Source: Pelagibius litoralis (GTDB taxonomy: Bacteria; Pseudomonadota; Alphaproteobacteria; Kiloniellales; Kiloniellaceae). Taken from it: DNA of 64,000 nucleotides. Position numbers and translations under genes: made by a program. The notes under the pieces are model-generated. The model was given only the letters and a program-made list of their open reading frames with translations. It did not search any database and had not been told where the DNA came from. Shown in pieces: positions 1 through 64,000 of the stretch (its first letter is position 1; each line of letters opens with the position of its first letter). The DNA lies in the NCBI RefSeq assembly GCF_011683915.1, contig NZ_JAAQPH010000010.1:124001-188000 (forward strand), written 5' to 3'.

Positions 1-1083
1 CAGCAGCGTGTCGAGTTCCGCCAGAGCGACCTTCGCGTCGCCGACAACCCCCTGGCCCCGGTGCTTGGCCGCATCGAAGCGCGCCGCATTGATCGAAACC
101 AGGCGCATGTCCGGATTCTGGAAAGCCGACCAGGAAGCCGTCACAAAGTCCTGCAGCCGGGTGCCGACGGCCAGCACCAAATCGGCTTCCCTGGCCAGGG
201 CATTGGCGGAGTGGGCGCCGGTCGGGCCGATCGGCCCGGCGTTCATCGGGTGATCGTGGGGCAGCAGCGCCCGGCCCGCCAGGGTTTCGACGACAGGGAT
301 ACCGCGGCTTTCGGCAAAAGCCGCCAGTTCCCGGGCCGCCCCCGAGTAGTGCAGGCCGCCGCCGGCGACAATCAGCGGCTTGCGCGCCGCCCTGACGATC
401 TCAGCCGCCCGCGCCAGATCGTCACTATCCGGCCGGGGCCGCCGGATACGGTGAAGGCGGGGCTCAAAAAACGCCTCGGGGTAGTCATAGGCCCGGGCCT
501 GGATGTCCTGAGGCAGGCCCAGAAAGGCGGGGCCGCAGTCCGCCGGATCGAGTAGGGTTTCGACCATCTGCGGCAGGGATTGCAGAAGCTGCTCCGGCGC
601 CGTGATCCGATCCCAATAGCGGGTCACGGACCGAAAGGCGTCATTCACCGAGATCGAGGGATTGTGGAAATGCTCGACCTGCTGCAACACCGGATCGGGC
701 AGACGGCTGGTGAAGGTATCGCCGGAGAGAATGAGCAGCGGCAGGCGGTTGGCATGGGCCAGCGCCGCGGCGGTCACCATGTTGGTCGCACCGGGCCCCG
801 CCGAGGAGGTCGCGATGCAGATCTGCCGGCGCAGCCGCGCCTTGGCATAAGCCACCCCGGCCAGGGCCATGGACTGCTCGTTCTGGCCGCGCCAGGTCGG
901 CAGATCGTCGCGCACCTCATAGAGGGCTTCACCCAGACAGGTGACGTTGCCGTGGCCGAAGATCGCAAAAACGGCGGCAAAAAGCGGCCATTCAGCGCCA
1001 TCTATCTCAATGCGCTGGGCCACGAGATAGCGCACCAGCGCCTGTGCCATCGTCAGGGTCAGCGTTTCATCGCCTCTCACCAT
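1..1083 (-). CDS. iolD: 3D-(3,5/4)-trihydroxycyclohexane-1,2-dione hydrolase, N-terminal part
   Basis: IolD is a thiamine-diphosphate enzyme that opens the ring of the diketo intermediate in cytoplasmic myo-inositol breakdown. The frame is open to the left edge, so only residues 1-361 are visible (full proteins are about 610-650). Seen: IFGHGNV at 41-47, the NEQSMA segment with the presumed catalytic Glu69, then AYAKA, SSAGPGATNMVTAA, LPQDIQAQAYDYP and a central cofactor-type domain ending at the edge. This order is typical of IolD and differs from ordinary acetolactate synthases. The ATG at 1083 is chosen because GGAGG lies about 10 bases upstream; an ATG at 1101 is in another frame and stops at once. 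It is divergent from the dehydrogenase at 1213. A promoter (TTGCAA at 1189-1184, 17-base spacer, TAGGAT at 1166-1161) overlaps a palindromic operator. Confidence 0.93.
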   Translation of the reverse strand, partial: MVRGDETLTLTMAQALVRYLVAQRIEIDGAEWPLFAAVFAIFGHGNVTCLGEALYEVRDDLPTWRGQNEQSMALAGVAYAKARLRRQICIATSSAGPGATNMVTAAALAHANRLPLLILSGDTFTSRLPDPVLQQVEHFHNPSISVNDAFRSVTRYWDRITAPEQLLQSLPQMVETLLDPADCGPAFLGLPQDIQARAYDYPEAFFEPRLHRIRRPRPDSDDLARAAEIVRAARKPLIVAGGGLHYSGAARELAAFAESRGIPVVETLAGRALLPHDHPMNAGPIGPTGAHSANALAREADLVLAVGTRLQDFVTASWSAFQNPDMRLVSINAARFDAAKHRGQGVVGDAKVALAELDTLL

Positions 1084-1150
1084 CGCCGCGGAACCTCCAT
1101 CGCATGCAACGATCCGCCCTCTTTCCCGAAGACGGAGTGAAGGACGATAC

Positions 1151-1198
1151 TTGACGGACGATCCTATATATCCGATAGAGAGTTTGCAACCGGTTGCA
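1151..1198. promoter_or_regulatory. Divergent iol promoters with LacI-type operator (1185-1198)
   Basis: TGCAACCGGTTGCA at 1185-1198 is a perfect 14-bp palindrome of LacI/GalR type. On the minus strand its last half site forms the -35 box of the iolD promoter (1189-1184, then 17 bases, TAGGAT 1166-1161). On the plus strand TTGACG (1151-1156), 17 bases and GATAGA (1174-1179) form a weaker promoter for the dehydrogenase at 1213, with the operator just downstream of the -10. An identical palindrome lies at 5833-5846. Binding by the LacI protein encoded at 4548-5585 is inferred. Confidence 0.75.
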
Positions 1199-1212
1199 GA
1201 AAGAGAACGGTC

Positions 1213-2334
1213 ATGAAGAGCATCGGCGTCGGGGTTATTGGGACCGGCTATATGGGAAAGGCGCACAGCGTCGCGCTGAAGGCTGTCGGCACCGTTTTCG
1301 AGACGGCGCTGAAGCCGGTCTGCGAGATGATCTGCGCCACCAGCGAGGCCGGCGCGGCCGAGAAGGCCGCCGCCTACGGTTTCAAGCGCTCCACCGCCGA
1401 CTGGCGTGTGCTTGTTGCTGACCCCGCGGTCGAGGCCGTGATCATCGCCTCGCCGCAGCGCACCCACCGCGATATCGCCCTGGCCGCCATCGCGGCGGAC
1501 AAACCGGTGTTCTGCGAAAAACCCCTCGGCGAAACGCTGCAGGATTCCGAGGTCATGACCGCTGCCGCCGAGGCGGCCGGCGTGGTCAACATGGTCGGCT
1601 TCAACTATATCCGGACGCCGGCCAGCCAGTTGGCCCGGCAGATCATCGAAGCCGGCGAGATCGGGCGCCTCGTACACGTCCGCGCCGAACACACCGAGGA
1701 CTTCCTGGCCGATCCGGAAACACCGGCGAACTGGCGCACCCGCGAAGCATCCTCCGGCGCCCTGGGCGATCTCTCGCCGCACATCATCAACGCGGTGCTG
1801 CGCCTGATCGGGCCCATCGAGTCTCTCGTTGCCGACATTCAGACGGTGCATGAGACCCGCCCAGGCCCCGACGGACCGGAAAAGGTGGAGAACGACGACC
1901 AGGGCCACTTTCTCTGCCGCTTCGCAAACGGTGCCATGGGCTCCCTCACCTTCAGCCGCGTGGCCAGCGGGCGTAAGATGGGCTACGCCTACGAAATCTA
2001 TGGAACCAAGGGGGCCCTGCGTTTCGACCAGGAAGACCAGAATGCCCTCTGGCTCTGCGACAGCGATGCCGCGCCGGGACGGGAAGGATACCGCAAGATC
2101 CTGACCGGCCCGGAGCATCCGGACTATCAGGCCTTCTGCCTCGGCCCGGGGCATGGCACCGGCTACAACGACCAGATCATCATCGAAGCGCGCGATTTCC
2201 TAAAGGCTATCGAAACCGGCAGACCGCGCTGGCCCACCTTCCGCGACGGCTGTGACGTTAACCGCGTCGTTGCCGCCGTGGCCCGCTCAAACCAGACACG
2301 CAACTGGGTGACGGTCGGCGACCTGCACGCCTGA
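1213..2334 (+). CDS. Gfo/Idh/MocA family oxidoreductase (inositol/sugar dehydrogenase type)
   Basis: Cytoplasmic NAD(P)-dependent dehydrogenase of polyols or sugars, 373 residues, the usual family length. The N-terminal Rossmann fold begins with GVIGTGYMG (8-16). The CEKP motif at 101-104 holds the family's catalytic Lys103, followed by the alpha/beta C-terminal domain with DLSPHIIN in the place of the usual substrate-binding Asp/His segment. A purine-rich AAAGAGAA precedes the ATG. It is the first gene of a plus-strand run with the IolE-like gene (37-base gap) and a second Gfo/Idh gene, and is divergent from iolD. An IolG-like oxidation of an inositol isomer or methyl-inositol is the best inference; the exact substrate cannot be read from sequence. 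Confidence 0.85.
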   Translation: MKSIGVGVIGTGYMGKAHSVALKAVGTVFETALKPVCEMICATSEAGAAEKAAAYGFKRSTADWRVLVADPAVEAVIIASPQRTHRDIALAAIAADKPVFCEKPLGETLQDSEVMTAAAEAAGVVNMVGFNYIRTPASQLARQIIEAGEIGRLVHVRAEHTEDFLADPETPANWRTREASSGALGDLSPHIINAVLRLIGPIESLVADIQTVHETRPGPDGPEKVENDDQGHFLCRFANGAMGSLTFSRVASGRKMGYAYEIYGTKGALRFDQEDQNALWLCDSDAAPGREGYRKILTGPEHPDYQAFCLGPGHGTGYNDQIIIEARDFLKAIETGRPRWPTFRDGCDVNRVVAAVARSNQTRNWVTVGDLHA

Positions 2335-2371
2335 ACCCAGCCCCGACATCGATTTCGACAAGGAACACAAG

Positions 2372-3268
2372 ATGCCCCTCTCCATCGGCAATGCCCCCTG
2401 CTCCTGGGGCGTCGAATTTGCGGACGACCCCCGGAACCCGGACTGGCAGCAGGTGCTGGATGACGCCGCAGCTGCGGGTTATGGCGGCCTTGAACTCGGC
2501 CCCATCGGCTACATGCCGGAAGACCCGGCGGTTCTGCGCAGGAACCTGGCGGAGCGCCGGCTTTCGTTGATCGGCGGTGTCGTCTTCCGTCCCTTTCACG
2601 ATCCTGCAAAGTGGGACGAGGTCCAGGCCGCCAGCCGGCGCACCTGCCAGGCCCTGAGCGCCCATGGCGCCAAGCATCTGGTGCTGATCGATTCCATCGC
2701 CGCCAGGCGGGCGCCCACCGCCGGGCGCGCGGCCGAGGCCGAACGCATGAGCGAGACGGATTGGCGCGCCTTCATCGACCGCATCCGCAGCGTCGCCCGC
2801 ATGGGGGCCGAAGAGTACGGCCTCTCGGTCGCTCTCCATGCCCATGCGGCCGGTTACATGGAGTTCGAGGATGAGCTGGAGCGTGCGCTGGGCGAGATCG
2901 ACGTCGAGCTGCTCTCGGTCTGCCTGGACACCGGGCATTGCGTCTATGCCGGTTTCGACCCGGTTGACTTTTATCGCCGCCACGCCGATCGGGTGAGCTA
3001 CATCCATTTCAAGGATGTCGATCCCGACGTGAAGGCACGGGTGGTCGAGGAACGCATCGGCTTTTACGATGCCTGCGCCCAGGGTCTGTTCTGCACTCTG
3101 GGCCAGGGTGCGGTCGACTTCGAGGCCATGCGCGACGCGCTGACGGAGAAAGGCTTCGACGGCTGGGCGACGGTGGAGCAGGACTGCGATCCCGCCGGCG
3201 ACACCGCGCCTTTGGCCGACGCCAAGGCAAACCTCACCTACCTGCGCAGCATCGGCCTCGCAGCGTGA
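2372..3268 (+). CDS. IolE-like TIM-barrel sugar isomerase/dehydratase
   Basis: A 298-residue AP-endonuclease-2-type TIM barrel, the fold of IolE (inosose dehydratase), IolI and IolH. It starts NAPCSWGVEF, and carries VALHAHAAGYMEFEDE, CLDTGHCVYAG and YIHFKDVD, which supply the His, Asp and Glu that bind the metal in this superfamily. AAGGAACA stands about 8 bases before the ATG. The next gene starts 13 bases after its stop, so the two are co-transcribed. Next to iolD and two dehydrogenases, dehydration of an inosose (IolE step) or its isomerisation is likely. The sequence is not a textbook IolE, so no gene symbol is given. Confidence 0.8.
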   Translation: MPLSIGNAPCSWGVEFADDPRNPDWQQVLDDAAAAGYGGLELGPIGYMPEDPAVLRRNLAERRLSLIGGVVFRPFHDPAKWDEVQAASRRTCQALSAHGAKHLVLIDSIAARRAPTAGRAAEAERMSETDWRAFIDRIRSVARMGAEEYGLSVALHAHAAGYMEFEDELERALGEIDVELLSVCLDTGHCVYAGFDPVDFYRRHADRVSYIHFKDVDPDVKARVVEERIGFYDACAQGLFCTLGQGAVDFEAMRDALTEKGFDGWATVEQDCDPAGDTAPLADAKANLTYLRSIGLAA

Positions 3269-3281
3269 GTTGGAGAACGCC

Positions 3282-4427
3282 ATGAGCAAACTTTCCTGGG
3301 GAATGATCGGCGGCGGCGAAGGCAGCCAGATCGGCGGCGCCCACCGCGTCGCGGCCACGCTGGACGGCGCCTTCACCTTCGCGGCCGGCGCGCTGGACAT
3401 CGATCCCGAAAAGGGGCGCGACTTCGCGGTTCGGCTCGGCGCCGGGCAAGACCGCGCCTATGGCGACTGGCGTGAGATGCTAGACGGCGAATCAAGCCGT
3501 CCGGACCGTGTTGACCTGGTTACCGTGGCAACGCCGAACAACACCCACTTTGAGATTACCAAGGCCTTCCTGCAGGCCGGCTTCAACGTTCTCTGCGAAA
3601 AACCGATGACCACGACCATCGCGGAGGCTGAGGAGATCGTTGCCATCGCGCGGGAGAGCGGTCGCCTCTGCGCCGTCAACTACGGCTACTCCGGCTATCC
3701 CCTGGTGCGCCAGATGCAGGCCATGGTGGCGGGCGGCGAGCTTGGCCGCGTCAGACTGGTCGTCGCCGAGTTCGCCCACGGCTTTCACGCCGATGCCGCC
3801 GACGCCGACAACCCGCGCGTCCGCTGGCGCTACGATCCGGCCCAGGCCGGCATTTCCTCAGTGGTGGCCGACTGCGGCAGCCACGCACTCCACATGGCCT
3901 GTTTCGTCATCGGCCAGGAGGTCACGACACTCTCCGCCGACTTCGCCTCCTGCATCGAAGGACGCAAGCTGGAGGACGACGCGCTCATCGCCTTTCGCAT
4001 GAACGGCGGCACCGTAGGGCGGCTCTGGACCAGCGCCGTCGCGGTCGGCCGCATGCATGGGCTGACCCTGCAGGTCTTCGGCGAGAAAGGCGGTCTGCGT
4101 TGGGCGCAGGAGCAGCCGAACCAGCTGATCTGGACGCCGTTGAACGAAGCCAGCCGGATACTGGAGCGCGGCAGCAGCGAACTTCTGCCGGCGGCACAGC
4201 GCGCCTCGCGCCTCGCCATCGGTCACACCGAGGGCATGTTCGGCGCCTTCGGCAACCTCTATGCCAATCTGGCCGAGGCCATCCACGCACAGAAGGAAGG
4301 TGGCCGTCCGGACAAGCAGAACCTCTCCTTTCCGACAGCAGAAGAGGGACTTCATAGCATCGCCGCCATTCACGCCGCGGTCGCCTCGGCAAAAGCCGGC
4401 GGCACCTGGGTCGCGGTAGAACGCTAG
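3282..4427 (+). CDS. Second Gfo/Idh/MocA family oxidoreductase of the inositol cluster
   Basis: NAD(P)-dependent dehydrogenase, 381 residues. It has an N-terminal GMIGGGEGSQIGGAH nucleotide-binding loop (7-21), VATPNNTH, the LCEKP motif with Lys107, and DCGSHALH in the C-terminal domain where family members place Asp and His for the substrate. An in-frame TTG lies at 3270, but the GGAG at 3272-3275 sits ideally in front of the ATG at 3282, so that start is used. The insertion of several residues in the first loop and the long C-terminal part separate it from the dehydrogenase at 1213. The two probably act on different positions or isomers, for example myo- versus scyllo-inositol or an inosose; this is inference. 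Confidence 0.85.
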   Translation: MSKLSWGMIGGGEGSQIGGAHRVAATLDGAFTFAAGALDIDPEKGRDFAVRLGAGQDRAYGDWREMLDGESSRPDRVDLVTVATPNNTHFEITKAFLQAGFNVLCEKPMTTTIAEAEEIVAIARESGRLCAVNYGYSGYPLVRQMQAMVAGGELGRVRLVVAEFAHGFHADAADADNPRVRWRYDPAQAGISSVVADCGSHALHMACFVIGQEVTTLSADFASCIEGRKLEDDALIAFRMNGGTVGRLWTSAVAVGRMHGLTLQVFGEKGGLRWAQEQPNQLIWTPLNEASRILERGSSELLPAAQRASRLAIGHTEGMFGAFGNLYANLAEAIHAQKEGGRPDKQNLSFPTAEEGLHSIAAIHAAVASAKAGGTWVAVER

Positions 4428-4452
4428 GCTCTTGTCGGATTAGACGGCACCG

Positions 4453-4517
4453 GCCCGCTCCCCCACCCGGCCACCCAACGCCAGTATCTTAGTGGGTGGC
4501 CGGGTGGGGGAGCGGGC
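4453..4517. terminator. Perfect 25-bp hairpin between convergent genes
   Basis: Positions 4453-4477 and 4493-4517 are exact inverted complements around a 15-base loop. The arms are almost pure G/C. It lies between the end of the dehydrogenase (4427) and the end of the convergent lacI gene (4548), where it can end or stabilise transcripts from both sides. There is no U-tract on either strand, so classic intrinsic termination is not certain. Confidence 0.7.
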
Positions 4518-4547
4518 TGGAACCCTTCGACGTAAGTCGAAAACGTC

Positions 4548-5585
4548 CTAGAGCGGCCGGAGCGTGCCACGCTCCACCGCCCGGCAGGGAAAGATCCGGG
4601 CCTCGGCACTGCGGCCCGGCTCCTCGACCAGGCGCACGACCAGTTCCACCGCGGCAATGATGATATCGCGAATCGGCTGACGGATCGTCGTCAGGTCGTA
4701 GGCCGTCCAATCCGCCATGGCGATGTCGTTGAAGCCGATCAGGCCGATCTCTTCCGGCACCCTCAGGCCGCGCTCGCGGCAGACATCGCGGGCGCCCATG
4801 CAGAGAATATCGTCACCGCAGAACACCGCCTCGACGGGGCTCTGATCGAGCAGCGCGGTCATTGCCTGGCGGCCCGCACCATAGCTGTAGGTCTCCGCAA
4901 AGCGTGTCTGCGCAAGGCCGATACCAGCCAGGCCGAGCCTTCGTTCGAATCCGGCCAGCCGGTCTTCCGTAGAGGTCGCCGTGCGCGGTCCGCCGAGAAA
5001 GGCGACCGAGCGATAACCGCGCTCGATCAACAGGTCCGCCGCCAGCTCGCCGCCATGGACATTGTCGATCCCCACCACGTTCACCTTGAAAGGCGGCGAC
5101 GGCTTGCCGAAGGCATGCACCACCGGAAGGCGGGTCTCGGCCAGGGCCTTTGAGAACTGCGGCGGCAAGGTCGACGAGGCCACGATCAGGCCGTCCACGC
5201 TGTACTGCATCAACATTTCAAGCGAGGCCTGGGGATCGTCCTCGTCGGACTGATTCACCAGCAAGGGCCTCAACCCGCGCTCCTGCAGGCCGGCGGTAAA
5301 GAGATCGAAGACCTCCATAAAAGCCGGATTCTGGAAGTTATTGGACAGCAGACCGATCAGCGCGGTGCGTTTGGTGGTCAGGCTGCGCGCCAGGAAGTTG
5401 GGGCGATAGCCCAATTCGCGGGCCGCCTTCTCCACCTTCTTGCGCGTCCTCGGCGAGACGCTGGCCCCCTCGGTGAAGGTGCGCGACACTGCGGAGCGCG
5501 AAACCCCCGCAGCCTCGGCGACTTCTCTCAAGGTCACCGGCGCATCGCTCCGACCGCCACGATCCCCGCCCCTGTCCAAAACCAA
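4548..5585 (-). CDS. LacI-family transcriptional repressor of the inositol cluster
   Basis: A 345-residue LacI/GalR repressor. The helix-turn-helix is at about 16-36 (VTLREVAEAAGVSRSAVSRT), followed by a hinge helix (ARSLTTKRT) and a periplasmic-binding-protein-type effector domain with NNFQNPAF, VDGLIVASST, AFLGGPR and GFNDIAMADW. The frame begins with a TTG at 5585; no ATG gives a complete HTH, and the Shine-Dalgarno match is weak, so the exact start is uncertain. It is convergent with the dehydrogenase at 3282 and lies between two copies of TGCAACCGGTTGCA (1185 and 5833), the most likely operators. Effector unknown; an inositol derivative is the natural guess. Confidence 0.9.
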   Translation of the reverse strand: MVLDRGGDRGGRSDAPVTLREVAEAAGVSRSAVSRTFTEGASVSPRTRKKVEKAARELGYRPNFLARSLTTKRTALIGLLSNNFQNPAFMEVFDLFTAGLQERGLRPLLVNQSDEDDPQASLEMLMQYSVDGLIVASSTLPPQFSKALAETRLPVVHAFGKPSPPFKVNVVGIDNVHGGELAADLLIERGYRSVAFLGGPRTATSTEDRLAGFERRLGLAGIGLAQTRFAETYSYGAGRQAMTALLDQSPVEAVFCGDDILCMGARDVCRERGLRVPEEIGLIGFNDIAMADWTAYDLTTIRQPIRDIIIAAVELVVRLVEEPGRSAEARIFPCRAVERGTLRPL

Positions 5586-5600
5586 TCTTCCCTATCCCTA

Positions 5601-5660
5601 GATCGGATCATGTTTTGTCGGAACCACTTCGTGGTTCCGACAAAACATGTGAATCCGATC
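5601..5660. repeat. Long inverted repeat, 18-bp perfect core with 3-base loop
   Basis: Bases 5610-5627 pair perfectly with 5631-5648. Outer arms 5601-5608 and 5653-5660 also pair, with a 3-base bulge. It lies 16 bases upstream of the lacI start, transcribed away from it. The form resembles the dispersed extragenic palindromes of alphaproteobacteria. Confidence 0.75.
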
Positions 5661-5673
5661 GACATCAAAAGGT

Positions 5674-5737
5674 TAGAGCAGATTCACCTGGTCGATGGAT
5701 CGCCTCTGGCGATTCCATTCGACCAGGATCTGCTCTA
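5674..5737. repeat. Second long inverted repeat beside the first
   Basis: Bases 5674-5683 pair with 5728-5737 and 5687-5695 with 5719-5727. The inner part 5697-5704 pairs with 5708-5716 with one bulge. It is separated by 13 bases from the repeat at 5601-5660 and is unrelated in sequence, so two different extragenic palindromes stand side by side between lacI and the binding-protein promoter. Confidence 0.7.
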
Positions 5738-5832
5738 GGCCCTGCCGATTCTCTCGTCAGGGGCCGAAACGCCAGCGCGCATTTTCTGCCATCGCACGGC
5801 CGGCCACAACTCTCCGTCCATCCAGCTATTTT

Positions 5833-5870
5833 TGCAACCGGTTGCATGACTGATCTGCTCGGGCTAGAGT
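5833..5870 (+). promoter_or_regulatory. Promoter of the sugar-binding protein with embedded LacI operator
   Basis: TGCAACCGGTTGCA at 5833-5846 repeats the operator at 1185. Its right half plus one base forms the -35 box TTGCAT (5842-5847). A 17-base spacer leads to TAGAGT (5865-5870). The operator stands in exactly the same register to the -35 as at the iolD promoter, so a bound repressor would exclude RNA polymerase at both. Confidence 0.75.
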
Positions 5871-5967
5871 GCATTAGGCGCCAATCATATGCCTGAAAAC
5901 ATCACGAAGGCGGCTGGGAAATCCCCATACCGTCCCTTGGCCCACGCCGTCCCTTGGGGAGGAACGA

Positions 5968-6918
5968 ATGAAGTCTTTGATGAAGGCCGCCCTTGCGGCC
6001 GCCGCCTTGCTAGGCGCAGTTTCCACCGGCACGGCCACCACGGTATCGGCAGCAGAGGTCAAGATCATCGCCGTCGTCCACGGTCAGGCGTCGGACCCCT
6101 GGTGGTCGGTCGTGAAGAACGGCATCTCGGAAGCCGCTGAAGCCAACGGTGTCACCGTCGACTACCGGGCGCCCGAGACCTTTGACATGGTCGCCATGGC
6201 ACAGCTGATCGACGCCGCCGTGAACCAGGAACCGGACGGCATCATAGTTTCCATACCTGACGCCGACGCCCTCGGTCCGTCGATCCAAAAGGCCGTCGCC
6301 GCCGGCATTCCGGTGATCTCCATGAACTCGGGCGCCGACGTCTACGAAAAGCTGGGCGCCCTGCTGCATGTCGGTCAGGAAGAATACGCCGCCGGCCTTG
6401 CCGCCGGAAAAGCCCTGAAGGCTGCCGGGGGCACAAAGGGCCTTTGCATCAACCACGAGGTCGGCAACGTCGCCCTGGATACCCGTTGTCAGGGTTTTGC
6501 CGACGGGTTTGAAGGCCAGGTCGTCGTCCTGCCGACCACCAACGACCCCTCGGAGGTGAAAGCGAAGGTCAAAGCCTCCCTGGAATCCGACGCTGATCTG
6601 GATACCGCTTTGGGTCTCAACGCGTCTCTCGCCGGCGAGCAGATCGTCGCAGCGGTCGAGGAACTCGGCCGGGCCGGCGAAATCAAGATCGGCTCCTTCG
6701 ACCTCTCCGGCGGGTATCTGGAATCGGTGCGCGACGGCGACGCGCTCTTTGCCATCGACCAGCAGCCCTACCTGCAGGGCTTCCTGCCGGTGCAGCTTCT
6801 GGCCTTGAACGCCAAGTACGGGGTTATGCCGGCCACGGCCATCGGCTCCGGCCCGAACCTGATCACCAAGGACAAGGCCGCGCAGGTCATCGACCTGGCT
6901 TCAAAAGGTATTCGCTAG
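5968..6918 (+). CDS. Periplasmic sugar/inositol-binding protein (RbsB/Peripla_BP_4 type)
   Basis: A 316-residue secreted binding protein of the ribose/xylose/inositol importer class. Residues 1-29 are a signal peptide (basic start, hydrophobic core, cut near VSAAE). The mature part carries VVHGQASDPWW, then NQEPDGIIVSIPDADAL, PVISMNSGAD, a glycine-rich hinge and a DLSGGYLESV segment, the order seen in Peripla_BP_4 proteins. GGGGAGGAACGA precedes the ATG. No permease or ATPase follows: the next gene is convergent. The importer partners must therefore be elsewhere. The shared operator with iolD argues for inositol or a close relative as ligand. Confidence 0.88.
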   Translation: MKSLMKAALAAAALLGAVSTGTATTVSAAEVKIIAVVHGQASDPWWSVVKNGISEAAEANGVTVDYRAPETFDMVAMAQLIDAAVNQEPDGIIVSIPDADALGPSIQKAVAAGIPVISMNSGADVYEKLGALLHVGQEEYAAGLAAGKALKAAGGTKGLCINHEVGNVALDTRCQGFADGFEGQVVVLPTTNDPSEVKAKVKASLESDADLDTALGLNASLAGEQIVAAVEELGRAGEIKIGSFDLSGGYLESVRDGDALFAIDQQPYLQGFLPVQLLALNAKYGVMPATAIGSGPNLITKDKAAQVIDLASKGIR

Positions 6919-6928
6919 ACAGGGTATT

Positions 6929-6952
6929 GGGCGGCGCAGGGTTGCGCCGCCC
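6929..6952. terminator. GC hairpin between convergent genes
   Basis: GGGCGGCGCA (6929-6938) pairs perfectly with TGCGCCGCCC (6943-6952) around a 4-base loop. It sits just after the stop of the binding-protein gene (6918) and just before the 3' end of the convergent dehydrogenase gene (6958), so it can serve both. There is no U-tract. Confidence 0.65.
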
Positions 6953-6957
6953 GGCCC

Positions 6958-7992
6958 TCACACGGGCCGGATCAGAATCTTGCCGCGCTCTTTGCCGCCG
7001 GCGACGCCCAGGATGGAGCGTTCCAGGTCGTCCAGTCCCCTGACATCCATGACCAGCCGGTCGAAGGCGATGTCGCCGGCCCGCACCGCCTCGGTCAACA
7101 GCTGCACGGTTTCGCTGAATTCCTCGCGCGGATAAACGCGGCTGCCGATGAAGCTTAGTTCCTTCATGATTCCGAAGGCGACGTTGTAGCGCGCAAACCG
7201 CTCCGCCGGAAAACCGAGCGAGACGATACGGGCGCGCGGAGCCGCCGCCTCCACCGCCGCATTGATCCCGGCATCGACACCGGAGGTTTCGATGACAATG
7301 TCAAAGCCCTCGCCGCCGCTGTGGGCCGCGAGGTCCGAAAGACAGGATTCCCGCAGAGGGTCGAAGGCCGCAAATCCATGGCTCTCCGCGAAATCGCGCC
7401 GGGCCGCCACGGGTTCGGTCAGGCCGATGTCGACGGCGCCAAGGCGGCGCGCAACGATCGCGGCAAAAAGCCCGATGGGGCCGCCGCCGATGACGAGCAC
7501 GCGCTCGCCGGGGCACAGCCCGGCGCGCCGGCAGGCGTGATAGCCGACGGCAAAGGGCTCGGCCAGCGCGGCGACTTCGTCGGGCAGGTCGTCGTCCAGC
7601 GGGATCAGACGCTCGGCAGGAACGCTGACGTATTCGGCGAAAGCGCCGTCACGGTTCACGCCGATCACCACCAACTTGGCACAGACGTGCGGCTGCCCCC
7701 GCTTGCAGGCCACGCAGGCGCCGCAGGAAACCAGGGGATGGACCGCCACCCGCTGGCCCACCGCCAGGCCCGCCGCATTTTCATCCCGCAGGCCGGCGAT
7801 GGTTCCCATGAACTCATGGCCGGGGATCACCGGCGTCCTGGCAATCGGAAGATCGCCGTTGAAGATATGCACATCCGAGCCGCAGATGCCGGTCAGGCCC
7901 ACCTGAATCAGGGCTTCGCCCGCAGCCGGTTCCGGGTCGCTGACCTGGCGCACCGAAAGGCTCTTCCATTGCTCCAAGACCGCCGCCTTCAT
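6958..7992 (-). CDS. Zinc-dependent alcohol/polyol dehydrogenase (MDR family)
   Basis: A 344-residue medium-chain dehydrogenase of the sorbitol/L-threonine/L-idonate group that oxidises a secondary hydroxyl with NAD(P). Catalytic zinc ligands are visible: Cys37 in GICGSD and His59-Glu60 in PGHEF. The structural zinc site is complete (Cys90, 93, 96 and 104). The Rossmann loop reads [18 protein letters not shown] lies about 8 bases before the ATG. The gene converges with the sugar-binding protein across a shared hairpin and has no operon partner upstream except the unrelated 8056 gene. A polyol or sugar-acid substrate is likely, but I cannot name it. Confidence 0.88.
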   Translation of the reverse strand: MKAAVLEQWKSLSVRQVSDPEPAAGEALIQVGLTGICGSDVHIFNGDLPIARTPVIPGHEFMGTIAGLRDENAAGLAVGQRVAVHPLVSCGACVACKRGQPHVCAKLVVIGVNRDGAFAEYVSVPAERLIPLDDDLPDEVAALAEPFAVGYHACRRAGLCPGERVLVIGGGPIGLFAAIVARRLGAVDIGLTEPVAARRDFAESHGFAAFDPLRESCLSDLAAHSGGEGFDIVIETSGVDAGINAAVEAAAPRARIVSLGFPAERFARYNVAFGIMKELSFIGSRVYPREEFSETVQLLTEAVRAGDIAFDRLVMDVRGLDDLERSILGVAGGKERGKILIRPV

Positions 7993-8055
7993 GCCGTTGC
8001 TACCCTTCGGTTCAAAATCAAAACTCTTCCGCCGTCCACCTTAGTGGCTTCATGC

Positions 8056-8451
8056 TCATAAAACGTTCCCCTGGCCGGCGGCCTTCCGTTTCTCGTCAAT
8101 CAGCCTTCTGATCTTCTCCCAATCCTTGCTGTAGGACCGCTTCAGCGGGTTGAGCCGCCATGGCAGCCGCCAGCGCTTTCGATAGGTCTTCAATACCCGC
8201 TCTTTCACAAAGGTATCGTCCCAGCCGGCCCATTCGCCAGCCGGCGCGTAGAGATTTGCGGAAAAGGCCGGCCAGACTTCGTTGAACATGATCCGATCCA
8301 ATTCCGTTCCGGCATAGGGAGACAGCGCGCAGACCCGCGCAATATGGTCAAACCTGGAATCGTCCAACTCGGTATCGAGATAGAATCCGCTGCAGGCCAG
8401 CCAGACCGGGAGTCTGTTTTCCATGTCGTCCAACGGTTGAGAAAGCATCAT
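8056..8451 (-). CDS. DUF7079-like hypothetical protein
   Basis: A 131-residue soluble protein without signal peptide or membrane segment. The motifs RLPVWLACSGFYLDTEL, YAGTELDRIMFNEVWP and AGEWAGWDDTFVKERV match what I recall of the DUF7079 family, which is found singly in many proteobacteria and has no known function. Two nearby starts are possible: ATG at 8451 or the Met at residue 10 (MENRLPVW). It ends 63 bases upstream of the zinc dehydrogenase, in the same direction; a functional link is not evident. Confidence 0.65.
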   Translation of the reverse strand: MMLSQPLDDMENRLPVWLACSGFYLDTELDDSRFDHIARVCALSPYAGTELDRIMFNEVWPAFSANLYAPAGEWAGWDDTFVKERVLKTYRKRWRLPWRLNPLKRSYSKDWEKIRRLIDEKRKAAGQGNVL

Positions 8452-8930
8452 CCGTTCGCCCGTATCATGCAGTCAACGGCCGCAAAACAGTTTGAATTCC
8501 ACGATCGAATGATATCCGAATGGGGAAGACTGCAAAACGGCAGAATCGTTCACTGTGGCCTCTGGCATGACCCTTGGCGAACGGCGAAATCGAACGGCAG
8601 GATGCGCCGCTTGTCGAGGTGTAAGCAATCTTATCCAGGCTAAAGAACACGTCACGACTGTGGTTACTCGGAATCATCCGTCTCGACGAAGCAGAGCCGC
8701 GGCGCTAGGCTCAAAGAAACGGGGGATAACAAACACTCGTCCCTCCCGGTGAAGAGCATCGAAGCGATGCACCTGACCATAGCGCGCGCAGGCTGCCTAG
8801 TTTGTAGCCTGTTTCGGGAGCGCGTACGCGGTCGAAGGCCTCTGAATCAGCGGTCTTTGGCTGCTGGCACAGGAATTGCGGTTTGCGCCGGGATGGGTTC
8901 GCTCAACGAGAACGGGGAGATATCAGAGGC
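8452..8930. other. Long gene-free leader upstream of the ABC importer
   Basis: About 480 bases with no convincing gene on either strand. The part next to the importer has several small stems: CAGGCT/AGCCTG around a 12-base loop near 8789-8812, and a 10-bp self-complementary CGCGTACGCG near 8823-8832. Open frames here have poor codon use and no ribosome site. I looked for thiamine and guanidine riboswitch landmarks and did not find them. Confidence 0.4.
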
Positions 8931-9965
8931 ATGTTTAAGTTCAAGATCCTGCGCAGCGCCGCGCTTGCAGCCGTCCTTTCACTGGCGGTCACCCAGGCCC
9001 CCAATAGCGCCTGGGCCGAGGTGGACATCAAATTCACGCTGGATTGGAAGTTCCAGGGCCCGACGGCGGCCTTCCTGGTCGCCGCCGACAAGGGTTTCTA
9101 TGCCGAAGAAGGCCTGGACGTCTCAATCGACAGCGGCAACGGCTCGGCCGGCGCCGTCACCCGGGTCGCCGGTGGCGCCTACCAGATGGGTTTTGCCGAT
9201 ATCAACGCACTGGTCGACTTCAACGCCCAGAACCCCGGCCAATCGGTGAAAGCCGTCATGATGGCCTACGACGCGCCGCCCTTCTCGCTGTTCACCCTGA
9301 AGAAGAACAACATCAAAACCGCCGAAGACCTGGTCGGCCGCAAGCTCGGCGCGCCGGTTTTCGATGCCTCCTACAAGCTGTTCCCCGCCTTTGCCCATGA
9401 AACCGGCATCGACGAGGCAGCGGTGGAGCGGGTTAACATGGACCCGGCGCTGCGCGAAACCATGCTGGTGCAGGGCCAGGTCGACTTCATTTCCGGCCAC
9501 TACTTTTCTTCCATGCTGGACCTGAAGTCCAAAGGCGTGGCGGAGGAGGATATCCAGTTTTTTCTCTACGCCGACTTCGGCATGGATTTCTATGGCAACG
9601 CGGTGATCGCTTCGGGCGATTTCATCAAGGAGAACCCAGAGGCCATTGCCGGGTTCATCCGCGCCACCGTGCGCGGCTGGAAAGACATCATCGCCGATCC
9701 TGAGGGTGCCATCACCATCGTTGCCAAGAGCGATCCCCTGATCGACAAGGGGCTGGAGCTGGAGCGGCTGCAACTCGCCCTCGACGTCAACGTCTTGACC
9801 GACCATGTAAAGGCGAACGGCATCGGCGACGTCGATGAGGCCCGGCTGCGCAGTTCCATCGCCCAGCTTGCGATCGCCTATGGCCTGACGTCGACGCCCG
9901 AACCGGCTGATGTCTGGACCTCGGCTTTTCTGCCCGTGGCGCAGGACCGTATGCTGACGCCCTGA
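8931..9965 (+). CDS. NitT/TauT-type ABC importer, periplasmic binding protein (NMT1/THI5-like)
   Basis: A 344-residue secreted binding protein for a small organic anion, sulfonate, nitrogen compound or pyrimidine. A signal peptide covers about residues 1-26 (cut after SAWA). The mature start FTLDWKFQGPTAAFLVAADKGFYAEEGLDVSI carries the family's conserved domain, followed by GGAYQMGFADINAL. The frame is open from 8883, but the ATG at 8931 is followed directly by the signal peptide and preceded by GGGGAG and AGAGG, so it is the better start. ATPase and permease follow, giving a complete importer. The ligand cannot be read; no biosynthetic or catabolic enzyme sits with it. Confidence 0.88.
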   Translation: MFKFKILRSAALAAVLSLAVTQAPNSAWAEVDIKFTLDWKFQGPTAAFLVAADKGFYAEEGLDVSIDSGNGSAGAVTRVAGGAYQMGFADINALVDFNAQNPGQSVKAVMMAYDAPPFSLFTLKKNNIKTAEDLVGRKLGAPVFDASYKLFPAFAHETGIDEAAVERVNMDPALRETMLVQGQVDFISGHYFSSMLDLKSKGVAEEDIQFFLYADFGMDFYGNAVIASGDFIKENPEAIAGFIRATVRGWKDIIADPEGAITIVAKSDPLIDKGLELERLQLALDVNVLTDHVKANGIGDVDEARLRSSIAQLAIAYGLTSTPEPADVWTSAFLPVAQDRMLTP

Positions 9966-10019
9966 ACCCGGCCCCCGCACCAAAAAACAAGCAAAAAGCA
10001 AGAGAGTACCGATTCAAAC

Positions 10020-10808
10020 GTGACCAGCTTTGTTGAGCTCGACCGGGTTACCATGACCTATGGCGGCGCCGGCAACGGAACGCCTGCGGTCGCCGAGGCG
10101 TCGTTGAAGATCGATCGCGGCGAGTTCGTCGCCATGGTCGGGCCCTCCGGCTGCGGGAAGTCCTCCATTCTGAAGATCGTCTCGGGATTGATGCCCATCG
10201 ATTCCGGCGCCGCCCGGGTCGACGGCCAGGCCGTTAACGGGCCGCTGACCATGGTCGGCATGGCCTTCCAGAACGCAACCCTGCTGCCCTGGCGAACGAC
10301 CCTGGAGAATGTCCTGCTGCCGCTCGAGGTCAGCAAGACCCACCGTCGCTCCTTCCGGCGCAAGAAGGCCGCGCACATTGCCGCCGCCCACGATCTGCTG
10401 AAAATCGTCGGGCTGGAAGGTTATGAGGGTCATGCCCCGCACGAGCTTTCCGGCGGCATGCAGCAACGTGCTTCGCTCTGCCGGGCGCTGATCCATGCCC
10501 CCGACCTCCTCCTGCTCGACGAACCCTTTGCGGCCCTGGACGCTTTCACCCGCGAAGAACTCTGGGGTGTTCTGCAGGAACTCTGGATGCGCAAGAAGTT
10601 CACGGTCGTCCTGGTCACCCACGACCTGCGCGAGGCCGTCTATCTCGCCGACCGTGTCTACGTCGTGAGCAAGCGGCCGGGACGCATTGTCTATGAGCGT
10701 CCGATCGCTTTGCCACGTCCGCGCACGTTGGAGTCCACCTTCGACGGGAATTTCGTCGACCTGGTACACGGGCTGCGCGACCATATCGGCGAGGTGCGGG
10801 CCGCATGA
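10020..10808 (+). CDS. NitT/TauT-type ABC importer, ATPase subunit
   Basis: A 262-residue cytoplasmic ABC ATPase of the SsuB/TauB class. Walker A is GPSGCGKSS (about 41-49), the Q-loop is AFQNATLLPW, the signature is LSGGMQQR, Walker B is LLLLDEPFAALD, and the switch His is in LVTHDLREAV. The start is GTG at 10020, 54 bases after the binding-protein stop, with only a weak ribosome site. Its stop overlaps the permease start as ATGA (10805-10808), so the two are translationally coupled and assemble at the inner membrane. Confidence 0.92.
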   Translation: MTSFVELDRVTMTYGGAGNGTPAVAEASLKIDRGEFVAMVGPSGCGKSSILKIVSGLMPIDSGAARVDGQAVNGPLTMVGMAFQNATLLPWRTTLENVLLPLEVSKTHRRSFRRKKAAHIAAAHDLLKIVGLEGYEGHAPHELSGGMQQRASLCRALIHAPDLLLLDEPFAALDAFTREELWGVLQELWMRKKFTVVLVTHDLREAVYLADRVYVVSKRPGRIVYERPIALPRPRTLESTFDGNFVDLVHGLRDHIGEVRAA

Positions 10809-11566
10809 TCTCCGCCATCAAGCTCGCGCCCTGGCTGGCCACCATCGGCCTTTTTGTAATCTGGGAACTGGCCTGCCGAGCCTTTGCCATCCCCGAGTTT
10901 ATCCTGCCGGCGCCGAGCCAGGCCATAGCGGCGCTGATCGAGTATTGGCCGGCGATCTGGCAGAACGCTTTCTATACTTTCTGGGTCACGCTTTTCGGCT
11001 TCGGCCTGGCCGTCGTCTTCGGCCTGGCGCTGGGGCTCGTCACCGGCGCTTCCGCCCTGGTCTATGCGGCGGTCTATCCGATGCTGGTGGGCTTCAACAG
11101 CATCCCCAAGGTGGCGATCGTGCCCGTGCTGGTGGTCTGGTTCGGCATCGGAACGGTCCCCGCCGTGCTGACCGCCTTTACGATTTCCTTCTTTCCCATC
11201 GTGGTGAACGTTGCCACCGGGCTCGCGACCCTGGAGCCGGAGCTGAGGGACGTTCTGCGCTCTCTGGGCGCGCGTAAGATCGATATCCTGCTGAAGGTCG
11301 GCCTGCCCCGCTCGATGCCCTACTTCTTTGCCTCTCTCAAGGTGGCGGTCACCCTTGCCTTTGTCGGCACCGTCATCTCCGAGACCGTGGCCGGCAATGC
11401 CGGGATGGGTCATCTCATGCTGACCGCCTCCTCCAGCTTCCGGGTGCCGCTGGTCTTCGCCGGGCTTCTCGTCATCGCGGCAATGGGGGTCGGCATGTAT
11501 GCGATCTTCGCGGTCATCGAACGGCGCTTCGTGGGCTGGGCCTTTCGTGGCGGCGAGGGCGTCTAA
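10805..11566 (+). CDS. NitT/TauT-type ABC importer, permease subunit
   Basis: A 253-residue inner-membrane permease of the BPD_transp_1 (SsuC/TauC) class with about six hydrophobic helices. The coupling EAA-type loop is LEPELRDVLRSLGARKIDILLKVGLPRSMPY, and the ETVAGNAGMGHLM segment follows. The ATG overlaps the ATPase stop by four bases. It is the last gene of the importer; a 10-bp hairpin lies 49 bases downstream. Confidence 0.92.
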   Translation: MISAIKLAPWLATIGLFVIWELACRAFAIPEFILPAPSQAIAALIEYWPAIWQNAFYTFWVTLFGFGLAVVFGLALGLVTGASALVYAAVYPMLVGFNSIPKVAIVPVLVVWFGIGTVPAVLTAFTISFFPIVVNVATGLATLEPELRDVLRSLGARKIDILLKVGLPRSMPYFFASLKVAVTLAFVGTVISETVAGNAGMGHLMLTASSSFRVPLVFAGLLVIAAMGVGMYAIFAVIERRFVGWAFRGGEGV

Positions 11567-11614
11567 AAGCCGGTCAGACTTGTCGGGTTCGACAGTCTCG
11601 AGTCGTCGGCAAGC

Positions 11615-11648
11615 CGCTACGCCCAAGGTGTTATCCCGGGGCGTAGCG
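11615..11648. terminator. Hairpin after the ABC importer, shared with a convergent gene
   Basis: CGCTACGCCC (11615-11624) pairs with GGGCGTAGCG (11639-11648) around a 14-base loop. It lies between the end of the permease gene (11566) and the end of the convergent small membrane-protein gene (11673). There is no U-tract. Confidence 0.55.
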
Positions 11649-11672
11649 CTAGCTTAGGTTAGGATCTGCCTG

Positions 11673-12023
11673 CTAGAACTGGGCGGCCAACTCTGCCATG
11701 CAGGCGCTCGCTACCGAGCGATCCGGATCGCTTGAACCCGGCATGGTCGCCCAGCCGGCCTTCATGAGCATGTCGCTGCGCTTATAGCTGCTGGCTTCCT
11801 TTAGCAGGGCCATTGTCTCAACGACCTGCGGATCCTGTTGGGAATTCTGGACGCAGATCGGCACCAAGGCCGCAACGACCTGGAGCTTCGCCTGATCCGA
11901 GGCCATGCGATCGGCGGTACCGCCGGTCACCCATCCGCCCCATGAGAAGCCGACAATCGCCAGCGCGACCGCCCCGACCGCTGCACCATAAATTCCGGGT
12001 TTCAGCCATTCTGGAACATTCAT
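11673..12023 (-). CDS. Small single-helix membrane protein, unknown function
   Basis: 116 residues. After a short amphipathic start (MNVPEWLKPGIYG) there is one strong membrane helix at about 12-33 (AAVGAVALAIVGFSWGGWVTGG). A soluble domain with two Cys, at VPICVQN and VASACM, follows; these could pair outside the cytoplasm. I recall similar unnamed proteins in many Alphaproteobacteria but no function. GGAAAC stands before the ATG, and the gene is followed by the hairpin at 11615-11648. The upstream gap is strongly AT-rich. Confidence 0.7.
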   Translation of the reverse strand: MNVPEWLKPGIYGAAVGAVALAIVGFSWGGWVTGGTADRMASDQAKLQVVAALVPICVQNSQQDPQVVETMALLKEASSYKRSDMLMKAGWATMPGSSDPDRSVASACMAELAAQF

Positions 12024-12210
12024 GTGTGTTTCCTTTATTTAGGGAAACCCATTTTCCCTGTATTCCTCTCAGCATAGCGAAGCACACAGAAATAACACGT
12101 GCATTATTTATAAATATTTTTTCTGGAATTTTATTCTGCTTATATTACCTGATTATCTGCTTTTATTCTCATCTCTCAGAAAAATATTTACATTCCGGTC
12201 AAAAGGTTAG
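12024..12210. other. AT-rich intergenic stretch
   Basis: About 190 bases between two minus-strand genes. The part 12090-12170 is very AT-rich compared with the flanking coding DNA and contains no gene-like frame. It is probably the promoter region of the 11673 gene, although no clear -35/-10 pair stands out. Confidence 0.4.
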
Positions 12211-12474
12211 CTAAAAATCGGCCGCTGACAGAAGGCAAACTCCGTCGCGCGTTCTCGCATAAACCTTGCGGGCGGTGTCATAGATCCGGTCGCGCGCGGC
12301 ATCGAATGCCTCCAGGTACACGGCTTCCAGGTCGCCGGCCAGGGGATCGGGCTTGCTGAGGGCATTCACCTCCACAAGGAACGAAACCTCCAAAGCACTG
12401 TCATATCCCCAAAAACGGATGACGTTTCTTCTCGCGTCATAGCTTCGGCTCTCGTTTGGAAAATTCAGCGTCAT
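12211..12474 (-). CDS. DUF1488 family protein
   Basis: 87 residues. The chain FPNESRSYDARRNVIRFWGYDSALEVSF and the C-terminal EAFDAARDRIYDTARKVYARTRDGVCLLSAADF match the small DUF1488 family found across Proteobacteria and often present in several copies; function unknown. The frame is open from 12552, but the Met at 12474 (MTLNFPNES) starts exactly where family members begin and has AGGA upstream. It is one of a run of small minus-strand genes. Confidence 0.8.
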   Translation of the reverse strand: MTLNFPNESRSYDARRNVIRFWGYDSALEVSFLVEVNALSKPDPLAGDLEAVYLEAFDAARDRIYDTARKVYARTRDGVCLLSAADF

Positions 12475-12596
12475 GATCGGATGTCCTGCGGAATGGGATC
12501 GAATACGACACACCTGTGTCTCAGACAGGTCGCCGGCCATGCGACGCAACATTGACTAATCGGGCCCACAAAGCCGGCCTGCAGGGATTCACCTGC

Positions 12597-12779
12597 TCAA
12601 GGGTATCGACGGTACGGCATGCCTCCCGTCTTCTTGGCCAGCCGTGTCCCTCTCGGCATTTTCGGGGCCGCCTGCTTTGCACCGCATTTCGGACAGTTCG
12701 CATCCTTTTTTCCCAGATCATAGTACTTGCAAGCACAATCCGGGCAGGCGTGCTTTCGCCCACGGTCTAGCCTATTCAT
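12597..12779 (-). CDS. Small zinc-ribbon protein (CPDCACKYYDLGKKDANCPKCG)
   Basis: 60 residues. Two CxxC pairs (CPDC and CPKC) spaced for one zinc ribbon flank a YYDLGKK segment that recalls the FYDLN-type proteins of Alphaproteobacteria (TIGR02300). That family is longer and acid-rich, whereas this one has a basic tail. The ATG at 12779 is preceded by AAGGAG with 10-base spacing, which fixes the start. A role in nucleic-acid or protein binding is only a guess from the fold. Confidence 0.7.
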   Translation of the reverse strand: MNRLDRGRKHACPDCACKYYDLGKKDANCPKCGAKQAAPKMPRGTRLAKKTGGMPYRRYP

Positions 12780-12893
12780 GTTAGTCGGCTCCTTACTTCT
12801 CTCTGACAGCTTAATCGTCTGGCGACGGGTATCGGCACGGTAAGGCACCGACCTGATCCTCGCCCTGTCGGACACAACCTCCGAACTGAGAGT

Positions 12894-13106
12894 CTAGCGC
12901 CTGCTGACGGATGGACTGGACCTTGACGGCACACCACTCCGCCACGCATTCGTACTCTTACAGCGGGAACAGATCCGCTCGCCGGACCAAGTGCTTGAAA
13001 ATGAACTCTTGCACCTGAGACATTGACGAACCTTGGGGGCGTCCTCGGGGGGAACATCCTCGGGCAGCCGAATGCGGGGTGTATCCGATGCCGGGGCGTA
13101 GGTCAT
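12894..13106 (-). CDS. Small zinc-ribbon-like protein
   Basis: 70 residues. CLRCKSSF and CSRCKSTN form a CxxC-x(n)-CxxC knuckle, followed by a Ser/Arg-rich tail (WRSGVPSRSSPSVSRR). I recall similar orphan proteins in Alphaproteobacteria, of unknown function. The ATG overlaps the stop of the 13103 gene as ATGA, so it is translated by coupling with that gene. The two probably act together. Confidence 0.7.
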   Translation of the reverse strand: MTYAPASDTPRIRLPEDVPPEDAPKVRQCLRCKSSFSSTWSGERICSRCKSTNAWRSGVPSRSSPSVSRR

Positions 13107-13414
13107 GGGTCCTCCTTCGCACGCTCGCAGAGCCGGTTAAGATCGTCGAGCGCATGGTCGATGAGCGCCTTGCGACGCGGGTCCTGGGCCTCCGGCGTGC
13201 CGGCAAAGATCCGAATGAGGTACTGCGCCTTGGCTGCCGCCTCGGGCCAGGTCTCCGCCGGCGCGGCCAGAAGAAGTTTCTCGAGTTCTTCCTGACGCTG
13301 CCGCAGCGCAGTCTGGTCGGCGTGGAAATCATGCAGCCGCTGTCGGCGCGTCTCCGTCGCCTTTTGGGCGGCCATGCCGCGATGTTCGTCGAGGTCGACC
13401 GGATCGTCGTTCAT
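13103..13414 (-). CDS. Hypothetical helical protein coupled to a zinc-ribbon gene
   Basis: 103 residues, rich in Ala, Glu, Arg and Gln and predicted largely helical; a coiled coil is likely around RQRLHDFHADQTALRQRQEELEKLL. The segment TWPEAAAKAQYLIRIFAGTPEAQDPRRKALIDHALDDLNRL is a recurring pattern in small alphaproteobacterial proteins that I cannot name. The frame is open from 13552, but the ATG at 13414 has AGGAGG upstream and avoids overlap with the 13530 gene. Its stop overlaps the next start by ATGA. Confidence 0.65.
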   Translation of the reverse strand: MNDDPVDLDEHRGMAAQKATETRRQRLHDFHADQTALRQRQEELEKLLLAAPAETWPEAAAKAQYLIRIFAGTPEAQDPRRKALIDHALDDLNRLCERAKEDP

Positions 13415-13529
13415 CGTGTCCCAATCCCTCCTCTTCCAATTCTCACGCACACTTCCTTCACCGGGAGCCGCTCCGGGGTCCATAACGACCCGATCGGCCG
13501 CGCGGAGCGGCCTTGAATAGATGCGGGCG

Positions 13530-14114
13530 TCAAGGCAGAAAGCATCTGTCACCTTTCTTGCGATAAGGCCGATCGCAATCCCAATCGGCGCCGGAATAGT
13601 CGAGATGAGCGTTTTCCGGCACCCTCACGGCGATGCAAGCTTCCTCAACCGCCCGATGCCCGCGCTCGCAGGTCCAACCCGATCCGAAGGTCGACTCCGT
13701 CAGGTATCCGTTCGCCGGAACCTTGATGGCCACGCAGGCCGAGTCAGCCTCGCGGTAGCCCCGTTCGCACTGCCACCAGTCGCCGGAGGAATTCAGGAAG
13801 GCATTGCGCGGTACTGCGATTGCGGTACAGCGCTTATCGACCTCCTGATAGCCTCGGCGGCATTCCCAACCCTGTCCGTAAGACGTGTCGGTCGCATAGG
13901 CATTCGCGGGCAGCCTGACGGCCACGCAGGCGCCACCGACCTCCCGGTAACCTCGATCGCAGACCCATCCATTGCCATAGCTCTTGGCACTGGCATGAGC
14001 TGGTATCCCGGCAGCACTGCTCTGCGCAGAGACAGCACCGGGGACGGCCGCCAGCAGCACCGAAAGAATCAAGGAACGGATGGTCAAAACGGGCAATGGC
14101 CGCAGTCTGGGCAT
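13530..14114 (-). CDS. Secreted protein with five Cys-rich tandem repeats
   Basis: 194 residues. A signal peptide covers about 1-30 (cut near VSAQS). The mature part is four full units and one partial unit of about 33-38 residues, each of the form GWxCxRGYREVxxxCxAVxVPxNAYL. Every unit has two Cys about 13 residues apart, which suggests one disulfide per unit and a beads-on-a-string shape in the periplasm or outside the cell. Such repeats occur in other secreted bacterial proteins without known function. The start at 14114 is the only one that keeps the signal peptide intact. Confidence 0.8.
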   Translation of the reverse strand: MPRLRPLPVLTIRSLILSVLLAAVPGAVSAQSSAAGIPAHASAKSYGNGWVCDRGYREVGGACVAVRLPANAYATDTSYGQGWECRRGYQEVDKRCTAIAVPRNAFLNSSGDWWQCERGYREADSACVAIKVPANGYLTESTFGSGWTCERGHRAVEEACIAVRVPENAHLDYSGADWDCDRPYRKKGDRCFLP

Positions 14115-14286
14115 GCATCTTTTCCTTCTGACAGGGCCCTTTCACCGGCTCCTGTGGAGTACGCCGGCTGACCAACGTCACCCCTACCAACGTCGCCGGT
14201 GAGCCTATCCGTAGAGTTGCAATCCATTCGAACCGAACGGCAACGGCGGAGGGCGCGTGCCCTTTCGACCGCCGGCGGCACGAAGG

Positions 14287-14433
14287 TTAGGACTTAGAGG
14301 CCGGCGCAGCCGCTGCAGATGGCTTCTCGGGCTCTCCCGCAGGGCGCTTGGCCGCCGGCGCGTTTTGCGCCTTGGCGTCAGGGCCGAGTTTGTTCGGCGA
14401 GTCTTGTGCGGTGGAAAAATCCTTAAAGGACAT
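14287..14433 (-). CDS. 48-residue MSFKDF-type small protein
   Basis: A short frame: MSFKDFSTAQDSPNKLG, then an Ala/Pro/Lys/Glu-rich disordered tail ending in ASKS. The MSFKDFS start followed by a low-complexity Ala/Lys/Pro tail recurs in short alphaproteobacterial proteins that I recall as unnamed. AAAGGC lies about 10 bases before the ATG. Codon use (GCC, GCG, AAG, CCC) fits the genome. It is followed by a strongly AT-rich upstream region that could carry its promoter. Function unknown. Confidence 0.6.
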   Translation of the reverse strand: MSFKDFSTAQDSPNKLGPDAKAQNAPAAKRPAGEPEKPSAAAAPASKS

Positions 14434-14730
14434 TTGCAATGCCTTTCATCAAGGCGGCAATGATTTGCCACATCCCAATATATAGTTATCGCAAGGAAAT
14501 TTACAATAGTTATTAAAGAAATATCTTATTATTACTCTATTCTTTGATAAAAACATGTTTTCACAGTGAATATAAATAAATAAATCGAGCAATATTATAT
14601 GAATGATTATTTATTGTATAATTTGAGAATGCGTCTTGTCTGCAAATGAAGTCTCAAGGCAGCACATGCAAAGGCAGCCTCGGCCCAATTCTCCCGCTAA
14701 AAGTGGGGCGATCGAACTGCAGGCCGAACA
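14434..14730. other. AT-rich gap between two minus-strand genes
   Basis: About 300 bases with no gene that I can support. Bases 14475-14640 are mostly A and T, with runs such as TATATAGTTATC and TATAATTTG, in sharp contrast to the GC-rich surroundings. It could be a strong or silenced promoter region, or an imported remnant; no repeat ends or tRNA are visible. Confidence 0.45.
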
Positions 14731-15450
14731 TCAGCGCGATTGCGTCGTGGCCTCGCAAATACTGTTCAGTGGACAGTTGCCGCAACACGGGAGCCCGTGG
14801 CTGCAGATCTGCTGACCCAGAACTTTCATGAGTTGGTGGTGAACGTCCATGTCCTCGGCACCCCACGCCGCCGGGAGATAGGGCAGGATGCGATCATAGG
14901 CCTCGCGCGCGTCGGCTCGCCGGCCGGCGAGCCCCAGACGCCGCAGAACACGCAGATGATGGGTGTCGATCACCAGGGCCTTCATCCGCAGGGTACTGAG
15001 ATTCAGCGTTGCCGCCGCCGTCTTCCGGCCGACACCGGGCAGACGCTCCAGCCAGGCGAGCGCCTGATCCACACGCCAGTACTGAAGAAAATCGAGCGTC
15101 AAGGCGCCGCGCGCCTCGGTGATCATCCGAAGGGATGCCTTGATCCGCCCGGCTTTCACATCGGCAAAGGTTACCGCCGCTATCGTCTCATAAAGCGAGG
15201 CCTCCGGCGCATCGCGAACCTGCTCCCACGACGCGAAACGGTCCGCCAAGGCCTCGAAGGCCCCCAGCGAGACGGCCCCATAGGTGCGGCCGCCGACCAA
15301 GCCAAGCACCAACTGGCTCATCGGGTCGAGCAGCCGCCAGGGGCCCGGCCGGCCAAACCGCAGCCTTAGCCGTCGATGGATCTCCTCAAGAACCCGGTGC
15401 CGCCCGTCTATATCGAGGGCAAGTTGCATCGCCGGACAAATGTCGCGCAA
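14731..15450 (-). CDS. Endonuclease III-like HhH-GPD DNA glycosylase
   Basis: 239 residues. The helix-hairpin-helix LPGVGRKTAAATL carries Lys143, the Nth-type catalytic lysine. VIDTHHLRV holds Asp162, the conserved acid. The C-terminus has a complete iron-sulfur motif, Cys216-x6-Cys223-x2-Cys226-x5-Cys232. Together these predict a bifunctional glycosylase/AP-lyase that removes oxidised pyrimidines. It is distinct from housekeeping Nth in its longer N-terminus and THH in place of THV, so it is probably a second paralogue. It stands alone; the neighbours give no context. Confidence 0.85.
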   Translation of the reverse strand: MRDICPAMQLALDIDGRHRVLEEIHRRLRLRFGRPGPWRLLDPMSQLVLGLVGGRTYGAVSLGAFEALADRFASWEQVRDAPEASLYETIAAVTFADVKAGRIKASLRMITEARGALTLDFLQYWRVDQALAWLERLPGVGRKTAAATLNLSTLRMKALVIDTHHLRVLRRLGLAGRRADAREAYDRILPYLPAAWGAEDMDVHHQLMKVLGQQICSHGLPCCGNCPLNSICEATTQSR

Positions 15451-15535
15451 GCATCAGAACAAATCAAGAACATTGATTCAACCCGGGGCGCGACGCCAAG
15501 TCACCGGTCGTTACAACAGACGACCGCTGGAATAC

Positions 15536-15796
15536 TCAGATTGCGTGCACGACCTGGCGACCCTCGCCTGCGGTCCGCATTGCCTCCAGCAGGCGCTGGA
15601 TCGCCTCCAATTCGTCTTTAATCGTCAACTTGCGACGCTTGAGCCGGCGCAACGTCGCCGTATCCGGCAGCGGCCGCTTCAATTCCGTCTCCAGCTTTTC
15701 TTCCAGGCTTCGATGGGTCAGCAACAAGGCCCGGAAACGGCTGGCAACACCTGAACCGGGATAGGTCTTCCTGCGCGGGCTCACACCTTGTGGCAT
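15536..15796 (-). CDS. YdcH/DUF465 family small protein
   Basis: 86 residues. The helical core RALLLTHRSLEEKLETELKRPLPDTATLRRLKRRKLTIKDEL is typical of DUF465, a short coiled-coil hairpin protein of unknown function. The frame opens at 15814, but the Met at 15796 (MPQGVSPRRK) has GAGGAG about 10 bases before it. A second member lies at 53692. A 18-bp hairpin separates it from the catabolic operon that ends upstream. Confidence 0.8.
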   Translation of the reverse strand: MPQGVSPRRKTYPGSGVASRFRALLLTHRSLEEKLETELKRPLPDTATLRRLKRRKLTIKDELEAIQRLLEAMRTAGEGRQVVHAI

Positions 15797-15880
15797 TGTG
15801 TCTGATCTCCTCATCTGCCGACGGTAACAATCGTATGGCAGACAGTTGGGGGCATCCCAAAACGCGATCCAATCACCGAT

Positions 15881-15921
15881 GGGATGGATTTTGATAGAAA
15901 ACCTCTATCAAAATCCATCCC
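15881..15921. terminator. Perfect 18-bp hairpin at the end of the TRAP/isomerase operon
   Basis: Bases 15881-15898 are the exact inverted complement of 15904-15921, with a 5-base loop. It lies 39 bases after the stop of the last gene of the minus-strand operon (15960) and upstream of the ydcH-type gene, so it most likely ends the operon transcript. There is no long U-tract. Confidence 0.75.
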
Positions 15922-15959
15922 TGTTAACGGCAACCAGATAAGGCCAACACTGGCCGACC

Positions 15960-17048
15960 CTAGAGAGTGACGGGCCGGCCTTCGGCAATCGACTGCTCGG
16001 CGGCAGCGCCCATTGCGACGGCTTTCAGCCCATCCTCCAGGGTCACCTCCACCGGGCCATTGCCGAGCGCCGCCTCGCGAAACCGCAGATGCTGGAAGTA
16101 GGTCGATCCGTGATGATCGCCGGCCCGCAGCAGGGCTGGATCGACCGGCACGGCTTTGCGCTGCGGGTCAGCCGGGTCGCGCGGCGAGATTTCGATCATG
16201 GCCTCGCGTTCCGCACCGCCGCGCAGGCGCAGCGGACCGGGGATCGAGCAGGCAACGCGGCCCTGCTCACCCGTCGCCGTGATCTCCTCCTGAAACCAGG
16301 CACCCTCGGCAAACATGCAGAGCTCCAGCATCGCCCGGGCGCCCCCGGCAAAGTCGACCACGGCATAGGCATTGTCGAGGATGTCGGGCCGGCGCCCATT
16401 GTATAGCTCGTCCCGATGGTTCACATCCGCCCCACCTGAGGCAAAAACGCGAACCGGTTCGTCCTGCAGGACAAGGCGCATGAGGTCGAAGAAGTGACAG
16501 CACTTCTCGACCATGGTGCCGCCGGTATTGGCGTTGAAGCGGTTCCAGTCGCCGACCTTTTCAAGGAAGGGGTAACGGTGCTCGCGGATCGTCAACATAC
16601 GCAGGCGTCCGGCAGTACCGCCGCGCAGTTCCTCCAACAGCGCGGCCACCGGCGGCATGTAGCGGTACTCCATCGCGACCCAGAGAGGCGCCGGCCAGGT
16701 CGCCGCAAGCGCCGCCAGTTGCCGGCCCTGCGCCGGATCGATCACCACCGGCTTTTCCACCAGCAAAGGGCGCGGTCGCCCCGCGAAAACCCGCTGCAGC
16801 ACATCAAAGTGCGTGTGATTGGGACTGACCACGACGATCGCATCGATATCGTTGCGGGCAACCAGCGCATCGGCATCGCCCAGCAGCGCCGCGCCAGGTG
16901 CTGCCTGGGCATTCAGCGCCTGCTGGACCGGATCGGGATCGGCAATCGCTGTCACCGCCGAGCCGGGAATCAACGCCAGATTGGCGATATGCTCGCGCGC
17001 CATCATGCCGCCGCCGATGAGGCCGTAGCGCAGAGTCTCTGTCGTCAT
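15960..17048 (-). CDS. Gfo/Idh/MocA family oxidoreductase of the TRAP/isomerase operon
   Basis: NAD(P)-dependent sugar or sugar-derivative dehydrogenase, 362 residues. It has the GLIGGGMMAREH nucleotide loop (9-20), VSPNHTH, the VEKP motif with Lys99, YRYMPPVAALLEEL, and MVEKCCHFFDLMR with the His used for substrate in the family. The frame is open further upstream, but the ATG at 17048 overlaps the isomerase stop as ATGA and starts the Rossmann fold at residue 7. It is the last of nine genes in the operon. It could reduce or oxidise the transported sugar before isomerisation; direction and substrate are unknown. Confidence 0.87.
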   Translation of the reverse strand: MTTETLRYGLIGGGMMAREHIANLALIPGSAVTAIADPDPVQQALNAQAAPGAALLGDADALVARNDIDAIVVVSPNHTHFDVLQRVFAGRPRPLLVEKPVVIDPAQGRQLAALAATWPAPLWVAMEYRYMPPVAALLEELRGGTAGRLRMLTIREHRYPFLEKVGDWNRFNANTGGTMVEKCCHFFDLMRLVLQDEPVRVFASGGADVNHRDELYNGRRPDILDNAYAVVDFAGGARAMLELCMFAEGAWFQEEITATGEQGRVACSIPGPLRLRGGAEREAMIEISPRDPADPQRKAVPVDPALLRAGDHHGSTYFQHLRFREAALGNGPVEVTLEDGLKAVAMGAAAEQSIAEGRPVTL

Positions 17049-18409
17049 CGCGCTTCGTCGAGATCGAGCAGCGGCAGTGCGGCGGCGGCGGCGGCCGCTT
17101 CCACCCCCGCCTTCACGTCGCCGTAAACGACCGAGACGTGGTGTTCGAGCTGACCGTCGATCAGGGCCCGCCGCGCCGCCCCTGCCCCGCAATCGAAGCG
17201 GATCACGCCGGAAGTGCCGGTGAAGGACATCGGCCGGCGCAGGATTTCCCCGCGGCCGACGACCATCTTCAGCTCGGCGCGGGACTGGCTGATCCGCGCC
17301 ACCGTCACCCGGCCGGGCTTCAGCGGAAACTCGTGCAGCAGGGGCATCTGACGGTTGGTATGGATGGTCGCGCGCGGCGCAAATTCCGGGTCGCAGAAAT
17401 CGAGCGGCGCAAGGCCGCAGTGCCAGAGCACGGCGCTGTCGTCAGCCGCATCGAAGTCGACGACATCGGTCAGCATCGCCGGGCTGTCGGCTAGGTCCTG
17501 CAACAGGTGGGAACCCACGGTGCCCAGCATGTCGGCCTCGCAGGACGCCGGAATGCGCTCGCCGTTCAAGGTCGCCATGGCGCCGCAGACCGCGCAGCCG
17601 TAGTCGGTGAAGGTTTCGGGCCAGCAGCGCACGGCAAAACCATCGAGTTTTTGGCTGTCGGCCATATCGCGCAGCGCCGTGTAGCAGCGCAGCGAGCGTT
17701 CGACCTGCTCGGCATCCAATGTCGCCACACCCTCAAGACGTTCGGCCGCCTCGGCCTGCAGCCTGCCGATACGTTGGCTGTCCGCTGCCTTGGCCGCGCC
17801 GAAGAGAGTTGTCAGATCGATACGCTCCACATCGACCCCGAAGCGCGTCTTCAACTCCGCTTCGTCGAAGGCGCAGGTATCGAAACCGGCGGGATGCTCG
17901 CCCACCAGGCCGACACGGCAGGCAAAAGACCGCGCCGCGCCCGGCCTTGCCGGCCGGCTGGCCGGCGCGGCGTCTTCCGACGCGAAAAGCGCGGCAAGAT
18001 CCGGCGGTGTCGTGGCCGGCGCGTGCAGCCATCCGCAGCGCCGGTCGATCTTGCCCAGGGCGTGGGCGGCCAGGCTGAGGCCGCAGAAGGAATTCAGCCT
18101 TAGGCGGCCACCGTCGCGCGGTTCCGGAAAAGCCCAGATGGCAAGGGGCGCCGCCAGAGTCTTGCCGATCGCCGCCGTCATCGCGGCATCACAGAAGGTC
18201 GCCTGGATAATGAGCGTGCCATCCAGTTGCTGGGTGGCCAGGGTCGCCAGCCGCTCTTCGACCATCGCCGCATCCATCAGCAGCGTCGCGTCACCCAGAA
18301 CGTCGGCGCCGCTGACCCTGAGCGAGGCAACGGCCGCCTCGGCAGTCTGCGCCGCCAGTTCGACGTCGAAGGTCGGGCGCGCCAGGCAGAAAACCGCGAT
18401 GCGCATCAT
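17045..18409 (-). CDS. L-fucose/L-arabinose isomerase family protein
   Basis: A 454-residue protein with the build of the fucose-isomerase superfamily: two N-terminal alpha/beta domains (MRIAVFCLARPTFD; LDGTLIIQATFCD) and a C-terminal domain with CEADMLGT (Glu291), TDVVDFD (Asp315/318) and WHCGLAPL (His330). These are the places where the family binds its metal. True FucI and AraA are longer or have other spacing, so the substrate is open; aldose-ketose isomerisation is expected. The start overlaps the aldolase stop (ATGATG at 18409), and its own stop overlaps the Gfo/Idh start. With a kinase and an aldolase next to it, isomerase to kinase to aldolase is a complete glycolysis-like core. Confidence 0.8.
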   Translation of the reverse strand: MMRIAVFCLARPTFDVELAAQTAEAAVASLRVSGADVLGDATLLMDAAMVEERLATLATQQLDGTLIIQATFCDAAMTAAIGKTLAAPLAIWAFPEPRDGGRLRLNSFCGLSLAAHALGKIDRRCGWLHAPATTPPDLAALFASEDAAPASRPARPGAARSFACRVGLVGEHPAGFDTCAFDEAELKTRFGVDVERIDLTTLFGAAKAADSQRIGRLQAEAAERLEGVATLDAEQVERSLRCYTALRDMADSQKLDGFAVRCWPETFTDYGCAVCGAMATLNGERIPASCEADMLGTVGSHLLQDLADSPAMLTDVVDFDAADDSAVLWHCGLAPLDFCDPEFAPRATIHTNRQMPLLHEFPLKPGRVTVARISQSRAELKMVVGRGEILRRPMSFTGTSGVIRFDCGAGAARRALIDGQLEHHVSVVYGDVKAGVEAAAAAAALPLLDLDEAR

Positions 18410-19434
18410 AGCCTGCCTTCCAGGTCGGGGTAGTCGCCCTGCATCCATTCGCTGTCCCAGCCCTCGGGCCGCGCATCATCGAACCAGTTGGTCCAGGGCT
18501 GCGCCTTGGCATCCGCAAAGGCATTCAACTCGGCCATATAGGCGGCGGCGGGCCCCTGCAGTTCGGCGGCCATGCGGTCCATATCCGGGAAATGCTGGAA
18601 GGCGTCCCACCAGATCGCCCGGCCGGCCAGGAAGCCGCTCGCCCCTGCCTCAAAGGCATAGTGCAGCACATTGCGGAAGGCCGCCTGGGTGGCGCCCGCC
18701 GAGAGCATCACCCAGGGCCGTCCGGCAAGGCGCCCCATCTCCTCAAAGAGCGCCGCGGTCTCGCGGTCGCCCGGTGGCGGCACTTCCTTTGCCGGGATCG
18801 GGCTTTCCAGCTTGAAGACATCGACGCCATAGTCCGGCGCCGCCATCACCTCGACCGTCTTCAGCACATGATCGGCGCGTTTGCCGGCCTGCTCCACATA
18901 GTCCTTGGTCTGCCCGGCATCGCCGGCCAGGGGGTAGAGCAGCATCTCCAGCAGAAAGGCGATGTCGTAGCGCGCGCAGGCCTCGCCCACCCGCTTGGTG
19001 AAGTCCAGCTGCGCCTGGCGCGAGGCCGCGTCCTGTTCCGGATGATACCAGGTCAACACTTTTACCGAGTCTGCGCCGGCACGCTTGATCTTGGAGACCG
19101 ACCAATCATCGATTCCCTTCGACAGCCGCCCGTCCGCGCCTTCGCCAAAGACTGAGTCTTCCAGCGTCACCACAAGACCATGGTGGGGCAAGAGCAGCGA
19201 CATCGCATCGCAGAGCGCATAGGTCGGATCGGCCAGCACGGCAGAAGCCTGAGGCGCCAGGGCCTCCATCAAGGCCCGCTTCACCGCACGCACATCGCCA
19301 TAGCGGGATTGATCTTCGCCCCGCGCCGCCGCCGTTTTTGTCTTGATCGGCGGGCGCTGGTCTACGGCCAGCATCTTGAACCGGCCAGCCTCGTCGGCCA
19401 TGCGTCTGAAGCCCCAGAACTTGCCGGGCGTCAT
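18406..19434 (-). CDS. LacD/YihT-like class I sugar-phosphate aldolase
   Basis: A 342-residue TIM-barrel aldolase related to tagatose-1,6-bisphosphate aldolase LacD and sulfofructose-1-phosphate aldolase YihT. It begins GKFWGFRRMADEAGRFKMLAVDQRPP, as in LacD. Lys208 in DVFKLESPIP is at the position of the Schiff-base lysine, and Lys125 lies in VKVLTWY. PWVMLSAGATQAAF and GFLAGRAIWW provide the phosphate-binding loops. It would cleave a ketose 1-phosphate or bisphosphate to DHAP and an aldehyde, or a sulfo-aldehyde. ATG overlaps the kinase stop as ATGA. The specificity for sulfonate or plain sugar cannot be settled from the sequence alone. Confidence 0.83.
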   Translation of the reverse strand: MTPGKFWGFRRMADEAGRFKMLAVDQRPPIKTKTAAARGEDQSRYGDVRAVKRALMEALAPQASAVLADPTYALCDAMSLLLPHHGLVVTLEDSVFGEGADGRLSKGIDDWSVSKIKRAGADSVKVLTWYHPEQDAASRQAQLDFTKRVGEACARYDIAFLLEMLLYPLAGDAGQTKDYVEQAGKRADHVLKTVEVMAAPDYGVDVFKLESPIPAKEVPPPGDRETAALFEEMGRLAGRPWVMLSAGATQAAFRNVLHYAFEAGASGFLAGRAIWWDAFQHFPDMDRMAAELQGPAAAYMAELNAFADAKAQPWTNWFDDARPEGWDSEWMQGDYPDLEGRL

Positions 19435-20327
19435 GGTCTGCTCTCCATTATCTGCTCTACCTCTGATCTTGTCGGAAAAGCGTCCAACCCACTTGGCTGC
19501 GACACCTTGAGCGCCGCGGCGGCGCTGGCAAAACGCAAGGCCTCGGGAAAGGACAGACCCTCGGCAAGGCCAAGGGCTGCCGCCCCGTGAAATACATCGC
19601 CGGCCCCCAGGGTATCGACGGCCCGGACCGGCACGGCAGGCACGTGTCCATTGCAGCCGGCGGCAATCCAGAAGGCACCCTCGGGCCCCGCGGTGACGGC
19701 GAATGCGACAGACGGATAGCGCTTTGCCACATCTTCCAGGGCGGCACGGCGATGCTCCCCGCCAGCCAGATCGAACAACGCGCCTTCGCTGAAGATCACG
19801 TGGCTGGCCAGCGGAATCATGTCGGCCGCCTGTTCCGGCGCCAGGTCATAGTCCAGCACCGCCGGCAGGCCGGCTTTGGTGGCGGTGGCCAAGCCCAGAC
19901 GAGCGGCCTCCGGCCACCGCAGGTCACACATCACCGCCGCAGCGCCGGCAAAGCAGGACGCCTTCGGCGTGCCCTCAAAAAGCGCCGGGTCTTTGTGATT
20001 GACCAGCATGCGTTCGCCCTGCGGATCGACAAAAACAGCGGAGGTCGAGGTCACGCCGCTGGCCGGTGTCTGCAGACCGGAGCAGTCGACGCCTGCATCA
20101 TCAAGCACGGCCCGCAAGCGTTGGCCGGCGGTGTCCTTGGCAACGCGGCTGACCAGGCGCGCGGCGCCGCCCAGACGCGCGACGGCCATGGCCGCATTGG
20201 CAGCAATTCCGCCGGCGACCTCCCGGCGCGATATCGCCGCGTACTTGCTGGCCGCGTGCGGTAAGACCGCAACCTCGAAAACCTCGTCCAGCACCACGAT
20301 GCCGACACAAACCACCAATGCCGTCAC
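19431..20327 (-). CDS. PfkB-family carbohydrate kinase
   Basis: A 298-residue ribokinase-type kinase. The N-terminal PfkB signature is EVAGGIAANAAMAVARLGG (about 36-54). The C-terminal one is DTLGAGDVFHGAAA with catalytic Asp244, and PEGAFW lies in the nucleotide site. The GTG start overlaps the stop of the hydroxyacid dehydrogenase as GTGA, and its stop overlaps the aldolase start as ATGA. By position it should phosphorylate the ketose made by the isomerase before the aldolase cuts it. YihV (sulfofructose kinase) and LacC (tagatose-6-phosphate kinase) belong to the same family. Confidence 0.88.
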   Translation of the reverse strand: MTALVVCVGIVVLDEVFEVAVLPHAASKYAAISRREVAGGIAANAAMAVARLGGAARLVSRVAKDTAGQRLRAVLDDAGVDCSGLQTPASGVTSTSAVFVDPQGERMLVNHKDPALFEGTPKASCFAGAAAVMCDLRWPEAARLGLATATKAGLPAVLDYDLAPEQAADMIPLASHVIFSEGALFDLAGGEHRRAALEDVAKRYPSVAFAVTAGPEGAFWIAAGCNGHVPAVPVRAVDTLGAGDVFHGAAALGLAEGLSFPEALRFASAAAALKVSQPSGLDAFPTRSEVEQIMESRP

Positions 20328-21244
20328 GCCAGAGCCTCCAACACCGCATCGGCGATCATCGCGCTGACCCTTTCGTTCGATTCCGCGGTAACCCCGGCAA
20401 TATGCGGTGTGAGGATCAGGTTGGGCACCCCCTGGAACGCGCGAGCAGCTTCTGCATCCAAGGGTTCCACGGCAAAAACGTCGAGCGCCGCACCGCCCAG
20501 CCGCCCGGCCTTCAGCGCCTCGGCAAGGGCGGCCTCGTCGACGATACCGCCGCGCGCCGTGTTGATCAGGATGGCATCGCGTTTCATCCGGCCGAGCGCA
20601 TCGGCATCGAACAGCCCGCGCGTGGCATCGGTCAAGGGGACGTGCAGGCTGAGGATATCGGCTGCCGCCAGCAGCGCGTCAAAGGGCAACAGCGTGGCTT
20701 CCGCCGCCTCCGTCACCATCGGATCGTGCGCGATGATCGTCATGCCGAGCGCCCGGGCGCGCCGCGCCGTACGCTGCGCAATATCACCGAACCCCAGCAA
20801 CCCCAGGGTTCGGCCGGCCATCTCACCACCCTGACAGGCGTCGCGCGGCCATTCGCCGGCTTGCACCGCCTCGGTGGCAAAGAAGGCGCCGCCGCGCAAC
20901 ATCTGCAGCGCCGCGGCGATGACATACTCGGCCACGGCATCGGCATTGGCGCCCCTGGCCGGGTGCACAGCCACCCCACGCGCTTTACAGGCCGCCATAT
21001 CGATATTGTCGAGGCCGACGCCCAGCCGCCCGACCACTTCCAACGCAGGCGCCTGATCGAGCAGTTCAGCGGTCACCTGGGTACGATTGCGGACGACCAG
21101 TGCCCGGGCCCCGGCAAGCGCCGACTGCAAAGCCTCAGGCTGGTCGACAAGGCCAGGGTCATAGGTCGTCGGATGGACCTGCGACAAACGGGCAACCGCC
21201 GGCTCATCCATAAACTCCGAAACAACAACAGTCGGCGGCGCCAT
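20324..21244 (-). CDS. D-isomer-type 2-hydroxyacid dehydrogenase (SlcC/PGDH-like)
   Basis: 306 residues of the phosphoglycerate/hydroxypyruvate dehydrogenase family. The nucleotide loop is LLGFGDIA (149-156). The catalytic triad is present: Arg231 in NTARGG, Glu260 in FAVEPL and His281 in TPHIAGVT. The opening SEFMDE, the VRNRTQV and the GRLGVGLDNID segments recall what I remember of (S)-sulfolactate dehydrogenase SlcC; that memory was not checked against a database. Within a kinase/aldolase operon it could oxidise sulfolactate or a C3-C4 hydroxyacid from the aldehyde half of the aldolase product. It starts with ATG 114 bases after dctP. Confidence 0.82.
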   Translation of the reverse strand: MAPPTVVVSEFMDEPAVARLSQVHPTTYDPGLVDQPEALQSALAGARALVVRNRTQVTAELLDQAPALEVVGRLGVGLDNIDMAACKARGVAVHPARGANADAVAEYVIAAALQMLRGGAFFATEAVQAGEWPRDACQGGEMAGRTLGLLGFGDIAQRTARRARALGMTIIAHDPMVTEAAEATLLPFDALLAAADILSLHVPLTDATRGLFDADALGRMKRDAILINTARGGIVDEAALAEALKAGRLGGAALDVFAVEPLDAEAARAFQGVPNLILTPHIAGVTAESNERVSAMIADAVLEALA

Positions 21245-21358
21245 ACCCGTTCCCGGTAGTCAAAAAAAGTCTGATAGGGTTCTCCGGGCAGAGGGTCCGG
21301 GGCCTGATTTGGCACCCGAACCCCCACCGGCAATTCTGGTCTTTTCAGTCTTAGGCGC

Positions 21359-22408
21359 CTACTGGGCCGCGGCAGAGAATTCCGCATCCAGCGAAGCCTG
21401 GCAGTCATTCACGGCACCCTGTGCCGCATCGATCCATTCCCGCCCGAAGTTGGTCTCATACCAGTCCCAGACCGGCTTGGCCGACGATTGGAAAGCGGCT
21501 TTCTCTGCCGCCGTCGGCGTGTAAATCGTGCCACCGGCATCGGTGAAAGTCTTGAAAGCATCGACCGCCTTGCGCTTGGGAAGCACCCGGGCCGTCATCT
21601 TCAATTCCTGGAAGCCGTCATAGACGATGCGCTTCTGCTCGTCGGGCAGGCCCTGGAAAACGTCTTCGTTCATCCACCACAAGGCGCCCATGTAGGCATG
21701 GCCGTCGAGGGAGATGTACTTCAGGTGATCCTGGAACTGCATATTCACGATGTCGGTGATGCCGTTCTTGGTGCCCTCGACCACGCCGGTTCCCAAAGAG
21801 GTATAAACCTCCGGCCAGGCAATCGGCGTCGGGGAGCCGCCCATGGCCTTCACCAGTTCGATCTGAATGTCGGCGCCGATGGTGCGCAACTTCAGGCCTT
21901 TCACATCATCCGGACTTTTCACCTGCTTGGTGGTGGTGGCAATGTTGCGCCAGCCGCCGGTGTTGGAAACCGCCATCAAGCGCGCCGCGCCGACATCCTC
22001 CAACACGGCCTGCCGCAGCTTTGCGGTCAGCGGTCCGTCAAAGACGCACTCGGCCACACGGTCGTTGGGGAAGAGATAGGGCAGATCGAGGAACTGGGCT
22101 TCCGGGTACCAGCCGGCCAGACCACCGTTGGTCGTGATGTAGATATCCAGGCGCCCGTCGAGCAAGGCTTCGGAACACTCGTCGGCATTCGAGCAGAAGC
22201 GGCCGTTGGGATAGATCTCCACCGCCAGGGCACCGTTGGAGGTGGCCTCCACATAGTTCTTCAGCACCAGGGAGCCGTCGAAGTCCTCGTCGTCTTCGGA
22301 CCCCAGAAAGGCGATTTTCAGGGTGGTTTCGGCGGCCATGGCACCGCTTGCCCCCGCCGTCAGGGCGATTGCGGCGGCCCCCGCCGCCAGTGTCTTCCAG
22401 ATGCTCAT
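21359..22408 (-). CDS. dctP: TRAP transporter, periplasmic binding protein
   Basis: A 349-residue DctP-family protein. The signal peptide is 1-25 (cut after GAMA). The mature domain begins TTLKIAFLGSEDDED and contains GRLDIYITTNGGLAGWYPEAQFLDLPYLF, GGWRNIATTTKQVKSPDDVKGLKLRTIG (the Arg-containing strand that usually clamps the ligand's acid group) and WPEVYTSLGTGVVEGTKNGI. AAGGAGGAAACG precedes the ATG, the best ribosome site in the operon. TRAP ligands usually carry a carboxylate or sulfonate, so a sugar acid or sulfosugar is expected rather than a neutral sugar. Confidence 0.92.
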   Translation of the reverse strand: MSIWKTLAAGAAAIALTAGASGAMAAETTLKIAFLGSEDDEDFDGSLVLKNYVEATSNGALAVEIYPNGRFCSNADECSEALLDGRLDIYITTNGGLAGWYPEAQFLDLPYLFPNDRVAECVFDGPLTAKLRQAVLEDVGAARLMAVSNTGGWRNIATTTKQVKSPDDVKGLKLRTIGADIQIELVKAMGGSPTPIAWPEVYTSLGTGVVEGTKNGITDIVNMQFQDHLKYISLDGHAYMGALWWMNEDVFQGLPDEQKRIVYDGFQELKMTARVLPKRKAVDAFKTFTDAGGTIYTPTAAEKAAFQSSAKPVWDWYETNFGREWIDAAQGAVNDCQASLDAEFSAAAQ

Positions 22409-22450
22409 CGTTTCCTCCTTGTCGATATTATCGTTGAACGAAGCCGCGCC

Positions 22451-23752
22451 TCAGTAAAGGCCCATGGCGCGGGGCAGAAAGAGGACCAGATCCTCAAAGA
22501 AGGTGATCAGGAAGATCACCGCGGCTTCCACCGCGAGGAAGGGCAGAATCGCCTTGGCGATAGCCTCGACCCGCTCGCGCGAAATGGATGACGCGACAAA
22601 CAGCACAAGCCCCATTGGTGGCGTGGCCAGGCCGACCGTCACGTTGACGCACATGATGATGGCGAAGTGGACCGGGTCGAGCCCGATGTGCTCGACGAAG
22701 ACCTTGGAGAGGATCGGCCCGAGAATAAGGATCGCCGGCCCGGCATCCAGAAACATGCCGACGACGAAGAGCATCAGATTGACCAGGATCAGCAGCAGGT
22801 AGCGGTTGTCGGTCAGCGACAGCACGAAGTCGGCCAGCATCTGGGCGGCGCCGACCTGGTCGGCCACCCAGGAGAACGATTTCGACGCCCCGATCAGCAT
22901 GAGAATGATGCCCGAGGCGACGGCAGCCCGGTAAAAGGTCGCCGGCAGGTCGCCGAACTTGAGAGCGCGGATGACGAAGACAGAGACGATTAGCGCATAG
23001 AAGGCGGCGACACCGGCCGCCTCCGTCGGCGTGAAGAAACCGGTCAGGATGCCGCCCAGCAGAATGATAGGAGTCAGCAGCGGCCAGAAAGTCTCCCGCC
23101 CGGCGGTCACCACCTCGCGGGCGGAGGCGCGCTTGTTGGCCACGGGGAAGTCGTACTTGATCGCCAGCCGCCAGGTGACGAACATCAGGCCGCCGCCGAT
23201 CATCAGGCCCGGCACGATACCGCCTGCGAAGAGCGCGGCCGGGCTGACCCCCATGATGAAGGCGTAGATGATCATGATGCCCGACGGCGGAATGATCGGG
23301 CCGATCACGCTGGAGGCCGCGGTCACCGCCGCCGCAAAGCGCCGGGTGTAACCCTGTTTTTCCATCGCCGGGATCAGCATGGAGCCCAGCGCCGAGGTGT
23401 CGGCGACGGCGGACCCGGAGAGGCCGGCAAACAGCATCGAGCTCAGGATGTTCACCTGGGCGAGGCCGCCGCGCAGGTGACCGATCAGCGACTGGCTGAA
23501 ACGCACCAGCCGCTCGGTGATACCGCCGGCATTCATCAGCTCGCCCGCCAGGATGAACATGGGCAGAGCCATTAGCGGCACCGAAGACATGCCGGAGAAA
23601 ACCTGGCTGAGCAGCGAGTTCAGGTCCCGCGGATCGAACTCGCGGCCAAGGTCGTTGGCGACCACGATACCCGATGCCCCCAACAGGCCGAAGATGACGG
23701 GAACGGAGAGCGCGAGCGCGGCGAGGAAGAGCCAAAGAAAAGCTGTCTGCAT
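22451..23752 (-). CDS. dctM: TRAP transporter, large permease subunit
   Basis: A 433-residue polytopic inner-membrane protein with about 12 hydrophobic helices, the usual length for DctM. Typical landmarks are seen: MALPMFILAGELMNAGGITERLVRFSQSLIGHLRGGLAQVNILSSMLFAGLSGSAVAD, VIGPIIPPSGIMIIYA, GFFTPTEAAGVAAFYAL and ATPPMGLVLFVASS. It drives sodium-coupled uptake of the ligand delivered by DctP. The gene begins 4 bases after the DctQ stop and is followed by dctP after 42 bases. Confidence 0.95.
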   Translation of the reverse strand: MQTAFLWLFLAALALSVPVIFGLLGASGIVVANDLGREFDPRDLNSLLSQVFSGMSSVPLMALPMFILAGELMNAGGITERLVRFSQSLIGHLRGGLAQVNILSSMLFAGLSGSAVADTSALGSMLIPAMEKQGYTRRFAAAVTAASSVIGPIIPPSGIMIIYAFIMGVSPAALFAGGIVPGLMIGGGLMFVTWRLAIKYDFPVANKRASAREVVTAGRETFWPLLTPIILLGGILTGFFTPTEAAGVAAFYALIVSVFVIRALKFGDLPATFYRAAVASGIILMLIGASKSFSWVADQVGAAQMLADFVLSLTDNRYLLLILVNLMLFVVGMFLDAGPAILILGPILSKVFVEHIGLDPVHFAIIMCVNVTVGLATPPMGLVLFVASSISRERVEAIAKAILPFLAVEAAVIFLITFFEDLVLFLPRAMGLY

Positions 23753-23756
23753 CGGC

Positions 23757-24389
23757 CTACTCGCCCCGATTGGCGGCGGCGTCTTCGAACGAGCGCACCG
23801 GACGCACCAGGCGGTTGTCGGGGTCGAAGAGGCCGATGACGTAACGCAGCAGCATCTCGACGTTGACGGCGACCATCAGCGTGATGCAGGCCGGCAGAAC
23901 CATAAAAACGTAGCGCCACTCCAGGCCCAGCACCGGAATTTTCATGCGCGCCTTGAAGGGCCGGATGGAGTTCAGGTCGAGGCCGAAGATAGCGTCGAGC
24001 AGCAACGTCATCGTATCCCACTTCAGGCCGACCTTGCGCAGGGAAAGGTCAAGCGCAATCAGCAACAGCCCGAGGATCAGAACGTGCAGCAGCAGCGAAT
24101 GAAGCGGCCGCAGAACCTTCGGCAAGGCATCGTGCAACATGTCCAGCGCAACGTTGGCGGCACGGCGGTAGGCGATGGGCGCGACCAGAAAGGCGAGAGA
24201 AGGCAGCAGGATCAGCATGACCTTCTCGGTCCAGGCCGCACTGAAGCCCGTCAACCTGGCCGCGACGGTCCAGATCACCGTTATCAGCATCGCCACGATC
24301 ACAACCGTGATCAGCGGACGCAGCGCGGCTTCAACGGCAAGATTGATTCGGCGCAGCAGGGCAACGGCCTGTGAAAGCACTGTAACCAT
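23757..24389 (-). CDS. dctQ: TRAP transporter, small permease subunit
   Basis: A 210-residue DctQ protein with four predicted membrane helices (at about 22-44, 57-73, 98-118 and 166-185). WTEKVMLILLPSLAFLVAPIAYRRAANVALDML is the family motif around helix 2. It has a longer loop between helices 3 and 4 than most members. It precedes dctM by 4 bases and follows the SDR gene by 64. Confidence 0.88.
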   Translation of the reverse strand: MVTVLSQAVALLRRINLAVEAALRPLITVVIVAMLITVIWTVAARLTGFSAAWTEKVMLILLPSLAFLVAPIAYRRAANVALDMLHDALPKVLRPLHSLLLHVLILGLLLIALDLSLRKVGLKWDTMTLLLDAIFGLDLNSIRPFKARMKIPVLGLEWRYVFMVLPACITLMVAVNVEMLLRYVIGLFDPDNRLVRPVRSFEDAAANRGE

Positions 24390-24453
24390 TCCACTCCTCC
24401 CGTCCTGGCCCGCGCTTCTATGGCACGGCGCCCTCGGCCTATCAGGCAGCCTA

Positions 24454-25170
24454 TCAGGTCATCACCTGGCCGCCATCGACATTGATGCATTGCCCGGTGA
24501 TGTAGCTGGCATCCTCGCTCAAGAGGAAGCGTATCACCGTGGCAACTTCCATCGGCGCGCCGAAGCGGCCGAGTGGGATCTCCTGCAGCAGGAAATCCCG
24601 CCGCCGTTCGATTACTTTCTCCGGCATCCGGGTAAGAATGATCCCGGGTGCAAGGGCGTTCACTGTGGCACGCTGGCGAAACCGCCGTGCCAGCGAGCGG
24701 GTGATCCCGACCAGCCCGGCCTTGGCGGCTGAATAGGCCACGCTGTCGATCGCGCCGCGGCGAAACGCCAGGGACGACGTGAAGACGATACGGCCCATGG
24801 CATCGCCCGGCAGGCGCTCGTCCATTGCCGTGGCGAAGTCGTAGGCATTGCGCAGATTGTTGGCGATGGTGCGGTCCCAGACCGCCGGGTCGTCACCGAG
24901 ATCGGGATCGTCCTCCATCGTGCCGGCCAGATGTACGAAACCATGGATCGGGCCGTCAGCCGGCTTCAGCGCCAGCCTGGCTGCGGCAGCGTCATCCGCC
25001 GGATGCACACTGGCGCTGGCCCCGAGTTCTTCGGCAAAGGCCAGAACGTCGCTGTCTTCCCGGTCGATCAGATGAAGCCGGCACCCGTTTTCGGCAAGCA
25101 GCCGGGAGAGCGCCCGGCCGATGCCGCCGGCGGCTCCGGTAATCGCGACGGTTCCTTCCAGCGCTGTCAT
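24454..25170 (-). CDS. Short-chain dehydrogenase/reductase, first gene of the TRAP operon
   Basis: A 238-residue classical SDR. TGAAGGIGRAL (about 11-21) binds NAD(P), LIDRED (Asp near residue 36) favours NAD, TSSLAFRRG holds the catalytic Ser, and YSAAKAGLVG holds the Tyr/Lys pair. INVDGG sits near the C-terminus. It is the promoter-proximal gene of a nine-gene minus-strand operon and divergent from the LacI regulator at 25328. It may oxidise the imported sugar (as in sulfoquinovose or aldose dehydrogenases) or reduce an aldehyde product. The substrate is unknown. Confidence 0.88.
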   Translation of the reverse strand: MTALEGTVAITGAAGGIGRALSRLLAENGCRLHLIDREDSDVLAFAEELGASASVHPADDAAAARLALKPADGPIHGFVHLAGTMEDDPDLGDDPAVWDRTIANNLRNAYDFATAMDERLPGDAMGRIVFTSSLAFRRGAIDSVAYSAAKAGLVGITRSLARRFRQRATVNALAPGIILTRMPEKVIERRRDFLLQEIPLGRFGAPMEVATVIRFLLSEDASYITGQCINVDGGQVMT

Positions 25171-25231
25171 CGATCAGCCGTTTCCGATTGTTCGGGAGCC
25201 CCCCTCAAACAGACGCTCACTTTCTCAATAA

Positions 25232-25243
25232 GTAATCGATTAC
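25232..25243. promoter_or_regulatory. LacI-type operator upstream of the SDR/TRAP operon
   Basis: GTAATCGATTAC is a perfect 12-bp palindrome in the divergent gap between the SDR gene (start 25170) and lacI (start 25328). A near-identical site lies at 25338-25349. I could not identify a convincing -35/-10 pair around it. Confidence 0.65.
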
Positions 25244-25327
25244 ATAAAGTGGTTCTTGCTGCAAGGATGAATCTGGCTGTATCCTTGATATTCACGGTAT
25301 GTTTTCCAGGTTTCATAAAGATCCCAG

Positions 25328-26368
25328 ATGAAAATACGTAAGCGATTACAAAATCCCGGAGGACGCGCCAGCGTCACCGACGTTGCCGCGGCGGCGCGGG
25401 TCTCCACGGCAACCGTATCGCGGGTTCTCAACAAAGCGGCCACTGTGAAGCCGCAGACCCGCAAGGCCGTGGAGGAGGCGATTACCGCCCTGGGCTACAT
25501 TCCCAGCGGGGCGGCCCGTTCGCTGTCGAGCCGATCCAGCAGGATTATCGGGGCCATCATTCCCTCGATCGACAACTCGATTTTCGCCGCCGGCGTCGAG
25601 GCGCTGCAGGCCCACCTCGGCGCGCGCGGCTATCACCTGCTGATCGGCTCCAGCAACTACGATCCGGAAGAGGAATACCAGGTCTGCCGCAGCTTTCTGG
25701 AGCAGCATGCCGCCGGTATCATCATGATGGGGGAAACCCACACGCGGAGCTGTCTGGAGCTGCTGGAGCGTTACGACACCCCTTTCGTGAACACCGGCGT
25801 CTACGCGGCGGAACACCCGCACCACTGCGTCGGCTTCGACAACGCCAAGGTTGCGGCCACGGCCGTGCGCCACCTGCTGCAGCTGGGCCATCGGCGCTTC
25901 GCGATGATCGCCGGCATCACGGCGAACAACGACCGGGCGATCGGGCGGCTGCGCGGGGTCCGCGAGGAACTGGCCCGTGGCGGATTGGATCTGCCTGACG
26001 ACCGGGTGCTGGAGCGGCGCTATGACATTGCCGAGAGCCGGGCCGCCTTTCGCGCCTTGATGGGCCAACCGGAACCGCCGACGGCGGTGATCTGCGGCAA
26101 CGACGTTCAGGGCTTCGGGGCCATCCTGGAAGCCCAGCATGCCGGGATCCGCATTCCCGATCAGGTATCGGTGGTCGGCTTCGACGATCTGGTGCTGTCA
26201 CGCCATCTGAAACCCTCCCTCACCACCATCCGCGTGCCGACCCAGGAAATGTGGTGCCGCGCCGCCGACATGCTTTTCGCCCGCCTGAACGGGACCGACA
26301 CGCCGCGCGCGGTAGAGATCGAAACCTCGCTGATCCTGAGAGAATCGACCGGCCCGGCACCGAAATAA
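25328..26368 (+). CDS. LacI-family regulator of the TRAP/isomerase operon
   Basis: A 346-residue LacI/GalR repressor. The helix-turn-helix is ASVTDVAAAARVSTATVSRVLN (about 14-35), with a hinge helix at about 60-66 (ARSLSSRSS). The effector domain has IIPSIDNSIFA, GIIMMGETH, CVGFDNAKVAATAVRHLLQLGHRRFAMI and VVGFDDLVLSRHLKPSLTTIRVP. It is divergent from the nine-gene operon, and the gap and its own start carry two copies of the same palindrome. Ribosome site weak (AAAGA). Converges with the phosphate carrier gene at 26414. Confidence 0.92.
   Translation: MKIRKRLQNPGGRASVTDVAAAARVSTATVSRVLNKAATVKPQTRKAVEEAITALGYIPSGAARSLSSRSSRIIGAIIPSIDNSIFAAGVEALQAHLGARGYHLLIGSSNYDPEEEYQVCRSFLEQHAAGIIMMGETHTRSCLELLERYDTPFVNTGVYAAEHPHHCVGFDNAKVAATAVRHLLQLGHRRFAMIAGITANNDRAIGRLRGVREELARGGLDLPDDRVLERRYDIAESRAAFRALMGQPEPPTAVICGNDVQGFGAILEAQHAGIRIPDQVSVVGFDDLVLSRHLKPSLTTIRVPTQEMWCRAADMLFARLNGTDTPRAVEIETSLILRESTGPAPK
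25338..25349. promoter_or_regulatory. Second LacI-type operator, inside the lacI start
   Basis: GTAAGCGATTAC differs at one base of 12 from the operator at 25232. It overlaps codons 4-8 of the repressor gene. The centres are 106 bp apart, close to ten helical turns, so both sites face the same side of the DNA and a tetramer could join them in a loop. Autoregulation is inferred. Confidence 0.55.
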
Positions 26369-26413
26369 ATTACAAAGATTGCCGTTGACCACAGAGTCCG
26401 ATGCAGGCCGGCG

Positions 26414-28099
26414 TCAGTCTCCCGCCGCGATCGCGTCTGCCAGATGAAGTTCGCTGCGGGCGATCCGGCGGGCGATCTTGAAGACGCCGTCGAGGATCTC
26501 CAGCAACTCGACTTCCCGCACATAGCCATGCACACCCGGGCCCTTGCCGGCCGGCAGTTGGAGAAAGCTGTCACGCTCTATGGCCCGCGCAATCTGCGAC
26601 ACCCCGCGCTTCATGCCCCGGACCCCGGCCGCCGCGTTGCGATCATGGGTCATGACGGCGGCCAGGGCGCCGGAAAGCGCGCGCGCCACCTCGGCATAGA
26701 ATGTGTTTATATGTTCAATGGAATCGGCGCGGATCGTCGCGCGCTCGTCGATCCGCTTGCGCGCCGAGGTAACGATGTCCGAGGCAACGCGGTCGGCGAC
26801 ATGTTCCAGATCGTTGGCGATCTCCACCAGTTGCATCAGGATGCGCGCCTGCTCGGCGGAGAGCGAGGTGAGGGAAACACGGCCGAGATAGGCGATGATC
26901 GCGCGATGCAACTCGTCCACCGGCCTGTCGAGGGCCTCCAGATCATCGAGTTCCCGGCGGCTTTCGCCCAGGGCCGCAGACTGCGAACGCAATAACATAT
27001 CGTGCACATAGTCCCCCATCCGGCCGATCTCATGGCGTGCGTTCTGCAAGGCGATCGCCGGCGTCGAGAGAAGATTGTCATCCAGGAACTTGGGCGTCAG
27101 CGGCGCCTCGTCCGAGAGCGGCCGATCCGGCACCATCCATTCCACGAGGCGGGCGATCTGGGGCGTAAAGCCGATGAAAATCAGAGTGTTCGCGACGTTG
27201 AAGATGGTATGGGCATTGGCGATCTGACGGGGCGCCTCGGCGTTGGCGCCGGCGGCTCCGAGTACTTGGGCGCCAGGCGATATCGAGCGCACCAAGTCCG
27301 CCAGCTCGCCGATCAAGCCGATCCAGATCAGAACCCCGGCAACGTTGAACAGCACATGAACCAATGCCGCCCGCACCGCCTCGCGCGGTTTGCCGATTAC
27401 CGCCAGTCCGGCGGTGGCACAGGTGCCGATGTTGGCCCCCAGCGCCACGGCAATCGCGGTCTCCAGACCGATCAGGTTTTGCCCCGCAAGGACGATGACG
27501 ATGCCCGTGGTCGCGGCGGAGGATTGTATGACCGCCGTGAAAGCCGCACCGACCAGCGCGGCGGCCAGCGGGTGCGACAGGGTGGCGATGAAATCGATGA
27601 AAGGCTCGTAGGAGCGTAGAGGCGCCATGGCGGTACTCATCACGCCCATGCCGAAGAACACCAACCCCATGCCAAGAACGATGCGGCCGTACTCACGCCA
27701 GTTCTCGGCCCGCGAGAGGAAGGAAAGCAGAAACCCCGCCGTGATCATCGGCAGCGCGAAGCGTGTCACATTGAAGGCCAGGATCTGTGCCGTCACCGTG
27801 CTGCCGATATTGGCCCCCATGATGACGCTGACGCTCTGGGCCATCGACATCAGGCCGGCGGAGATGAAGCCGACGAGGATCACTGTCGTGACCGAGGAGG
27901 AATTGACCATACCGGTGACCAGCGCCCCCATGCCGACGCCGACAATGCGGTTGCGCGTGAACTTGCCCAGCAACTCCTTCATGTGATCGCCGGCCGCCCG
28001 CTTGAGCGCCCTGGTCATCAGGTCCATACCGAAGAGGAAAAGCGCCAGCCCCCCGAACAGGCCGGTCCAGAGGTCGAAATGATTGAGACCGGTCCCCAT
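26414..28099 (-). CDS. Na+/phosphate cotransporter (NptA type) with PhoU-like tail
   Basis: 561 residues. About eight to nine membrane helices in the first 330 residues form two inverted Na_Pi_cotrans repeats: NSSSVTTVIL with GANIGSTVTAQIL, and QSSAATTGIVI with GANIGTCATAGL, the QSSS-type substrate loops. The C-terminal 220 residues are helical and PhoU-like (LMQLVEIANDLEHVADRVASDI). It imports phosphate with sodium at the inner membrane. GTG at 28102 or ATG at 28099 can start it; both overlap the stop of the UspA gene, so the two are translationally coupled. Confidence 0.9.
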   Translation of the reverse strand: MGTGLNHFDLWTGLFGGLALFLFGMDLMTRALKRAAGDHMKELLGKFTRNRIVGVGMGALVTGMVNSSSVTTVILVGFISAGLMSMAQSVSVIMGANIGSTVTAQILAFNVTRFALPMITAGFLLSFLSRAENWREYGRIVLGMGLVFFGMGVMSTAMAPLRSYEPFIDFIATLSHPLAAALVGAAFTAVIQSSAATTGIVIVLAGQNLIGLETAIAVALGANIGTCATAGLAVIGKPREAVRAALVHVLFNVAGVLIWIGLIGELADLVRSISPGAQVLGAAGANAEAPRQIANAHTIFNVANTLIFIGFTPQIARLVEWMVPDRPLSDEAPLTPKFLDDNLLSTPAIALQNARHEIGRMGDYVHDMLLRSQSAALGESRRELDDLEALDRPVDELHRAIIAYLGRVSLTSLSAEQARILMQLVEIANDLEHVADRVASDIVTSARKRIDERATIRADSIEHINTFYAEVARALSGALAAVMTHDRNAAAGVRGMKRGVSQIARAIERDSFLQLPAGKGPGVHGYVREVELLEILDGVFKIARRIARSELHLADAIAAGD

Positions 28100-28563
28100 C
28101 ACACCACGCCCGCTTCCGGTGCCTTGACGACCACCACCGGTACCGGCGCGGTCTGTGCAATCCGTTCGGCAACCGACCCAAGCAGAATATGGGGAAGCCC
28201 GGTCCGCCCACGGTTGCCAACCACGATCATGGATGCGCCGATGGACTTGGCCATCTCCACCGTGCGCCCGGCGGGCAGGCCCGAAACCAGGCGCACTTCG
28301 GCAGACTGCAGTTTGGCTTGATCAGGATTGGCCGCTCTGACCTCGGCCAGAAACTCCTCCATCATTTGTTCGGCCACCTCCGCCATGGGACGAAGCCATT
28401 CCTCCTCGACCGCACGGTAAAACCCGGGGCTGGAGGCTGGATCATGAACGACATGCAGCACGACGAGCGCCAGATCCGCCAACGCCGCCTGTCCCGCTGC
28501 CCAGGTCAGCGCCGCCCGCGAATCCGACGAGAAATCAACGGCACAAAGGATGGGGCCGGTCAT
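28099..28563 (-). CDS. Universal stress protein (UspA family)
   Basis: A 154-residue single-domain UspA protein. It begins ILCAVDFSSDSRAALTWA and ends with the ATP-binding motif GNRGRTGLPHILLGSVAERI followed by VPVVVVK, so it is an ATP-binding type. It stands between PiT and the NptA-type carrier, with its stop overlapping the latter's start. That position suggests that it senses or tunes phosphate import, which is inference. The ATG at 28563 is 32 bases after the PiT stop. Confidence 0.9.
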   Translation of the reverse strand: MTGPILCAVDFSSDSRAALTWAAGQAALADLALVVLHVVHDPASSPGFYRAVEEEWLRPMAEVAEQMMEEFLAEVRAANPDQAKLQSAEVRLVSGLPAGRTVEMAKSIGASMIVVGNRGRTGLPHILLGSVAERIAQTAPVPVVVVKAPEAGVV

Positions 28564-28594
28564 GGAATTCCCTGGACCAGGGAGATGGGCTCGA

Positions 28595-30163
28595 TCATGG
28601 CAGCATCACACCCCTGATCATGAAAAAGATCATGGCGCCCAGCACGCCGGCGACCGGCACCGTTATCACCCAGGCACTGGCGATCCGCAGGAGCAGCGAG
28701 CGCTTCACCAGTTCCAGGTTATGGATTTTGCCCAGGTCCTTCCGCTCCCTTTTGTGCAGCAGAGCAGGACCCGCCTGTTGCTTCAGCGCCCGCAGCATCG
28801 CGTCCTTTTCTTCAACGGTCGCTGCCTCAAAGCGTGTCAGGAAATCGTTCACGGCCTCCGGGGCGTTCGCCTGGTGATGCGCCTTGATTTCCTCAATCTT
28901 GCGCGAATAGCTGACCTTCAGGTACTCGCGCAGGAAGCCGACACCGAAGACGCCGCCCACGGCGATGTGCGTGGAGCTGACCGGCAGGCCGAGCTGGGAG
29001 GCGATGATAACGGTGATCGCCGCGGCCAGCGCGATACAAAAGGCGCGGGTCTTGTCGAGTTCCGTGATCTCGGTGCCGACCGTGCGGATGAGCTTTGGAC
29101 CGTAGAGGGCGAGCCCCAGAGAGATTCCGATGGCACCGACCAGCATGACCCAGATCGGGATCCGGGCCTTCTCGATGATTCCGCCGGAAACCACCGCATC
29201 GTTGATCCCCGCCAGCGGACCGACGGCATTGGCGACGTCATTGGCGCCATGCGCGAAACTCAGAAGAGCGGCGGCAAAGATCAGCGGGATCGTGAACATA
29301 TCGTTGACGCCTTCCTTGCTGTTGGGCAGCGAGGGAACAAGGCGTACGACATGGACGCGCATGAGCAAATAGAAGACAGCCGCAATACCGAGGCCCAGCG
29401 CTGCCGCCGTGAGAAAGTCGAGTTTCCAGACGCGTGTCAGTCCCTTGAGCACCAGATAGGTGGTGAAGGACCAGGCCATGATCCCGATCAGCAGGGGCAC
29501 CATCCGCCGGGCGGCCGCCAGTACATCGGCCTGATAGGTGATACTGCGCTTGATGACATAGAGGAAGGCAGCCGCGATGATCCCGCCGAGAACGGGAGAG
29601 ACAACCCAGGAGGCGGCGATCTTGCCGACCTCGGCCCAATCGGCGATCCCCCAGCCGCCGGCCGCGATCCCCGCGCCCAGCACGCCGCCGACGATGGAGT
29701 GCGTGGTGGAAACCGGTGCGCCGACGGCGGTTGCGAGGTTCAGCCAAAGCGCCGCTGCGAGCAGGCCGCCCATCATCAGCCAGATGAAGGTGTCGGTGTC
29801 GGCGATGAGTGCCGGATCGATAATGCCTTTTTTGATGGTGCCCACCACATCGCCCCCCGCGATAAGGGCGCCACAGGCCTCAAAGATCGCAGCGATAAAA
29901 ATGGCGCCGGTCAGGGTTATGGCTTTCGAACCGACAGCCGGGCCGACGTTGTTGGCAACATCGTTGGCGCCGATGTTGAGCGCCATGTAGCCACCGATCA
30001 TGGCCGCTATGACAAGCAGGGTTCCATGCGTGCCGCCCTCGTGACGCGACACGGCGAACAACATCACCCCGACAATGAACAGAAGCGCCGAACCGAAGCG
30101 GAAGAGCTCTCCGCGATTAACGAGAAGGGCTTTCTCGAGCTTGTTGACGTTGACGATACTCAT
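28595..30163 (-). CDS. pit: PiT-family inorganic phosphate transporter
   Basis: 522 residues of the low-affinity phosphate transporter family. Both PiT signatures are visible: GANDVANNVGPAVGSKAIT in the N-terminal half and GANDVANAVGPLAGI in the C-terminal half, with about ten to eleven helices. A charged C-terminal segment (YSRKIEEIKAHHQANAPEAVNDFLTRFEAATVEEKDAML) sits between the last helices. The frame extends to 30205, but the ATG at 30163 has GGAGG at 10-base spacing. It heads a three-gene phosphate module with UspA and NptA. Confidence 0.92.
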   Translation of the reverse strand: MSIVNVNKLEKALLVNRGELFRFGSALLFIVGVMLFAVSRHEGGTHGTLLVIAAMIGGYMALNIGANDVANNVGPAVGSKAITLTGAIFIAAIFEACGALIAGGDVVGTIKKGIIDPALIADTDTFIWLMMGGLLAAALWLNLATAVGAPVSTTHSIVGGVLGAGIAAGGWGIADWAEVGKIAASWVVSPVLGGIIAAAFLYVIKRSITYQADVLAAARRMVPLLIGIMAWSFTTYLVLKGLTRVWKLDFLTAAALGLGIAAVFYLLMRVHVVRLVPSLPNSKEGVNDMFTIPLIFAAALLSFAHGANDVANAVGPLAGINDAVVSGGIIEKARIPIWVMLVGAIGISLGLALYGPKLIRTVGTEITELDKTRAFCIALAAAITVIIASQLGLPVSSTHIAVGGVFGVGFLREYLKVSYSRKIEEIKAHHQANAPEAVNDFLTRFEAATVEEKDAMLRALKQQAGPALLHKRERKDLGKIHNLELVKRSLLLRIASAWVITVPVAGVLGAMIFFMIRGVMLP

Positions 30164-30479
30164 GGATGTCGTGCCTCCGCAGGCTTCCGACTGCGGCGGA
30201 GCCACTTCAGGGATGCCAGGAACTGTCGCGAACGTAATAATTCCGTAACAAAAATGAAATGAGATGGATCAATCCCCGGCTGTGGCCGTTTCCGGCCCCA
30301 CACCCGGCAGGATGCCCGTCGTATTTATACCCGCCGTATCCGCGCACGCCCGACACCATGCTTCAACGCCCTAAGCCGCCTTCACCTCCGGCAGATCGTC
30401 ATATCGGGACTTGATGGCGGGCAACTTTTCCTTCAATCTGTCTGACAGCCTGACTGCCTGCTATTAGGATCTGATCTGA
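30164..30479. promoter_or_regulatory. Divergent promoter region between pit and gntR
   Basis: About 315 bases without a gene. CTGTCTGACAG (30438-30448), an 11-base palindrome with one central base, lies 32 bases before the gntR start and is a possible operator. Near 30230-30250 an imperfect AT-rich palindrome (ACGTAATAATTCCGT) lies on the pit side. I see no clear Pho box. Confidence 0.4.
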
Positions 30480-31268
30480 ATGGAAAAGCAGATACCGCCG
30501 GCCTCTACCGGCTCCGGGCGTAGCGCCCAGGCCGACGATGCCGCCGGGCACCTGCGCCCGCTGGAAAGCCGCACCCGCGACATGGACGTGCTGGACGCCC
30601 TGGCGGACATGATCGCCAAGGCAGGGCTGAAGGTCGGCGACCGCCTGCCCTCCGAACTGGTGCTGGCACAGCGCCTGGCGGTCGGGCGCTCGACCATTCG
30701 CGAAGCGCTGAAATCCTGGCAAAGCCTGGGCTTGGTCACCAAGCGGACAGGCTCGGGCAGCTATCTCGCCGCTGACGTCTCTCCCGGCTCTTTCCATATA
30801 CCCCTGACCATAAAGCTGGAGGGCGAGAGCCTGTTGCGGACACATCAAGTGCGCCGCGCCCTGGAAGTCGCGGTGACGCGGGAGGCAGCCTGCAATGCGA
30901 CCGACGCTCAGCGCGCCGAAATTCGCGCCCGCTACGAGCACCTGATGGCGGTCTTCCACAGCGGCGAGCATTGGTATGCGGCCGACCATGCTTTCCATCG
31001 CGCCATCTACGATGCCTCCAGCAACCCGCTGTTCGGCGAGGTCATCCAGCAGGTGCAGTCGGCATTCCACCGGATCTATACCGAACCCTTCGGCACCACT
31101 GCCATCGGCGCAGCATCTTTGGCGCTGCATGGTGCGCTCTGCGACGCAATTTGCGATGGCGACGCCGAACGCGCCGTCGAACAGATCAACATCATTCTCG
31201 ATGAGACCGAGAAGGACGTGCGCAGAATTCTGGCTACGGGGGTTCTTGATGCGGGGCGGCCCAAGTGA
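30480..31268 (+). CDS. GntR/FadR-family transcriptional regulator
   Basis: 262 residues. The N-terminal winged helix is at about 38-98 (LADMIAKAGLKVGDRLPSELVLAQRLAVGRSTIREALKSWQSLGLVTKRTGSGSYLA). The C-terminal all-helical FCD domain has the metal/ligand residues in RRALEVAVTREA, DHAFHRAIYDASSNPLF and LHGALCDAICDGD. It regulates the PLP-enzyme/ABC cluster that follows: its stop overlaps the PLP-enzyme start as GTGA. FadR-type FCD regulators usually respond to small organic or sugar acids. Confidence 0.92.
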   Translation: MEKQIPPASTGSGRSAQADDAAGHLRPLESRTRDMDVLDALADMIAKAGLKVGDRLPSELVLAQRLAVGRSTIREALKSWQSLGLVTKRTGSGSYLAADVSPGSFHIPLTIKLEGESLLRTHQVRRALEVAVTREAACNATDAQRAEIRARYEHLMAVFHSGEHWYAADHAFHRAIYDASSNPLFGEVIQQVQSAFHRIYTEPFGTTAIGAASLALHGALCDAICDGDAERAVEQINIILDETEKDVRRILATGVLDAGRPK

Positions 31269-32452
31269 AACAGGATCCCGGCGGCAATCTGGCGGGCAGG
31301 TCCGCAAATCTGGCGCGCGAAACCACGCTCGCCGAACCCTATGGCGGTGCTTTCGCTTCGGCGCCGCCGCCGATCGTGCAGGCCTCGCTGTTCATGTTCG
31401 ACAGCTACGAGCAGCTCGAGGCGCGCTTTACCGGCGAGTCGGATCGCGCGGTCTACAGCCGCGTCGACAATCCGACGGTGCGCGAGTTCGAACGCCTGAT
31501 GGCCCGGATCGAGGGCGCCGACGTCTCGGCGGCTTTTGCCTCCGGCATGGCCGCGGTTACCGCAGCGGTGTTCTCGCAGGTCCGCCCCGGCGACCGGATC
31601 GCCTGCGTGCGCGGCGTCTATCCCGACACCTACCGCCTCTTCGAACGGGTCATGAAACCCTTTGGGGTCGCGGTAAGCTATCATCCGGTCGAGGCCTTCG
31701 AGAACGATCCGGAATTGCTGCGCGGCGTCCGGCTCGCCTACCTGGAAAGCCCGGTCTCGATCACCTTCGACCTGCTCGACCTCGATAAGACGGTCGCCCA
31801 TGCACGGCGCCACGGCGCGGTCACGGCAATCGACAACTCCTGGGCCACGCCGATCCATCAGCGGCCCATCGCCCATGGCGTGGACCTGGTGATCCACTCG
31901 GCCTCGAAATACATTTCCGGACACTCCGATGTGGTTGCCGGCGTGGTCTCCGGCAGCGCCGCTGCCATGCAGCCGGTCATCGATACCCAGGTGCCGCTGT
32001 TCGGCGCCAAGATGGCGCCCCTCGATGCCTGGCTGCTGATCCGCGGCCTGCGCACACTGGACGCGAGGATGGAGCGCCACGCGCGCAGCACCGAAACCCT
32101 GGTCGCACGGCTTGAGGACCATCCCCTGGTCGACCGGGTTCATTTTGCCCGCGCCGGCGCGGTGCGCTCGCTGAAGGGCAACTCGGGGCTCTTTTCGATT
32201 GAACTGAATGCCGCGGTTTCCGTGCGGGCCTTCTGCAATGCACTGACGCTGTTCCGGCTGAGCGTCAGCTGGGGCGGCTTTGAGAGCCTCGTCTTCCCGG
32301 CGGCGATCGGCAAGGTGCAGAAAGCGGAAGGCAATTCAATGGCTGAATTCGGCGTCCCCGACAATCTCGTGCGACTGAGTATCGGGCTTGAGAACGCTGA
32401 GGATCTGTGGAGCGACCTGGTGTCGGCCCTGCAGCAAGGAGCCGCGGCATAG
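31265..32452 (+). CDS. Cys/Met-metabolism PLP-dependent enzyme (MetC/MetB-like)
   Basis: 395 residues, fold-type I. YSRVDNPTVREFE (64-76) and SGMAA (93-97) bind the cofactor phosphate, Asp190 in AIDNSWATP supports the pyridine ring, and Lys215 in SASKYISGHSD forms the Schiff base. The family includes cystathionine beta- and gamma-lyases and gamma-synthases, methionine gamma-lyase and others that eliminate at C-beta or C-gamma. It starts with GTG overlapping the gntR stop. Its place before a sugar ABC importer is unusual: the natural substrate may be an imported S- or O-substituted amino acid or amino-sugar derivative. I cannot assign a reaction. Confidence 0.87.
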   Translation: MKQDPGGNLAGRSANLARETTLAEPYGGAFASAPPPIVQASLFMFDSYEQLEARFTGESDRAVYSRVDNPTVREFERLMARIEGADVSAAFASGMAAVTAAVFSQVRPGDRIACVRGVYPDTYRLFERVMKPFGVAVSYHPVEAFENDPELLRGVRLAYLESPVSITFDLLDLDKTVAHARRHGAVTAIDNSWATPIHQRPIAHGVDLVIHSASKYISGHSDVVAGVVSGSAAAMQPVIDTQVPLFGAKMAPLDAWLLIRGLRTLDARMERHARSTETLVARLEDHPLVDRVHFARAGAVRSLKGNSGLFSIELNAAVSVRAFCNALTLFRLSVSWGGFESLVFPAAIGKVQKAEGNSMAEFGVPDNLVRLSIGLENAEDLWSDLVSALQQGAAA

Positions 32453-32477
32453 CGGCACTCATCAAGGGAGGTGAAAC

Positions 32478-33737
32478 ATGAAAAAACTTCTTCTGGCCGC
32501 GGCCTTTGGCACTCTCTGCGCCACAGCGCCGGCAATGGCCGAAACCAAACTGAAGCTGGTCGAGGTGATCACCAGCCCCGAGCGGACCGAAACACTGAAG
32601 GGAATCGTCGCCGGCTATGAAGCGGCCAACCCCGGCGTTTCCGTCGAGATCGTCTCTTTGCCCTGGGGACAGGCCTTCGAGAAGCTGGCGACCATGGTCT
32701 CCGGCGGCGACATCCCCGATGTGGTGGAGATGCCGGACCGCTGGATGGCGCTCTATGCGGGTTCGGATCAGCTCGTGAACCTGGAATCCCGCCTCGCCGG
32801 CTGGAACGGGACGTCGGCTTTGACCGACAAGACCCTGGCCATGGGGCGCCTGGTCGACGGCAATGCCTACATGATCCCCTACGGCTTCTATCTGCGCGCC
32901 ATGTTCTACAACAAGAAGCTGTTCGCCGAAGCCGGCGTCTCTGCGCCGCCGAAAACCATGGATGAATTCATGGAGGTTTCGCGCAAGGTCTCGGCGTTGG
33001 ACGGCAAGTACGGCTACTGCCTGCGGGGCGGGCCGGGCGGCCTGAACGGCTGGATCATGATGGCCGCGGCGATGAACGGCACCAACCAGTTCTTCACCGA
33101 AGACGGCAAGAGCCGGATCAACGAGCCGGGCTCGGTCGCCGGCATCCAGTTCCTGCTCGATATCTATCAAAAAGGCTATGCACCGAAGGACTCGGTGAAC
33201 TGGGGCTTCAACGAGATCGTCGCCGGCTTCTACTCCGGCACCTGTGCCATGCTGGATCAGGATCCCGACGCGCTGATCGCCATTGCCGAGCGGATGGACG
33301 CCGCCGACTTCGCCGTGGCGCCGATGCCCATCGGCCCCGACGGCAAGGCCTTTCCGACCATCGGCTATGCCGGCTGGTCGATCTTCAAGGCGACCGAGCA
33401 CGAAGACGAGGCCTGGGCGCTGGTCGCGCAGTTGTCGAGCCCCGAGGCCAACCTCGCCTGGGCCAAGCGGGTCGGCGTGATCCCGATCCACAAGGGCGCC
33501 GATCAGGACCCCTACTTCAGCAGCGAGCAGTTTTCGGGCTGGTTCACCGAACTGAACAACGCCGAATATGAACCGACGGTCATGCCGACCTACCTGACCA
33601 AGTTCGCCTATTTCGCCGACGTCAAAGCGCTGGAAACCAGCCAGGAGGCTCTGCTCGGCCAACGTTCGGCCCAGGACATCGCCGACGAATGGGCGGCCTT
33701 CCTGACCGACGAGTACAGCAAATGGAAAGGCAGGTGA
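32478..33737 (+). CDS. ABC importer, family 1 sugar-binding protein
   Basis: A 419-residue periplasmic binding protein of the MalE/UgpB (CUT1) class. The signal peptide is 1-21 (cut after PAMA). The mature part has ANPGVSVEIVSLPWGQAFEKLATMVSGGDIPDVVEMPDRWM, then YMIPYGFYLRAMFYNKKLFAEAGV and the C-terminal GYAGWSIFKATEHEDEAWALVA. AAGGGAGGTGAAAC precedes the ATG, a very strong site. Ligand unknown; two permeases and an ATPase follow. Confidence 0.92.
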   Translation: MKKLLLAAAFGTLCATAPAMAETKLKLVEVITSPERTETLKGIVAGYEAANPGVSVEIVSLPWGQAFEKLATMVSGGDIPDVVEMPDRWMALYAGSDQLVNLESRLAGWNGTSALTDKTLAMGRLVDGNAYMIPYGFYLRAMFYNKKLFAEAGVSAPPKTMDEFMEVSRKVSALDGKYGYCLRGGPGGLNGWIMMAAAMNGTNQFFTEDGKSRINEPGSVAGIQFLLDIYQKGYAPKDSVNWGFNEIVAGFYSGTCAMLDQDPDALIAIAERMDAADFAVAPMPIGPDGKAFPTIGYAGWSIFKATEHEDEAWALVAQLSSPEANLAWAKRVGVIPIHKGADQDPYFSSEQFSGWFTELNNAEYEPTVMPTYLTKFAYFADVKALETSQEALLGQRSAQDIADEWAAFLTDEYSKWKGR

Positions 33738-34678
33738 CAGCGGCCGCCGGCCGCGCCGCCCCGGGAACCCCACAGAGGACTTCCCGGGGGCGGCGCCTCA
33801 CCTTGCTGAAGGTGGCGGCGGAACCCTATCTCTACCTGAGCCCGGCGCTGATCCTGCTGTCGCTGGTGATGTTCGTACCCCTGGTGATCGGCATCGGCTA
33901 TGCCTTCCAGAAGCTGTCGCTGACCGATCCTTTCGACCGCGGCTGGGCCGGGCTCGACAATTTTCGCACCCTCGCCGGCGACCGGCATTTCTGGCGCGCC
34001 CTGACCAACACGCTCTGGTGGACAATGGGCTCCCTTTTCTTCCAGTTCTTCCTGGGTCTCGGACTGGCGCTGCTGCTGAACCGCCGGTTTGCCGGCCGCC
34101 GCCTCGTGCAGGCGCTGGTCTTCCTGCCCTGGGCGGTGCCGACCTTCCTCTCCGGCCTTACCTGGGCCTGGCTGTTCAATCCGTTGATCGGCCCGCTGCC
34201 GCACTGGATGGCCGCCCTGGGCATCCTCTCCGAGCCTTACAACATCCTGGCCGACCCCGACATCGCCATGTGGGGACCGATCGCCGCCAATGTGTGGTTC
34301 GGCATCCCGTTCTTCGCCATCACCCTGCTGGCGGCGCTGCAGTCGATCCCCAAGGAGCTTTACGAAGCCGCGGCGATGGACGGCGCGACCGCCTGGCAGA
34401 TGTTCACCAAGATCACCCTGTCGTTTCTGGCGCCGATGATCGCGATCACGGTGCTGCTGCGCACGATCTGGATCGCCAACTTCGCCGACCTGATTTTCGT
34501 CATGACCGGCGGCGGCCCGGCGAACTCGACCCAGATCGTCGCCTCCTACATCTTCACCACCGCGTTCCGGCGGCTCGATTTCGGCTATGCCTCGGCCATC
34601 GCCATCGTGCTGCTGGCACTGCTGTTGGCCTATGCGCTGGTCCTGCTGTCGATGCGCGCCCGGCTGGTCAGGGTTTGA
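33722..34678 (+). CDS. ABC importer, sugar permease (MalF/UgpA type)
   Basis: 318 residues with six predicted membrane helices. PRxG-type opening YLYLSPALILLSLVMFVPLVIGIGYAFQ is followed by the coupling loop EAAAMDGATAWQMFTKITLSFLAPMI and GGGPANSTQIVASYIF. ATG at 33722 overlaps the binding-protein gene by 16 bases. A GTG at 33734, which overlaps its stop as GTGA and has AAAGG before it, is an equally plausible start (314 residues). It pairs with the next permease in the inner membrane. Confidence 0.92.
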   Translation: MERQVTAAAGRAAPGTPQRTSRGRRLTLLKVAAEPYLYLSPALILLSLVMFVPLVIGIGYAFQKLSLTDPFDRGWAGLDNFRTLAGDRHFWRALTNTLWWTMGSLFFQFFLGLGLALLLNRRFAGRRLVQALVFLPWAVPTFLSGLTWAWLFNPLIGPLPHWMAALGILSEPYNILADPDIAMWGPIAANVWFGIPFFAITLLAALQSIPKELYEAAAMDGATAWQMFTKITLSFLAPMIAITVLLRTIWIANFADLIFVMTGGGPANSTQIVASYIFTTAFRRLDFGYASAIAIVLLALLLAYALVLLSMRARLVRV

Positions 34679-34688
34679 GGGGCCGGCG

Positions 34689-35528
34689 ATGAACCAGGCT
34701 TTTTCCCGACGTGCCGCCAGCACAGGGCGCAGTCTTGCACTCGCCGGCTATGTGCTCTTCGCCCTGTTCCCGCTGTTCTGGCTGCTGAAGATCGCGGTGA
34801 CGCCCGGTAAACTGCTCTACACCGAAGGCACCGCTCTCTGGCCGAGCCGGACGACCTGGGAGAACTTCGAGACCGTGCTGTTCTTCTCGGACTTCGTCGC
34901 CTATTTCGCCAACAGCCTGATTGTTTCTTTGGGCACCGCCGTGGCGGTCACGCTGATCGCCGCCGCGACGGGCTACGCTTTCTCGCGCTTTCACTTCCGC
35001 GGCAAGCGGCTGGTCATGTTCGTCATGCTGCTGACCCAGATGTTTCCGCTGCTGATGATCATCGCGCCGATCTACCGCATCATGGGCGGCCTGGGTCTCC
35101 TCAATACGCTTGAGAGCCTGATCATCGTCTATACCGCCTTCAATATTCCCTTTGCGGCCTTCCTGATGCAGTCCTTCTTCGATGGCATCCCCAAAGACCT
35201 GGAGGAAGCCGCCATGATCGACGGCTGCACCCGCTTCCAGGCCCTGCGCCGCGTCGTCGTGCCGCTGACGCTGCCCGGTCTGGCGGCAACCCTGGGCTTC
35301 GTATTCACCGCCGCCTGGTCGGAGCTGCTCTTCGCACTGATGCTGATCAACTCCAACGACGCGATGACCTTTCCCGTCGGGCTGCTCACCTTCGTCTCCA
35401 AGTTCTCCGTGGACTGGGGGCAGATGATGGCTGCCGGCGTGCTGGCGCTGATCCCGAGCTGTCTGTTCTTCATCTTCATCCAACGCTTCCTCGTGCAGGG
35501 GCTAACCGCCGGCGCCGTGAAGGGCTGA
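34689..35528 (+). CDS. ABC importer, sugar permease (MalG/UgpE type)
   Basis: 279 residues, six helices. TLPGLAATLGFVFTAAWSELLFAL and the coupling loop EEAAMIDGCTRFQALRRVVVPL mark a CUT1 MalG-type subunit; the C-terminus QGLTAGAVKG is the family's usual ending. GAGGGG stands 7 bases before the ATG. It follows the first permease after 10 bases. Confidence 0.93.
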   Translation: MNQAFSRRAASTGRSLALAGYVLFALFPLFWLLKIAVTPGKLLYTEGTALWPSRTTWENFETVLFFSDFVAYFANSLIVSLGTAVAVTLIAAATGYAFSRFHFRGKRLVMFVMLLTQMFPLLMIIAPIYRIMGGLGLLNTLESLIIVYTAFNIPFAAFLMQSFFDGIPKDLEEAAMIDGCTRFQALRRVVVPLTLPGLAATLGFVFTAAWSELLFALMLINSNDAMTFPVGLLTFVSKFSVDWGQMMAAGVLALIPSCLFFIFIQRFLVQGLTAGAVKG

Positions 35529-35551
35529 CCGGCAGAACCGGGGGGACTCTC

Positions 35552-36631
35552 TTGGCCGAAATCGAACTGCGAAACATTGCGAAAAGCTATGGCGATGTCG
35601 AGGTTCTGCGCGACGTGAACCTGACCTTCGACGACGGTGAGTTCGTCGTTCTGGTCGGGCCCTCCGGCTGCGGCAAGTCGACCTTGCTGCGCATGATCGC
35701 CGGCCTCGAATCGATCACCGGCGGCGAGATCGCAATCGGCGGCGCGGTGGTCAACGACCGCCCGCCGCGCGACCGCGACATCGCCATGGTTTTCCAGTCC
35801 TACGCCCTCTATCCGCATATGAACGTCGCGCGCAATATGGGTTTCAGTCTGGAGATCCGTAAGGAGGACAAGGCGCTGATCCGCGAGCGGGTCGCCTTGG
35901 CTGCACGAACCCTGGGGCTTTCCGACCTGCTTGAGCGCCTGCCCAAGGAACTCTCGGGCGGCCAGCGCCAACGCGTCGCCATGGGCCGGGCCATCGTGCG
36001 CGACCCGGAGGCCTTCCTCTTCGACGAACCCCTGTCCAACCTGGACGCTGCGCTGCGGGTGGAAATGCGCATAGAGATCGCCCGGCTGCACCAGGAACTG
36101 CAGGCGACCATGGTCTACGTCACCCATGACCAGGTCGAAGCCCTGACCCTCGCCGACCGTATCGTGGTGATGAACCGGGGCCGTATCGAGCAGGTCGGCA
36201 CGCCCCTTGAGCTTTATGAGAGCCCGGCCAACCTCTTCGTCGCCACCTTCATCGGCTCGCCGAAGATGAACGTGGTCGACTGCACCGCCGATGAACGGGG
36301 GGTGCATCTGCCCGGCGGCGGGATCTTCTGCCCCGAAGCCTGGTCACCCGACTTCCGGCCGGCCCGCCTGGGCGTCCGGCCCGAGCATATCGACCTGACC
36401 GCCGGTGGTCAGGGCGACTGCTGCGGCTGGGCGGAGGTGGTCGAGCGGCTCGGCTCCGACACCTTTGTCTATGTGAATGTGGACGACTGGGGCGGCATGG
36501 TCGCCCGCCAGTCGGGCAACGCGCCGATAAATCCCGGCGACCGCGTCGGTCTGCACTTCGATCCGGCGCAGGCGCGCCTGTTCGACAACGCCGGCACGGC
36601 ACTCTATGCATCCGAAACGAACCGAGCCTGA
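35552..36631 (+). CDS. ABC importer, ATPase (UgpC/MalK type)
   Basis: 359 residues. Walker A GPSGCGKST, Q-loop FQSYALYPHMNV, signature LSGGQRQR, Walker B FLFDEPLSNLD and switch His in VTHDQVEA, followed by a C-terminal TOBE/OB domain with LGVRPEHIDL. The start is TTG at 35552 with GGGGGGA at ideal spacing; no better ATG exists before the conserved IELRNIAKSYG. It completes the importer of this cluster. No catabolic enzyme follows. Confidence 0.93.
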   Translation: MAEIELRNIAKSYGDVEVLRDVNLTFDDGEFVVLVGPSGCGKSTLLRMIAGLESITGGEIAIGGAVVNDRPPRDRDIAMVFQSYALYPHMNVARNMGFSLEIRKEDKALIRERVALAARTLGLSDLLERLPKELSGGQRQRVAMGRAIVRDPEAFLFDEPLSNLDAALRVEMRIEIARLHQELQATMVYVTHDQVEALTLADRIVVMNRGRIEQVGTPLELYESPANLFVATFIGSPKMNVVDCTADERGVHLPGGGIFCPEAWSPDFRPARLGVRPEHIDLTAGGQGDCCGWAEVVERLGSDTFVYVNVDDWGGMVARQSGNAPINPGDRVGLHFDPAQARLFDNAGTALYASETNRA

Positions 36632-36677
36632 CCCCGCCCCCTGGCGTGGCTGCGGATCATTCGCTCCACAAGAAAAA

Positions 36678-36729
36678 GCTAAACAAAGTTGCGTATTTAC
36701 CTAGTTAATACAATTAGTACTTGTTTAGC
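36678..36729. promoter_or_regulatory. AT-rich promoter region of the sensor kinase with a 9-bp inverted repeat
   Basis: GCTAAACAA (36678-36686) and TTGTTTAGC (36721-36729) are exact inverted complements 34 bases apart, in a local AT-rich stretch upstream of the kinase start at 36779. They could be half sites for a regulator or a stem; no clear promoter boxes are named here. Confidence 0.4.
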
Positions 36730-36778
36730 GAATTTCTTGTAGATGGGGAGACCAAGCTAAAGAGGTCTCGTCCAGGTT

Positions 36779-39700
36779 ATGATCCAAGCGGTACCAAAGT
36801 CAGCGGCTCTCGGCCTCGTTGCCCTGGCGCAGCTCATCATCTTCGCCTTCATCGGATTTATTTCCTACGAACGCACGCTGGACGAAGAAAGAGATCACTT
36901 GGCCGTTGACGCGCGGGCCACCGCCGAGCAGATCGCCCAGGCCATGCGCCAGGTCGAGATCGAACTGGCGCATCTGGTGAAAGAGGTCGAACGTCACGGC
37001 CTGCGCGTGGACGAATACAGTAACGCCGCCCTGAGCGCCTTAACCGGCGTCACCAGCGCCTCACCCTACATCGGCGGCGCGGGATTTGCCGATGCCGGCG
37101 GTACGGTCAGAGTGCTGGTGCTCTCCGAAAACCAAAAGGTGGTCAGCGGTCCGTTGATCCTGGATCGCGCCTACTTCACCGTTCAGCGGGACAATAAAGC
37201 AGAGGGGATCTATCTGAGCGATCCGGTCCTGGGCCGCATCGAAAACAAGTGGATCCTGATCGCTTCGCGCCGCCTGTCGGCGCCGGACGGGACCTTCCTC
37301 GGGATCACCATGGTCTCGGTCAATCCTGACTATTTCGCCAGCGCCTTTGCCCTTGAGCGTGATCGACCGATCAGACGCCGGGTGGTCACCAACAAAGGTG
37401 CCGTCATCGCAACGGCAGGCCGCCTGGAAGGCGATCCCGCCACCGCCCCCTCCGACCAGCCGATACAGATCGCGCCGGAACAGATCGCGCAGGAAGGGTT
37501 CTTCTGGGCCGAGTCCGAGAGTAGCGCAGACACCCTGACGGCCGTTGCCCCGGTACCCGGCTGGCCGCTGGTCGCTACCGCCAGCATGAGCAGCAGCGAG
37601 GTCTTTGCGGACCTCTGGACCGACCTTATCGGCCTGGGGCTGGTGCTGACCGCATCGCTGGGCGCCCTCCTGGCCCTCGTCATCAACTTCTATCGCCATC
37701 AACAGCTCGGCAGCGAGCACGAGCGTCGCTTCAAATCCCTGATCGAGGATGCCAACGACGGTGTGGTCATTCACGACGTCGGCATGGTCCTCTTCGCCAA
37801 CGACGCAACGGCTCAGATTCTGGGACTGAGCCATGGCTCGGAAATGCGCGGCCGCACGCTGACGGATTTTATCCCCGAAGAGATGCACAGCGAGGCGCGT
37901 ACGCGGTGGCGTGCGGTCAAGGAAAGCGGTCAACCAACGACAGAGCGGCGCGCACCCGGGCATCGTGTCGACGGCAAGACCATCTATATGGACGTCACCT
38001 CGCAACAGATTGAGTGGGGCGACAAGCTCGCCATCCGGTCTTCTCTCGTCGAAGTAACTGAGCAGGTCCTGCTGGCCAAGCGGGATGAGCGCCGTACCGC
38101 GATTCTGGCCGCGGTGAACGATGCCCATTCGATCTACCTCAACCAGACGCGCAATCGCGGCGCCTTTGAAGAGCTTCTCGAGAAGATCCTTGGCCTCAGC
38201 GGCTCGGTCTATGGCTTGATCGCCGAAAAGGTAGAAGAGGAAGAAGGCAAGCCCTTCCTGCGCAGCCTGGCCATCTCCGATATCTCCTGGGACGAGGAAA
38301 CCCGCCGCTGGTACGAAAGCGCCGCCTCGGGCGGCATGGAGTTCCGCAACATCGACAACCTGCGGGGCGAACCGCTTCGTAACGGCAAGATTCTGATCGC
38401 CAACGACCCCAGAAAACATCCGGCCTCGACCGGCGTGCCCTGCGGACATCTGGCGATGGACAACCTGATGATCCTGCCGCTGACCCTGGAAGACGAGATT
38501 CTCGGCGAGGTGGCGCTCGCCAATCGCCCGGGCGGCTTCGACGAAGCGCTGGCCGAGGAGCTTGGCCCGATCGTTCAGGCGATCACCAGGATTGTCTCGG
38601 ACTATCGCTCCGCGCGGCTGCGCGAAGCAGCCGAGCAGGCCTCGCGGTCGAAGTCGGCTTTCCTGGCCCATATGAGCCACGAACTGCGCACTCCGCTGGC
38701 CGGTGTTATCGCAAACCTCGAGCTTCTGAGCGACACCACCCTGGAGCGTGAGCAGGCCGATCTCGTGGAGGCGTCGATGGGCGCCGGCAAGGGGCTTCTC
38801 GGGGTCATCGGCAACACCCTGGATTTCTCCAAGATCGAAGCCGACGAGTTGATGCTCGATATGATCGAGTTCGATCCCGGGACAATGGTGGAGAACGTCC
38901 AGTCGATTTTCTCCGGCGCCGCCCAGGATAAGGGGCTCACCGTCACCACCGTCGTCGACGCCCTGGTTCCCAGGAAGGTCATCGCCGACGAGCTGCGTTT
39001 GCGCCAGGTTATCGCCAACCTGGTCGGAAACAGCATCAAGTTCACCGACAGCGGCCGTATCGTCATCTCTTTATCGGCCCAGCGAATCAACGACGGACGC
39101 GCCCAACTCTGCATCTCGGTCGACGACACCGGTATCGGCTTCGATCCGGAAAAAGCCGAGAACCTGTTCAAGCCCTATGGTCAGGAAACCAGTGCGACCG
39201 CCCGCTCCTTCGGCGGCACCGGCCTTGGCCTCACCATCGCCCAACGTCTCATTGAGCTTCATGACGGCGAAATCAATTGCTATGCGGAGCCGGGCAAAGG
39301 CAGCAGTTTTCTGGCATCGTTCCCGGTTCCCGTGGTGGAATGGGGCGCAACGGATGTCCGGCCTATGGCTGACCAGAATGTTACCTTGCTGTTCCCTGCC
39401 GGCGGACTTCCCGACGACGTTATCCCATCGCTGCAAGCGGCCGGCGCCGTGGTGCATAATGCAACTCAGGTCGAGGCCCTGCTGCCCATCTTGTCCGAGC
39501 GGACCGAGCGGCAACGAACCCTGCTGTTGGACTGGAAAGCCCTGGACCCTGAACAACAGGACATGGTTGCCTGTGCCGATAATGGTTTCGATCAGACATT
39601 CGCGGCAACCACCAACTGCAATCCGAACGGTCGGCGCCAGGCCCTGTTCTTCAACGAAATCAAGCTGATCGCCAAGCCCCTCTGCGCCATCAACATCTCA

Positions 39701-40591
39701 CATGCGATCCACGGCAACGAGGCCACCCGCTCCGCAAGGCGGGCCGATCAGGCGCAATCAGGTCAAACCGGCTACCAGGTCTTCGAACCCGGCCAGGCGC
39801 CCCGAATTCTGGTGGTCGAAGACCAGCCGATGAACCAGCTCGTCCTGAAGCGCCAGTTGCGCCGCCTCGGGATCGACTGCGATCTGGCGGAAAACGGCCG
39901 CGAAGCTTTGACCCTGCTGGAAGACAGCGAATACGACATTGTCATTACCGACTGCTCCATGCCTGTCATGGACGGCTTCGAGTTCAGCATGGCGCTACGC
40001 GCGCTGGAAGCGGCGGGCCGGCCGCGCAGCGCCATCATCGCCCTGACCGCCAACGCTGTGACCGGCGATGCGCAGCGCTGCTACGACGCCGGGATGGATG
40101 CCTATCTTTCCAAGCCCGTCGGCCTCTCCGAACTGTCCACGGCTCTGGAGCAATGGTGGCACCCCTCCATGAGGCAGGCCGAAACCAAGCCTGTAGAACC
40201 GGCGCCGCTGCAGGAGCCGCAGGACGCGCCACCCATCGACCGGGCAGGCATCGCCGAACTGATCGGCGACGATGACGCCGAGACGATCGACGCGTTGATC
40301 CTGGACTTCTTCGAAAACTGGCAGACCTCGCTCTCCGCTCTGCACGGCCCACTGCAGCAGGGCGATACCGCGGCCCTTTGCAAGGCGGCACATGCGGCCA
40401 AGGGGACCGCACGCTACGGCATGGCGGCGATCCTGGCCGACACCTGCGAATCTTTGGAGAAACTGACCGCCGGCGAGGAACTGCAGGGTGCCGACAAACT
40501 CATCGAAGCCCTGGAAACGGAAACCGGCCGCTTGAAGGCCTACCTGGGAAAAGCTGGATTGATCCGCGATGATGAACGCCAAAGCGCCTAA
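36779..40591 (+). CDS. Hybrid sensor histidine kinase with PAS, GAF, receiver and Hpt domains
   Basis: 1270 residues. Order: membrane helix at about 10-30; periplasmic Cache-like sensor to about 278; second helix at about 280-304; PAS at about 318-430; GAF-like region at about 440-610; HisKA with phospho-acceptor His634 (HMSHELRTPL); HATPase with N-box NLVGNSIKF (about 748), DDTGIGF and FGGTGLGL; a degenerate receiver-like stretch (about 865-985) without a clear Asp pocket; a full receiver with Asp1058 (ITDCSMPVMDG); and an Hpt domain with His1205 (AAHAAKGTARYG). This is a BvgS/ArcB-type internal His-Asp-His relay. The response-regulator gene overlaps its end by 23 bases. The signal is unknown. 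Confidence 0.92.
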   Translation: MIQAVPKSAALGLVALAQLIIFAFIGFISYERTLDEERDHLAVDARATAEQIAQAMRQVEIELAHLVKEVERHGLRVDEYSNAALSALTGVTSASPYIGGAGFADAGGTVRVLVLSENQKVVSGPLILDRAYFTVQRDNKAEGIYLSDPVLGRIENKWILIASRRLSAPDGTFLGITMVSVNPDYFASAFALERDRPIRRRVVTNKGAVIATAGRLEGDPATAPSDQPIQIAPEQIAQEGFFWAESESSADTLTAVAPVPGWPLVATASMSSSEVFADLWTDLIGLGLVLTASLGALLALVINFYRHQQLGSEHERRFKSLIEDANDGVVIHDVGMVLFANDATAQILGLSHGSEMRGRTLTDFIPEEMHSEARTRWRAVKESGQPTTERRAPGHRVDGKTIYMDVTSQQIEWGDKLAIRSSLVEVTEQVLLAKRDERRTAILAAVNDAHSIYLNQTRNRGAFEELLEKILGLSGSVYGLIAEKVEEEEGKPFLRSLAISDISWDEETRRWYESAASGGMEFRNIDNLRGEPLRNGKILIANDPRKHPASTGVPCGHLAMDNLMILPLTLEDEILGEVALANRPGGFDEALAEELGPIVQAITRIVSDYRSARLREAAEQASRSKSAFLAHMSHELRTPLAGVIANLELLSDTTLEREQADLVEASMGAGKGLLGVIGNTLDFSKIEADELMLDMIEFDPGTMVENVQSIFSGAAQDKGLTVTTVVDALVPRKVIADELRLRQVIANLVGNSIKFTDSGRIVISLSAQRINDGRAQLCISVDDTGIGFDPEKAENLFKPYGQETSATARSFGGTGLGLTIAQRLIELHDGEINCYAEPGKGSSFLASFPVPVVEWGATDVRPMADQNVTLLFPAGGLPDDVIPSLQAAGAVVHNATQVEALLPILSERTERQRTLLLDWKALDPEQQDMVACADNGFDQTFAATTNCNPNGRRQALFFNEIKLIAKPLCAINISHAIHGNEATRSARRADQAQSGQTGYQVFEPGQAPRILVVEDQPMNQLVLKRQLRRLGIDCDLAENGREALTLLEDSEYDIVITDCSMPVMDGFEFSMALRALEAAGRPRSAIIALTANAVTGDAQRCYDAGMDAYLSKPVGLSELSTALEQWWHPSMRQAETKPVEPAPLQEPQDAPPIDRAGIAELIGDDDAETIDALILDFFENWQTSLSALHGPLQQGDTAALCKAAHAAKGTARYGMAAILADTCESLEKLTAGEELQGADKLIEALETETGRLKAYLGKAGLIRDDERQSA

Positions 40592-41294
40592 GAGCATTCT
40601 GATCGCCGACGATCAGGAGTTCGTCCGCACCCTGATGGTGAGGATGCTGCAGCAATTGAAGTACGAGACGCGCGCAGTCAAAGACGGCCAGGAAGCCCTC
40701 CTGGCCCTGAAGTTCATGACCGGCGCCCTGATCCTGGATCAGCAGATGGACGGGCTGACAGGCCTGGAAATCCTGCAGCAGGTCAGAACCGGCAAGACGA
40801 GCCTCAGCCGCGATTTTCCGGTCCTGATCATCACCGGCAACGCAGACGCCGACGTGGTCCGCCAGGCCAGCGCCCTCGACGTCAGCGGGCTGCTCGGCAA
40901 GCCGGTATCAAAAGCGCAGTTGAGCGAACGCCTTACCGCGGCGATGGAACGCAAGATCAAACTGAGGAGCCCCGAGGAATACGACGTCATCAAGGTTGCA
41001 AAAGCGCCCGTCAAAGACATTGAATCAGTGAGCGCCCATACCTTGATGGTGAAGCAACAAGACCGGCCGGGATCATCCTCAAGCAGTGGCGATTCACCGC
41101 GCAGAATACGCACGAACGTTCACTACAAAGACGCCCAACCAGGTATGACCATCGCCGAGAACCTGGTTTCAGAGAACGGCAAGCTGCTTCTTGGCGCGGG
41201 AACCGAGCTGACCGAGGACATGATCGGGCGCCTGGCCTTAAAATGCGAGACCGATCCAAGCCTGCGATTCCTCTCGGTTTTTCTCGCACCCTGA
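40569..41294 (+). CDS. Response regulator with an HD-GYP-associated-type C-terminal domain
   Basis: 241 residues. Residues 8-130 are a receiver: Asp13-14 pocket (ADDQEF), phospho-acceptor Asp57 (ILDQQMDG), Thr in ITGNA and Lys111 in LGKP. After a Ser-rich linker, residues 185-241 read PGMTIAENLVSENGKLLLGAGTELTEDMIGRL, which resembles the small domain that normally precedes HD-GYP phosphodiesterases; the HD-GYP domain itself is absent. No DNA-binding domain is present. It overlaps the sensor gene by 23 bases and is the obvious relay partner. Confidence 0.85.
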   Translation: MMNAKAPKSILIADDQEFVRTLMVRMLQQLKYETRAVKDGQEALLALKFMTGALILDQQMDGLTGLEILQQVRTGKTSLSRDFPVLIITGNADADVVRQASALDVSGLLGKPVSKAQLSERLTAAMERKIKLRSPEEYDVIKVAKAPVKDIESVSAHTLMVKQQDRPGSSSSSGDSPRRIRTNVHYKDAQPGMTIAENLVSENGKLLLGAGTELTEDMIGRLALKCETDPSLRFLSVFLAP

Positions 41295-41397
41295 TCGGCG
41301 AGGCGCGGCTGAACCGAAAGCCGCCGAGCAACGACCTACCGGAGCATGGCTGCAGCACTCTTGCAGAGCCGAAGTCATCCCGGATATAGGAAGTGCC

Positions 41398-41823
41398 ATG
41401 AAAAAACCCCTCACGCTTTTCCTCCTCGTCACGCTGCTGCCGGCCGCCGCCTGGGCGCAGGACGGTCCGCCGGCTGGGTATTTCGCCGGCGAGTACGAGG
41501 TGGTCGGCCGCACACCGGGCCCCGACGGCACAGCGCTGCTCGACTTGCTGCGCATTCAGGCAGAGGGCGACCGCCTCGTCATAAAGGCCTGCCGTTCCGG
41601 CGAGGGCCACTTGTCGCCCAACCCCTCGCCGAGCGAAACCGCAGCGCCCTTGATCGGTACCCTCGGCTCCTGGTCTCTGAGCTGTCACTTCATGGGCGAC
41701 AGCGACAACTACCCCAGGCTCAGCTGCTATGCGGTGACCGACGACGCGATGGAGGTGCCGGGGCTGCTGAACTTCTGGCCCGCCCGCTGGGAACCACCGG
41801 CCCACGCGCAAAATTGCCAGTGA
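41398..41823 (+). CDS. Small secreted protein, unknown function
   Basis: 141 residues. A signal peptide covers 1-21 (LFLLVTLLPAAAWAQD). The mature part is about 120 residues with four Cys (KACRSGEG, LSCHFMG, LSCYAVT, AQNCQ), consistent with two disulfides in the periplasm. EYEVVGRTPGPDG and LLDLLRIQAEGDRLVIKACR do not match a family I know. GGAAG precedes the ATG. It follows the response regulator by about 100 bases and may be in its operon. Confidence 0.7.
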   Translation: MKKPLTLFLLVTLLPAAAWAQDGPPAGYFAGEYEVVGRTPGPDGTALLDLLRIQAEGDRLVIKACRSGEGHLSPNPSPSETAAPLIGTLGSWSLSCHFMGDSDNYPRLSCYAVTDDAMEVPGLLNFWPARWEPPAHAQNCQ

Positions 41824-42032
41824 ACCGCCACCCATCGCCTGCAGGCAACTTTCCCGAAAGTAACTTGCACCGCTTGCAGACAGGATCTGTCTAAGGCCCA
41901 TGCAGACCTTCGCGCCTATCACCGGTCGGATATCCTGACGTTCGCTAGATCGGATCAGCGTACAGGGCTGGGGCCGATTCCCAAGGCGCCCACCAATCCC
42001 TAAACATCGTTCACTCACACGTTGGCGTTCTT

Positions 42033-43067
42033 TCAGGGGGTAACCCGCCTGCCTGCCTCGCTTGATTCCCGGATCGCTTCGATAATCCGGATGGTATCGC
42101 GGGCTTCCTCCGCCAGCACCGGCGGCGGGCCACCGTTCTCGATGGCCTGACGCAGCAGGGCATAGAACTGTTGGTGGGCGCCGGGGATGCTGGGCTCGAA
42201 GCGGCTGCTCCCCTGCTCTCCATCAAAAGTCGTCACCCTGGCCCAGCGGTCCTGCGGCTCGATGCCATAGCCCTCGTCCAGGGGGGTCATTCCGCCGCGC
42301 AGTTGGTCTTCCTGAATATCCATGAAGCGCTTCATGTAGGACCCCCGGGTGCCGTGAACGGCATAGCGGGTCGAATGATCCGGCGCGTAGTAATTGCCGA
42401 AGAGGTCGATGCGCAGCGCGCCCTTGCCCATGCGGGTGTGGAAGCCATCGGCAATCGCACCGCCGCTGCGCTGGATGACCAGATCGCCTTCCACCCAGTC
42501 CGGCAAGCCAAAGAGCTGCAGCGCCTGATCAATCAGATGGGCGCCCAGATCATAGTGGATGCCGACGCCCGGGGCCGGCCTTTCCTGCCAGCGGTCGGCA
42601 ACCTCGCCTTTGTAGAATTCAAAATGCGCGCGATAGCTTTTGATCTCACCCAATTCGCCGGCTTCGATCAGTTTACGCAGCGTCAGGAAATCGGAGTCCC
42701 AGCGCCGGTTCTGAAAACAAGTGGCGATCCGCCCGGCCTTGGCCGCCGCGGCAATGACCTGATCGGCCTCCGCAACGCTGGGGGTGAAAGGCTTATCCGA
42801 TACGACATGCTTGCCGGCTGCCAGGGCCTCCAGCATCAGCGCCGGATGGGTCGGGCTCGGCGTTGCCAGCACCACGAGATCGATCGACGTATCGGCGAAA
42901 AGCGCCGCCGGTGTCGGGTGCACGGTGACGCCGGGATGATCGGCCAGAACCTTGGCGCTGTCGGAAGAGGCGACCGCCGCCAGTTCGATTTCAGCCGCTG
43001 GAAACAGCGGCGCGTGGAACGTCTTGCCGGCCAGGCCGTAGCCGACCAATCCAACCCTCAATGCCAT
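42033..43067 (-). CDS. Gfo/Idh/MocA family oxidoreductase (YdgJ/IolW-like)
   Basis: 344 residues. GLVGYGLAGKTFHAPLF (6-22) is the start of the YdgJ/IolW subgroup, which includes scyllo-inositol dehydrogenases. DKP at 91-93 replaces the commoner EKP and keeps Lys92. GIHYDLGAHLIDQAL holds the Asp/His of the C-terminal domain, and the frame ends with EAIRESSEAGRRVTP. ATG at 43067 has AGAGGG before it. It is the last of five genes in a minus-strand sugar importer operon, 20 bases after the ATPase, so it likely acts on the imported sugar. Confidence 0.87.
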   Translation of the reverse strand: MALRVGLVGYGLAGKTFHAPLFPAAEIELAAVASSDSAKVLADHPGVTVHPTPAALFADTSIDLVVLATPSPTHPALMLEALAAGKHVVSDKPFTPSVAEADQVIAAAAKAGRIATCFQNRRWDSDFLTLRKLIEAGELGEIKSYRAHFEFYKGEVADRWQERPAPGVGIHYDLGAHLIDQALQLFGLPDWVEGDLVIQRSGGAIADGFHTRMGKGALRIDLFGNYYAPDHSTRYAVHGTRGSYMKRFMDIQEDQLRGGMTPLDEGYGIEPQDRWARVTTFDGEQGSSRFEPSIPGAHQQFYALLRQAIENGGPPPVLAEEARDTIRIIEAIRESSEAGRRVTP

Positions 43068-43086
43068 AAAACCCTCTTGTCTTGAT

Positions 43087-44187
43087 CTAGTTGATCCGCA
43101 TTTCCGTCTGCGGATCGAAGAAATGCACCTTATCCATATTGAATGCCAGCGGCACCCGGTCGCCCGGCGCAATACGCTCGCTGGAACGCACCCTTGCCGT
43201 TACCTCCTTCTCGCCGAGGCGCGTGACGACGAACTTATCCGCCCCCGTGGGCTCCACGACGTCGATGCCGCATTCCAGCGTTTCAATGAAGCGGGCCGAA
43301 CGGTCGGCGCTGGAAACGTCGGTCACGTCTTCCGGACGCACACCGAAAACGATATCCCTGCCGGCATGGGCCCGCAGCGCTTCCGAAGGTTCGGAAACCG
43401 GCAGGCTGACTGCGCCGATCTGAACCGAAGTTGCGCCATTAGCCTGATGAAGGCTGGCGGGCATGAGGTTCATGGTGGGCGAACCCATGAAGTCGGCAAC
43501 GAAAACATTGGCCGGGTTCGAGTAAACCTCTTCCGGCGAGCCGACCTGCTGCAGAATCCCGTCCTTCAGCACAGCGATCTGGGTCGCCAGGGTCATCGCT
43601 TCAATCTGGTCATGGGTCACATAGACGATGGTGGTGGCCAGTGCCTGGTGCAGCTTCTTGATCTCGGTGCGCATGTCCACACGCAGCTTGGCGTCGAGGT
43701 TCGACAGCGGCTCGTCGAAAAGAAACACCTGGGGATCGCGCACCAGGGCGCGGCCCATGGCGACGCGCTGGCGCTGGCCGCCGGAAAGCTGGCCTGGGCG
43801 GCGTTTCAGCAGCGGCTCGATCTGCAGCATATCGGCGACCTTGGCCACCGCCGCATCGCGCTCTGCCTTCGCCACGCCGCGCATCTCCAGCCCGAAAGCG
43901 ATGTTCTCCGCGACATTCATGTTGGGATAGAGCGCATAGGACTGGAACACCATGGCGATATCCCTCTCCGAGGGATGCAGATCGTTCACCGGCCGGCCGG
44001 CAATACGGATCTCCCCCGCGCTGACGGTCTCCAGCCCCGCGATGCTGTTCAGCAGCGTGGACTTACCGCAGCCCGAAGGCCCGACGAGTACCAGAAAGCC
44101 ACCCTCTTCGATGGCGATGTTGATGCCTTTCAGCACATCGACATCGCCGAAGGACTTGCGCAGATTGTGGATTTCGAGAAAGGCCAT
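43087..44187 (-). CDS. Sugar ABC importer, ATPase (UgpC/MalK type)
   Basis: 366 residues. Walker A GPSGCGKST, Q-loop FQSYALYPNMNV, signature LSGGQRQR, Walker B FLFDEPLSNLD, VTHDQIEA, and a C-terminal TOBE domain with FGVRPEDV. The open frame runs far upstream through the permease gene, but MAFLEIHNLRKSFGDV at 44187 is the family start. It follows the MalG-type permease by 17 bases and precedes the YdgJ-like oxidoreductase. Confidence 0.94.
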   Translation of the reverse strand: MAFLEIHNLRKSFGDVDVLKGINIAIEEGGFLVLVGPSGCGKSTLLNSIAGLETVSAGEIRIAGRPVNDLHPSERDIAMVFQSYALYPNMNVAENIAFGLEMRGVAKAERDAAVAKVADMLQIEPLLKRRPGQLSGGQRQRVAMGRALVRDPQVFLFDEPLSNLDAKLRVDMRTEIKKLHQALATTIVYVTHDQIEAMTLATQIAVLKDGILQQVGSPEEVYSNPANVFVADFMGSPTMNLMPASLHQANGATSVQIGAVSLPVSEPSEALRAHAGRDIVFGVRPEDVTDVSSADRSARFIETLECGIDVVEPTGADKFVVTRLGEKEVTARVRSSERIAPGDRVPLAFNMDKVHFFDPQTEMRIN

Positions 44188-44204
44188 GGTTACCTCTTGA
44201 TCCC

Positions 44205-45086
44205 CTACCCTTTGACGGCGCCGGCCATCAGCCCGCGCACGAAGTAGCGGCCGGAGACGATGTAGACGATCAGCGTCGGCAAGGCGGCGAGGATCGCTCC
44301 GGCAAAATGGACATTGTATTCCTTCACCCCCGTGGAGGAAGAAACCAGATTGTTCAAAGCCACCGTCATCGGCTGGCTGTCGAAATCGGCGAAGGAAGCA
44401 CCGAAGAGGAAGTCGTTCCAGACGTTGGTGAACTGCCAGATCACCGTGACCACGATGATCGGTCCGGAAGACGGCAGCAGGATCCGCTGGAAGATACGAA
44501 AGAAGCCGGCTCCGTCGATGGTCGCAGCACGGACCAGTTCGCTGGGAAAGGCATCGTAGTAGTTGCGAAAGAACAGCGTGGTGAAGCCGAGACCATAGAC
44601 GACATGGACCATCACCAAGCCCCAAGTCGTGCCGGCGATACCCAGAAGCCCGAGAATACGGGCCATGGGGATCAGCACGATCTGGAACGGAATGAAGCAG
44701 GAAAACAGCATCAGACCGAAGATGATCCGGTGGCCGCGGAACTGCCACTTGGTGAGGACATAGCCGTTCAGTGCGCCCAGAAAGGTTGAGATCAGTACCG
44801 CCGGCACCACCATGACCAGGGAATTGACGAAGTAGGGGGAAAGGCCCGTCGGCTCGACGCCGATCTGCGCTTCGCTCCAGGCCTGCACCCAGGGGGTGAA
44901 AGTGAAAACCTCCGGCAGCGCCAGCATGTTGCCGGAGCGGATCTCGTCCAGCGGCTTCACCGAGTTCACCAGCATGACGAAGAGCGGCAACAGATAGTAG
45001 ACCGCAAAGACGATCAGCACCGCGTAGATCGCTGCCCGGGCAATCGCGCCGCTGCGCAGGGCGACAGCATTGCCGGCCCCGCTCAC
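44205..45086 (-). CDS. Sugar ABC importer, permease (MalG type)
   Basis: 293 residues with six helices. The coupling loop is LVRAATIDGAGFFRIFQRILLPSSGP; SGRYFVRGLMAGAVKG ends the chain as in the family. The GTG at 45086 overlaps the stop of the MalF-type permease as GTGA, which fixes the start, although the frame is open for 680 bases more upstream in another gene's DNA. It works with the 45083 and 43087 products. Confidence 0.92.
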   Translation of the reverse strand: MSGAGNAVALRSGAIARAAIYAVLIVFAVYYLLPLFVMLVNSVKPLDEIRSGNMLALPEVFTFTPWVQAWSEAQIGVEPTGLSPYFVNSLVMVVPAVLISTFLGALNGYVLTKWQFRGHRIIFGLMLFSCFIPFQIVLIPMARILGLLGIAGTTWGLVMVHVVYGLGFTTLFFRNYYDAFPSELVRAATIDGAGFFRIFQRILLPSSGPIIVVTVIWQFTNVWNDFLFGASFADFDSQPMTVALNNLVSSSTGVKEYNVHFAGAILAALPTLIVYIVSGRYFVRGLMAGAVKG

Positions 45087-45967
45087 GTCCGCTTCTCCCG
45101 CAGTTCGCTGTAGAGATAGGGAATGATGATGGAGGCGATCATGATCAGCATGATCACCGCCGAGGAGGCGCCGACCCCCATCTGATTGCGGGTGAAGGTG
45201 TAGGAGTACATAAAAGTCGCCGGCAGTTCCGTTGCCCGGCCGGGACCGCCGTTGGTCAGGGCGATCACCAGGTCGTAGGCCTTGATCGCCAGGTGGGCCA
45301 AGACGACGAAGGCGGAAAGGAAGGCCGGGCGCAGCATCGGAATGACGATGCGGCGATAGAGTCTCCAGGCCGAGGCGCCGTCGATCTGCGCCGCCTTCAG
45401 GATCTCGTTGTCGATGCCGCGCAGGCCCGCCAGGAACATCGCCATGACAAAGCCGGAAGACTGCCAGACGGCGGCGATGACGATGGTGTAGATCGCCATA
45501 TCGCGATCCTTGATCCACCTGAACTCGAAGGACTCCCAGCCCCAGAGGTGCATCACGTGCTCCAGGCCGATGCCGGGGTCGAGGAACCACTTCCAGGCGG
45601 TCCCGGTGACAATGAAGGAGAGCGCCATGGGATAGAGAAAGACCGGCCGCAACACGCCCTCGCCGCGTATTTTCTGGTCCAGCAGGATGGCCAGACCCAG
45701 TCCGATGACGGTGCAGATGACGATGTAGAGGATACCGAAGATCGCCAGATTGCCGAGGGCGGTGGACCAATGGCGCAGACCGAAGAGCTTGAAGTAGTTG
45801 GTGAAGCCGACCAGGTCGAAGGACGGCAGCATGCGGGAATCGGTGAACGAGAGATAGCCGGTAAAGACGATGAAGCCGTAGACGAAAATCAGGATCAGCA
45901 CAAAGCTGGGCGACAGCACCAGCCGCGGCAGCAGGTCTTGGATCTGATTGCGCAGACGCATCGGCAT
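45083..45967 (-). CDS. Sugar ABC importer, permease (MalF type)
   Basis: 294 residues with six helices. LVLSPSFVLILIFVYGFIVFTGYLSFTDSRML is the N-terminal helix region, and LKAAQIDGASAWRLYRRIVIPMLRPAFLSA is the coupling loop. This resembles the GtsB/glucose-mannose importers of Pseudomonas and Alphaproteobacteria. A strong hairpin (46009-46035) separates it from the binding-protein gene upstream. Confidence 0.92.
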   Translation of the reverse strand: MPMRLRNQIQDLLPRLVLSPSFVLILIFVYGFIVFTGYLSFTDSRMLPSFDLVGFTNYFKLFGLRHWSTALGNLAIFGILYIVICTVIGLGLAILLDQKIRGEGVLRPVFLYPMALSFIVTGTAWKWFLDPGIGLEHVMHLWGWESFEFRWIKDRDMAIYTIVIAAVWQSSGFVMAMFLAGLRGIDNEILKAAQIDGASAWRLYRRIVIPMLRPAFLSAFVVLAHLAIKAYDLVIALTNGGPGRATELPATFMYSYTFTRNQMGVGASSAVIMLIMIASIIIPYLYSELREKRT

Positions 45968-46008
45968 GGCGAAGTCATCCAGCCCCGAGAAGAGAACCCC
46001 TGGGAAAG

Positions 46009-46035
46009 CGGCGCCCGGGCCGGGCCCGGGCGCCG
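46009..46035 (-). terminator. Intra-operon GC hairpin between binding protein and permeases
   Basis: CGGCGCCCGGG (46009-46019) pairs with CCCGGGCGCCG (46025-46035) around a 5-base loop, 17 bases past the binding-protein stop and 42 before the permease start. It has no U-tract. It probably protects the upstream message and lowers downstream expression, so that more binding protein than permease is made, as for malE-malF. Confidence 0.65.
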
Positions 46036-46051
46036 TTACACTGCGGCAGGG

Positions 46052-47320
46052 TTACTGCGCGGCTTCCACCGCGTTGATCAGTTCCTCGGCAGCCGTCGCA
46101 GCATCGTATTCGCCATTGAAGTGCGCGGTCACCACGTCGTAGATCGCATTCTTCACCGACGCCGGGGCCGCATGGCCATGCGCCATGGACCCGAAGAGCT
46201 TGCCGGAATCGCTGGCCGCCGCCAGTTCCTTCATGCCCTTCTTGCCGCAGGCATCGAAGTCCGCATCGGAGACATCGGTGCGCGCCGGAACCGAGCCCTT
46301 CACCACATTGAACGCCGACTGGAAGGACGGCGCCATGATGGAGGAGGCCAGCTTCACCTGGGCGTCGCGCCGATCGTCACCGACCGAGAACATGGCGAAC
46401 TGATCGGAATTGAAAGTCACCGTGCCCTGGGTACCGGGGAAACGGAAACAGAGGAAATCCTGATCCGGCTGCAGGCCGGCCTTCAGGAATTCGCCCTTGG
46501 CCCAGTCGCCCATGAACTGAACGCCGGCCTTACCTTCGATCACCATGGCCGAGGCCAGGTTCCAATCGCGCCCGGAAAAATTGTCATCGACGAAGCCGCG
46601 CAGGGTCGCCATGCGGTCGAAGGCTTCCTTCATCTCCGCGCCGCCCAAGGCTTTGGGGTCGAGATCGACAAAGGCGGCCTTGTAGAGCTCGGGACCGCCG
46701 ACGCTCATCACCACCGCATCGAAGATGGTTGCGTCCTGCCAGGCCTGACCGCCATGGGCCACCGCGGTATAGCCGGCCGCCTTGATCTTGGTAAGCGCCG
46801 CGACCAGTTCGTCCCAGGAGGTCGGCTGGGCAATCTCCAGTTCGTCGAAGATCTTCTTGTTGGCCCAGACCCAGTTGGTCGAGTGCACGTTCACCGGCGC
46901 GGAAATCCACTTGCCTTCGTGCTTGGCAAAACGTTGCAGCGCCGCCGGCACGACCTTGTCCCAGTTCTCAGAAGCCGCCAACGCATTGAGATCGGCAAGT
47001 GCGCCTTCCTGGGCCCAGTCCTGGATATCGAAGCCCAGCATCTGCACCGCGGTTGGCGCATTACCGGCAGTCACCCGGGCGCGCAGCACGGTCATGGCCT
47101 GTTCGCCGCCGCCGCCGGCAACGGGCATGTCCTGCCAACCGACACCCTTGCCCTCCAGATCTTCCTTCAGAACGTTGAGGGCGGCCGCTTCGCCGCCGGA
47201 CGTCCACCAATGCAGAACTTCCACGTCCTGCGCCGCAGCGGCCGGGCCTCCGGCCAGACCTCCCGCCAACAGACCCAGTGCAACGAGGCTGGTCGACAGT
47301 TTCAAGGCAAAGCGGTTCAT
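46052..47320 (-). CDS. Sugar ABC importer, binding protein (glucose/mannose GtsA type)
   Basis: 422 residues. The signal peptide is 1-29 (cut after AAAA). The mature chain begins [40 protein letters not shown] and contains [16 protein letters not shown] and [12 protein letters not shown], the pattern of CUT1 proteins that bind glucose, mannose or related hexoses and oligosaccharides. GGGAGGACAAGA precedes the ATG. It heads a five-gene minus-strand operon. Its promoter carries a LacI operator and is divergent from the lacI gene at 47576. Confidence 0.92.
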
Positions 47321-47369
47321 TCTTGTCCTCCCAGTTTCTTTCTTGCGATGAACATTCGCAGCTGAACTA

Positions 47370-47398
47370 TCTGTAACGTTACAGTTCATTCCGGTCAA
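47370..47398 (-). promoter_or_regulatory. Importer promoter with LacI operator (47371-47384)
   Basis: On the minus strand TTGACC (47398-47393), a 17-base spacer and TACAGA (47375-47370) form the promoter of the binding-protein operon. CTGTAACGTTACAG (47371-47384), a perfect 14-bp palindrome, covers the -10 and half the spacer, as expected for a repressor site. Confidence 0.7.
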
Positions 47399-47502
47399 CT
47401 CTCGCTTGCGGGAACCAAATACGTCACATATTAAATAATTGTTTTTGTTATATATTTTAGATCATACTTCTTCATAATCTCCCTCGGGTCCGATGATCTC
47501 TA

Positions 47503-47530
47503 TTGTGATCTGTAACGATACAGGTATATT
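47503..47530 (+). promoter_or_regulatory. lacI promoter with operator filling the spacer (47510-47523)
   Basis: TTGTGA (47503-47508), a 16-base spacer and TATATT (47525-47530) form the promoter of the lacI gene at 47576. CTGTAACGATACAG (47510-47523) differs from the 47371 site at one base and lies wholly inside the spacer. This predicts autorepression by the same protein. The site centres are 139 bp apart. Confidence 0.7.
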
Positions 47531-47575
47531 CGACGAAATCTCGATGGGACCACCTGAGGGCGGCGTTGGACGATT

Positions 47576-48685
47576 ATGGCCCCCAAAAACAAGGCTGAGA
47601 CAGCGGCGGCAGCGCGCCAGGCGGCGGCGCGCGGTGGAGCGGCTTCGTCCGCCGATCCGGGCAGACGGCCGACCCTGAAAACCATCGCCGAGATCGCCAA
47701 CCTGGGGGTTACCACCGTATCTCGGGCCCTGAAGGACGGGCCCGAGATCGGCGCCGAGACCAAGAAACGCGTGCGCCGCATCGCCAGCGACATCGGCTAC
47801 CGCCCGGACCGCGCCGGCGTGCGGCTGCGCACCGGCAAGACCAACGTGATCAGCCTGGTCCTCAATCCCCATGAAGAGGTTGTCGGCTACGGCACCTCGA
47901 TGATCTTCGGCATTTCGCAGGCTCTGCGCGATACCGCCTATCACCTGGTGGTGACGCCCCACTTCCTGCAGGGCGACCCCATGGAGCCGATCCGCTACAT
48001 CATCGAGACCGGGTCGGCCGACGGCATCATCCTGTCGCGCACCCGGCCCCAGGACGAACGTATTCGCTATCTCCTGGAGATGGGTTTCCCTTTCATCTGT
48101 CATGGGCGCAGCGAACTGGCGACGCCCCATCCGTTTCACGACTTCGACAACTATGCCTTTGCCTTCGAGGCGGTGAAAAGACTCACGCAGAAAGGGCGCC
48201 GTCGGCTCTGCATCATCGCCCCGCCGCAGGGCGTGACCTACCATAACCACATGATGATGGGCTTCGAGCGGGCGGCCCACCAGTTCGGCGCCGCCATGGT
48301 GCCCGCCCGGGGTATCGACACAGATACCGCGCCGGACGAAATCCGCTCTGCCATCTGCGCCATGATGAGCCAGGACAATCCGCCGGACGGCTTCGTCTGC
48401 AGCGGCGACGTCTCCGCCCTGGCTCTGACCGCCGGGCTGCGCGACGCCGGCCTGACCCCCGGCCGCGATACCGACCTGGTTGCCAAGCAGACCTCGCCGG
48501 TACTCGATCATACGACCCCGGCGATGGACACGATCTACGAAGACCTGGCGGCGACGGGCCAGACGCTGGCGAGCCTGTTGGTCCGGCGCATAAACGACGA
48601 GCCGGTGGAGCAGCTGCAAAGCCTTCGCGAACCGGAGCTGCGTTTCAGAACCCCCTGCCCGCCGCAGGCCGCCAAGAACAGCTGA
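47576..48685 (+). CDS. LacI-family repressor of the hexose-type importer
   Basis: 369 residues. An Ala-rich basic N-terminal extension of about 30 residues precedes the helix-turn-helix (TLKTIAEIANLGVTTVSRALKDGPEIG, about 34-60) and the hinge (AGVRLRTGKT). The effector domain follows, with ISLVLNPHEEVVGYGT, SADGIILSRTRP and NPPDGFVCSGD. It is divergent from the importer operon and precedes the DUF1479 gene by 32 bases, so it may share a transcript with it. Two CTGTAAC-type palindromes lie in the divergent gap. Confidence 0.92.
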   Translation: MAPKNKAETAAAARQAAARGGAASSADPGRRPTLKTIAEIANLGVTTVSRALKDGPEIGAETKKRVRRIASDIGYRPDRAGVRLRTGKTNVISLVLNPHEEVVGYGTSMIFGISQALRDTAYHLVVTPHFLQGDPMEPIRYIIETGSADGIILSRTRPQDERIRYLLEMGFPFICHGRSELATPHPFHDFDNYAFAFEAVKRLTQKGRRRLCIIAPPQGVTYHNHMMMGFERAAHQFGAAMVPARGIDTDTAPDEIRSAICAMMSQDNPPDGFVCSGDVSALALTAGLRDAGLTPGRDTDLVAKQTSPVLDHTTPAMDTIYEDLAATGQTLASLLVRRINDEPVEQLQSLREPELRFRTPCPPQAAKNS

Positions 48686-48717
48686 CCGGCAGAAGACGCC
48701 GACTGGGAGGACCCGAC

Positions 48718-49971
48718 ATGCCAGACCTGCAAACATCCGACCTGAACGACACGATCCGCCAATACATCATCGAAGCCAAGGCCGAACTCCGCGCAAAGCA
48801 GAACGTCGTCGCGGCTTTCGCCAAGCTAAGCGAGGCTATGCGCCGTGAGGTCGAAAGCCTGCTGAACGAAGAGGCGAAAGAAGGATCGGCCGTCCCGCAG
48901 ATCGACTTTGCCGCGGTGCAGGGCGGCAAGGTCTCCGATGCACAGCGCCGGCAGATCCGCCGGCGCGGCGCCGTGGTGATCCGCGGCGTCTTCCCCCGCG
49001 CGCGCGCCGAAGCCTGGAACCAGGAGATCGGCGCTTATATCGCCGAAAACGACTACCTGCAGAAAGCGCAGGAAAAGTCCGGCATGGACAAGTACTTCGA
49101 CCAGTTGAACGCGGGCCGGCCGCAGATCTACGGCCTCTATTGGTCGAAGCCCCAGATCATGGCCCGTCAGGCTGAGGAAATGGCCGAGACCAAGCGCTTC
49201 CTGAACCGCTTGTGGGACGTGCGCGGCCCGGTCGGCGACGAGTTCGATGCGGACAACGACTACGCCTATGCCGACCGGACAAGGCGGCGCCAGCCCGGCG
49301 ACAGTCAGCTCGGCCTCTCGCCGCATATGGACGCAGGTTCCTATGAGCGCTGGATCGATCCGGCCTTTCAAAAGATTTACGAGCCTGTCTTCGCCGGCGA
49401 CTGGACCGCCTACGACCCCTGGAAAGCCACCTACCGCACCCAGACGCGCGAATACGCCTCCCCCGCGGTCTGCTCCATGTTCCGCTCCTTCCAGGGCTGG
49501 ACGGCCTTGACGACGCAGGGCCCCAACGACGGCACCCTGCAACTGGTGCCCGTCGCCTCGGGCATCGCCTATATGCTGCTGCGCGCGCTTCAACCGGATG
49601 TGCCGGAGGACGCGCTTTGCGGCGCCCTGCCGGGGAAGGCGCTCTGTGCGGACGCGGCCTGGCACGGCGATCTTCTGGAAGGGCTGGTTTCGATCCCGAC
49701 GGTCGAGCCGGGCGACACGGTCTGGTGGCACCCGGACCTGATCCACGCCGTCGAAGACGTCCACAGCGGCAGCGGCGAGTCCAATGTGATCTACATAGGC
49801 GCCTCACCGCGCTGCGCCAAGAACGAGGCCTATGCGCGCAAGCAGGCCGCCCACTTCCTGGCCGGGCAAAGCGCGCCAGATTTCGCGGCGGAGAACTACG
49901 AGGTCGATTTCAAAGGGCGCGCCACGCCGGATGACCTGACCGACCTCGGCCGCGCCCAGATGGCGCTTTAG
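48718..49971 (+). CDS. DUF1479 (YbiU-like) putative Fe(II)/2-oxoglutarate oxygenase
   Basis: 417 residues, the usual length of DUF1479. SPHMDAGSYERW gives an HxD pair and WWHPDLIHAVEDV a later His, together the facial triad of cupin-type iron oxygenases. RGAVVIRGVFP and YGLYWSKPQ are family motifs. GGGAGG stands 8 bases before the ATG. It follows the LacI gene by 32 bases, which suggests that it modifies the same imported carbohydrate or a derivative. No activity is known to me for the family beyond the fold. Confidence 0.85.
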   Translation: MPDLQTSDLNDTIRQYIIEAKAELRAKQNVVAAFAKLSEAMRREVESLLNEEAKEGSAVPQIDFAAVQGGKVSDAQRRQIRRRGAVVIRGVFPRARAEAWNQEIGAYIAENDYLQKAQEKSGMDKYFDQLNAGRPQIYGLYWSKPQIMARQAEEMAETKRFLNRLWDVRGPVGDEFDADNDYAYADRTRRRQPGDSQLGLSPHMDAGSYERWIDPAFQKIYEPVFAGDWTAYDPWKATYRTQTREYASPAVCSMFRSFQGWTALTTQGPNDGTLQLVPVASGIAYMLLRALQPDVPEDALCGALPGKALCADAAWHGDLLEGLVSIPTVEPGDTVWWHPDLIHAVEDVHSGSGESNVIYIGASPRCAKNEAYARKQAAHFLAGQSAPDFAAENYEVDFKGRATPDDLTDLGRAQMAL

Positions 49972-49981
49972 GCGGCGCGGC

Positions 49982-52192
49982 CTACTCCGCGGTCACGAAG
50001 TTTGCTTCGGGCAGTTCGACGGCCTGTCCGCCCTCTTCACTGACCGCCGCCAAGAGATCGAGCCAGTTGTCGAAGTCGAAATGGGCCGGCTCGTCCTTGC
50101 CAAAGGTCTCCTCCTGAATCGACGTGAGCAGATTTTTTGCCTCTTCCAGGCGCGCGCTGCGCCCGTCCCAGCCGGTGCCGCCGTGGCGCAGGTCCTCGGT
50201 AACCGCCGACAACAGAGCGACCAGGGCCGCCTCGTAAGGATGTATCAGCGGCATCGCCCGCGGGACGTCGACGGGCCAGTCCGCGGCGATGGCCGGGGCA
50301 TCGTTCTGCCAGGCCCAGATCGCACGCAGCAGCCGCCAGTCCTTTTCCGCCGAAGTGTAGTCGCCCGCCGCATGGTTCAGGCGGGCACGCATATAGTGAT
50401 AAGGCACCTCGACAATGCGGTCCATGGCCGCCAGCTCGATGGCGGAGCCGACGAGGTGGATCGCCCGCGCCAGGCCTTCCTGTTTTTCCGCTGCTGTGGG
50501 GCGCCGGCGTAGCAGATCCCCCTGGGAATCGCGCGGCCGCGAGACCGCCAGCCGGGCCCAGAGGTAGCGCACCAGAGACTCCTCCCAGTTCTTGCGGCCG
50601 CCGTCGGCGTAGTGGCTGATACGTTGCAGCGGCTCCGGCGCTACCGGGGTCAAGTCGAAGGCGGCCCAGTCGACTTGCCAGCCGAGGTAGCTGCTATGGG
50701 GGCTGGGCTGGCGGTCGCCGGTCGTCATCCAGACCGCGTCGTGGCCCGCTCGTCGCGCCGGATCGGCCAGCACGATACTGGTGAGCTGACTGTAAACCTT
50801 GCGCGGCACGCGGCCATAGGCGCGCTCCGCCGTCATCGGATCAGGCGGCGTCGGCATACCCTGGCGCAGCTTCTCCAACGCCCCGTCGCGGCTGGAGGCG
50901 AGCCAGTTCATCGCCCAGGTGAGGTCGATGCGGCCCTGGCCGGCATCAGCCTTCAGCGCTTCCGACACCGAGTCATAGCGCGCGTGGGTTTCCAGCCACT
51001 TGCCAAAGGTCGGGCTGAAGTGATTGTCGTCTTCGTCGAAAAGACGTTCGGCCATGTCGTGATGCAGGAAATGGTTGGTCTGGGGGACCGCCTCATCCTC
51101 GTGTTTCATCACCCGGACCCGCTCGCCGTTCATTTCGATGCGACAGACCTGGCCGGTTTTGGCATCGGAGACGAGGATCGTCCAGGCGGCGAAGTGCTTA
51201 CTGTCCTTCACCAGATCCACGGCCTCGTCGACCGAGGCCGCTTCGCGCAGCACGCGCTGCTGGACGAAGGGGCAGATGTCGCCATGGCCGAAGAGAAAGC
51301 CGCTTTCGAACTGGGTCGTCGAAAGCTGGTGCAGGGAAACCGAGATGCCCGCATCGTTCAGGCCGGAGATACCGCCTGGATAGATAAGGCCCGCCGTGCC
51401 GAAGGCAGCATATTTGTGCCAGCCCGCGTTCTCACCGGTTTCGTCCAACAGCGATAGAACCGGTGCCTTGTTCCAATGAAAGAGATCCGCGTCGAGATTG
51501 CGGCCATGCAGCAGGCGTCCATCACGGGTCAGAGCGCCGGGCACGGCAAATCCGGTGCAGCCGAAATCAATGCGGTTGTTGGGCCCGCTCATGGCGGCGA
51601 GGGCAGCGCCGATGTCGTGCTGCTTCTCCGGTTCGTGCTTTGCTTCTTCCAGGTAGTTTTTAGTATCGGGGTCGGCGAGTGACGGCAGCACAAGCGCCAG
51701 AATGGCCGGTGCCCTGATCGCCCGCACGCCGGGGATCTGGAAAATCCGCGACAGGCCGTCGATGATGTTGCCGACCTCGATCGCAATCAAGGCATCGCGC
51801 ACCTCCAACAGCGAGAATGCGGGATCGTCCAGCCCCGCCATATAGCCTTCGGCGAGGCCATCGACTGCTTTCCGGAACTCGTCACTCGAATCCTTCAAAA
51901 TCCGGTCGCTGTAGCAGCGATAGAGCGCCGAGGCGACATGGCGCAGGGTCTCGTTCTCCAGGTTCACCCCGCGGGCAATGGTGGAGACGATCTCCGGAAA
52001 CGCGCCGTCCTGGATCTCCTGGGCCAGCAGCCGCCCATGGTCATAGGCCATATCCGGAAAGCTGCCGCGCTGCTTCAGCACGAAAAAGGGTTGGCCCTTG
52101 ACGGTCAGGCGCCTGAGGCTGCTTTCCGCACGCCCCTGCCCCGCCGGCAGGATCTCCGGATCCCGGTCCAAGCCCTCAATTGCGTCGCTCAT
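49982..52192 (-). CDS. C45-type (acyl-CoA:6-APA acyltransferase-like) Ntn hydrolase
   Basis: 736 residues. GCTGFAVPGALTRDGRLLHGRNLD (from about 211) has the family's nucleophile Cys212 after Gly, where autocleavage would free an N-terminal Cys, and the Asn-Leu-Asp of the Ntn site. GLIYPGGISGLNDAGISVSLHQL and the TNHFLHHDMAE segment follow. Residues 480-736 add a long helical tail not needed in the small C45 enzymes. Lacks a signal peptide, so a cytoplasmic amidase, acylase or acyltransferase is likely. GGAGAGGG precedes the ATG. Converges with the DUF1479 gene; 10 bases between stops. Confidence 0.75.
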   Translation of the reverse strand: MSDAIEGLDRDPEILPAGQGRAESSLRRLTVKGQPFFVLKQRGSFPDMAYDHGRLLAQEIQDGAFPEIVSTIARGVNLENETLRHVASALYRCYSDRILKDSSDEFRKAVDGLAEGYMAGLDDPAFSLLEVRDALIAIEVGNIIDGLSRIFQIPGVRAIRAPAILALVLPSLADPDTKNYLEEAKHEPEKQHDIGAALAAMSGPNNRIDFGCTGFAVPGALTRDGRLLHGRNLDADLFHWNKAPVLSLLDETGENAGWHKYAAFGTAGLIYPGGISGLNDAGISVSLHQLSTTQFESGFLFGHGDICPFVQQRVLREAASVDEAVDLVKDSKHFAAWTILVSDAKTGQVCRIEMNGERVRVMKHEDEAVPQTNHFLHHDMAERLFDEDDNHFSPTFGKWLETHARYDSVSEALKADAGQGRIDLTWAMNWLASSRDGALEKLRQGMPTPPDPMTAERAYGRVPRKVYSQLTSIVLADPARRAGHDAVWMTTGDRQPSPHSSYLGWQVDWAAFDLTPVAPEPLQRISHYADGGRKNWEESLVRYLWARLAVSRPRDSQGDLLRRRPTAAEKQEGLARAIHLVGSAIELAAMDRIVEVPYHYMRARLNHAAGDYTSAEKDWRLLRAIWAWQNDAPAIAADWPVDVPRAMPLIHPYEAALVALLSAVTEDLRHGGTGWDGRSARLEEAKNLLTSIQEETFGKDEPAHFDFDNWLDLLAAVSEEGGQAVELPEANFVTAE

Positions 52193-52360
52193 CGCCCTCT
52201 CCCTTGCCGATTGCGTCCCTGGTCTTGCTGGGCGCCACCTTAGAGGCTCGCCACCCAGGGGATGTGGGGGAAATCACACTACTCCACCGCTCGCCAGACT
52301 AGGCACAAAGGGGGAGAGGGGCCAAAGGGCAAAGAAGTGCCGCCCAGGTCCAGACATACC

Positions 52361-53575
<1,215 letters not shown>

Positions 53576-53691
53576 TCACTTTTACCCCGACCGCAGCATA
53601 GGGGGAGGACGGATTTTGACCAAGATCAATGATCTGCCGGGCCTCTCGGGGTCAACTGGATGGCAGGACCACAATCAAACAGGGCTAAACC

Positions 53692-53934
53692 ATGACCCAC
53701 ACCCCCCATGAACTGGCTGAAGAGTTTCCCGAGGCAAGCGGCACGATCCATCGACTAAAGATGGAGTCCGCACACTTTGCACGCCTGGCGGACCAGTACC
53801 ACACGGTCAATCGGGAGATTCATCGCATCGAGAGCGAAGTCGAGGCTGCTTCGGATCAGCGCAGCGAGACCCTGAAAAAGGAGCGGCTGGCGCTGAAGGA
53901 CGAAATCGCCCAGATGCTGCACGACGCTTCCTAG
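53692..53934 (+). CDS. YdcH/DUF465 family small protein
   Basis: 80 residues, almost all helical. HRLKMESAHFARLADQYHTVNREIHRIESEVEAASDQRSETLKKERLALKDEIAQML is the two-helix coiled coil of DUF465. Function unknown. It is divergent from pobA across 158 bases and converges with the peptide-binding protein at 53964 only 29 bases away. A second member is at 15536. Confidence 0.85.
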   Translation: MTHTPHELAEEFPEASGTIHRLKMESAHFARLADQYHTVNREIHRIESEVEAASDQRSETLKKERLALKDEIAQMLHDAS

Positions 53935-53963
53935 CCAGCGCCGGGGGGGGGCTAGAACATACC

Positions 53964-55562
53964 CTAGTTCACCTGTACCCAGCGCAGGATGAAGAAGTTG
54001 TCGGCGCGCTGGGTCATCTCGACGTTCTGCTTCATGCCCCAGACCAGGGGCTGGACGTAAAGCGGGACGTAGGCCACATCCTGCTGCAGCCGGCCATGGA
54101 CCTCGTCCAGCATCGCCTGGCGGGCGGCGGGGTCGATCTCACGCTGAATCCTAGGCAGCAGTTCATCGATCCTGGCATCGGAAAAGCCGCCGAAGTTCCA
54201 GCTGCCCAGCTTCTTCTCCGCATCGGGGGTGGCCAGCAGGAAGCGGACCGGGTGCTCGGCATCGAAAGTGCCGGGCGACCAGCCGAGCAGGTACATGTCG
54301 AACTGGTCGGCGCGCAGTTCCGGCCAGTACTGGCGCACCGGCATGGTGTTCAGCTTCGCTTTGACGCCGACCTTGGCCAGCATGCCGACAACGGCGGTGC
54401 AGATGCTGGCGTCATTGATGTAGCGGTCGTTGGGGCAGGAAAGGCCGAAGCTGAAGCCATCGGGATAGCCGGCCTCCGTCAGCAGCGCCTTGCTCGCTTC
54501 CCGGTCGAAGGGGTAGCGCGCCGCAAGGCCGGGGCTGTAGCCGTGCATCGCCGGGCTGACCAGCAGACTGGCCGCCTCGGCATTGCCCCGCATGACCTTC
54601 TTGATCAGGGTATCGACGTCGATCGCCTGATAGACCGCCTTGCGTACCCGTGGATCACGGAAGGGATTGGCGTCAGCCGTTTCGTCGGAGAACTTCAGCG
54701 CCGCCGCCTCGTGGGCGAAGCCCAGCATGATGACCCGCGCTTCGATCCCCTGCATGACCTTCACCCCGGCCGCGGCCTCCAGGCGGGGGACGTCCTGCAG
54801 CGGCACCGGATTGATGAAATCGACCTCGCCGGAGATCAGGGCGGCGACCGCTGTCGCCTGCTGGGTGACGGGGGTAAAGATCGCCCGGGTGACGTTGTGC
54901 TCGGCCTCGCCCCACCACCCTTCGAAGGGTTCCAGCACCGTGCGCACGCCGGGGGAGCGCTCGACCACCTTGAAGGCACCGGTGCCGTTGGCATTCAGGG
55001 TGGCGAAACCCTCGCTCTGCGTGGTCGTGCGGGCCGTGCCGTTCTTCTCCGACCAGTCCTTGTCCATGATCATGAAGTTGGCGATGGAATCGGGAAAGAT
55101 CGGATTGGGCGACCTGGTGAGAAAGTCGACCGTGAAATCATCGACTACCGCCACATCGCGCACCGGCGCGAAGAAGGAGCGGACATCGGCCTCCTCGGCA
55201 CTGGCGCGCTGATAGGAAAACAACACGTCCTCCGCCGTGAAGGCGGCACCGTCGTGGAAGGTGACGCCGCGGCGCAGATGGAAGCGCCAGCCGTCGTCGC
55301 CCAGGGCTTCCCAGCGCTCCGCCAAGGCCCCTTCGATCTTCATGGCGCGGTCGCGGCGCACCAGACCTTCATAGACATTGTTCAGGAAGCCCAGGACCGG
55401 GGTCGAGTTGACCGCATGCGGGTCCAGCGTCTGAGGGTCGGTGGTCGCGGCCCAGCGGAATTCTTTTGCCTGGACCGCCGGAGCATGAAACGTCAGGGCG
55501 CCCAGCAGGACGAAAAGCGTGAGGACGGATAGGGTCGTCCTCTTGAGATCATAGGCATTCAT
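53964..55562 (-). CDS. ABC importer, family 5 (peptide/opine-type) binding protein, orphan
   Basis: 532 residues, secreted. The signal peptide is 1-32 (cut after AVQA). The mature chain begins KEFRWAATTDPQTLDPHAVNSTPVLGFLNNVYEGLVRRD, then LRRGVTFHDGAAFTAEDVLFSYQRA, and RKAVYQAIDVDTLIKKVMRGNAEAA, all SBP_bac_5 motifs. AAAGGAGACTGGAACG precedes the ATG. No permease or ATPase lies beside it, so the importer must be elsewhere or the protein acts with another system. Ligands could be peptides, opines, nickel or small glycosides. Confidence 0.9.
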   Translation of the reverse strand: MNAYDLKRTTLSVLTLFVLLGALTFHAPAVQAKEFRWAATTDPQTLDPHAVNSTPVLGFLNNVYEGLVRRDRAMKIEGALAERWEALGDDGWRFHLRRGVTFHDGAAFTAEDVLFSYQRASAEEADVRSFFAPVRDVAVVDDFTVDFLTRSPNPIFPDSIANFMIMDKDWSEKNGTARTTTQSEGFATLNANGTGAFKVVERSPGVRTVLEPFEGWWGEAEHNVTRAIFTPVTQQATAVAALISGEVDFINPVPLQDVPRLEAAAGVKVMQGIEARVIMLGFAHEAAALKFSDETADANPFRDPRVRKAVYQAIDVDTLIKKVMRGNAEAASLLVSPAMHGYSPGLAARYPFDREASKALLTEAGYPDGFSFGLSCPNDRYINDASICTAVVGMLAKVGVKAKLNTMPVRQYWPELRADQFDMYLLGWSPGTFDAEHPVRFLLATPDAEKKLGSWNFGGFSDARIDELLPRIQREIDPAARQAMLDEVHGRLQQDVAYVPLYVQPLVWGMKQNVEMTQRADNFFILRWVQVN

Positions 55563-55664
55563 CGTTCCAGTCTCCTTTCCGCTGGGCTTCCTCGGGGCTT
55601 CCCCTGGGCGGTCTCTGTGAAAGTCTATGCCCGACCGTCCCTGGCATTCAACCGCCGGAGCAGA

Positions 55665-57269
55665 TCAGGATGAGGATTTCCCCTTACCCTCCAAGGCCCG
55701 CGAAACACGCCGCAGGATCACCCGGCGGGCCTTGTCGTCGGCGGCTTCTTCAAGCCTGTCCCGCAGATTGATCGAGAATTCCGCCAGGTCGTTGTGCCAG
55801 TCCAGACCGCGCAGAGACTCGCTCTGCAGGCGATGCGGCACCGGGCGGAACTGCACCTTGCCCTCGCCGGCCAGCAGATCCACTACATCGTCAAGCTGGG
55901 GAACGACGATCCGTTCGGCCGGCACCCCCATTTCCTCCAGCCCGTCGCGCAGGGCCGCCAGCCCCGCCTCCTCGCCATGGGTCAGAAATATCGCCGCCTT
56001 GACCGGCAGGCGGGCTTTCAGCCAAGCCAGCAGCTGGTCGCCATCGGCATGGCCCGAGTATACGTCGACCTGACGGATGGTCGCCTTCACACGCAGGTCT
56101 TCACCCTGGATCTTCACGGTGGAAGCGCCCCTCGACAACAAGGCTCCCAGCGTTCCCGGCGCCTGGTAGCCGACCAGCATAACGGTGGCGTCGTGACGCC
56201 AAAGATTGTTCTTCAGGTGATGGCGGATGCGCCCGGCATCGCACATGCCGCTGCCGGCAATGATGATTGCCCCGCCGGCAAAGCGGGCGATCATCTTGCT
56301 TTCTTCGACCGACTCGGTGAAGCGGATGTTCGGGCGCCGGAAGAGATCCGGCACGTTGGTTGTATCTTCCAGATCGGCGGCGTTCTTCGCAAAGACCCGG
56401 GTGGCCTTGATCGCCAGCGGCGAGTCGAGAAACACCGGCACCTTGGGCAGCAAACCGCGGTCGAAGAGCACCGAAAGGTCGAGCAGAAGCTCCTGGGTGC
56501 GTTCAACCGCAAAGGCGGGAATCAGAAGATTACCGCCGCGCTGCAGCGCCGCTTTTACCTCCTGCGCCAGGATCCGGCGGCGCTCTTCAGCGGTGGCGTC
56601 AGTTCGCCGGCGCCCGCCATAGGTCGACTCGCAGCAAACGTAGTCGAAGTTTTCCGGCGCCTCCGGGTCGGGATGAAACAGCTTGTGCTCCGGCCCGATA
56701 TCCCCCGAAAACAGCAGGCGGCAGACCCGCGGGTTGTTCTGCCCGGTGGCGATTTCGATCTCAATCGACGCGGCACCGAGAATGTGGCCGGCGTTCCAGA
56801 ACCGCGCCCGCACCCCCTCGCCGACTTCCCGCCAGGTTTCGTAGCCGATGATGGAAAAGGCCTCCAACGCCGCCTCCACATCGCGGCCGTTGTACATCGG
56901 CTCGACGGTCAGGCGGCCGCGCTGGGCATTGCGCCGGTTCAGTCTTTCGACCTCGCTCTCCTGGATATAGGCACTGTCGGGCAGCATGTAGCTGAGAAGA
57001 TCGAAAGAGCCTTCGGTGGCGAAGATCGGGCCCTTGAAGCCCTGCTTCACCAGCTTGGGGATCAGGCCCGCGTGGTCGATATGGGCATGAGTCAGCAGGA
57101 CGAAGTCGATCTTGGCGGGGTCAAACGGAAAGGCTCCGTAGTTCAGCGCCTTCAACGTCTTGGAGCCCTGGAACATACCGCAATCGACCAGAAACTGGCA
57201 GCGCTCCGTCCTCATCCAATAGCAGGAGCCGGTGACCGTTCCGGCAGCGCCGCAGAAACTTAGCAACAT
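55665..57269 (-). CDS. MBL-fold beta-CASP ribonuclease (CPSF73/YSH1 type)
   Basis: 534 residues. LLTHAHIDHAGLIPKL (metal motif at 61-66), FWNAGHILGAASIEIE and the LLFSGDIG strand make the metallo-beta-lactamase site. LIPAFAVERTQELL, VFLDSPLAIKAT and AGSGMCDAGRIRHHLKNNL form the beta-CASP domain. VYSGHADGDQLLAWL and FLTHGEEAGLAALRDGL form the RMMBL end. This is a predicted RNA-processing nuclease in the cytoplasm. A charged extension of about 60 residues ends the protein. Start at ATG 57269; weak ribosome site. Confidence 0.9.
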   Translation of the reverse strand: MLLSFCGAAGTVTGSCYWMRTERCQFLVDCGMFQGSKTLKALNYGAFPFDPAKIDFVLLTHAHIDHAGLIPKLVKQGFKGPIFATEGSFDLLSYMLPDSAYIQESEVERLNRRNAQRGRLTVEPMYNGRDVEAALEAFSIIGYETWREVGEGVRARFWNAGHILGAASIEIEIATGQNNPRVCRLLFSGDIGPEHKLFHPDPEAPENFDYVCCESTYGGRRRTDATAEERRRILAQEVKAALQRGGNLLIPAFAVERTQELLLDLSVLFDRGLLPKVPVFLDSPLAIKATRVFAKNAADLEDTTNVPDLFRRPNIRFTESVEESKMIARFAGGAIIIAGSGMCDAGRIRHHLKNNLWRHDATVMLVGYQAPGTLGALLSRGASTVKIQGEDLRVKATIRQVDVYSGHADGDQLLAWLKARLPVKAAIFLTHGEEAGLAALRDGLEEMGVPAERIVVPQLDDVVDLLAGEGKVQFRPVPHRLQSESLRGLDWHNDLAEFSINLRDRLEEAADDKARRVILRRVSRALEGKGKSSS

Positions 57270-57301
57270 GAGCTATGCCTGAAATCCGTGTTGGTGCTGA
57301 A

Positions 57302-57367
57302 AGCCCGACACCCGGGCTCATTAACTTAAGATGCGCCACTATGAATAGTGACCCGCGGCAGCGGGTC
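57302..57367. terminator. Two hairpins between the ADH gene and the ribonuclease gene
   Basis: AGCCCG (57302-57307) pairs with CGGGCT (57313-57318), and GACCCGC (57350-57356) pairs with GCGGGTC (57361-57367) around a 4-base loop. The second lies 18 bases past the stop of the zinc dehydrogenase gene (57385) and probably ends its transcript. Confidence 0.5.
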
Positions 57368-57384
57368 TGTCACGGCTTCAGCCT

Positions 57385-58431
57385 CTAAAAACGGTCGATC
57401 ACCGTAAAGCCCAGGGTATCGAAACTGCCCATGGTCGCCAGAACCGCCCCCGCTTCCTCCAGGGGAACCGTCTTTGTCACCAGGCGTGCCGGATCAAGCC
57501 GCCCTGCGGCGACCAGGCGCAGCATCGCGGGAAAATTCTGCGCCGGCATGCCCTTGCTGCCGAAGATCTCCAGTTCCTTGCCGATCACATCGTCGATCGG
57601 CACCTCCAACCGTCCGCCGGTCTGCCCGTTGGTCATACCGATCTGCAGATGGCGGCCCCGCTTGGTCAGGCTGTTCACGGCATTGGTGCAGGTCTGCTGG
57701 ATACCCAGGGCATCGACCGAAACCTGGGCCCCGCCGGCGGTCAGATCGCGCACCGCCGCTGCCGGGTCATCCACGTCGGCGGCATTGATGGTGGCCGTTG
57801 CCCCCAGTTCTCCGGCCAGGGCCAGCTTGTCGCTGCCGATATCGACGGCAATCGCCTGGGCGCCGAGACAAGAGGCGATCTCGATCACCGAAAGACCGAC
57901 CCCGCCGCAACCATAGACAACGATCCATTCCCCGGCGCCGAGCCGCACGCGTTCGGTCAATCCATGGAAAGCGGTCATGAACCGGCAACCCATGCCGGCG
58001 CCGGCAAGAAAGCTCACAGCCTCCGGCAGGACCACAAGGTTGCGGTCGGCCTGATCCACCGCAACGTACTGTGCGAAACCACCCCAGGAGCGGAAGCCCG
58101 GCATCACCGGGTCGTCGCAGATATGCGGCAGACCGTCGCCACACCAGGAGCAAACGCCATCGCCGCCGCTGAACGGCACGATCACGCGCTGGCCCACCGC
58201 GAAGCGTTTCACATCGGGACCGACGGCTTCGACGATGCCGCACATCTCATGACCCAGCACATGGGGCAGTTCCAGGAAGCCCGGCCAGTGCGCGGCCCAG
58301 GCATGCCAGTCGCTGCGGCAGATGCCGTTGGCCTCCACACGGATCACCGCACCGGCCTTGCCCGGCTCCGGGTCCGGCACCTCGCACAGGGCGAGCGGCG
58401 CGTTGTAAGCTTCCAGGACCGCTGCTTTCAT
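57385..58431 (-). CDS. Zinc-type alcohol dehydrogenase (MDR), structural-zinc site altered
   Basis: 348 residues. Catalytic zinc ligands: Cys38 in GICRSD, His61-Glu62 in LGHEM. The structural-zinc lobe has Cys94, Cys97 and Cys105, but Asp91 stands where the first Cys is usual. VVYGCGGVGLSV is the NAD loop. It is downstream of the enolase-superfamily gene (37 bases) in the same direction. An oxidation of a secondary alcohol in a sugar-acid pathway is likely; substrate unknown. Ribosome site weak (AGCAGAG). Confidence 0.87.
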   Translation of the reverse strand: MKAAVLEAYNAPLALCEVPDPEPGKAGAVIRVEANGICRSDWHAWAAHWPGFLELPHVLGHEMCGIVEAVGPDVKRFAVGQRVIVPFSGGDGVCSWCGDGLPHICDDPVMPGFRSWGGFAQYVAVDQADRNLVVLPEAVSFLAGAGMGCRFMTAFHGLTERVRLGAGEWIVVYGCGGVGLSVIEIASCLGAQAIAVDIGSDKLALAGELGATATINAADVDDPAAAVRDLTAGGAQVSVDALGIQQTCTNAVNSLTKRGRHLQIGMTNGQTGGRLEVPIDDVIGKELEIFGSKGMPAQNFPAMLRLVAAGRLDPARLVTKTVPLEEAGAVLATMGSFDTLGFTVIDRF

Positions 58432-58468
58432 ACTCTGCTTACTCCCAGGGATTCATGTTTGAGCCCGA

Positions 58469-59653
58469 TCACTCCGGGTGATCGCTCATTTCAAGATGGA
58501 GCGCCTCGCCCTCATAAGGGTGGGCGCGGGCCACCGCCTCGTCCAGCTCCACGCCAAGGCCGGGCTCCTCCGGCGGAATGACATAGCCTGCCTCCCAGCG
58601 GATCGGGCGTTTCAGTATTTCGCTGTGGAAACCGCCCCAGGTCTGGATCGATTCCAGGATCAGGAAATTCGGGCTGCAGGTACTGATCTGAATGTTGGCT
58701 GCGCCGACCACCGGCCCGCAGTAGAGATGCGGCGCGATCTGGGCATAGAAGGTCTCGGCCATGCCGGCGATCTTCTTGGCTTCCAGGATGCCGCCGACCC
58801 GGCCGAGGTTCATCTGCAGGATCGCTGCCGCCTCTGCCCGCAGCAAAGCGGAAAACTCGTACTTCGTGGTGAGCCGCTCGCCGCTCGCCACGGGGATCGT
58901 TGTGGCCCGCGCGACCTGGCCCATGGCGGCCGGGACTTCCGGCGGAGTCGGTTCCTCGAACCACAACGGATCATAGGGCTCCAGGCGCCTGGCAAGGCGG
59001 ATCGCCCCGGCCGGCGTCATCTGTCCATGAGTGCCGAACAGCAGGTCGCAGGAGGACCCCACCGCCTCGCGCAAGCGTTTCACGAAAACCTCGCAGCGCT
59101 CCAACGCCTCCAGCGAGAGCTGGCGCGGATCGAAAGCGCTGTAGGGCCCGGCGGGGTCGAACTTCACAGCGGTAAAGCCCTGGGCGAGATACTCGCCCGC
59201 CCGCTCGGCGGCCAGATCCGGATCGCTGTAGACCCGCTCTTCCTCATCCGGCTTGGGGTAGAGGTAGGTATAGCTGCGCAGGCGCTCATGCACCTTGCCA
59301 CCCAGAAGGTCATAGACCGGCCGGTCCAGTTCCTTGCCGACGATATCCCAGCAGGCCATCTCGATCCCGCTCAGCACACCCATCAACGAGGGGTCCGGGC
59401 GCTGGCTGTAGCCGCTGCTGTAGATCCGCCGCCACAGGCTTTCAATCTGAAAGGGATCAGCCCCCACCACCATCCGCTCGCAGACGTCGGCGATCATCTT
59501 CTCGACGGCCCGGGGATGAAACGGAAGGGAATAGACCTCACCGATGCCGGTCACGCCGCCATCGCTGGTCAGCTTTACGAAGACCCAGTAACGCCCGCCA
59601 AAATGCGGCGGCGGCGTCCCGACGACGAATACCTCAAAGGCACTGATCTTCAT
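58469..59653 (-). CDS. Mandelate racemase/enolase-superfamily sugar-acid dehydratase
   Basis: 394 residues. The N-terminal capping domain begins MKISAFEVFVV; the C-terminal barrel has the KxD strand VKFDPAG, the metal acid in CDLLFGTHGQM, WFEEPTPPE and SGERLTTKYEF, the general order of sugar-acid dehydratases. FGTHGQ with a His after the first metal strand is seen in several acid-sugar dehydratases. It abstracts an alpha proton of a sugar acid and removes water to give a 2-keto-3-deoxy acid. ATG at 59653, with GGGGG upstream. Next to ADH and an HIBDH-type enzyme. Confidence 0.88.
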   Translation of the reverse strand: MKISAFEVFVVGTPPPHFGGRYWVFVKLTSDGGVTGIGEVYSLPFHPRAVEKMIADVCERMVVGADPFQIESLWRRIYSSGYSQRPDPSLMGVLSGIEMACWDIVGKELDRPVYDLLGGKVHERLRSYTYLYPKPDEEERVYSDPDLAAERAGEYLAQGFTAVKFDPAGPYSAFDPRQLSLEALERCEVFVKRLREAVGSSCDLLFGTHGQMTPAGAIRLARRLEPYDPLWFEEPTPPEVPAAMGQVARATTIPVASGERLTTKYEFSALLRAEAAAILQMNLGRVGGILEAKKIAGMAETFYAQIAPHLYCGPVVGAANIQISTCSPNFLILESIQTWGGFHSEILKRPIRWEAGYVIPPEEPGLGVELDEAVARAHPYEGEALHLEMSDHPE

Positions 59654-59848
59654 GCATGGACCCCCGGGCAACCGGGCCCGCCGACAACCGGTGGCGGACT
59701 CTCTGAGAACAGCACAGGATTACGCGACGTCACCAAGCCGCCCGTCAAGCCAAGAAACCCATCGACCCGGCCATACGAAGATTCTGGACAGGCTGCGGCG
59801 TCCGGGTTCTTCTGCAATTTCCGTAAAACCTTGAGCGGCGAGATCGAC

Positions 59849-60787
59849 ATGCGAATTGCCTTTATCGGCCTGGGCAACGTGGGCTTCCCCTTGGCCAGGA
59901 ATCTTCTGAGAGCCGGCCACCAATTGACCGTCTTCGATCTCGACCCCGGGCGGGCCGCTCCCCTGGTGGAGGCCGGTGCCAGACTGGCCGGGTCCGGCCG
60001 GGACGCGGTTGAGGACGCCGAGGTCGCCGTCACCTCTCTGCCCAACCCCGCCGCTGTCTCGGCGGTTGTGCCGGGCGAGAACGGCCTGCTCTCGGCGCTG
60101 GCGTCCGGCAGCCTGTGGATCGAGATGAGCACAACCGACGAGGCGGACATGCGCCGCTTTGCCGAGGACGCCGCGGCGCGCGGCATCGATGTTCTGGAGG
60201 CACCGATCACCGGCGGCGCCAACCGCGCCTGGACCGGCGAGATCTCGATCCTGGTCGGCGGCGACGAGGCGGTCTTCGAGCGCTACCGCGATCTGCTGGG
60301 TGTCATGGGTGGCGCCATCGAACACATGGGGCCGATCGGTTCAGCCTCCGTCGTCAAGGTGATCACCAACATGCTGGCCTTCGTCCATCTCTGGGCCAGC
60401 GGCGAGGCCATGATGCTGGCCAAGCGCTCCGGCGTCGATCTGGCCAAGGCCTTTCACGGTATCCGCATCTCCTCCGGCAATTCCTTTGCGCACGAGACCG
60501 AGGGGCAGCTTGTCCTGAACGGCTCCTACAACTGCGCCTTTACCATGGCCCTGGCGCTGAAGGACATGCGCCTGGCGATGAAGCTGGGCCAGGAAAGCGA
60601 AACGCCCCTGGCGCTGGCGGAACTGGTCAACGGCTACTTCGAACAGGCGCAGCAGGCTTACGGAGCCGACGCCTGGTCCACCCAGGCGGTGAAGGTTCTG
60701 GAAGACCGGCTGGGCGATGCCCTGCGGGCGCCGGGCTTTCCGCCGCTGCTGGACGGCATGGGCGACGCCAGGGCAGAAAGCAGCTAG
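59849..60787 (+). CDS. 3-hydroxyisobutyrate dehydrogenase family (beta-hydroxyacid dehydrogenase)
   Basis: 312 residues. FIGLGNVGFPLARNL (5-19) binds NAD(P). EAPITGGANRAWTGEISILVGG is the substrate loop, and Lys in VVKVITNMLAFV (about 170) is the catalytic lysine of the family. Members include 3-hydroxyisobutyrate dehydrogenase, tartronate semialdehyde reductase and the SLA reductase YihU. The frame is open upstream across the dehydratase, but MRIAFIGLG at 59849 is the real start. Divergent from the dehydratase and convergent with the sulfatase (6 bases), so it is not in one transcript with either. Confidence 0.88.
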   Translation: MRIAFIGLGNVGFPLARNLLRAGHQLTVFDLDPGRAAPLVEAGARLAGSGRDAVEDAEVAVTSLPNPAAVSAVVPGENGLLSALASGSLWIEMSTTDEADMRRFAEDAAARGIDVLEAPITGGANRAWTGEISILVGGDEAVFERYRDLLGVMGGAIEHMGPIGSASVVKVITNMLAFVHLWASGEAMMLAKRSGVDLAKAFHGIRISSGNSFAHETEGQLVLNGSYNCAFTMALALKDMRLAMKLGQESETPLALAELVNGYFEQAQQAYGADAWSTQAVKVLEDRLGDALRAPGFPPLLDGMGDARAESS

Positions 60788-60793
60788 CCTTTT

Positions 60794-62332
60794 TTACCGG
60801 CGTGCCTCCAGCGGCCCGTCAGGAGTCAACGCGATGCCCGTCAGGCGGCGGTCGAGATAGCGGCTGCGCCAGGCCAGAAGCTTCTCGGCCATGGCGAGCC
60901 GCGGAGCCAGATAGTCCGCATCATCGGCAAGGTTGCGCAGCTCATCGGGGTCTTCCTGCAGATCGAACAGCAGCGGCGGCAGGCCGGTGAAGTGAACGTA
61001 CTTGTAGCGCTCGTCCCGGATGACGGCGAGCGAACAGTCGTCGAGCTCGAGGCCCAGAGCCCCCTGCGCGCCGCCGCCGGTCACTTCACGGAAATCGAAC
61101 TCCCAATGTGCCTCGCGGCGCCAGTCGACAGGCCGCTCGCCGTGCACAAAGGGGCTGAGCGAGCGCCCATCGGCGGGCCCGTCGCGGCTTGCACCCGACA
61201 GCTCCACCAGGGTCGGCATGACATCGACAGCCTCGGTGAAGTCAGAAACCCGACCACCAAAACCCTCGGGATGACGCGGGTCCCGCACGATCAGCGGGAT
61301 GTGATAGGCCTGATCGAAGTAGCCGAACTTACCCAGGGTCCAATGGTCGCCCATCATCTCCCCGTGATCGCTGGTCAGTACGATGATCGTATCGTCCCAG
61401 GCGCCCCTGGCCTGCAGCGCCGCCGTCAGCCTCCCGATCTGACGATCCACTTCGGAGATCATGCCCCAGTAGGTGGCGCGAACGTTCCGAAAGGCTTCCT
61501 CCGGCCAGTCGGTCAACAGGCTCTCGCCATCCTCGACGAAGCAGAAACCGGCTGCCTTGGCCTGGTCCAGCCAATAGGCAAGATAGGGGTGCTGGGCGGC
61601 CTCGGTGGCCGGGTCGACGGCCCGGCGAAAGGCCGGGCCGCTGGCGGGATCGTAGAGCGTGTTGAAGGGCTCTGGCACGACGAAGGGCGGATGCGGCCGC
61701 AGAAAGGAGACATGGGCGCACCACGGCCCATCCTTGGGTTGCTCCGACAGCCAGTCGACAAAGGCGTCGGTCAGAAATGCGGTTTCGGTCTCGTCCTGGC
61801 TGAAGCGCGGCGGCGCCGTGGTCGGAAATCGGGGTCGGCCTTCGGGTGGCAGGAAAAGCGCCCAAGGGTCTTCGGGCAGGTCATGGCCGCGCGCTGTCAT
61901 CCAGTCGAACCAGGGTTTATTGTCCTCCGTCAGTTTTGCTTCGGCGGTGAAGCCGGGCAGCACCCCCTCGTAACTGTTGAGACGCGGATCATCGGGCGTC
62001 GTGGTCCGAGGATCGATGGACTGGTCGGTATAGCCGAAGAGCCGCGGCTCATAACCGCGGCGCTGCAGTGCCAGGGCAATGTTGTCATGGCGGGCGTCCA
62101 GCGGCGTCCCGTTGCGCAGGACACGATGGTTCATCTGGTAGAGCCCCGTGTAGAGCGAAGCGCGCCCGGGCGAACAGGGTGCCGCCTGGGCATAATGCCG
62201 GGCGAAGGTAACGCCCCGGGCCGAGAGATCGTCGATGGCCGGTGTCCGCAAGACCGGATGACCCGCAGGACCGAGACAATCCCCGCGCCACTGATCGGCT
62301 GTGATCAGCAAGATGTTTGGTGCTTCTGCCAA
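60794..62332 (-). CDS. Sulfatase / phosphonate monoester hydrolase family
   Basis: 512 residues. The CxPxR core CSPGR at 53-57 has Cys53, to be changed to formylglycine. NILLITADQWRGD and LTSDHGEMMGDHW hold metal ligands. The FADQ/ADQWRGD start is shared by phosphonate-monoester hydrolases. It has no signal peptide, so it acts in the cytoplasm on an imported sulfate ester or phosphodiester. The TTG start at 62332 has AGGAG 7 bases before it. Ends 6 bases from the convergent HIBDH-type gene. A sulfate-ester sugar as substrate is inference. Confidence 0.85.
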   Translation of the reverse strand: MAEAPNILLITADQWRGDCLGPAGHPVLRTPAIDDLSARGVTFARHYAQAAPCSPGRASLYTGLYQMNHRVLRNGTPLDARHDNIALALQRRGYEPRLFGYTDQSIDPRTTTPDDPRLNSYEGVLPGFTAEAKLTEDNKPWFDWMTARGHDLPEDPWALFLPPEGRPRFPTTAPPRFSQDETETAFLTDAFVDWLSEQPKDGPWCAHVSFLRPHPPFVVPEPFNTLYDPASGPAFRRAVDPATEAAQHPYLAYWLDQAKAAGFCFVEDGESLLTDWPEEAFRNVRATYWGMISEVDRQIGRLTAALQARGAWDDTIIVLTSDHGEMMGDHWTLGKFGYFDQAYHIPLIVRDPRHPEGFGGRVSDFTEAVDVMPTLVELSGASRDGPADGRSLSPFVHGERPVDWRREAHWEFDFREVTGGGAQGALGLELDDCSLAVIRDERYKYVHFTGLPPLLFDLQEDPDELRNLADDADYLAPRLAMAEKLLAWRSRYLDRRLTGIALTPDGPLEARR

Positions 62333-62582
62333 GCCCGTCTCCTATGAACGTCCCCTGCCTTTCAGCATGCTTTGCAGGGCAAGACAACTCTCCGCCCGAT
62401 CCTCTTTTGGTGACAGACAAATTCGATCCACACGGCACGTCGAAATACGAAGATCGCATAGAATGTATGTCAAATCGTTTAAACAAAACAAACAAGCTAC
62501 TTTTGTCATTCAACGGAAACTAAAAAGTTCTTTAGCTTAATCGCTGGCGCGTAAGAACTGGAAACCAGCGAATAGTCAAAAC

Positions 62583-62864
62583 ATGCCAAGCCGACAACCC
62601 AAGCACAGTGCACCGCTTCGACTTGGCCACAGCGGCGCCTTCCCTGCAGTCGTGCTGCTGGTGCTGATCAGCACGCTGGCGGTGGTCTTTCCACCCGGCA
62701 TCGATAAGGAAGAGGCCATGGCCGCGGTTCGTGAAAACTCGGAAACCGCGAGCCAGTCGGTGCAGAAGGTCGCGAGCGCATCAGGCATCGTGTCGCAGAA
62801 CACCCAGGAGCTTGATGACAATCTCTGCAAGCTGCTGGACGGCCTGCGCAGCAACCGCGCCTGA
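62583..62864 (+). CDS. Small membrane-anchored protein with heptad tail
   Basis: 93 residues. A basic start, one strong membrane helix at about 19-36 (AFPAVVLLVLISTLAVVF), then a polar helical tail (AAVRENSETASQSVQKVASASGIVSQNTQELDDNL) that looks like a coiled coil of chemoreceptor type. I know no family. The ribosome site is poor and it could be a chance frame, though codon use is normal for this genome. It lies in a gap between the sulfatase promoter and the HD gene. Confidence 0.45.
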   Translation: MPSRQPKHSAPLRLGHSGAFPAVVLLVLISTLAVVFPPGIDKEEAMAAVRENSETASQSVQKVASASGIVSQNTQELDDNLCKLLDGLRSNRA

Positions 62865-62999
62865 CCGGCGCCGGCCCTGGGGCGAGTCCATGGCCCAGGG
62901 CTTGTCCGGCGCTATCGCGTCTGACGGCTTGCGCCCGACGCTTCTGCCGCTTATCCCTTGCCGTTGAGTTAAGGCGGCAGCGGATGGATCGGGATTGGC

Positions 63000-63587
63000 A
63001 TGAAAGACGCGACGCGGGCTTGGCAACGCATGCTGTCGGGACGACGCCTCGACCTTCTCGATCCTTCGCCCCTCGACATCGAGATCGAGGACATCGCCCA
63101 TGGTCTGGCAAGGGTGGCCCGCTGGAACGGGCAGACGAGCGGGACCTCGGCTTTCTCGGTCGCGCAGCACAGCCTTCTCGTCGAGCAGATCGTGGGACAG
63201 TTGCAACCCGGGTCCAGCGCCGCCGAGCGCATGGCCGCACTGCTGCACGATGCGCCGGAATATGTGATCGGCGACCTCATCACACCCTTCAAAGCCGCCG
63301 TCGGCCTCGACTACAAAGCCCTGGAGAAACGTCTGATGACGGCCATCCGGGTGCGTTTCGGCCTTGCCGGTGAAGAGCCCTCTGCCCTGACAACGCTGAT
63401 CAAGAAAGCAGATCGCACAGCGGCTTTCCTGGAGGCAACGCAGTTGGCCGGCTTCTCGCTCAGCGAAGGGCGCCGGCTCTTCGGGCGGCACAAGCGCTTT
63501 GAAAGCATCGAGCTGTCGCCCTGGCCGGCGGGAAAGGCCAAGCGCCTTTTTCTGGAGCGTCACAAAATACTGCTTCGCTCTATCTAA
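63000..63587 (+). CDS. HD-domain hydrolase (YfbR/nucleotidase-like)
   Basis: 195 residues. FSVAQHSLLVEQI, ALLHDAPEYVIGDLITP and TLIKKADRTAAFLEA give the His, His-Asp and Asp metal ligands of an HD phosphohydrolase, close to YfbR 5'-deoxynucleotidases in the ALLHDA-EYxxGD pattern. It is cytoplasmic and would cut phosphate from a deoxynucleotide or related compound. The start at 63000 has GGGAT as a weak ribosome site. Confidence 0.82.
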   Translation: MKDATRAWQRMLSGRRLDLLDPSPLDIEIEDIAHGLARVARWNGQTSGTSAFSVAQHSLLVEQIVGQLQPGSSAAERMAALLHDAPEYVIGDLITPFKAAVGLDYKALEKRLMTAIRVRFGLAGEEPSALTTLIKKADRTAAFLEATQLAGFSLSEGRRLFGRHKRFESIELSPWPAGKAKRLFLERHKILLRSI

Positions 63588-63714
63588 TCATTTCGGTCAT
63601 AATACGATCCTGTTGGGGGAGTAGATGAAAAATACTCCCGCAAAGGTCGCATCTCTGCGATAATCCGAAATCAGAGCTGTGGTCTGCTATTGGTGGCTCG
63701 GGAGACAGCATTTC

Positions 63715-64000
63715 GTGCAGTTTTTAAACCAGCTCGGCGAGCCTCTGCTTGTCGAGCTTTACCAGTACTGGCTGGCCAGGTGCGACGGGCGCCGGGCCCC
63801 GGCACGCGCCGATATCGATCCTATCGATATCCCGAAGCTGCTGCCCTATGTGACCTTGACGGAGGTTCTCGGCGATGGCGCGAGATTCCGCTACCGTCTC
63901 GCGGGAACCAAGGTTGAAGAGCGTTTCGGTTGCTCTCTGACCAACTGCTTCGTCGAAGACCTTATGCAGGGGGCTTATCTCACCTACGTACAGGATCTCT
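63715..64000 (+). CDS. PAS-domain protein, N-terminal part (cut by the window edge)
   Basis: The frame is open to the right end; 95 codons are visible. The sequence FLNQLGEPLLVELYQYWLARCDGRRAPARADIDPIDIPKLLPYVTL followed by RFRYRLAGTKVEERFG is typical of the alphaproteobacterial PAS_5-type family, single-domain proteins of unknown role, possibly sensors. GTG at 63715 has GGGAGA at 9-base spacing; another GTG at 63679 is in frame. The rest lies outside the window. Confidence 0.75.
   Translation, partial: MQFLNQLGEPLLVELYQYWLARCDGRRAPARADIDPIDIPKLLPYVTLTEVLGDGARFRYRLAGTKVEERFGCSLTNCFVEDLMQGAYLTYVQDL

Follow-up and report, generated by a model that had tools for sequence, protein, structure and literature searches.

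Seven small genes on the minus strand, designated A to G and lying in the order G-F-E-D-C-B-A at positions 11673-14433 of the 64 kb window (the whole stretch of DNA that was analysed), are read here with moderate confidence, on sequence comparison, as a horizontally exchanged accessory module of a modular stress-survival island of Alphaproteobacteria. Transfer is indicated because the site is empty in a same-genus genome, G006, and because copies are found on plasmids. If this reading is correct, Alphaproteobacteria, marine Roseobacters and rhizobial plasmids included, trade a stress-survival module of their own, much as Beta- and Gammaproteobacteria have the tLST, and five or more small-protein families without assignment gain a testable setting. 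The initial annotation had suggested a module that has not been described, a statement uncontradicted by the open-access papers listed for it, none of which concerns the gene set A-G in its title or abstract start.

Gene content of the module

The reading frames of the seven small minus-strand genes, and the coupling of two of them through ATGA (the E-D overlap at 13103-13106), are confirmed as first annotated. Gene A (11673..12023, minus strand) encodes 116 residues with one hydrophobic N-terminal stretch, a predicted helix carrying the motif GFxWGGWxTGG, and two invariant cysteines, C57 and C108. It belongs to no Pfam or NCBIfam family, and relatives are present in 22 of 58 related genomes and in 46 of 385 genomes of the class. 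A structure model of A was poor (pLDDT 57.6) and was set aside, and a PDB profile match (E 0.74) was too weak to use. Gene B (12211..12474, minus strand, with the start taken at the ATG at 12474) encodes an 87-residue DUF1488 protein (PF07369, 55.1 bits against a cut-off of 22, E 7.7e-15), which is present in module loci L020-L025, representing six genomes, and in none of L033-L038. A phmmer match of DUF1488 to multicystatin (E 6.5e-6) is not relied on.

Two of the products are zinc ribbons. The 60-residue product of gene C (12597..12779, minus strand) corresponds to the N-terminal part of FYDLN_acid, scoring above the gathering score of PF09538 (43 bits versus 23.9, E 7.8e-11, model positions 1-45 of 105) and below the TIGR02300 equivalog cut-off (29.8 versus 41.65). 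Gene D (12894..13106, minus strand) encodes 70 residues with the motif CLRC-x13-CxRC, placing cysteines at 29, 32, 46 and 49, and matches no family above cut-off. The gene that D overlaps, E (13103..13414, minus strand), encodes a 103-residue, probably helical or coiled-coil protein that starts MNDDPVDLDEH; no family was found in a scan of its last 96 residues or of a full-length plasmid relative, and its relatives occur in 14 of the 58 related genomes and 15 of the 385 class genomes.

Gene F (13530..14114, minus strand) encodes 194 residues, with a signal-peptide-like start followed by Cys-rich repeats of the pattern WxCxRGY...C, the number of which varies between orthologs; relatives, some of them weak matches, occur in 17 of the 58 related genomes. 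The structure model of F (m0ce533225772; pLDDT 83, pTM 0.54) predicts a row of small two-Cys beta units. Its structural matches are weak and EGF/TNF-receptor-like, the best with a Foldseek E of 3.2e-3 and none at E <= 0.001, and the best VIA-align Z is 3.7 (70 residues, rmsd 4.9). The VIA-align matches to Cys-rich domains of Eph and TNF receptors, with Z values of 2-4, are read as a common arrangement only, and a PDB profile match to MSP-1 (E 0.0066) was too weak to use. Gene G (14287..14433, minus strand) encodes a 48-residue microprotein beginning MSFKDF, a length kept in seven of the eight loci in which the start was read, the window included; locus L022 has no in-frame ATG at the corresponding place.

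Beyond the coding sequences, Rfam and tRNA scans of the window returned no matches, a sigma-70 scan found four promoter-like sites where 1.3 were expected, and the count from a terminator scan was not above chance. Downstream of A lies a perfect 10-bp inverted repeat (11615..11648) that, judged by sequence and fold, resembles a terminator stem without a T run.

Insertion site

A 3,196 bp block (11559..14754) that spans the module is absent from the same position in G006, where only 2 bases separate the ends of the blastn blocks 8896-11558 and 14755-19000. The surrounding genes of G006 follow the order of the window (p17045, oxidoreductase, I, H, permease, ATPase and binding protein), and there H and the permease stand next to each other without the module. 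Both of these flanking genes lie outside the module: H (14731..15450, minus strand), an HhH-GPD DNA glycosylase gene, marks the insertion site, and the ABC-transporter permease gene (10805..11566, plus strand) is 95.6% identical in G006. Since the block is missing between flanks that adjoin one another, it is probably an insertion; no terminal repeats were seen. Precise loss from G006, a genome 86% complete, is a possible alternative.

Conservation and gene company

Alphaproteobacteria of other families and orders share parts of the G-F-E-D-C-B-A arrangement, and no other locus that was read carries all seven genes intact. Among 12 loci found with E, D adjoins E in 10 and A is near in nine, C is present in seven and as a fragment in one more, B in six, F in five plus one fragment, and a clear G in five. 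Of 19 loci in which the sequence downstream of E was read, 18 retain the E-D overlap. Relatives of A and E co-occur in eight of the 385 class genomes (15 carry E and 46 carry A; Fisher 7.8e-5), and they are near one another, within approximately 10 kb on one contig, in only three of those eight (G000, G122 and G412).

These observations bear on the account that unrelated small genes have come together by chance. The proteins are all short, intergenic gaps of approximately 110-190 bases separate most of the genes so that there is no tight operon, and loci L027, L029 and L030 depart from the gene order. Against this, company is kept across families and orders, the empty site spans the whole block, and both the E-D overlap and the leader sequences described below are conserved, making chance a very improbable explanation. 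Absence of neighbor conservation, one of two marks of chance grouping named in the initial annotation, is contradicted by this synteny, and on these comparisons the seven genes are more than a chance grouping.

Substitution ratios (NG86 dN/dS, window copy versus relatives) were obtained for A (0.08-0.22), B (0.11-0.18), C (0.14-0.41), E (0.08-0.18), F (0.14-0.17) and G (0.24-0.36), with three pairs of saturated dS left out; the ratios are rough because dS is often greater than 1. By this measure all six genes, the 48-residue frame included, are under purifying selection. The closest pair of G sequences, L021 and L023 (pN 0.036, pS 0.029), has too few changes to tell. In a tree of A, C, D and E combined (support values 56, 37 and 41), the branching is poorly supported; the window copy groups weakly with its own genus, and the tree does not point to an outside donor.

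Plasmid copies and stress-gene neighbors

Relatives of A, F, E and D are found on plasmids, some of them conjugative; among 72,556 plasmid records there are 113 matches to A (28 of them covering 80% or more of the query), 28 to F and seven to E. Frequent neighbors on the plasmids are groEL, hflKC, Crp/Fnr, nhaA, desaturase and transglutaminase genes. In 13 hand-picked plasmid regions, Crp/Fnr is annotated in eight, transglutaminase in seven, hflK in six and groEL in four, and strict stress markers are lacking in three of the regions. Rhizobium sp. Kim5 has a BON gene after F and DUF1488.

The markers were named after the plasmid loci had been read. In a hold-out set of 18 independent A or E loci in class genomes, 11 have an island marker and seven a strict stress marker; seven of the 18 have no marker. 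Twenty control regions from 13 of the hold-out genomes have none (0/20; Fisher 2.6e-5 for island markers and 0.0025 for strict markers). The neighborhood with groEL, csp, hflKC, Crp/Fnr, nhaA, desaturase and transglutaminase genes is non-random. The proposal that the set is a stress or envelope module of Alphaproteobacteria is thus supported as an association, by company kept across families and by relatives lying beside stress genes; the function itself is read from that association. The 64 kb window contains no island markers besides A-G themselves.

A different reading of the same plasmids is that the module serves the mobile elements, in entry, stability or defence, and that the stress genes are merely co-collected in accessory regions. 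Several regions do place plasmid copies close to conjugation or mobilization genes, some also have abortive-infection or toxin genes nearby, and the distribution of the module is patchy. Speaking against it, a phage collection searched with E as the only query gave no match, and the neighbors that were counted are stress genes, albeit with a marker set that excludes transfer genes. Service to mobile elements is considered unlikely.

The preferred reading, an accessory module of a stress-survival island, can be extended to a class-wide, plasmid-exchanged stress-survival system, whose characteristic parts F, A, E-D and G have no known family, and which would dock onto interchangeable partners and here travel alone; this extension is tentative, and falls slightly short of an even chance. 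The partners under the class-wide reading are GroEL, HflKC, NhaA, desaturase, Crp/Fnr, transglutaminase and glucan synthase. Under the same reading G is a 40-60-residue MSFKD microprotein with a conserved AT-rich leader of its own.

AT-rich leaders

Two AT-rich gaps had been noted at first (12090-12170 and 14475-14640), and each falls in one of the window's two regions of lowest GC, 12014-12242 (minimum 0.23) and 14411-14690 (minimum 0.18), set against a 100-base baseline with mean 0.634 and sd 0.062. They had also been proposed as possible signs of transfer. AT-rich gaps recur upstream of A and G in relatives, however, and the transfer-scar reading is therefore rejected: by this comparison the gaps are conserved leaders of the two genes. 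The leader of A (12024..12210, minus strand) has a GC content of 0.33, and that of G (14434..14730, minus strand) has 0.36 with a minimum of 0.18, its last 24 bases by H matching G006. Over the last 100 bases of the A leader GC is 0.13-0.36 in 14 of 15 loci, the exception being L142 (0.59), and distant A genes without an AT-rich leader are found in L087 (0.41), L088 (0.51), L096 (0.51) and L122 (0.53). A second set of A leaders comprised 28 loci, 13 of which were left out because no A gene was located on the strand specified.

Each leader also contains a dyad. A hairpin, AGGGAAA-ATGGG-TTTCCCT (12041..12059, minus strand), lies just upstream of the A ribosome-binding site, and a hairpin or dyad, GTGGCAA-ATCA-TTGCCGC (14454..14471, minus strand), lies upstream of G. 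The A hairpin alignment (A3) has 12 rows picked by eye for showing the stem, which is missing in leaders L082, L084, L086, L087, L088, L096 and L122, as well as L121 (the same as L129) and L123 (the same as L132). In covariation analysis, shuffled controls attained the observed score in 6 of 500 cases for A and in 33 of 500 for G, and sliding the stem can equal the pairs changed on both sides (two for A, three for G). Given these results the hairpins are not claimed as proven RNA, and a DNA operator is an equally good reading of the G dyad. Neither motif was retained as a genome-wide regulon: in five genomes R1 matched A and nothing else apart from an echo of the A hairpin on the reverse strand, and R2 matched nothing but G-like genes and one weak match (E 1.89).

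A proposed mode of action

Silencers that bind AT-rich DNA, MucR among them, would cover stretches of this kind, and the genome has one ROS_MUCR gene (173.3 bits, G000:C27). Transcription may start at the AT-rich leaders of G and A, which would be kept quiet in normal growth under MucR or another such silencer and opened under stress, perhaps, where an island has one, by a Crp/Fnr regulator. The envelope would be the main site of action of the products. F would be exported as a rod of disulfide-rich repeats, A would be anchored in the membrane and carry a two-cysteine domain, and E and D would form a helical/zinc-ribbon pair coupled in translation; C would add another small zinc site, and G would be a disordered microprotein. 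Together A-G would protect the membrane and the periplasm, supplementing the chaperones and HflKC that fuller islands carry.

Comparison with known systems

At the level of single proteins, C matches the first 45 positions of the FYDLN_acid Pfam model but is only 60 residues long, compared with 105 and 129 positions in the FYDLN_acid and TIGR02300 models. F is predicted to resemble EGF-like and TNF-receptor repeats, a likeness in arrangement only.

At the level of loci, the lxa locus of Burkholderia cenocepacia offers one parallel. In this low-oxygen locus the number of the DUF1488 protein BCAM0277 falls between those of a universal stress protein and a heat-shock protein, and it rises together with them (PMC6127331). 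The likeness, a DUF1488 gene amid stress genes with a BON-domain gene close by, is read from these two families. The lxa locus differs in being a 50-gene cluster with several universal stress proteins, and in the window B is a DUF1488 protein but none of the searched marker proteins is present. A low-oxygen or dormancy module akin to lxa, driven by Crp/Fnr (FixK-like) regulators, would account for the shared DUF1488 and its rise with lxa, and for Crp/Fnr genes in 8 of the 13 plasmid regions. Yet the plasmid Crp/Fnr protein has no relative in the 64 kb window, a universal stress protein is named in none of the annotated plasmid regions, and an FNR-type dyad was not seen in the leaders on inspection by eye, leaving this explanation improbable, somewhat more so than service to mobile elements.

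A further comparison is with tLST, or LHR, a mobile accessory island in which functions in protein-quality control, the envelope and ion antiport are brought together (PMC8290217). In the present case the fuller plasmid islands combine GroEL, HflKC, NhaA and envelope proteins, and A-G share the character of a mobile accessory island, with an empty site and with plasmid copies of A, E and F. The bacterial class and the small proteins are not the same, however: A-G match no Hsp20 or Clp family, and the tLST core dna-hsp20-clpG(K), YfdX, HdeD, KefB and DegP are unnamed in the incomplete gene tables of the 13 plasmid regions. By analogy, the module is best read as one that works like tLST but is not tLST.

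The gene run and its probable insertion site

The run of seven small minus-strand frames claimed in the initial annotation is present, lying between a DNA glycosylase gene (H, 14731-15450) and an ABC permease gene that ends at 11566. In order of transcription the frames are G (48 aa), F (194 aa), E (103 aa), D (70 aa), C (60 aa), B (87 aa) and A (116 aa), all on the minus strand. Only B (DUF1488) and C (the N-terminal part of FYDLN_acid) scored above the cut-off in Pfam, and none of the seven did in NCBIfam, E being queried in both scans without its first seven residues. On sequence evidence, the frames are genes. In pairwise comparisons with relatives, many with dS near saturation, A, B, C, E, F and G all give dN/dS ratios far under 1. 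G is 48 aa long in seven of the eight loci where its start was read; in L022 an in-frame ATG is absent at that position. The MSFKDL frames on Roseobacter plasmids are 41 (L101, repeated in L133), 44 (L103) and 45 aa (L099) long, and the 20 control regions contained a single MSFRSL frame, an unrelated one.

The ATGA coupling of two genes, also claimed earlier, recurs across loci as an overlap of the E stop with the D start. Among 19 loci read downstream of E, the overlap is ATGA in 16, GTGA in L104 and TGATG in L037, with L102 the sole locus lacking it; D is intact with its four cysteines in 17, whereas L098 has a truncated copy and L102 a degenerate one. An ATGA overlap also joins F to E in two genomes of the same genus, G003 and G007 (start context of L033 and L035). 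Frames for D overlapping E at L100 16756-16945 and L104 12306-12500 are absent from the plasmid gene tables, which are incomplete; D may be a missed gene there.

In another genome of the genus, G006, the flanking genes lie in window order with H directly abutting the permease, at identities of 95.6% (permease), 92.0% (ATPase) and 91.2% (binding protein). Window 8896-11558 aligns to G006 6337-8972 and window 14755-19000 to G006 8975-13230 (both reverse complement of L204), and because these blocks nearly meet in G006, window 11559-14754, a stretch of 3,196 bases, is extra. Searches of G006 (86% complete) for E, G, F and A gave no match. Exact loss of the block in G006 is possible, but its insertion into the window is the simpler reading. 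No terminal repeats were seen. G003, G004 and G007 carry a partial set (A, C, D and E, with F in two) elsewhere, at one site common to all three and adjoining a cold-shock gene. A tree of A, C, D and E leaves the donor ambiguous (support 56, 37 and 41) and groups the window copy weakly with its own genus, whereas identity is 70-73% to two other families and 65-67% to the genus. The H frame is 239 aa in the window (14731-15450) versus 307 aa in G006 (L204 4332-5255), where it continues antisense to the permease gene; the 3' end of the glycosylase gene was probably altered by the insertion.

Distribution of the set

Among 58 relatives, the source genome included, E is found in 14, F in 17 and A in 22 (some F and A matches being weak), and G in 5. 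A scan of GTDB species genomes found E in 12 loci, the nearest bearing the GenBank names Kiloniellaceae, Kiloniellales or Rhodospirillales. The synteny search proposed as a check on chance grouping found E in company: by tblastn layout, D adjoins it in 10 of the 12 loci and A is near in 9; C was found in 7 and as a fragment in one more, B in 6, F in 5 and as a fragment in one more, and a clear G in 5. Six more Kiloniellaceae loci (L033-L038) all have D and C, five have A, five F, two G and none B. Gene order is altered in L027, L029 and L030, and among the loci read all seven genes are intact in the window only.

An extra small gene (TVTF...PAGxY) lies between G and E in L021, L023 and L024; its relatives also adjoin A on plasmids, where a Pfam scan of them matched no family. 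At L176 and L183 a G-like microprotein with its leader precedes such a gene, as a two-gene unit away from the main module. L026 holds a seemingly decayed first copy (5230-5640 and 8011-8292), consisting of a 20-residue G frame with leader and an N-terminal stretch of 28 residues from E. This copy precedes a DUF1611/alanine-racemase pair and a complete E gene, an arrangement suggesting that module parts were duplicated and then decayed.

In an even draw of 385 alphaproteobacterial genomes, E occurs in 15, A in 46 and both in 8 (Fisher 7.8e-5), the two lying within about 10 kb in only three of these eight (the source genome, G122 and G412). A draw of 398 genomes from the phylum gave 16 E matches, 14 of them in the class and the other two weak and partial.

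AT-rich leaders

In a base-composition scan of the 64 kb, no other regions had a GC content as low as the two gaps described as AT-rich, upstream of A and G. The last 100 bases of the A leader have a GC content of 0.13-0.36 in 14 of 15 loci, and the last 130 of the G leader 0.25-0.33 in all seven; some distant A genes have no low-GC leader. In 12 A-leader rows hand-chosen for showing it, a hairpin separates the ribosome-binding site from a TATA stretch that resembles a -10 element (other A leaders lack the hairpin), and in these rows 95.9% of cells pair, versus 43-80% with the partner strand slid. The G leader bears a dyad, GTGGCAA-ATCA-TTGCCGC, in which 87.5% of cells pair versus 20-67% when slid; three pairs have changed on both sides, which one slid version equals, and 33 of 500 shuffles match the dyad's score. 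The dyad could act either as RNA or as an operator. A model of it (R2) built from eight G leaders found three sites outside its building set, preceding a truncated 20-residue MPFKEW frame in L026 (E 1.9e-4), a 47-residue MVSKFSSAQ frame in G003:C2 (0.005) and a 51-residue MSFNKY frame in G018:C23 (0.008). The strongest support for treating leader and microprotein G as one unit comes from these held-out sites. Since the source genome encodes one MucR, AT-rich DNA might be silenced there.

Another low-GC gap in the window, at 47354-47547, contains two CTGTAACGwTACAG palindromes and is flanked by what we take to be genes for a sugar-binding protein-like product (46052-47398, minus strand) and a LacI-type regulator (47576-48685, plus strand). 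The LacI-type gene and palindromes probably represent a commonplace regulator and its operator sites.

Stress-gene company

In 72,556 plasmid records, relatives of A occur in 113, of F in 28 and of E in 7, of which 28, 26 and 7, respectively, cover at least 80% of the query. The genes annotated in 13 hand-picked plasmid regions include Crp/Fnr (8 regions), transglutaminase (7), hflK (6), groEL (4), fatty-acid desaturase (4) and nhaA (3); ten carry one or more genes from the group Crp/Fnr, groEL, hflK, nhaA, desaturase and cold-shock, and L102, L107 and L109 carry none of these. Markers were fixed from these regions before a hold-out count, the strict stress markers being groEL/ES, cold-shock, Crp/Fnr, hflKC, nhaA and desaturase, and the broad markers including transglutaminase, the DUF1611/racemase pair and glucan synthase. 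The hold-out comprised 20 regions taken by hand from the E and A match rows (19 and 53, respectively) of the 385 genomes, reduced to 18 because L133, equal to L101 in length and with identical genes, is apparently the same plasmid, and because L127 and L128 belong to a single region; 20 control regions came from 13 of the hold-out genomes. Any marker was present in 11 of 18 hold-out regions versus none of 20 controls (Fisher 2.6e-5), and a strict marker in 7 of 18 versus none of 20 (Fisher 0.0025). A search of the window for island markers found none.

DUF1611 and an alanine/ornithine racemase family protein are encoded near A or E in L026, L101, L103, L109, L132, L139, L141, L144 and L145, loci that include Rhodobacterales plasmids; the pair possibly ties a D-amino-acid or cell-wall function to the module. 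L103 (Ruegeria conchae NZ_CP081104) has two island copies facing each other, and both contain an A gene, a Crp/Fnr gene and genes for PAGxY proteins.

Proposed function and known systems

The preferred reading makes the set an envelope-directed add-on to a modular stress island, with roles suggested by the anatomy of F, A, E and D. F, apparently exported, has a predicted row of two-cysteine beta units that differ in number among orthologs, and might act as a spacer or offer a surface for binding, whether periplasmic or external. In A a single hydrophobic helix is followed by conserved cysteines, and E and D are probably made together and bind each other. The AT-rich leaders would be silent and then opened under stress, perhaps by Crp/Fnr on islands that carry one.

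Among the papers listed by an open-access library, none on this gene set was found, subscription journals being mostly outside coverage. The set would work like the transmissible locus of stress tolerance, a mobile package of protein-quality, envelope and ion-balance functions (PMC8290217), but the defining core of that locus is absent from A-G and is also unnamed among the products of the plasmid regions read. The low-oxygen-activated (lxa) locus of Burkholderia cenocepacia encodes a protein of the DUF1488 family, to which B belongs; it rose alongside stress proteins of that locus, 6.3-fold between the early and late isolates of one patient and 3.5-fold between B1 and B3 of the second (PMC6127331). 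This link is the only experimental hint found for any of the seven families.
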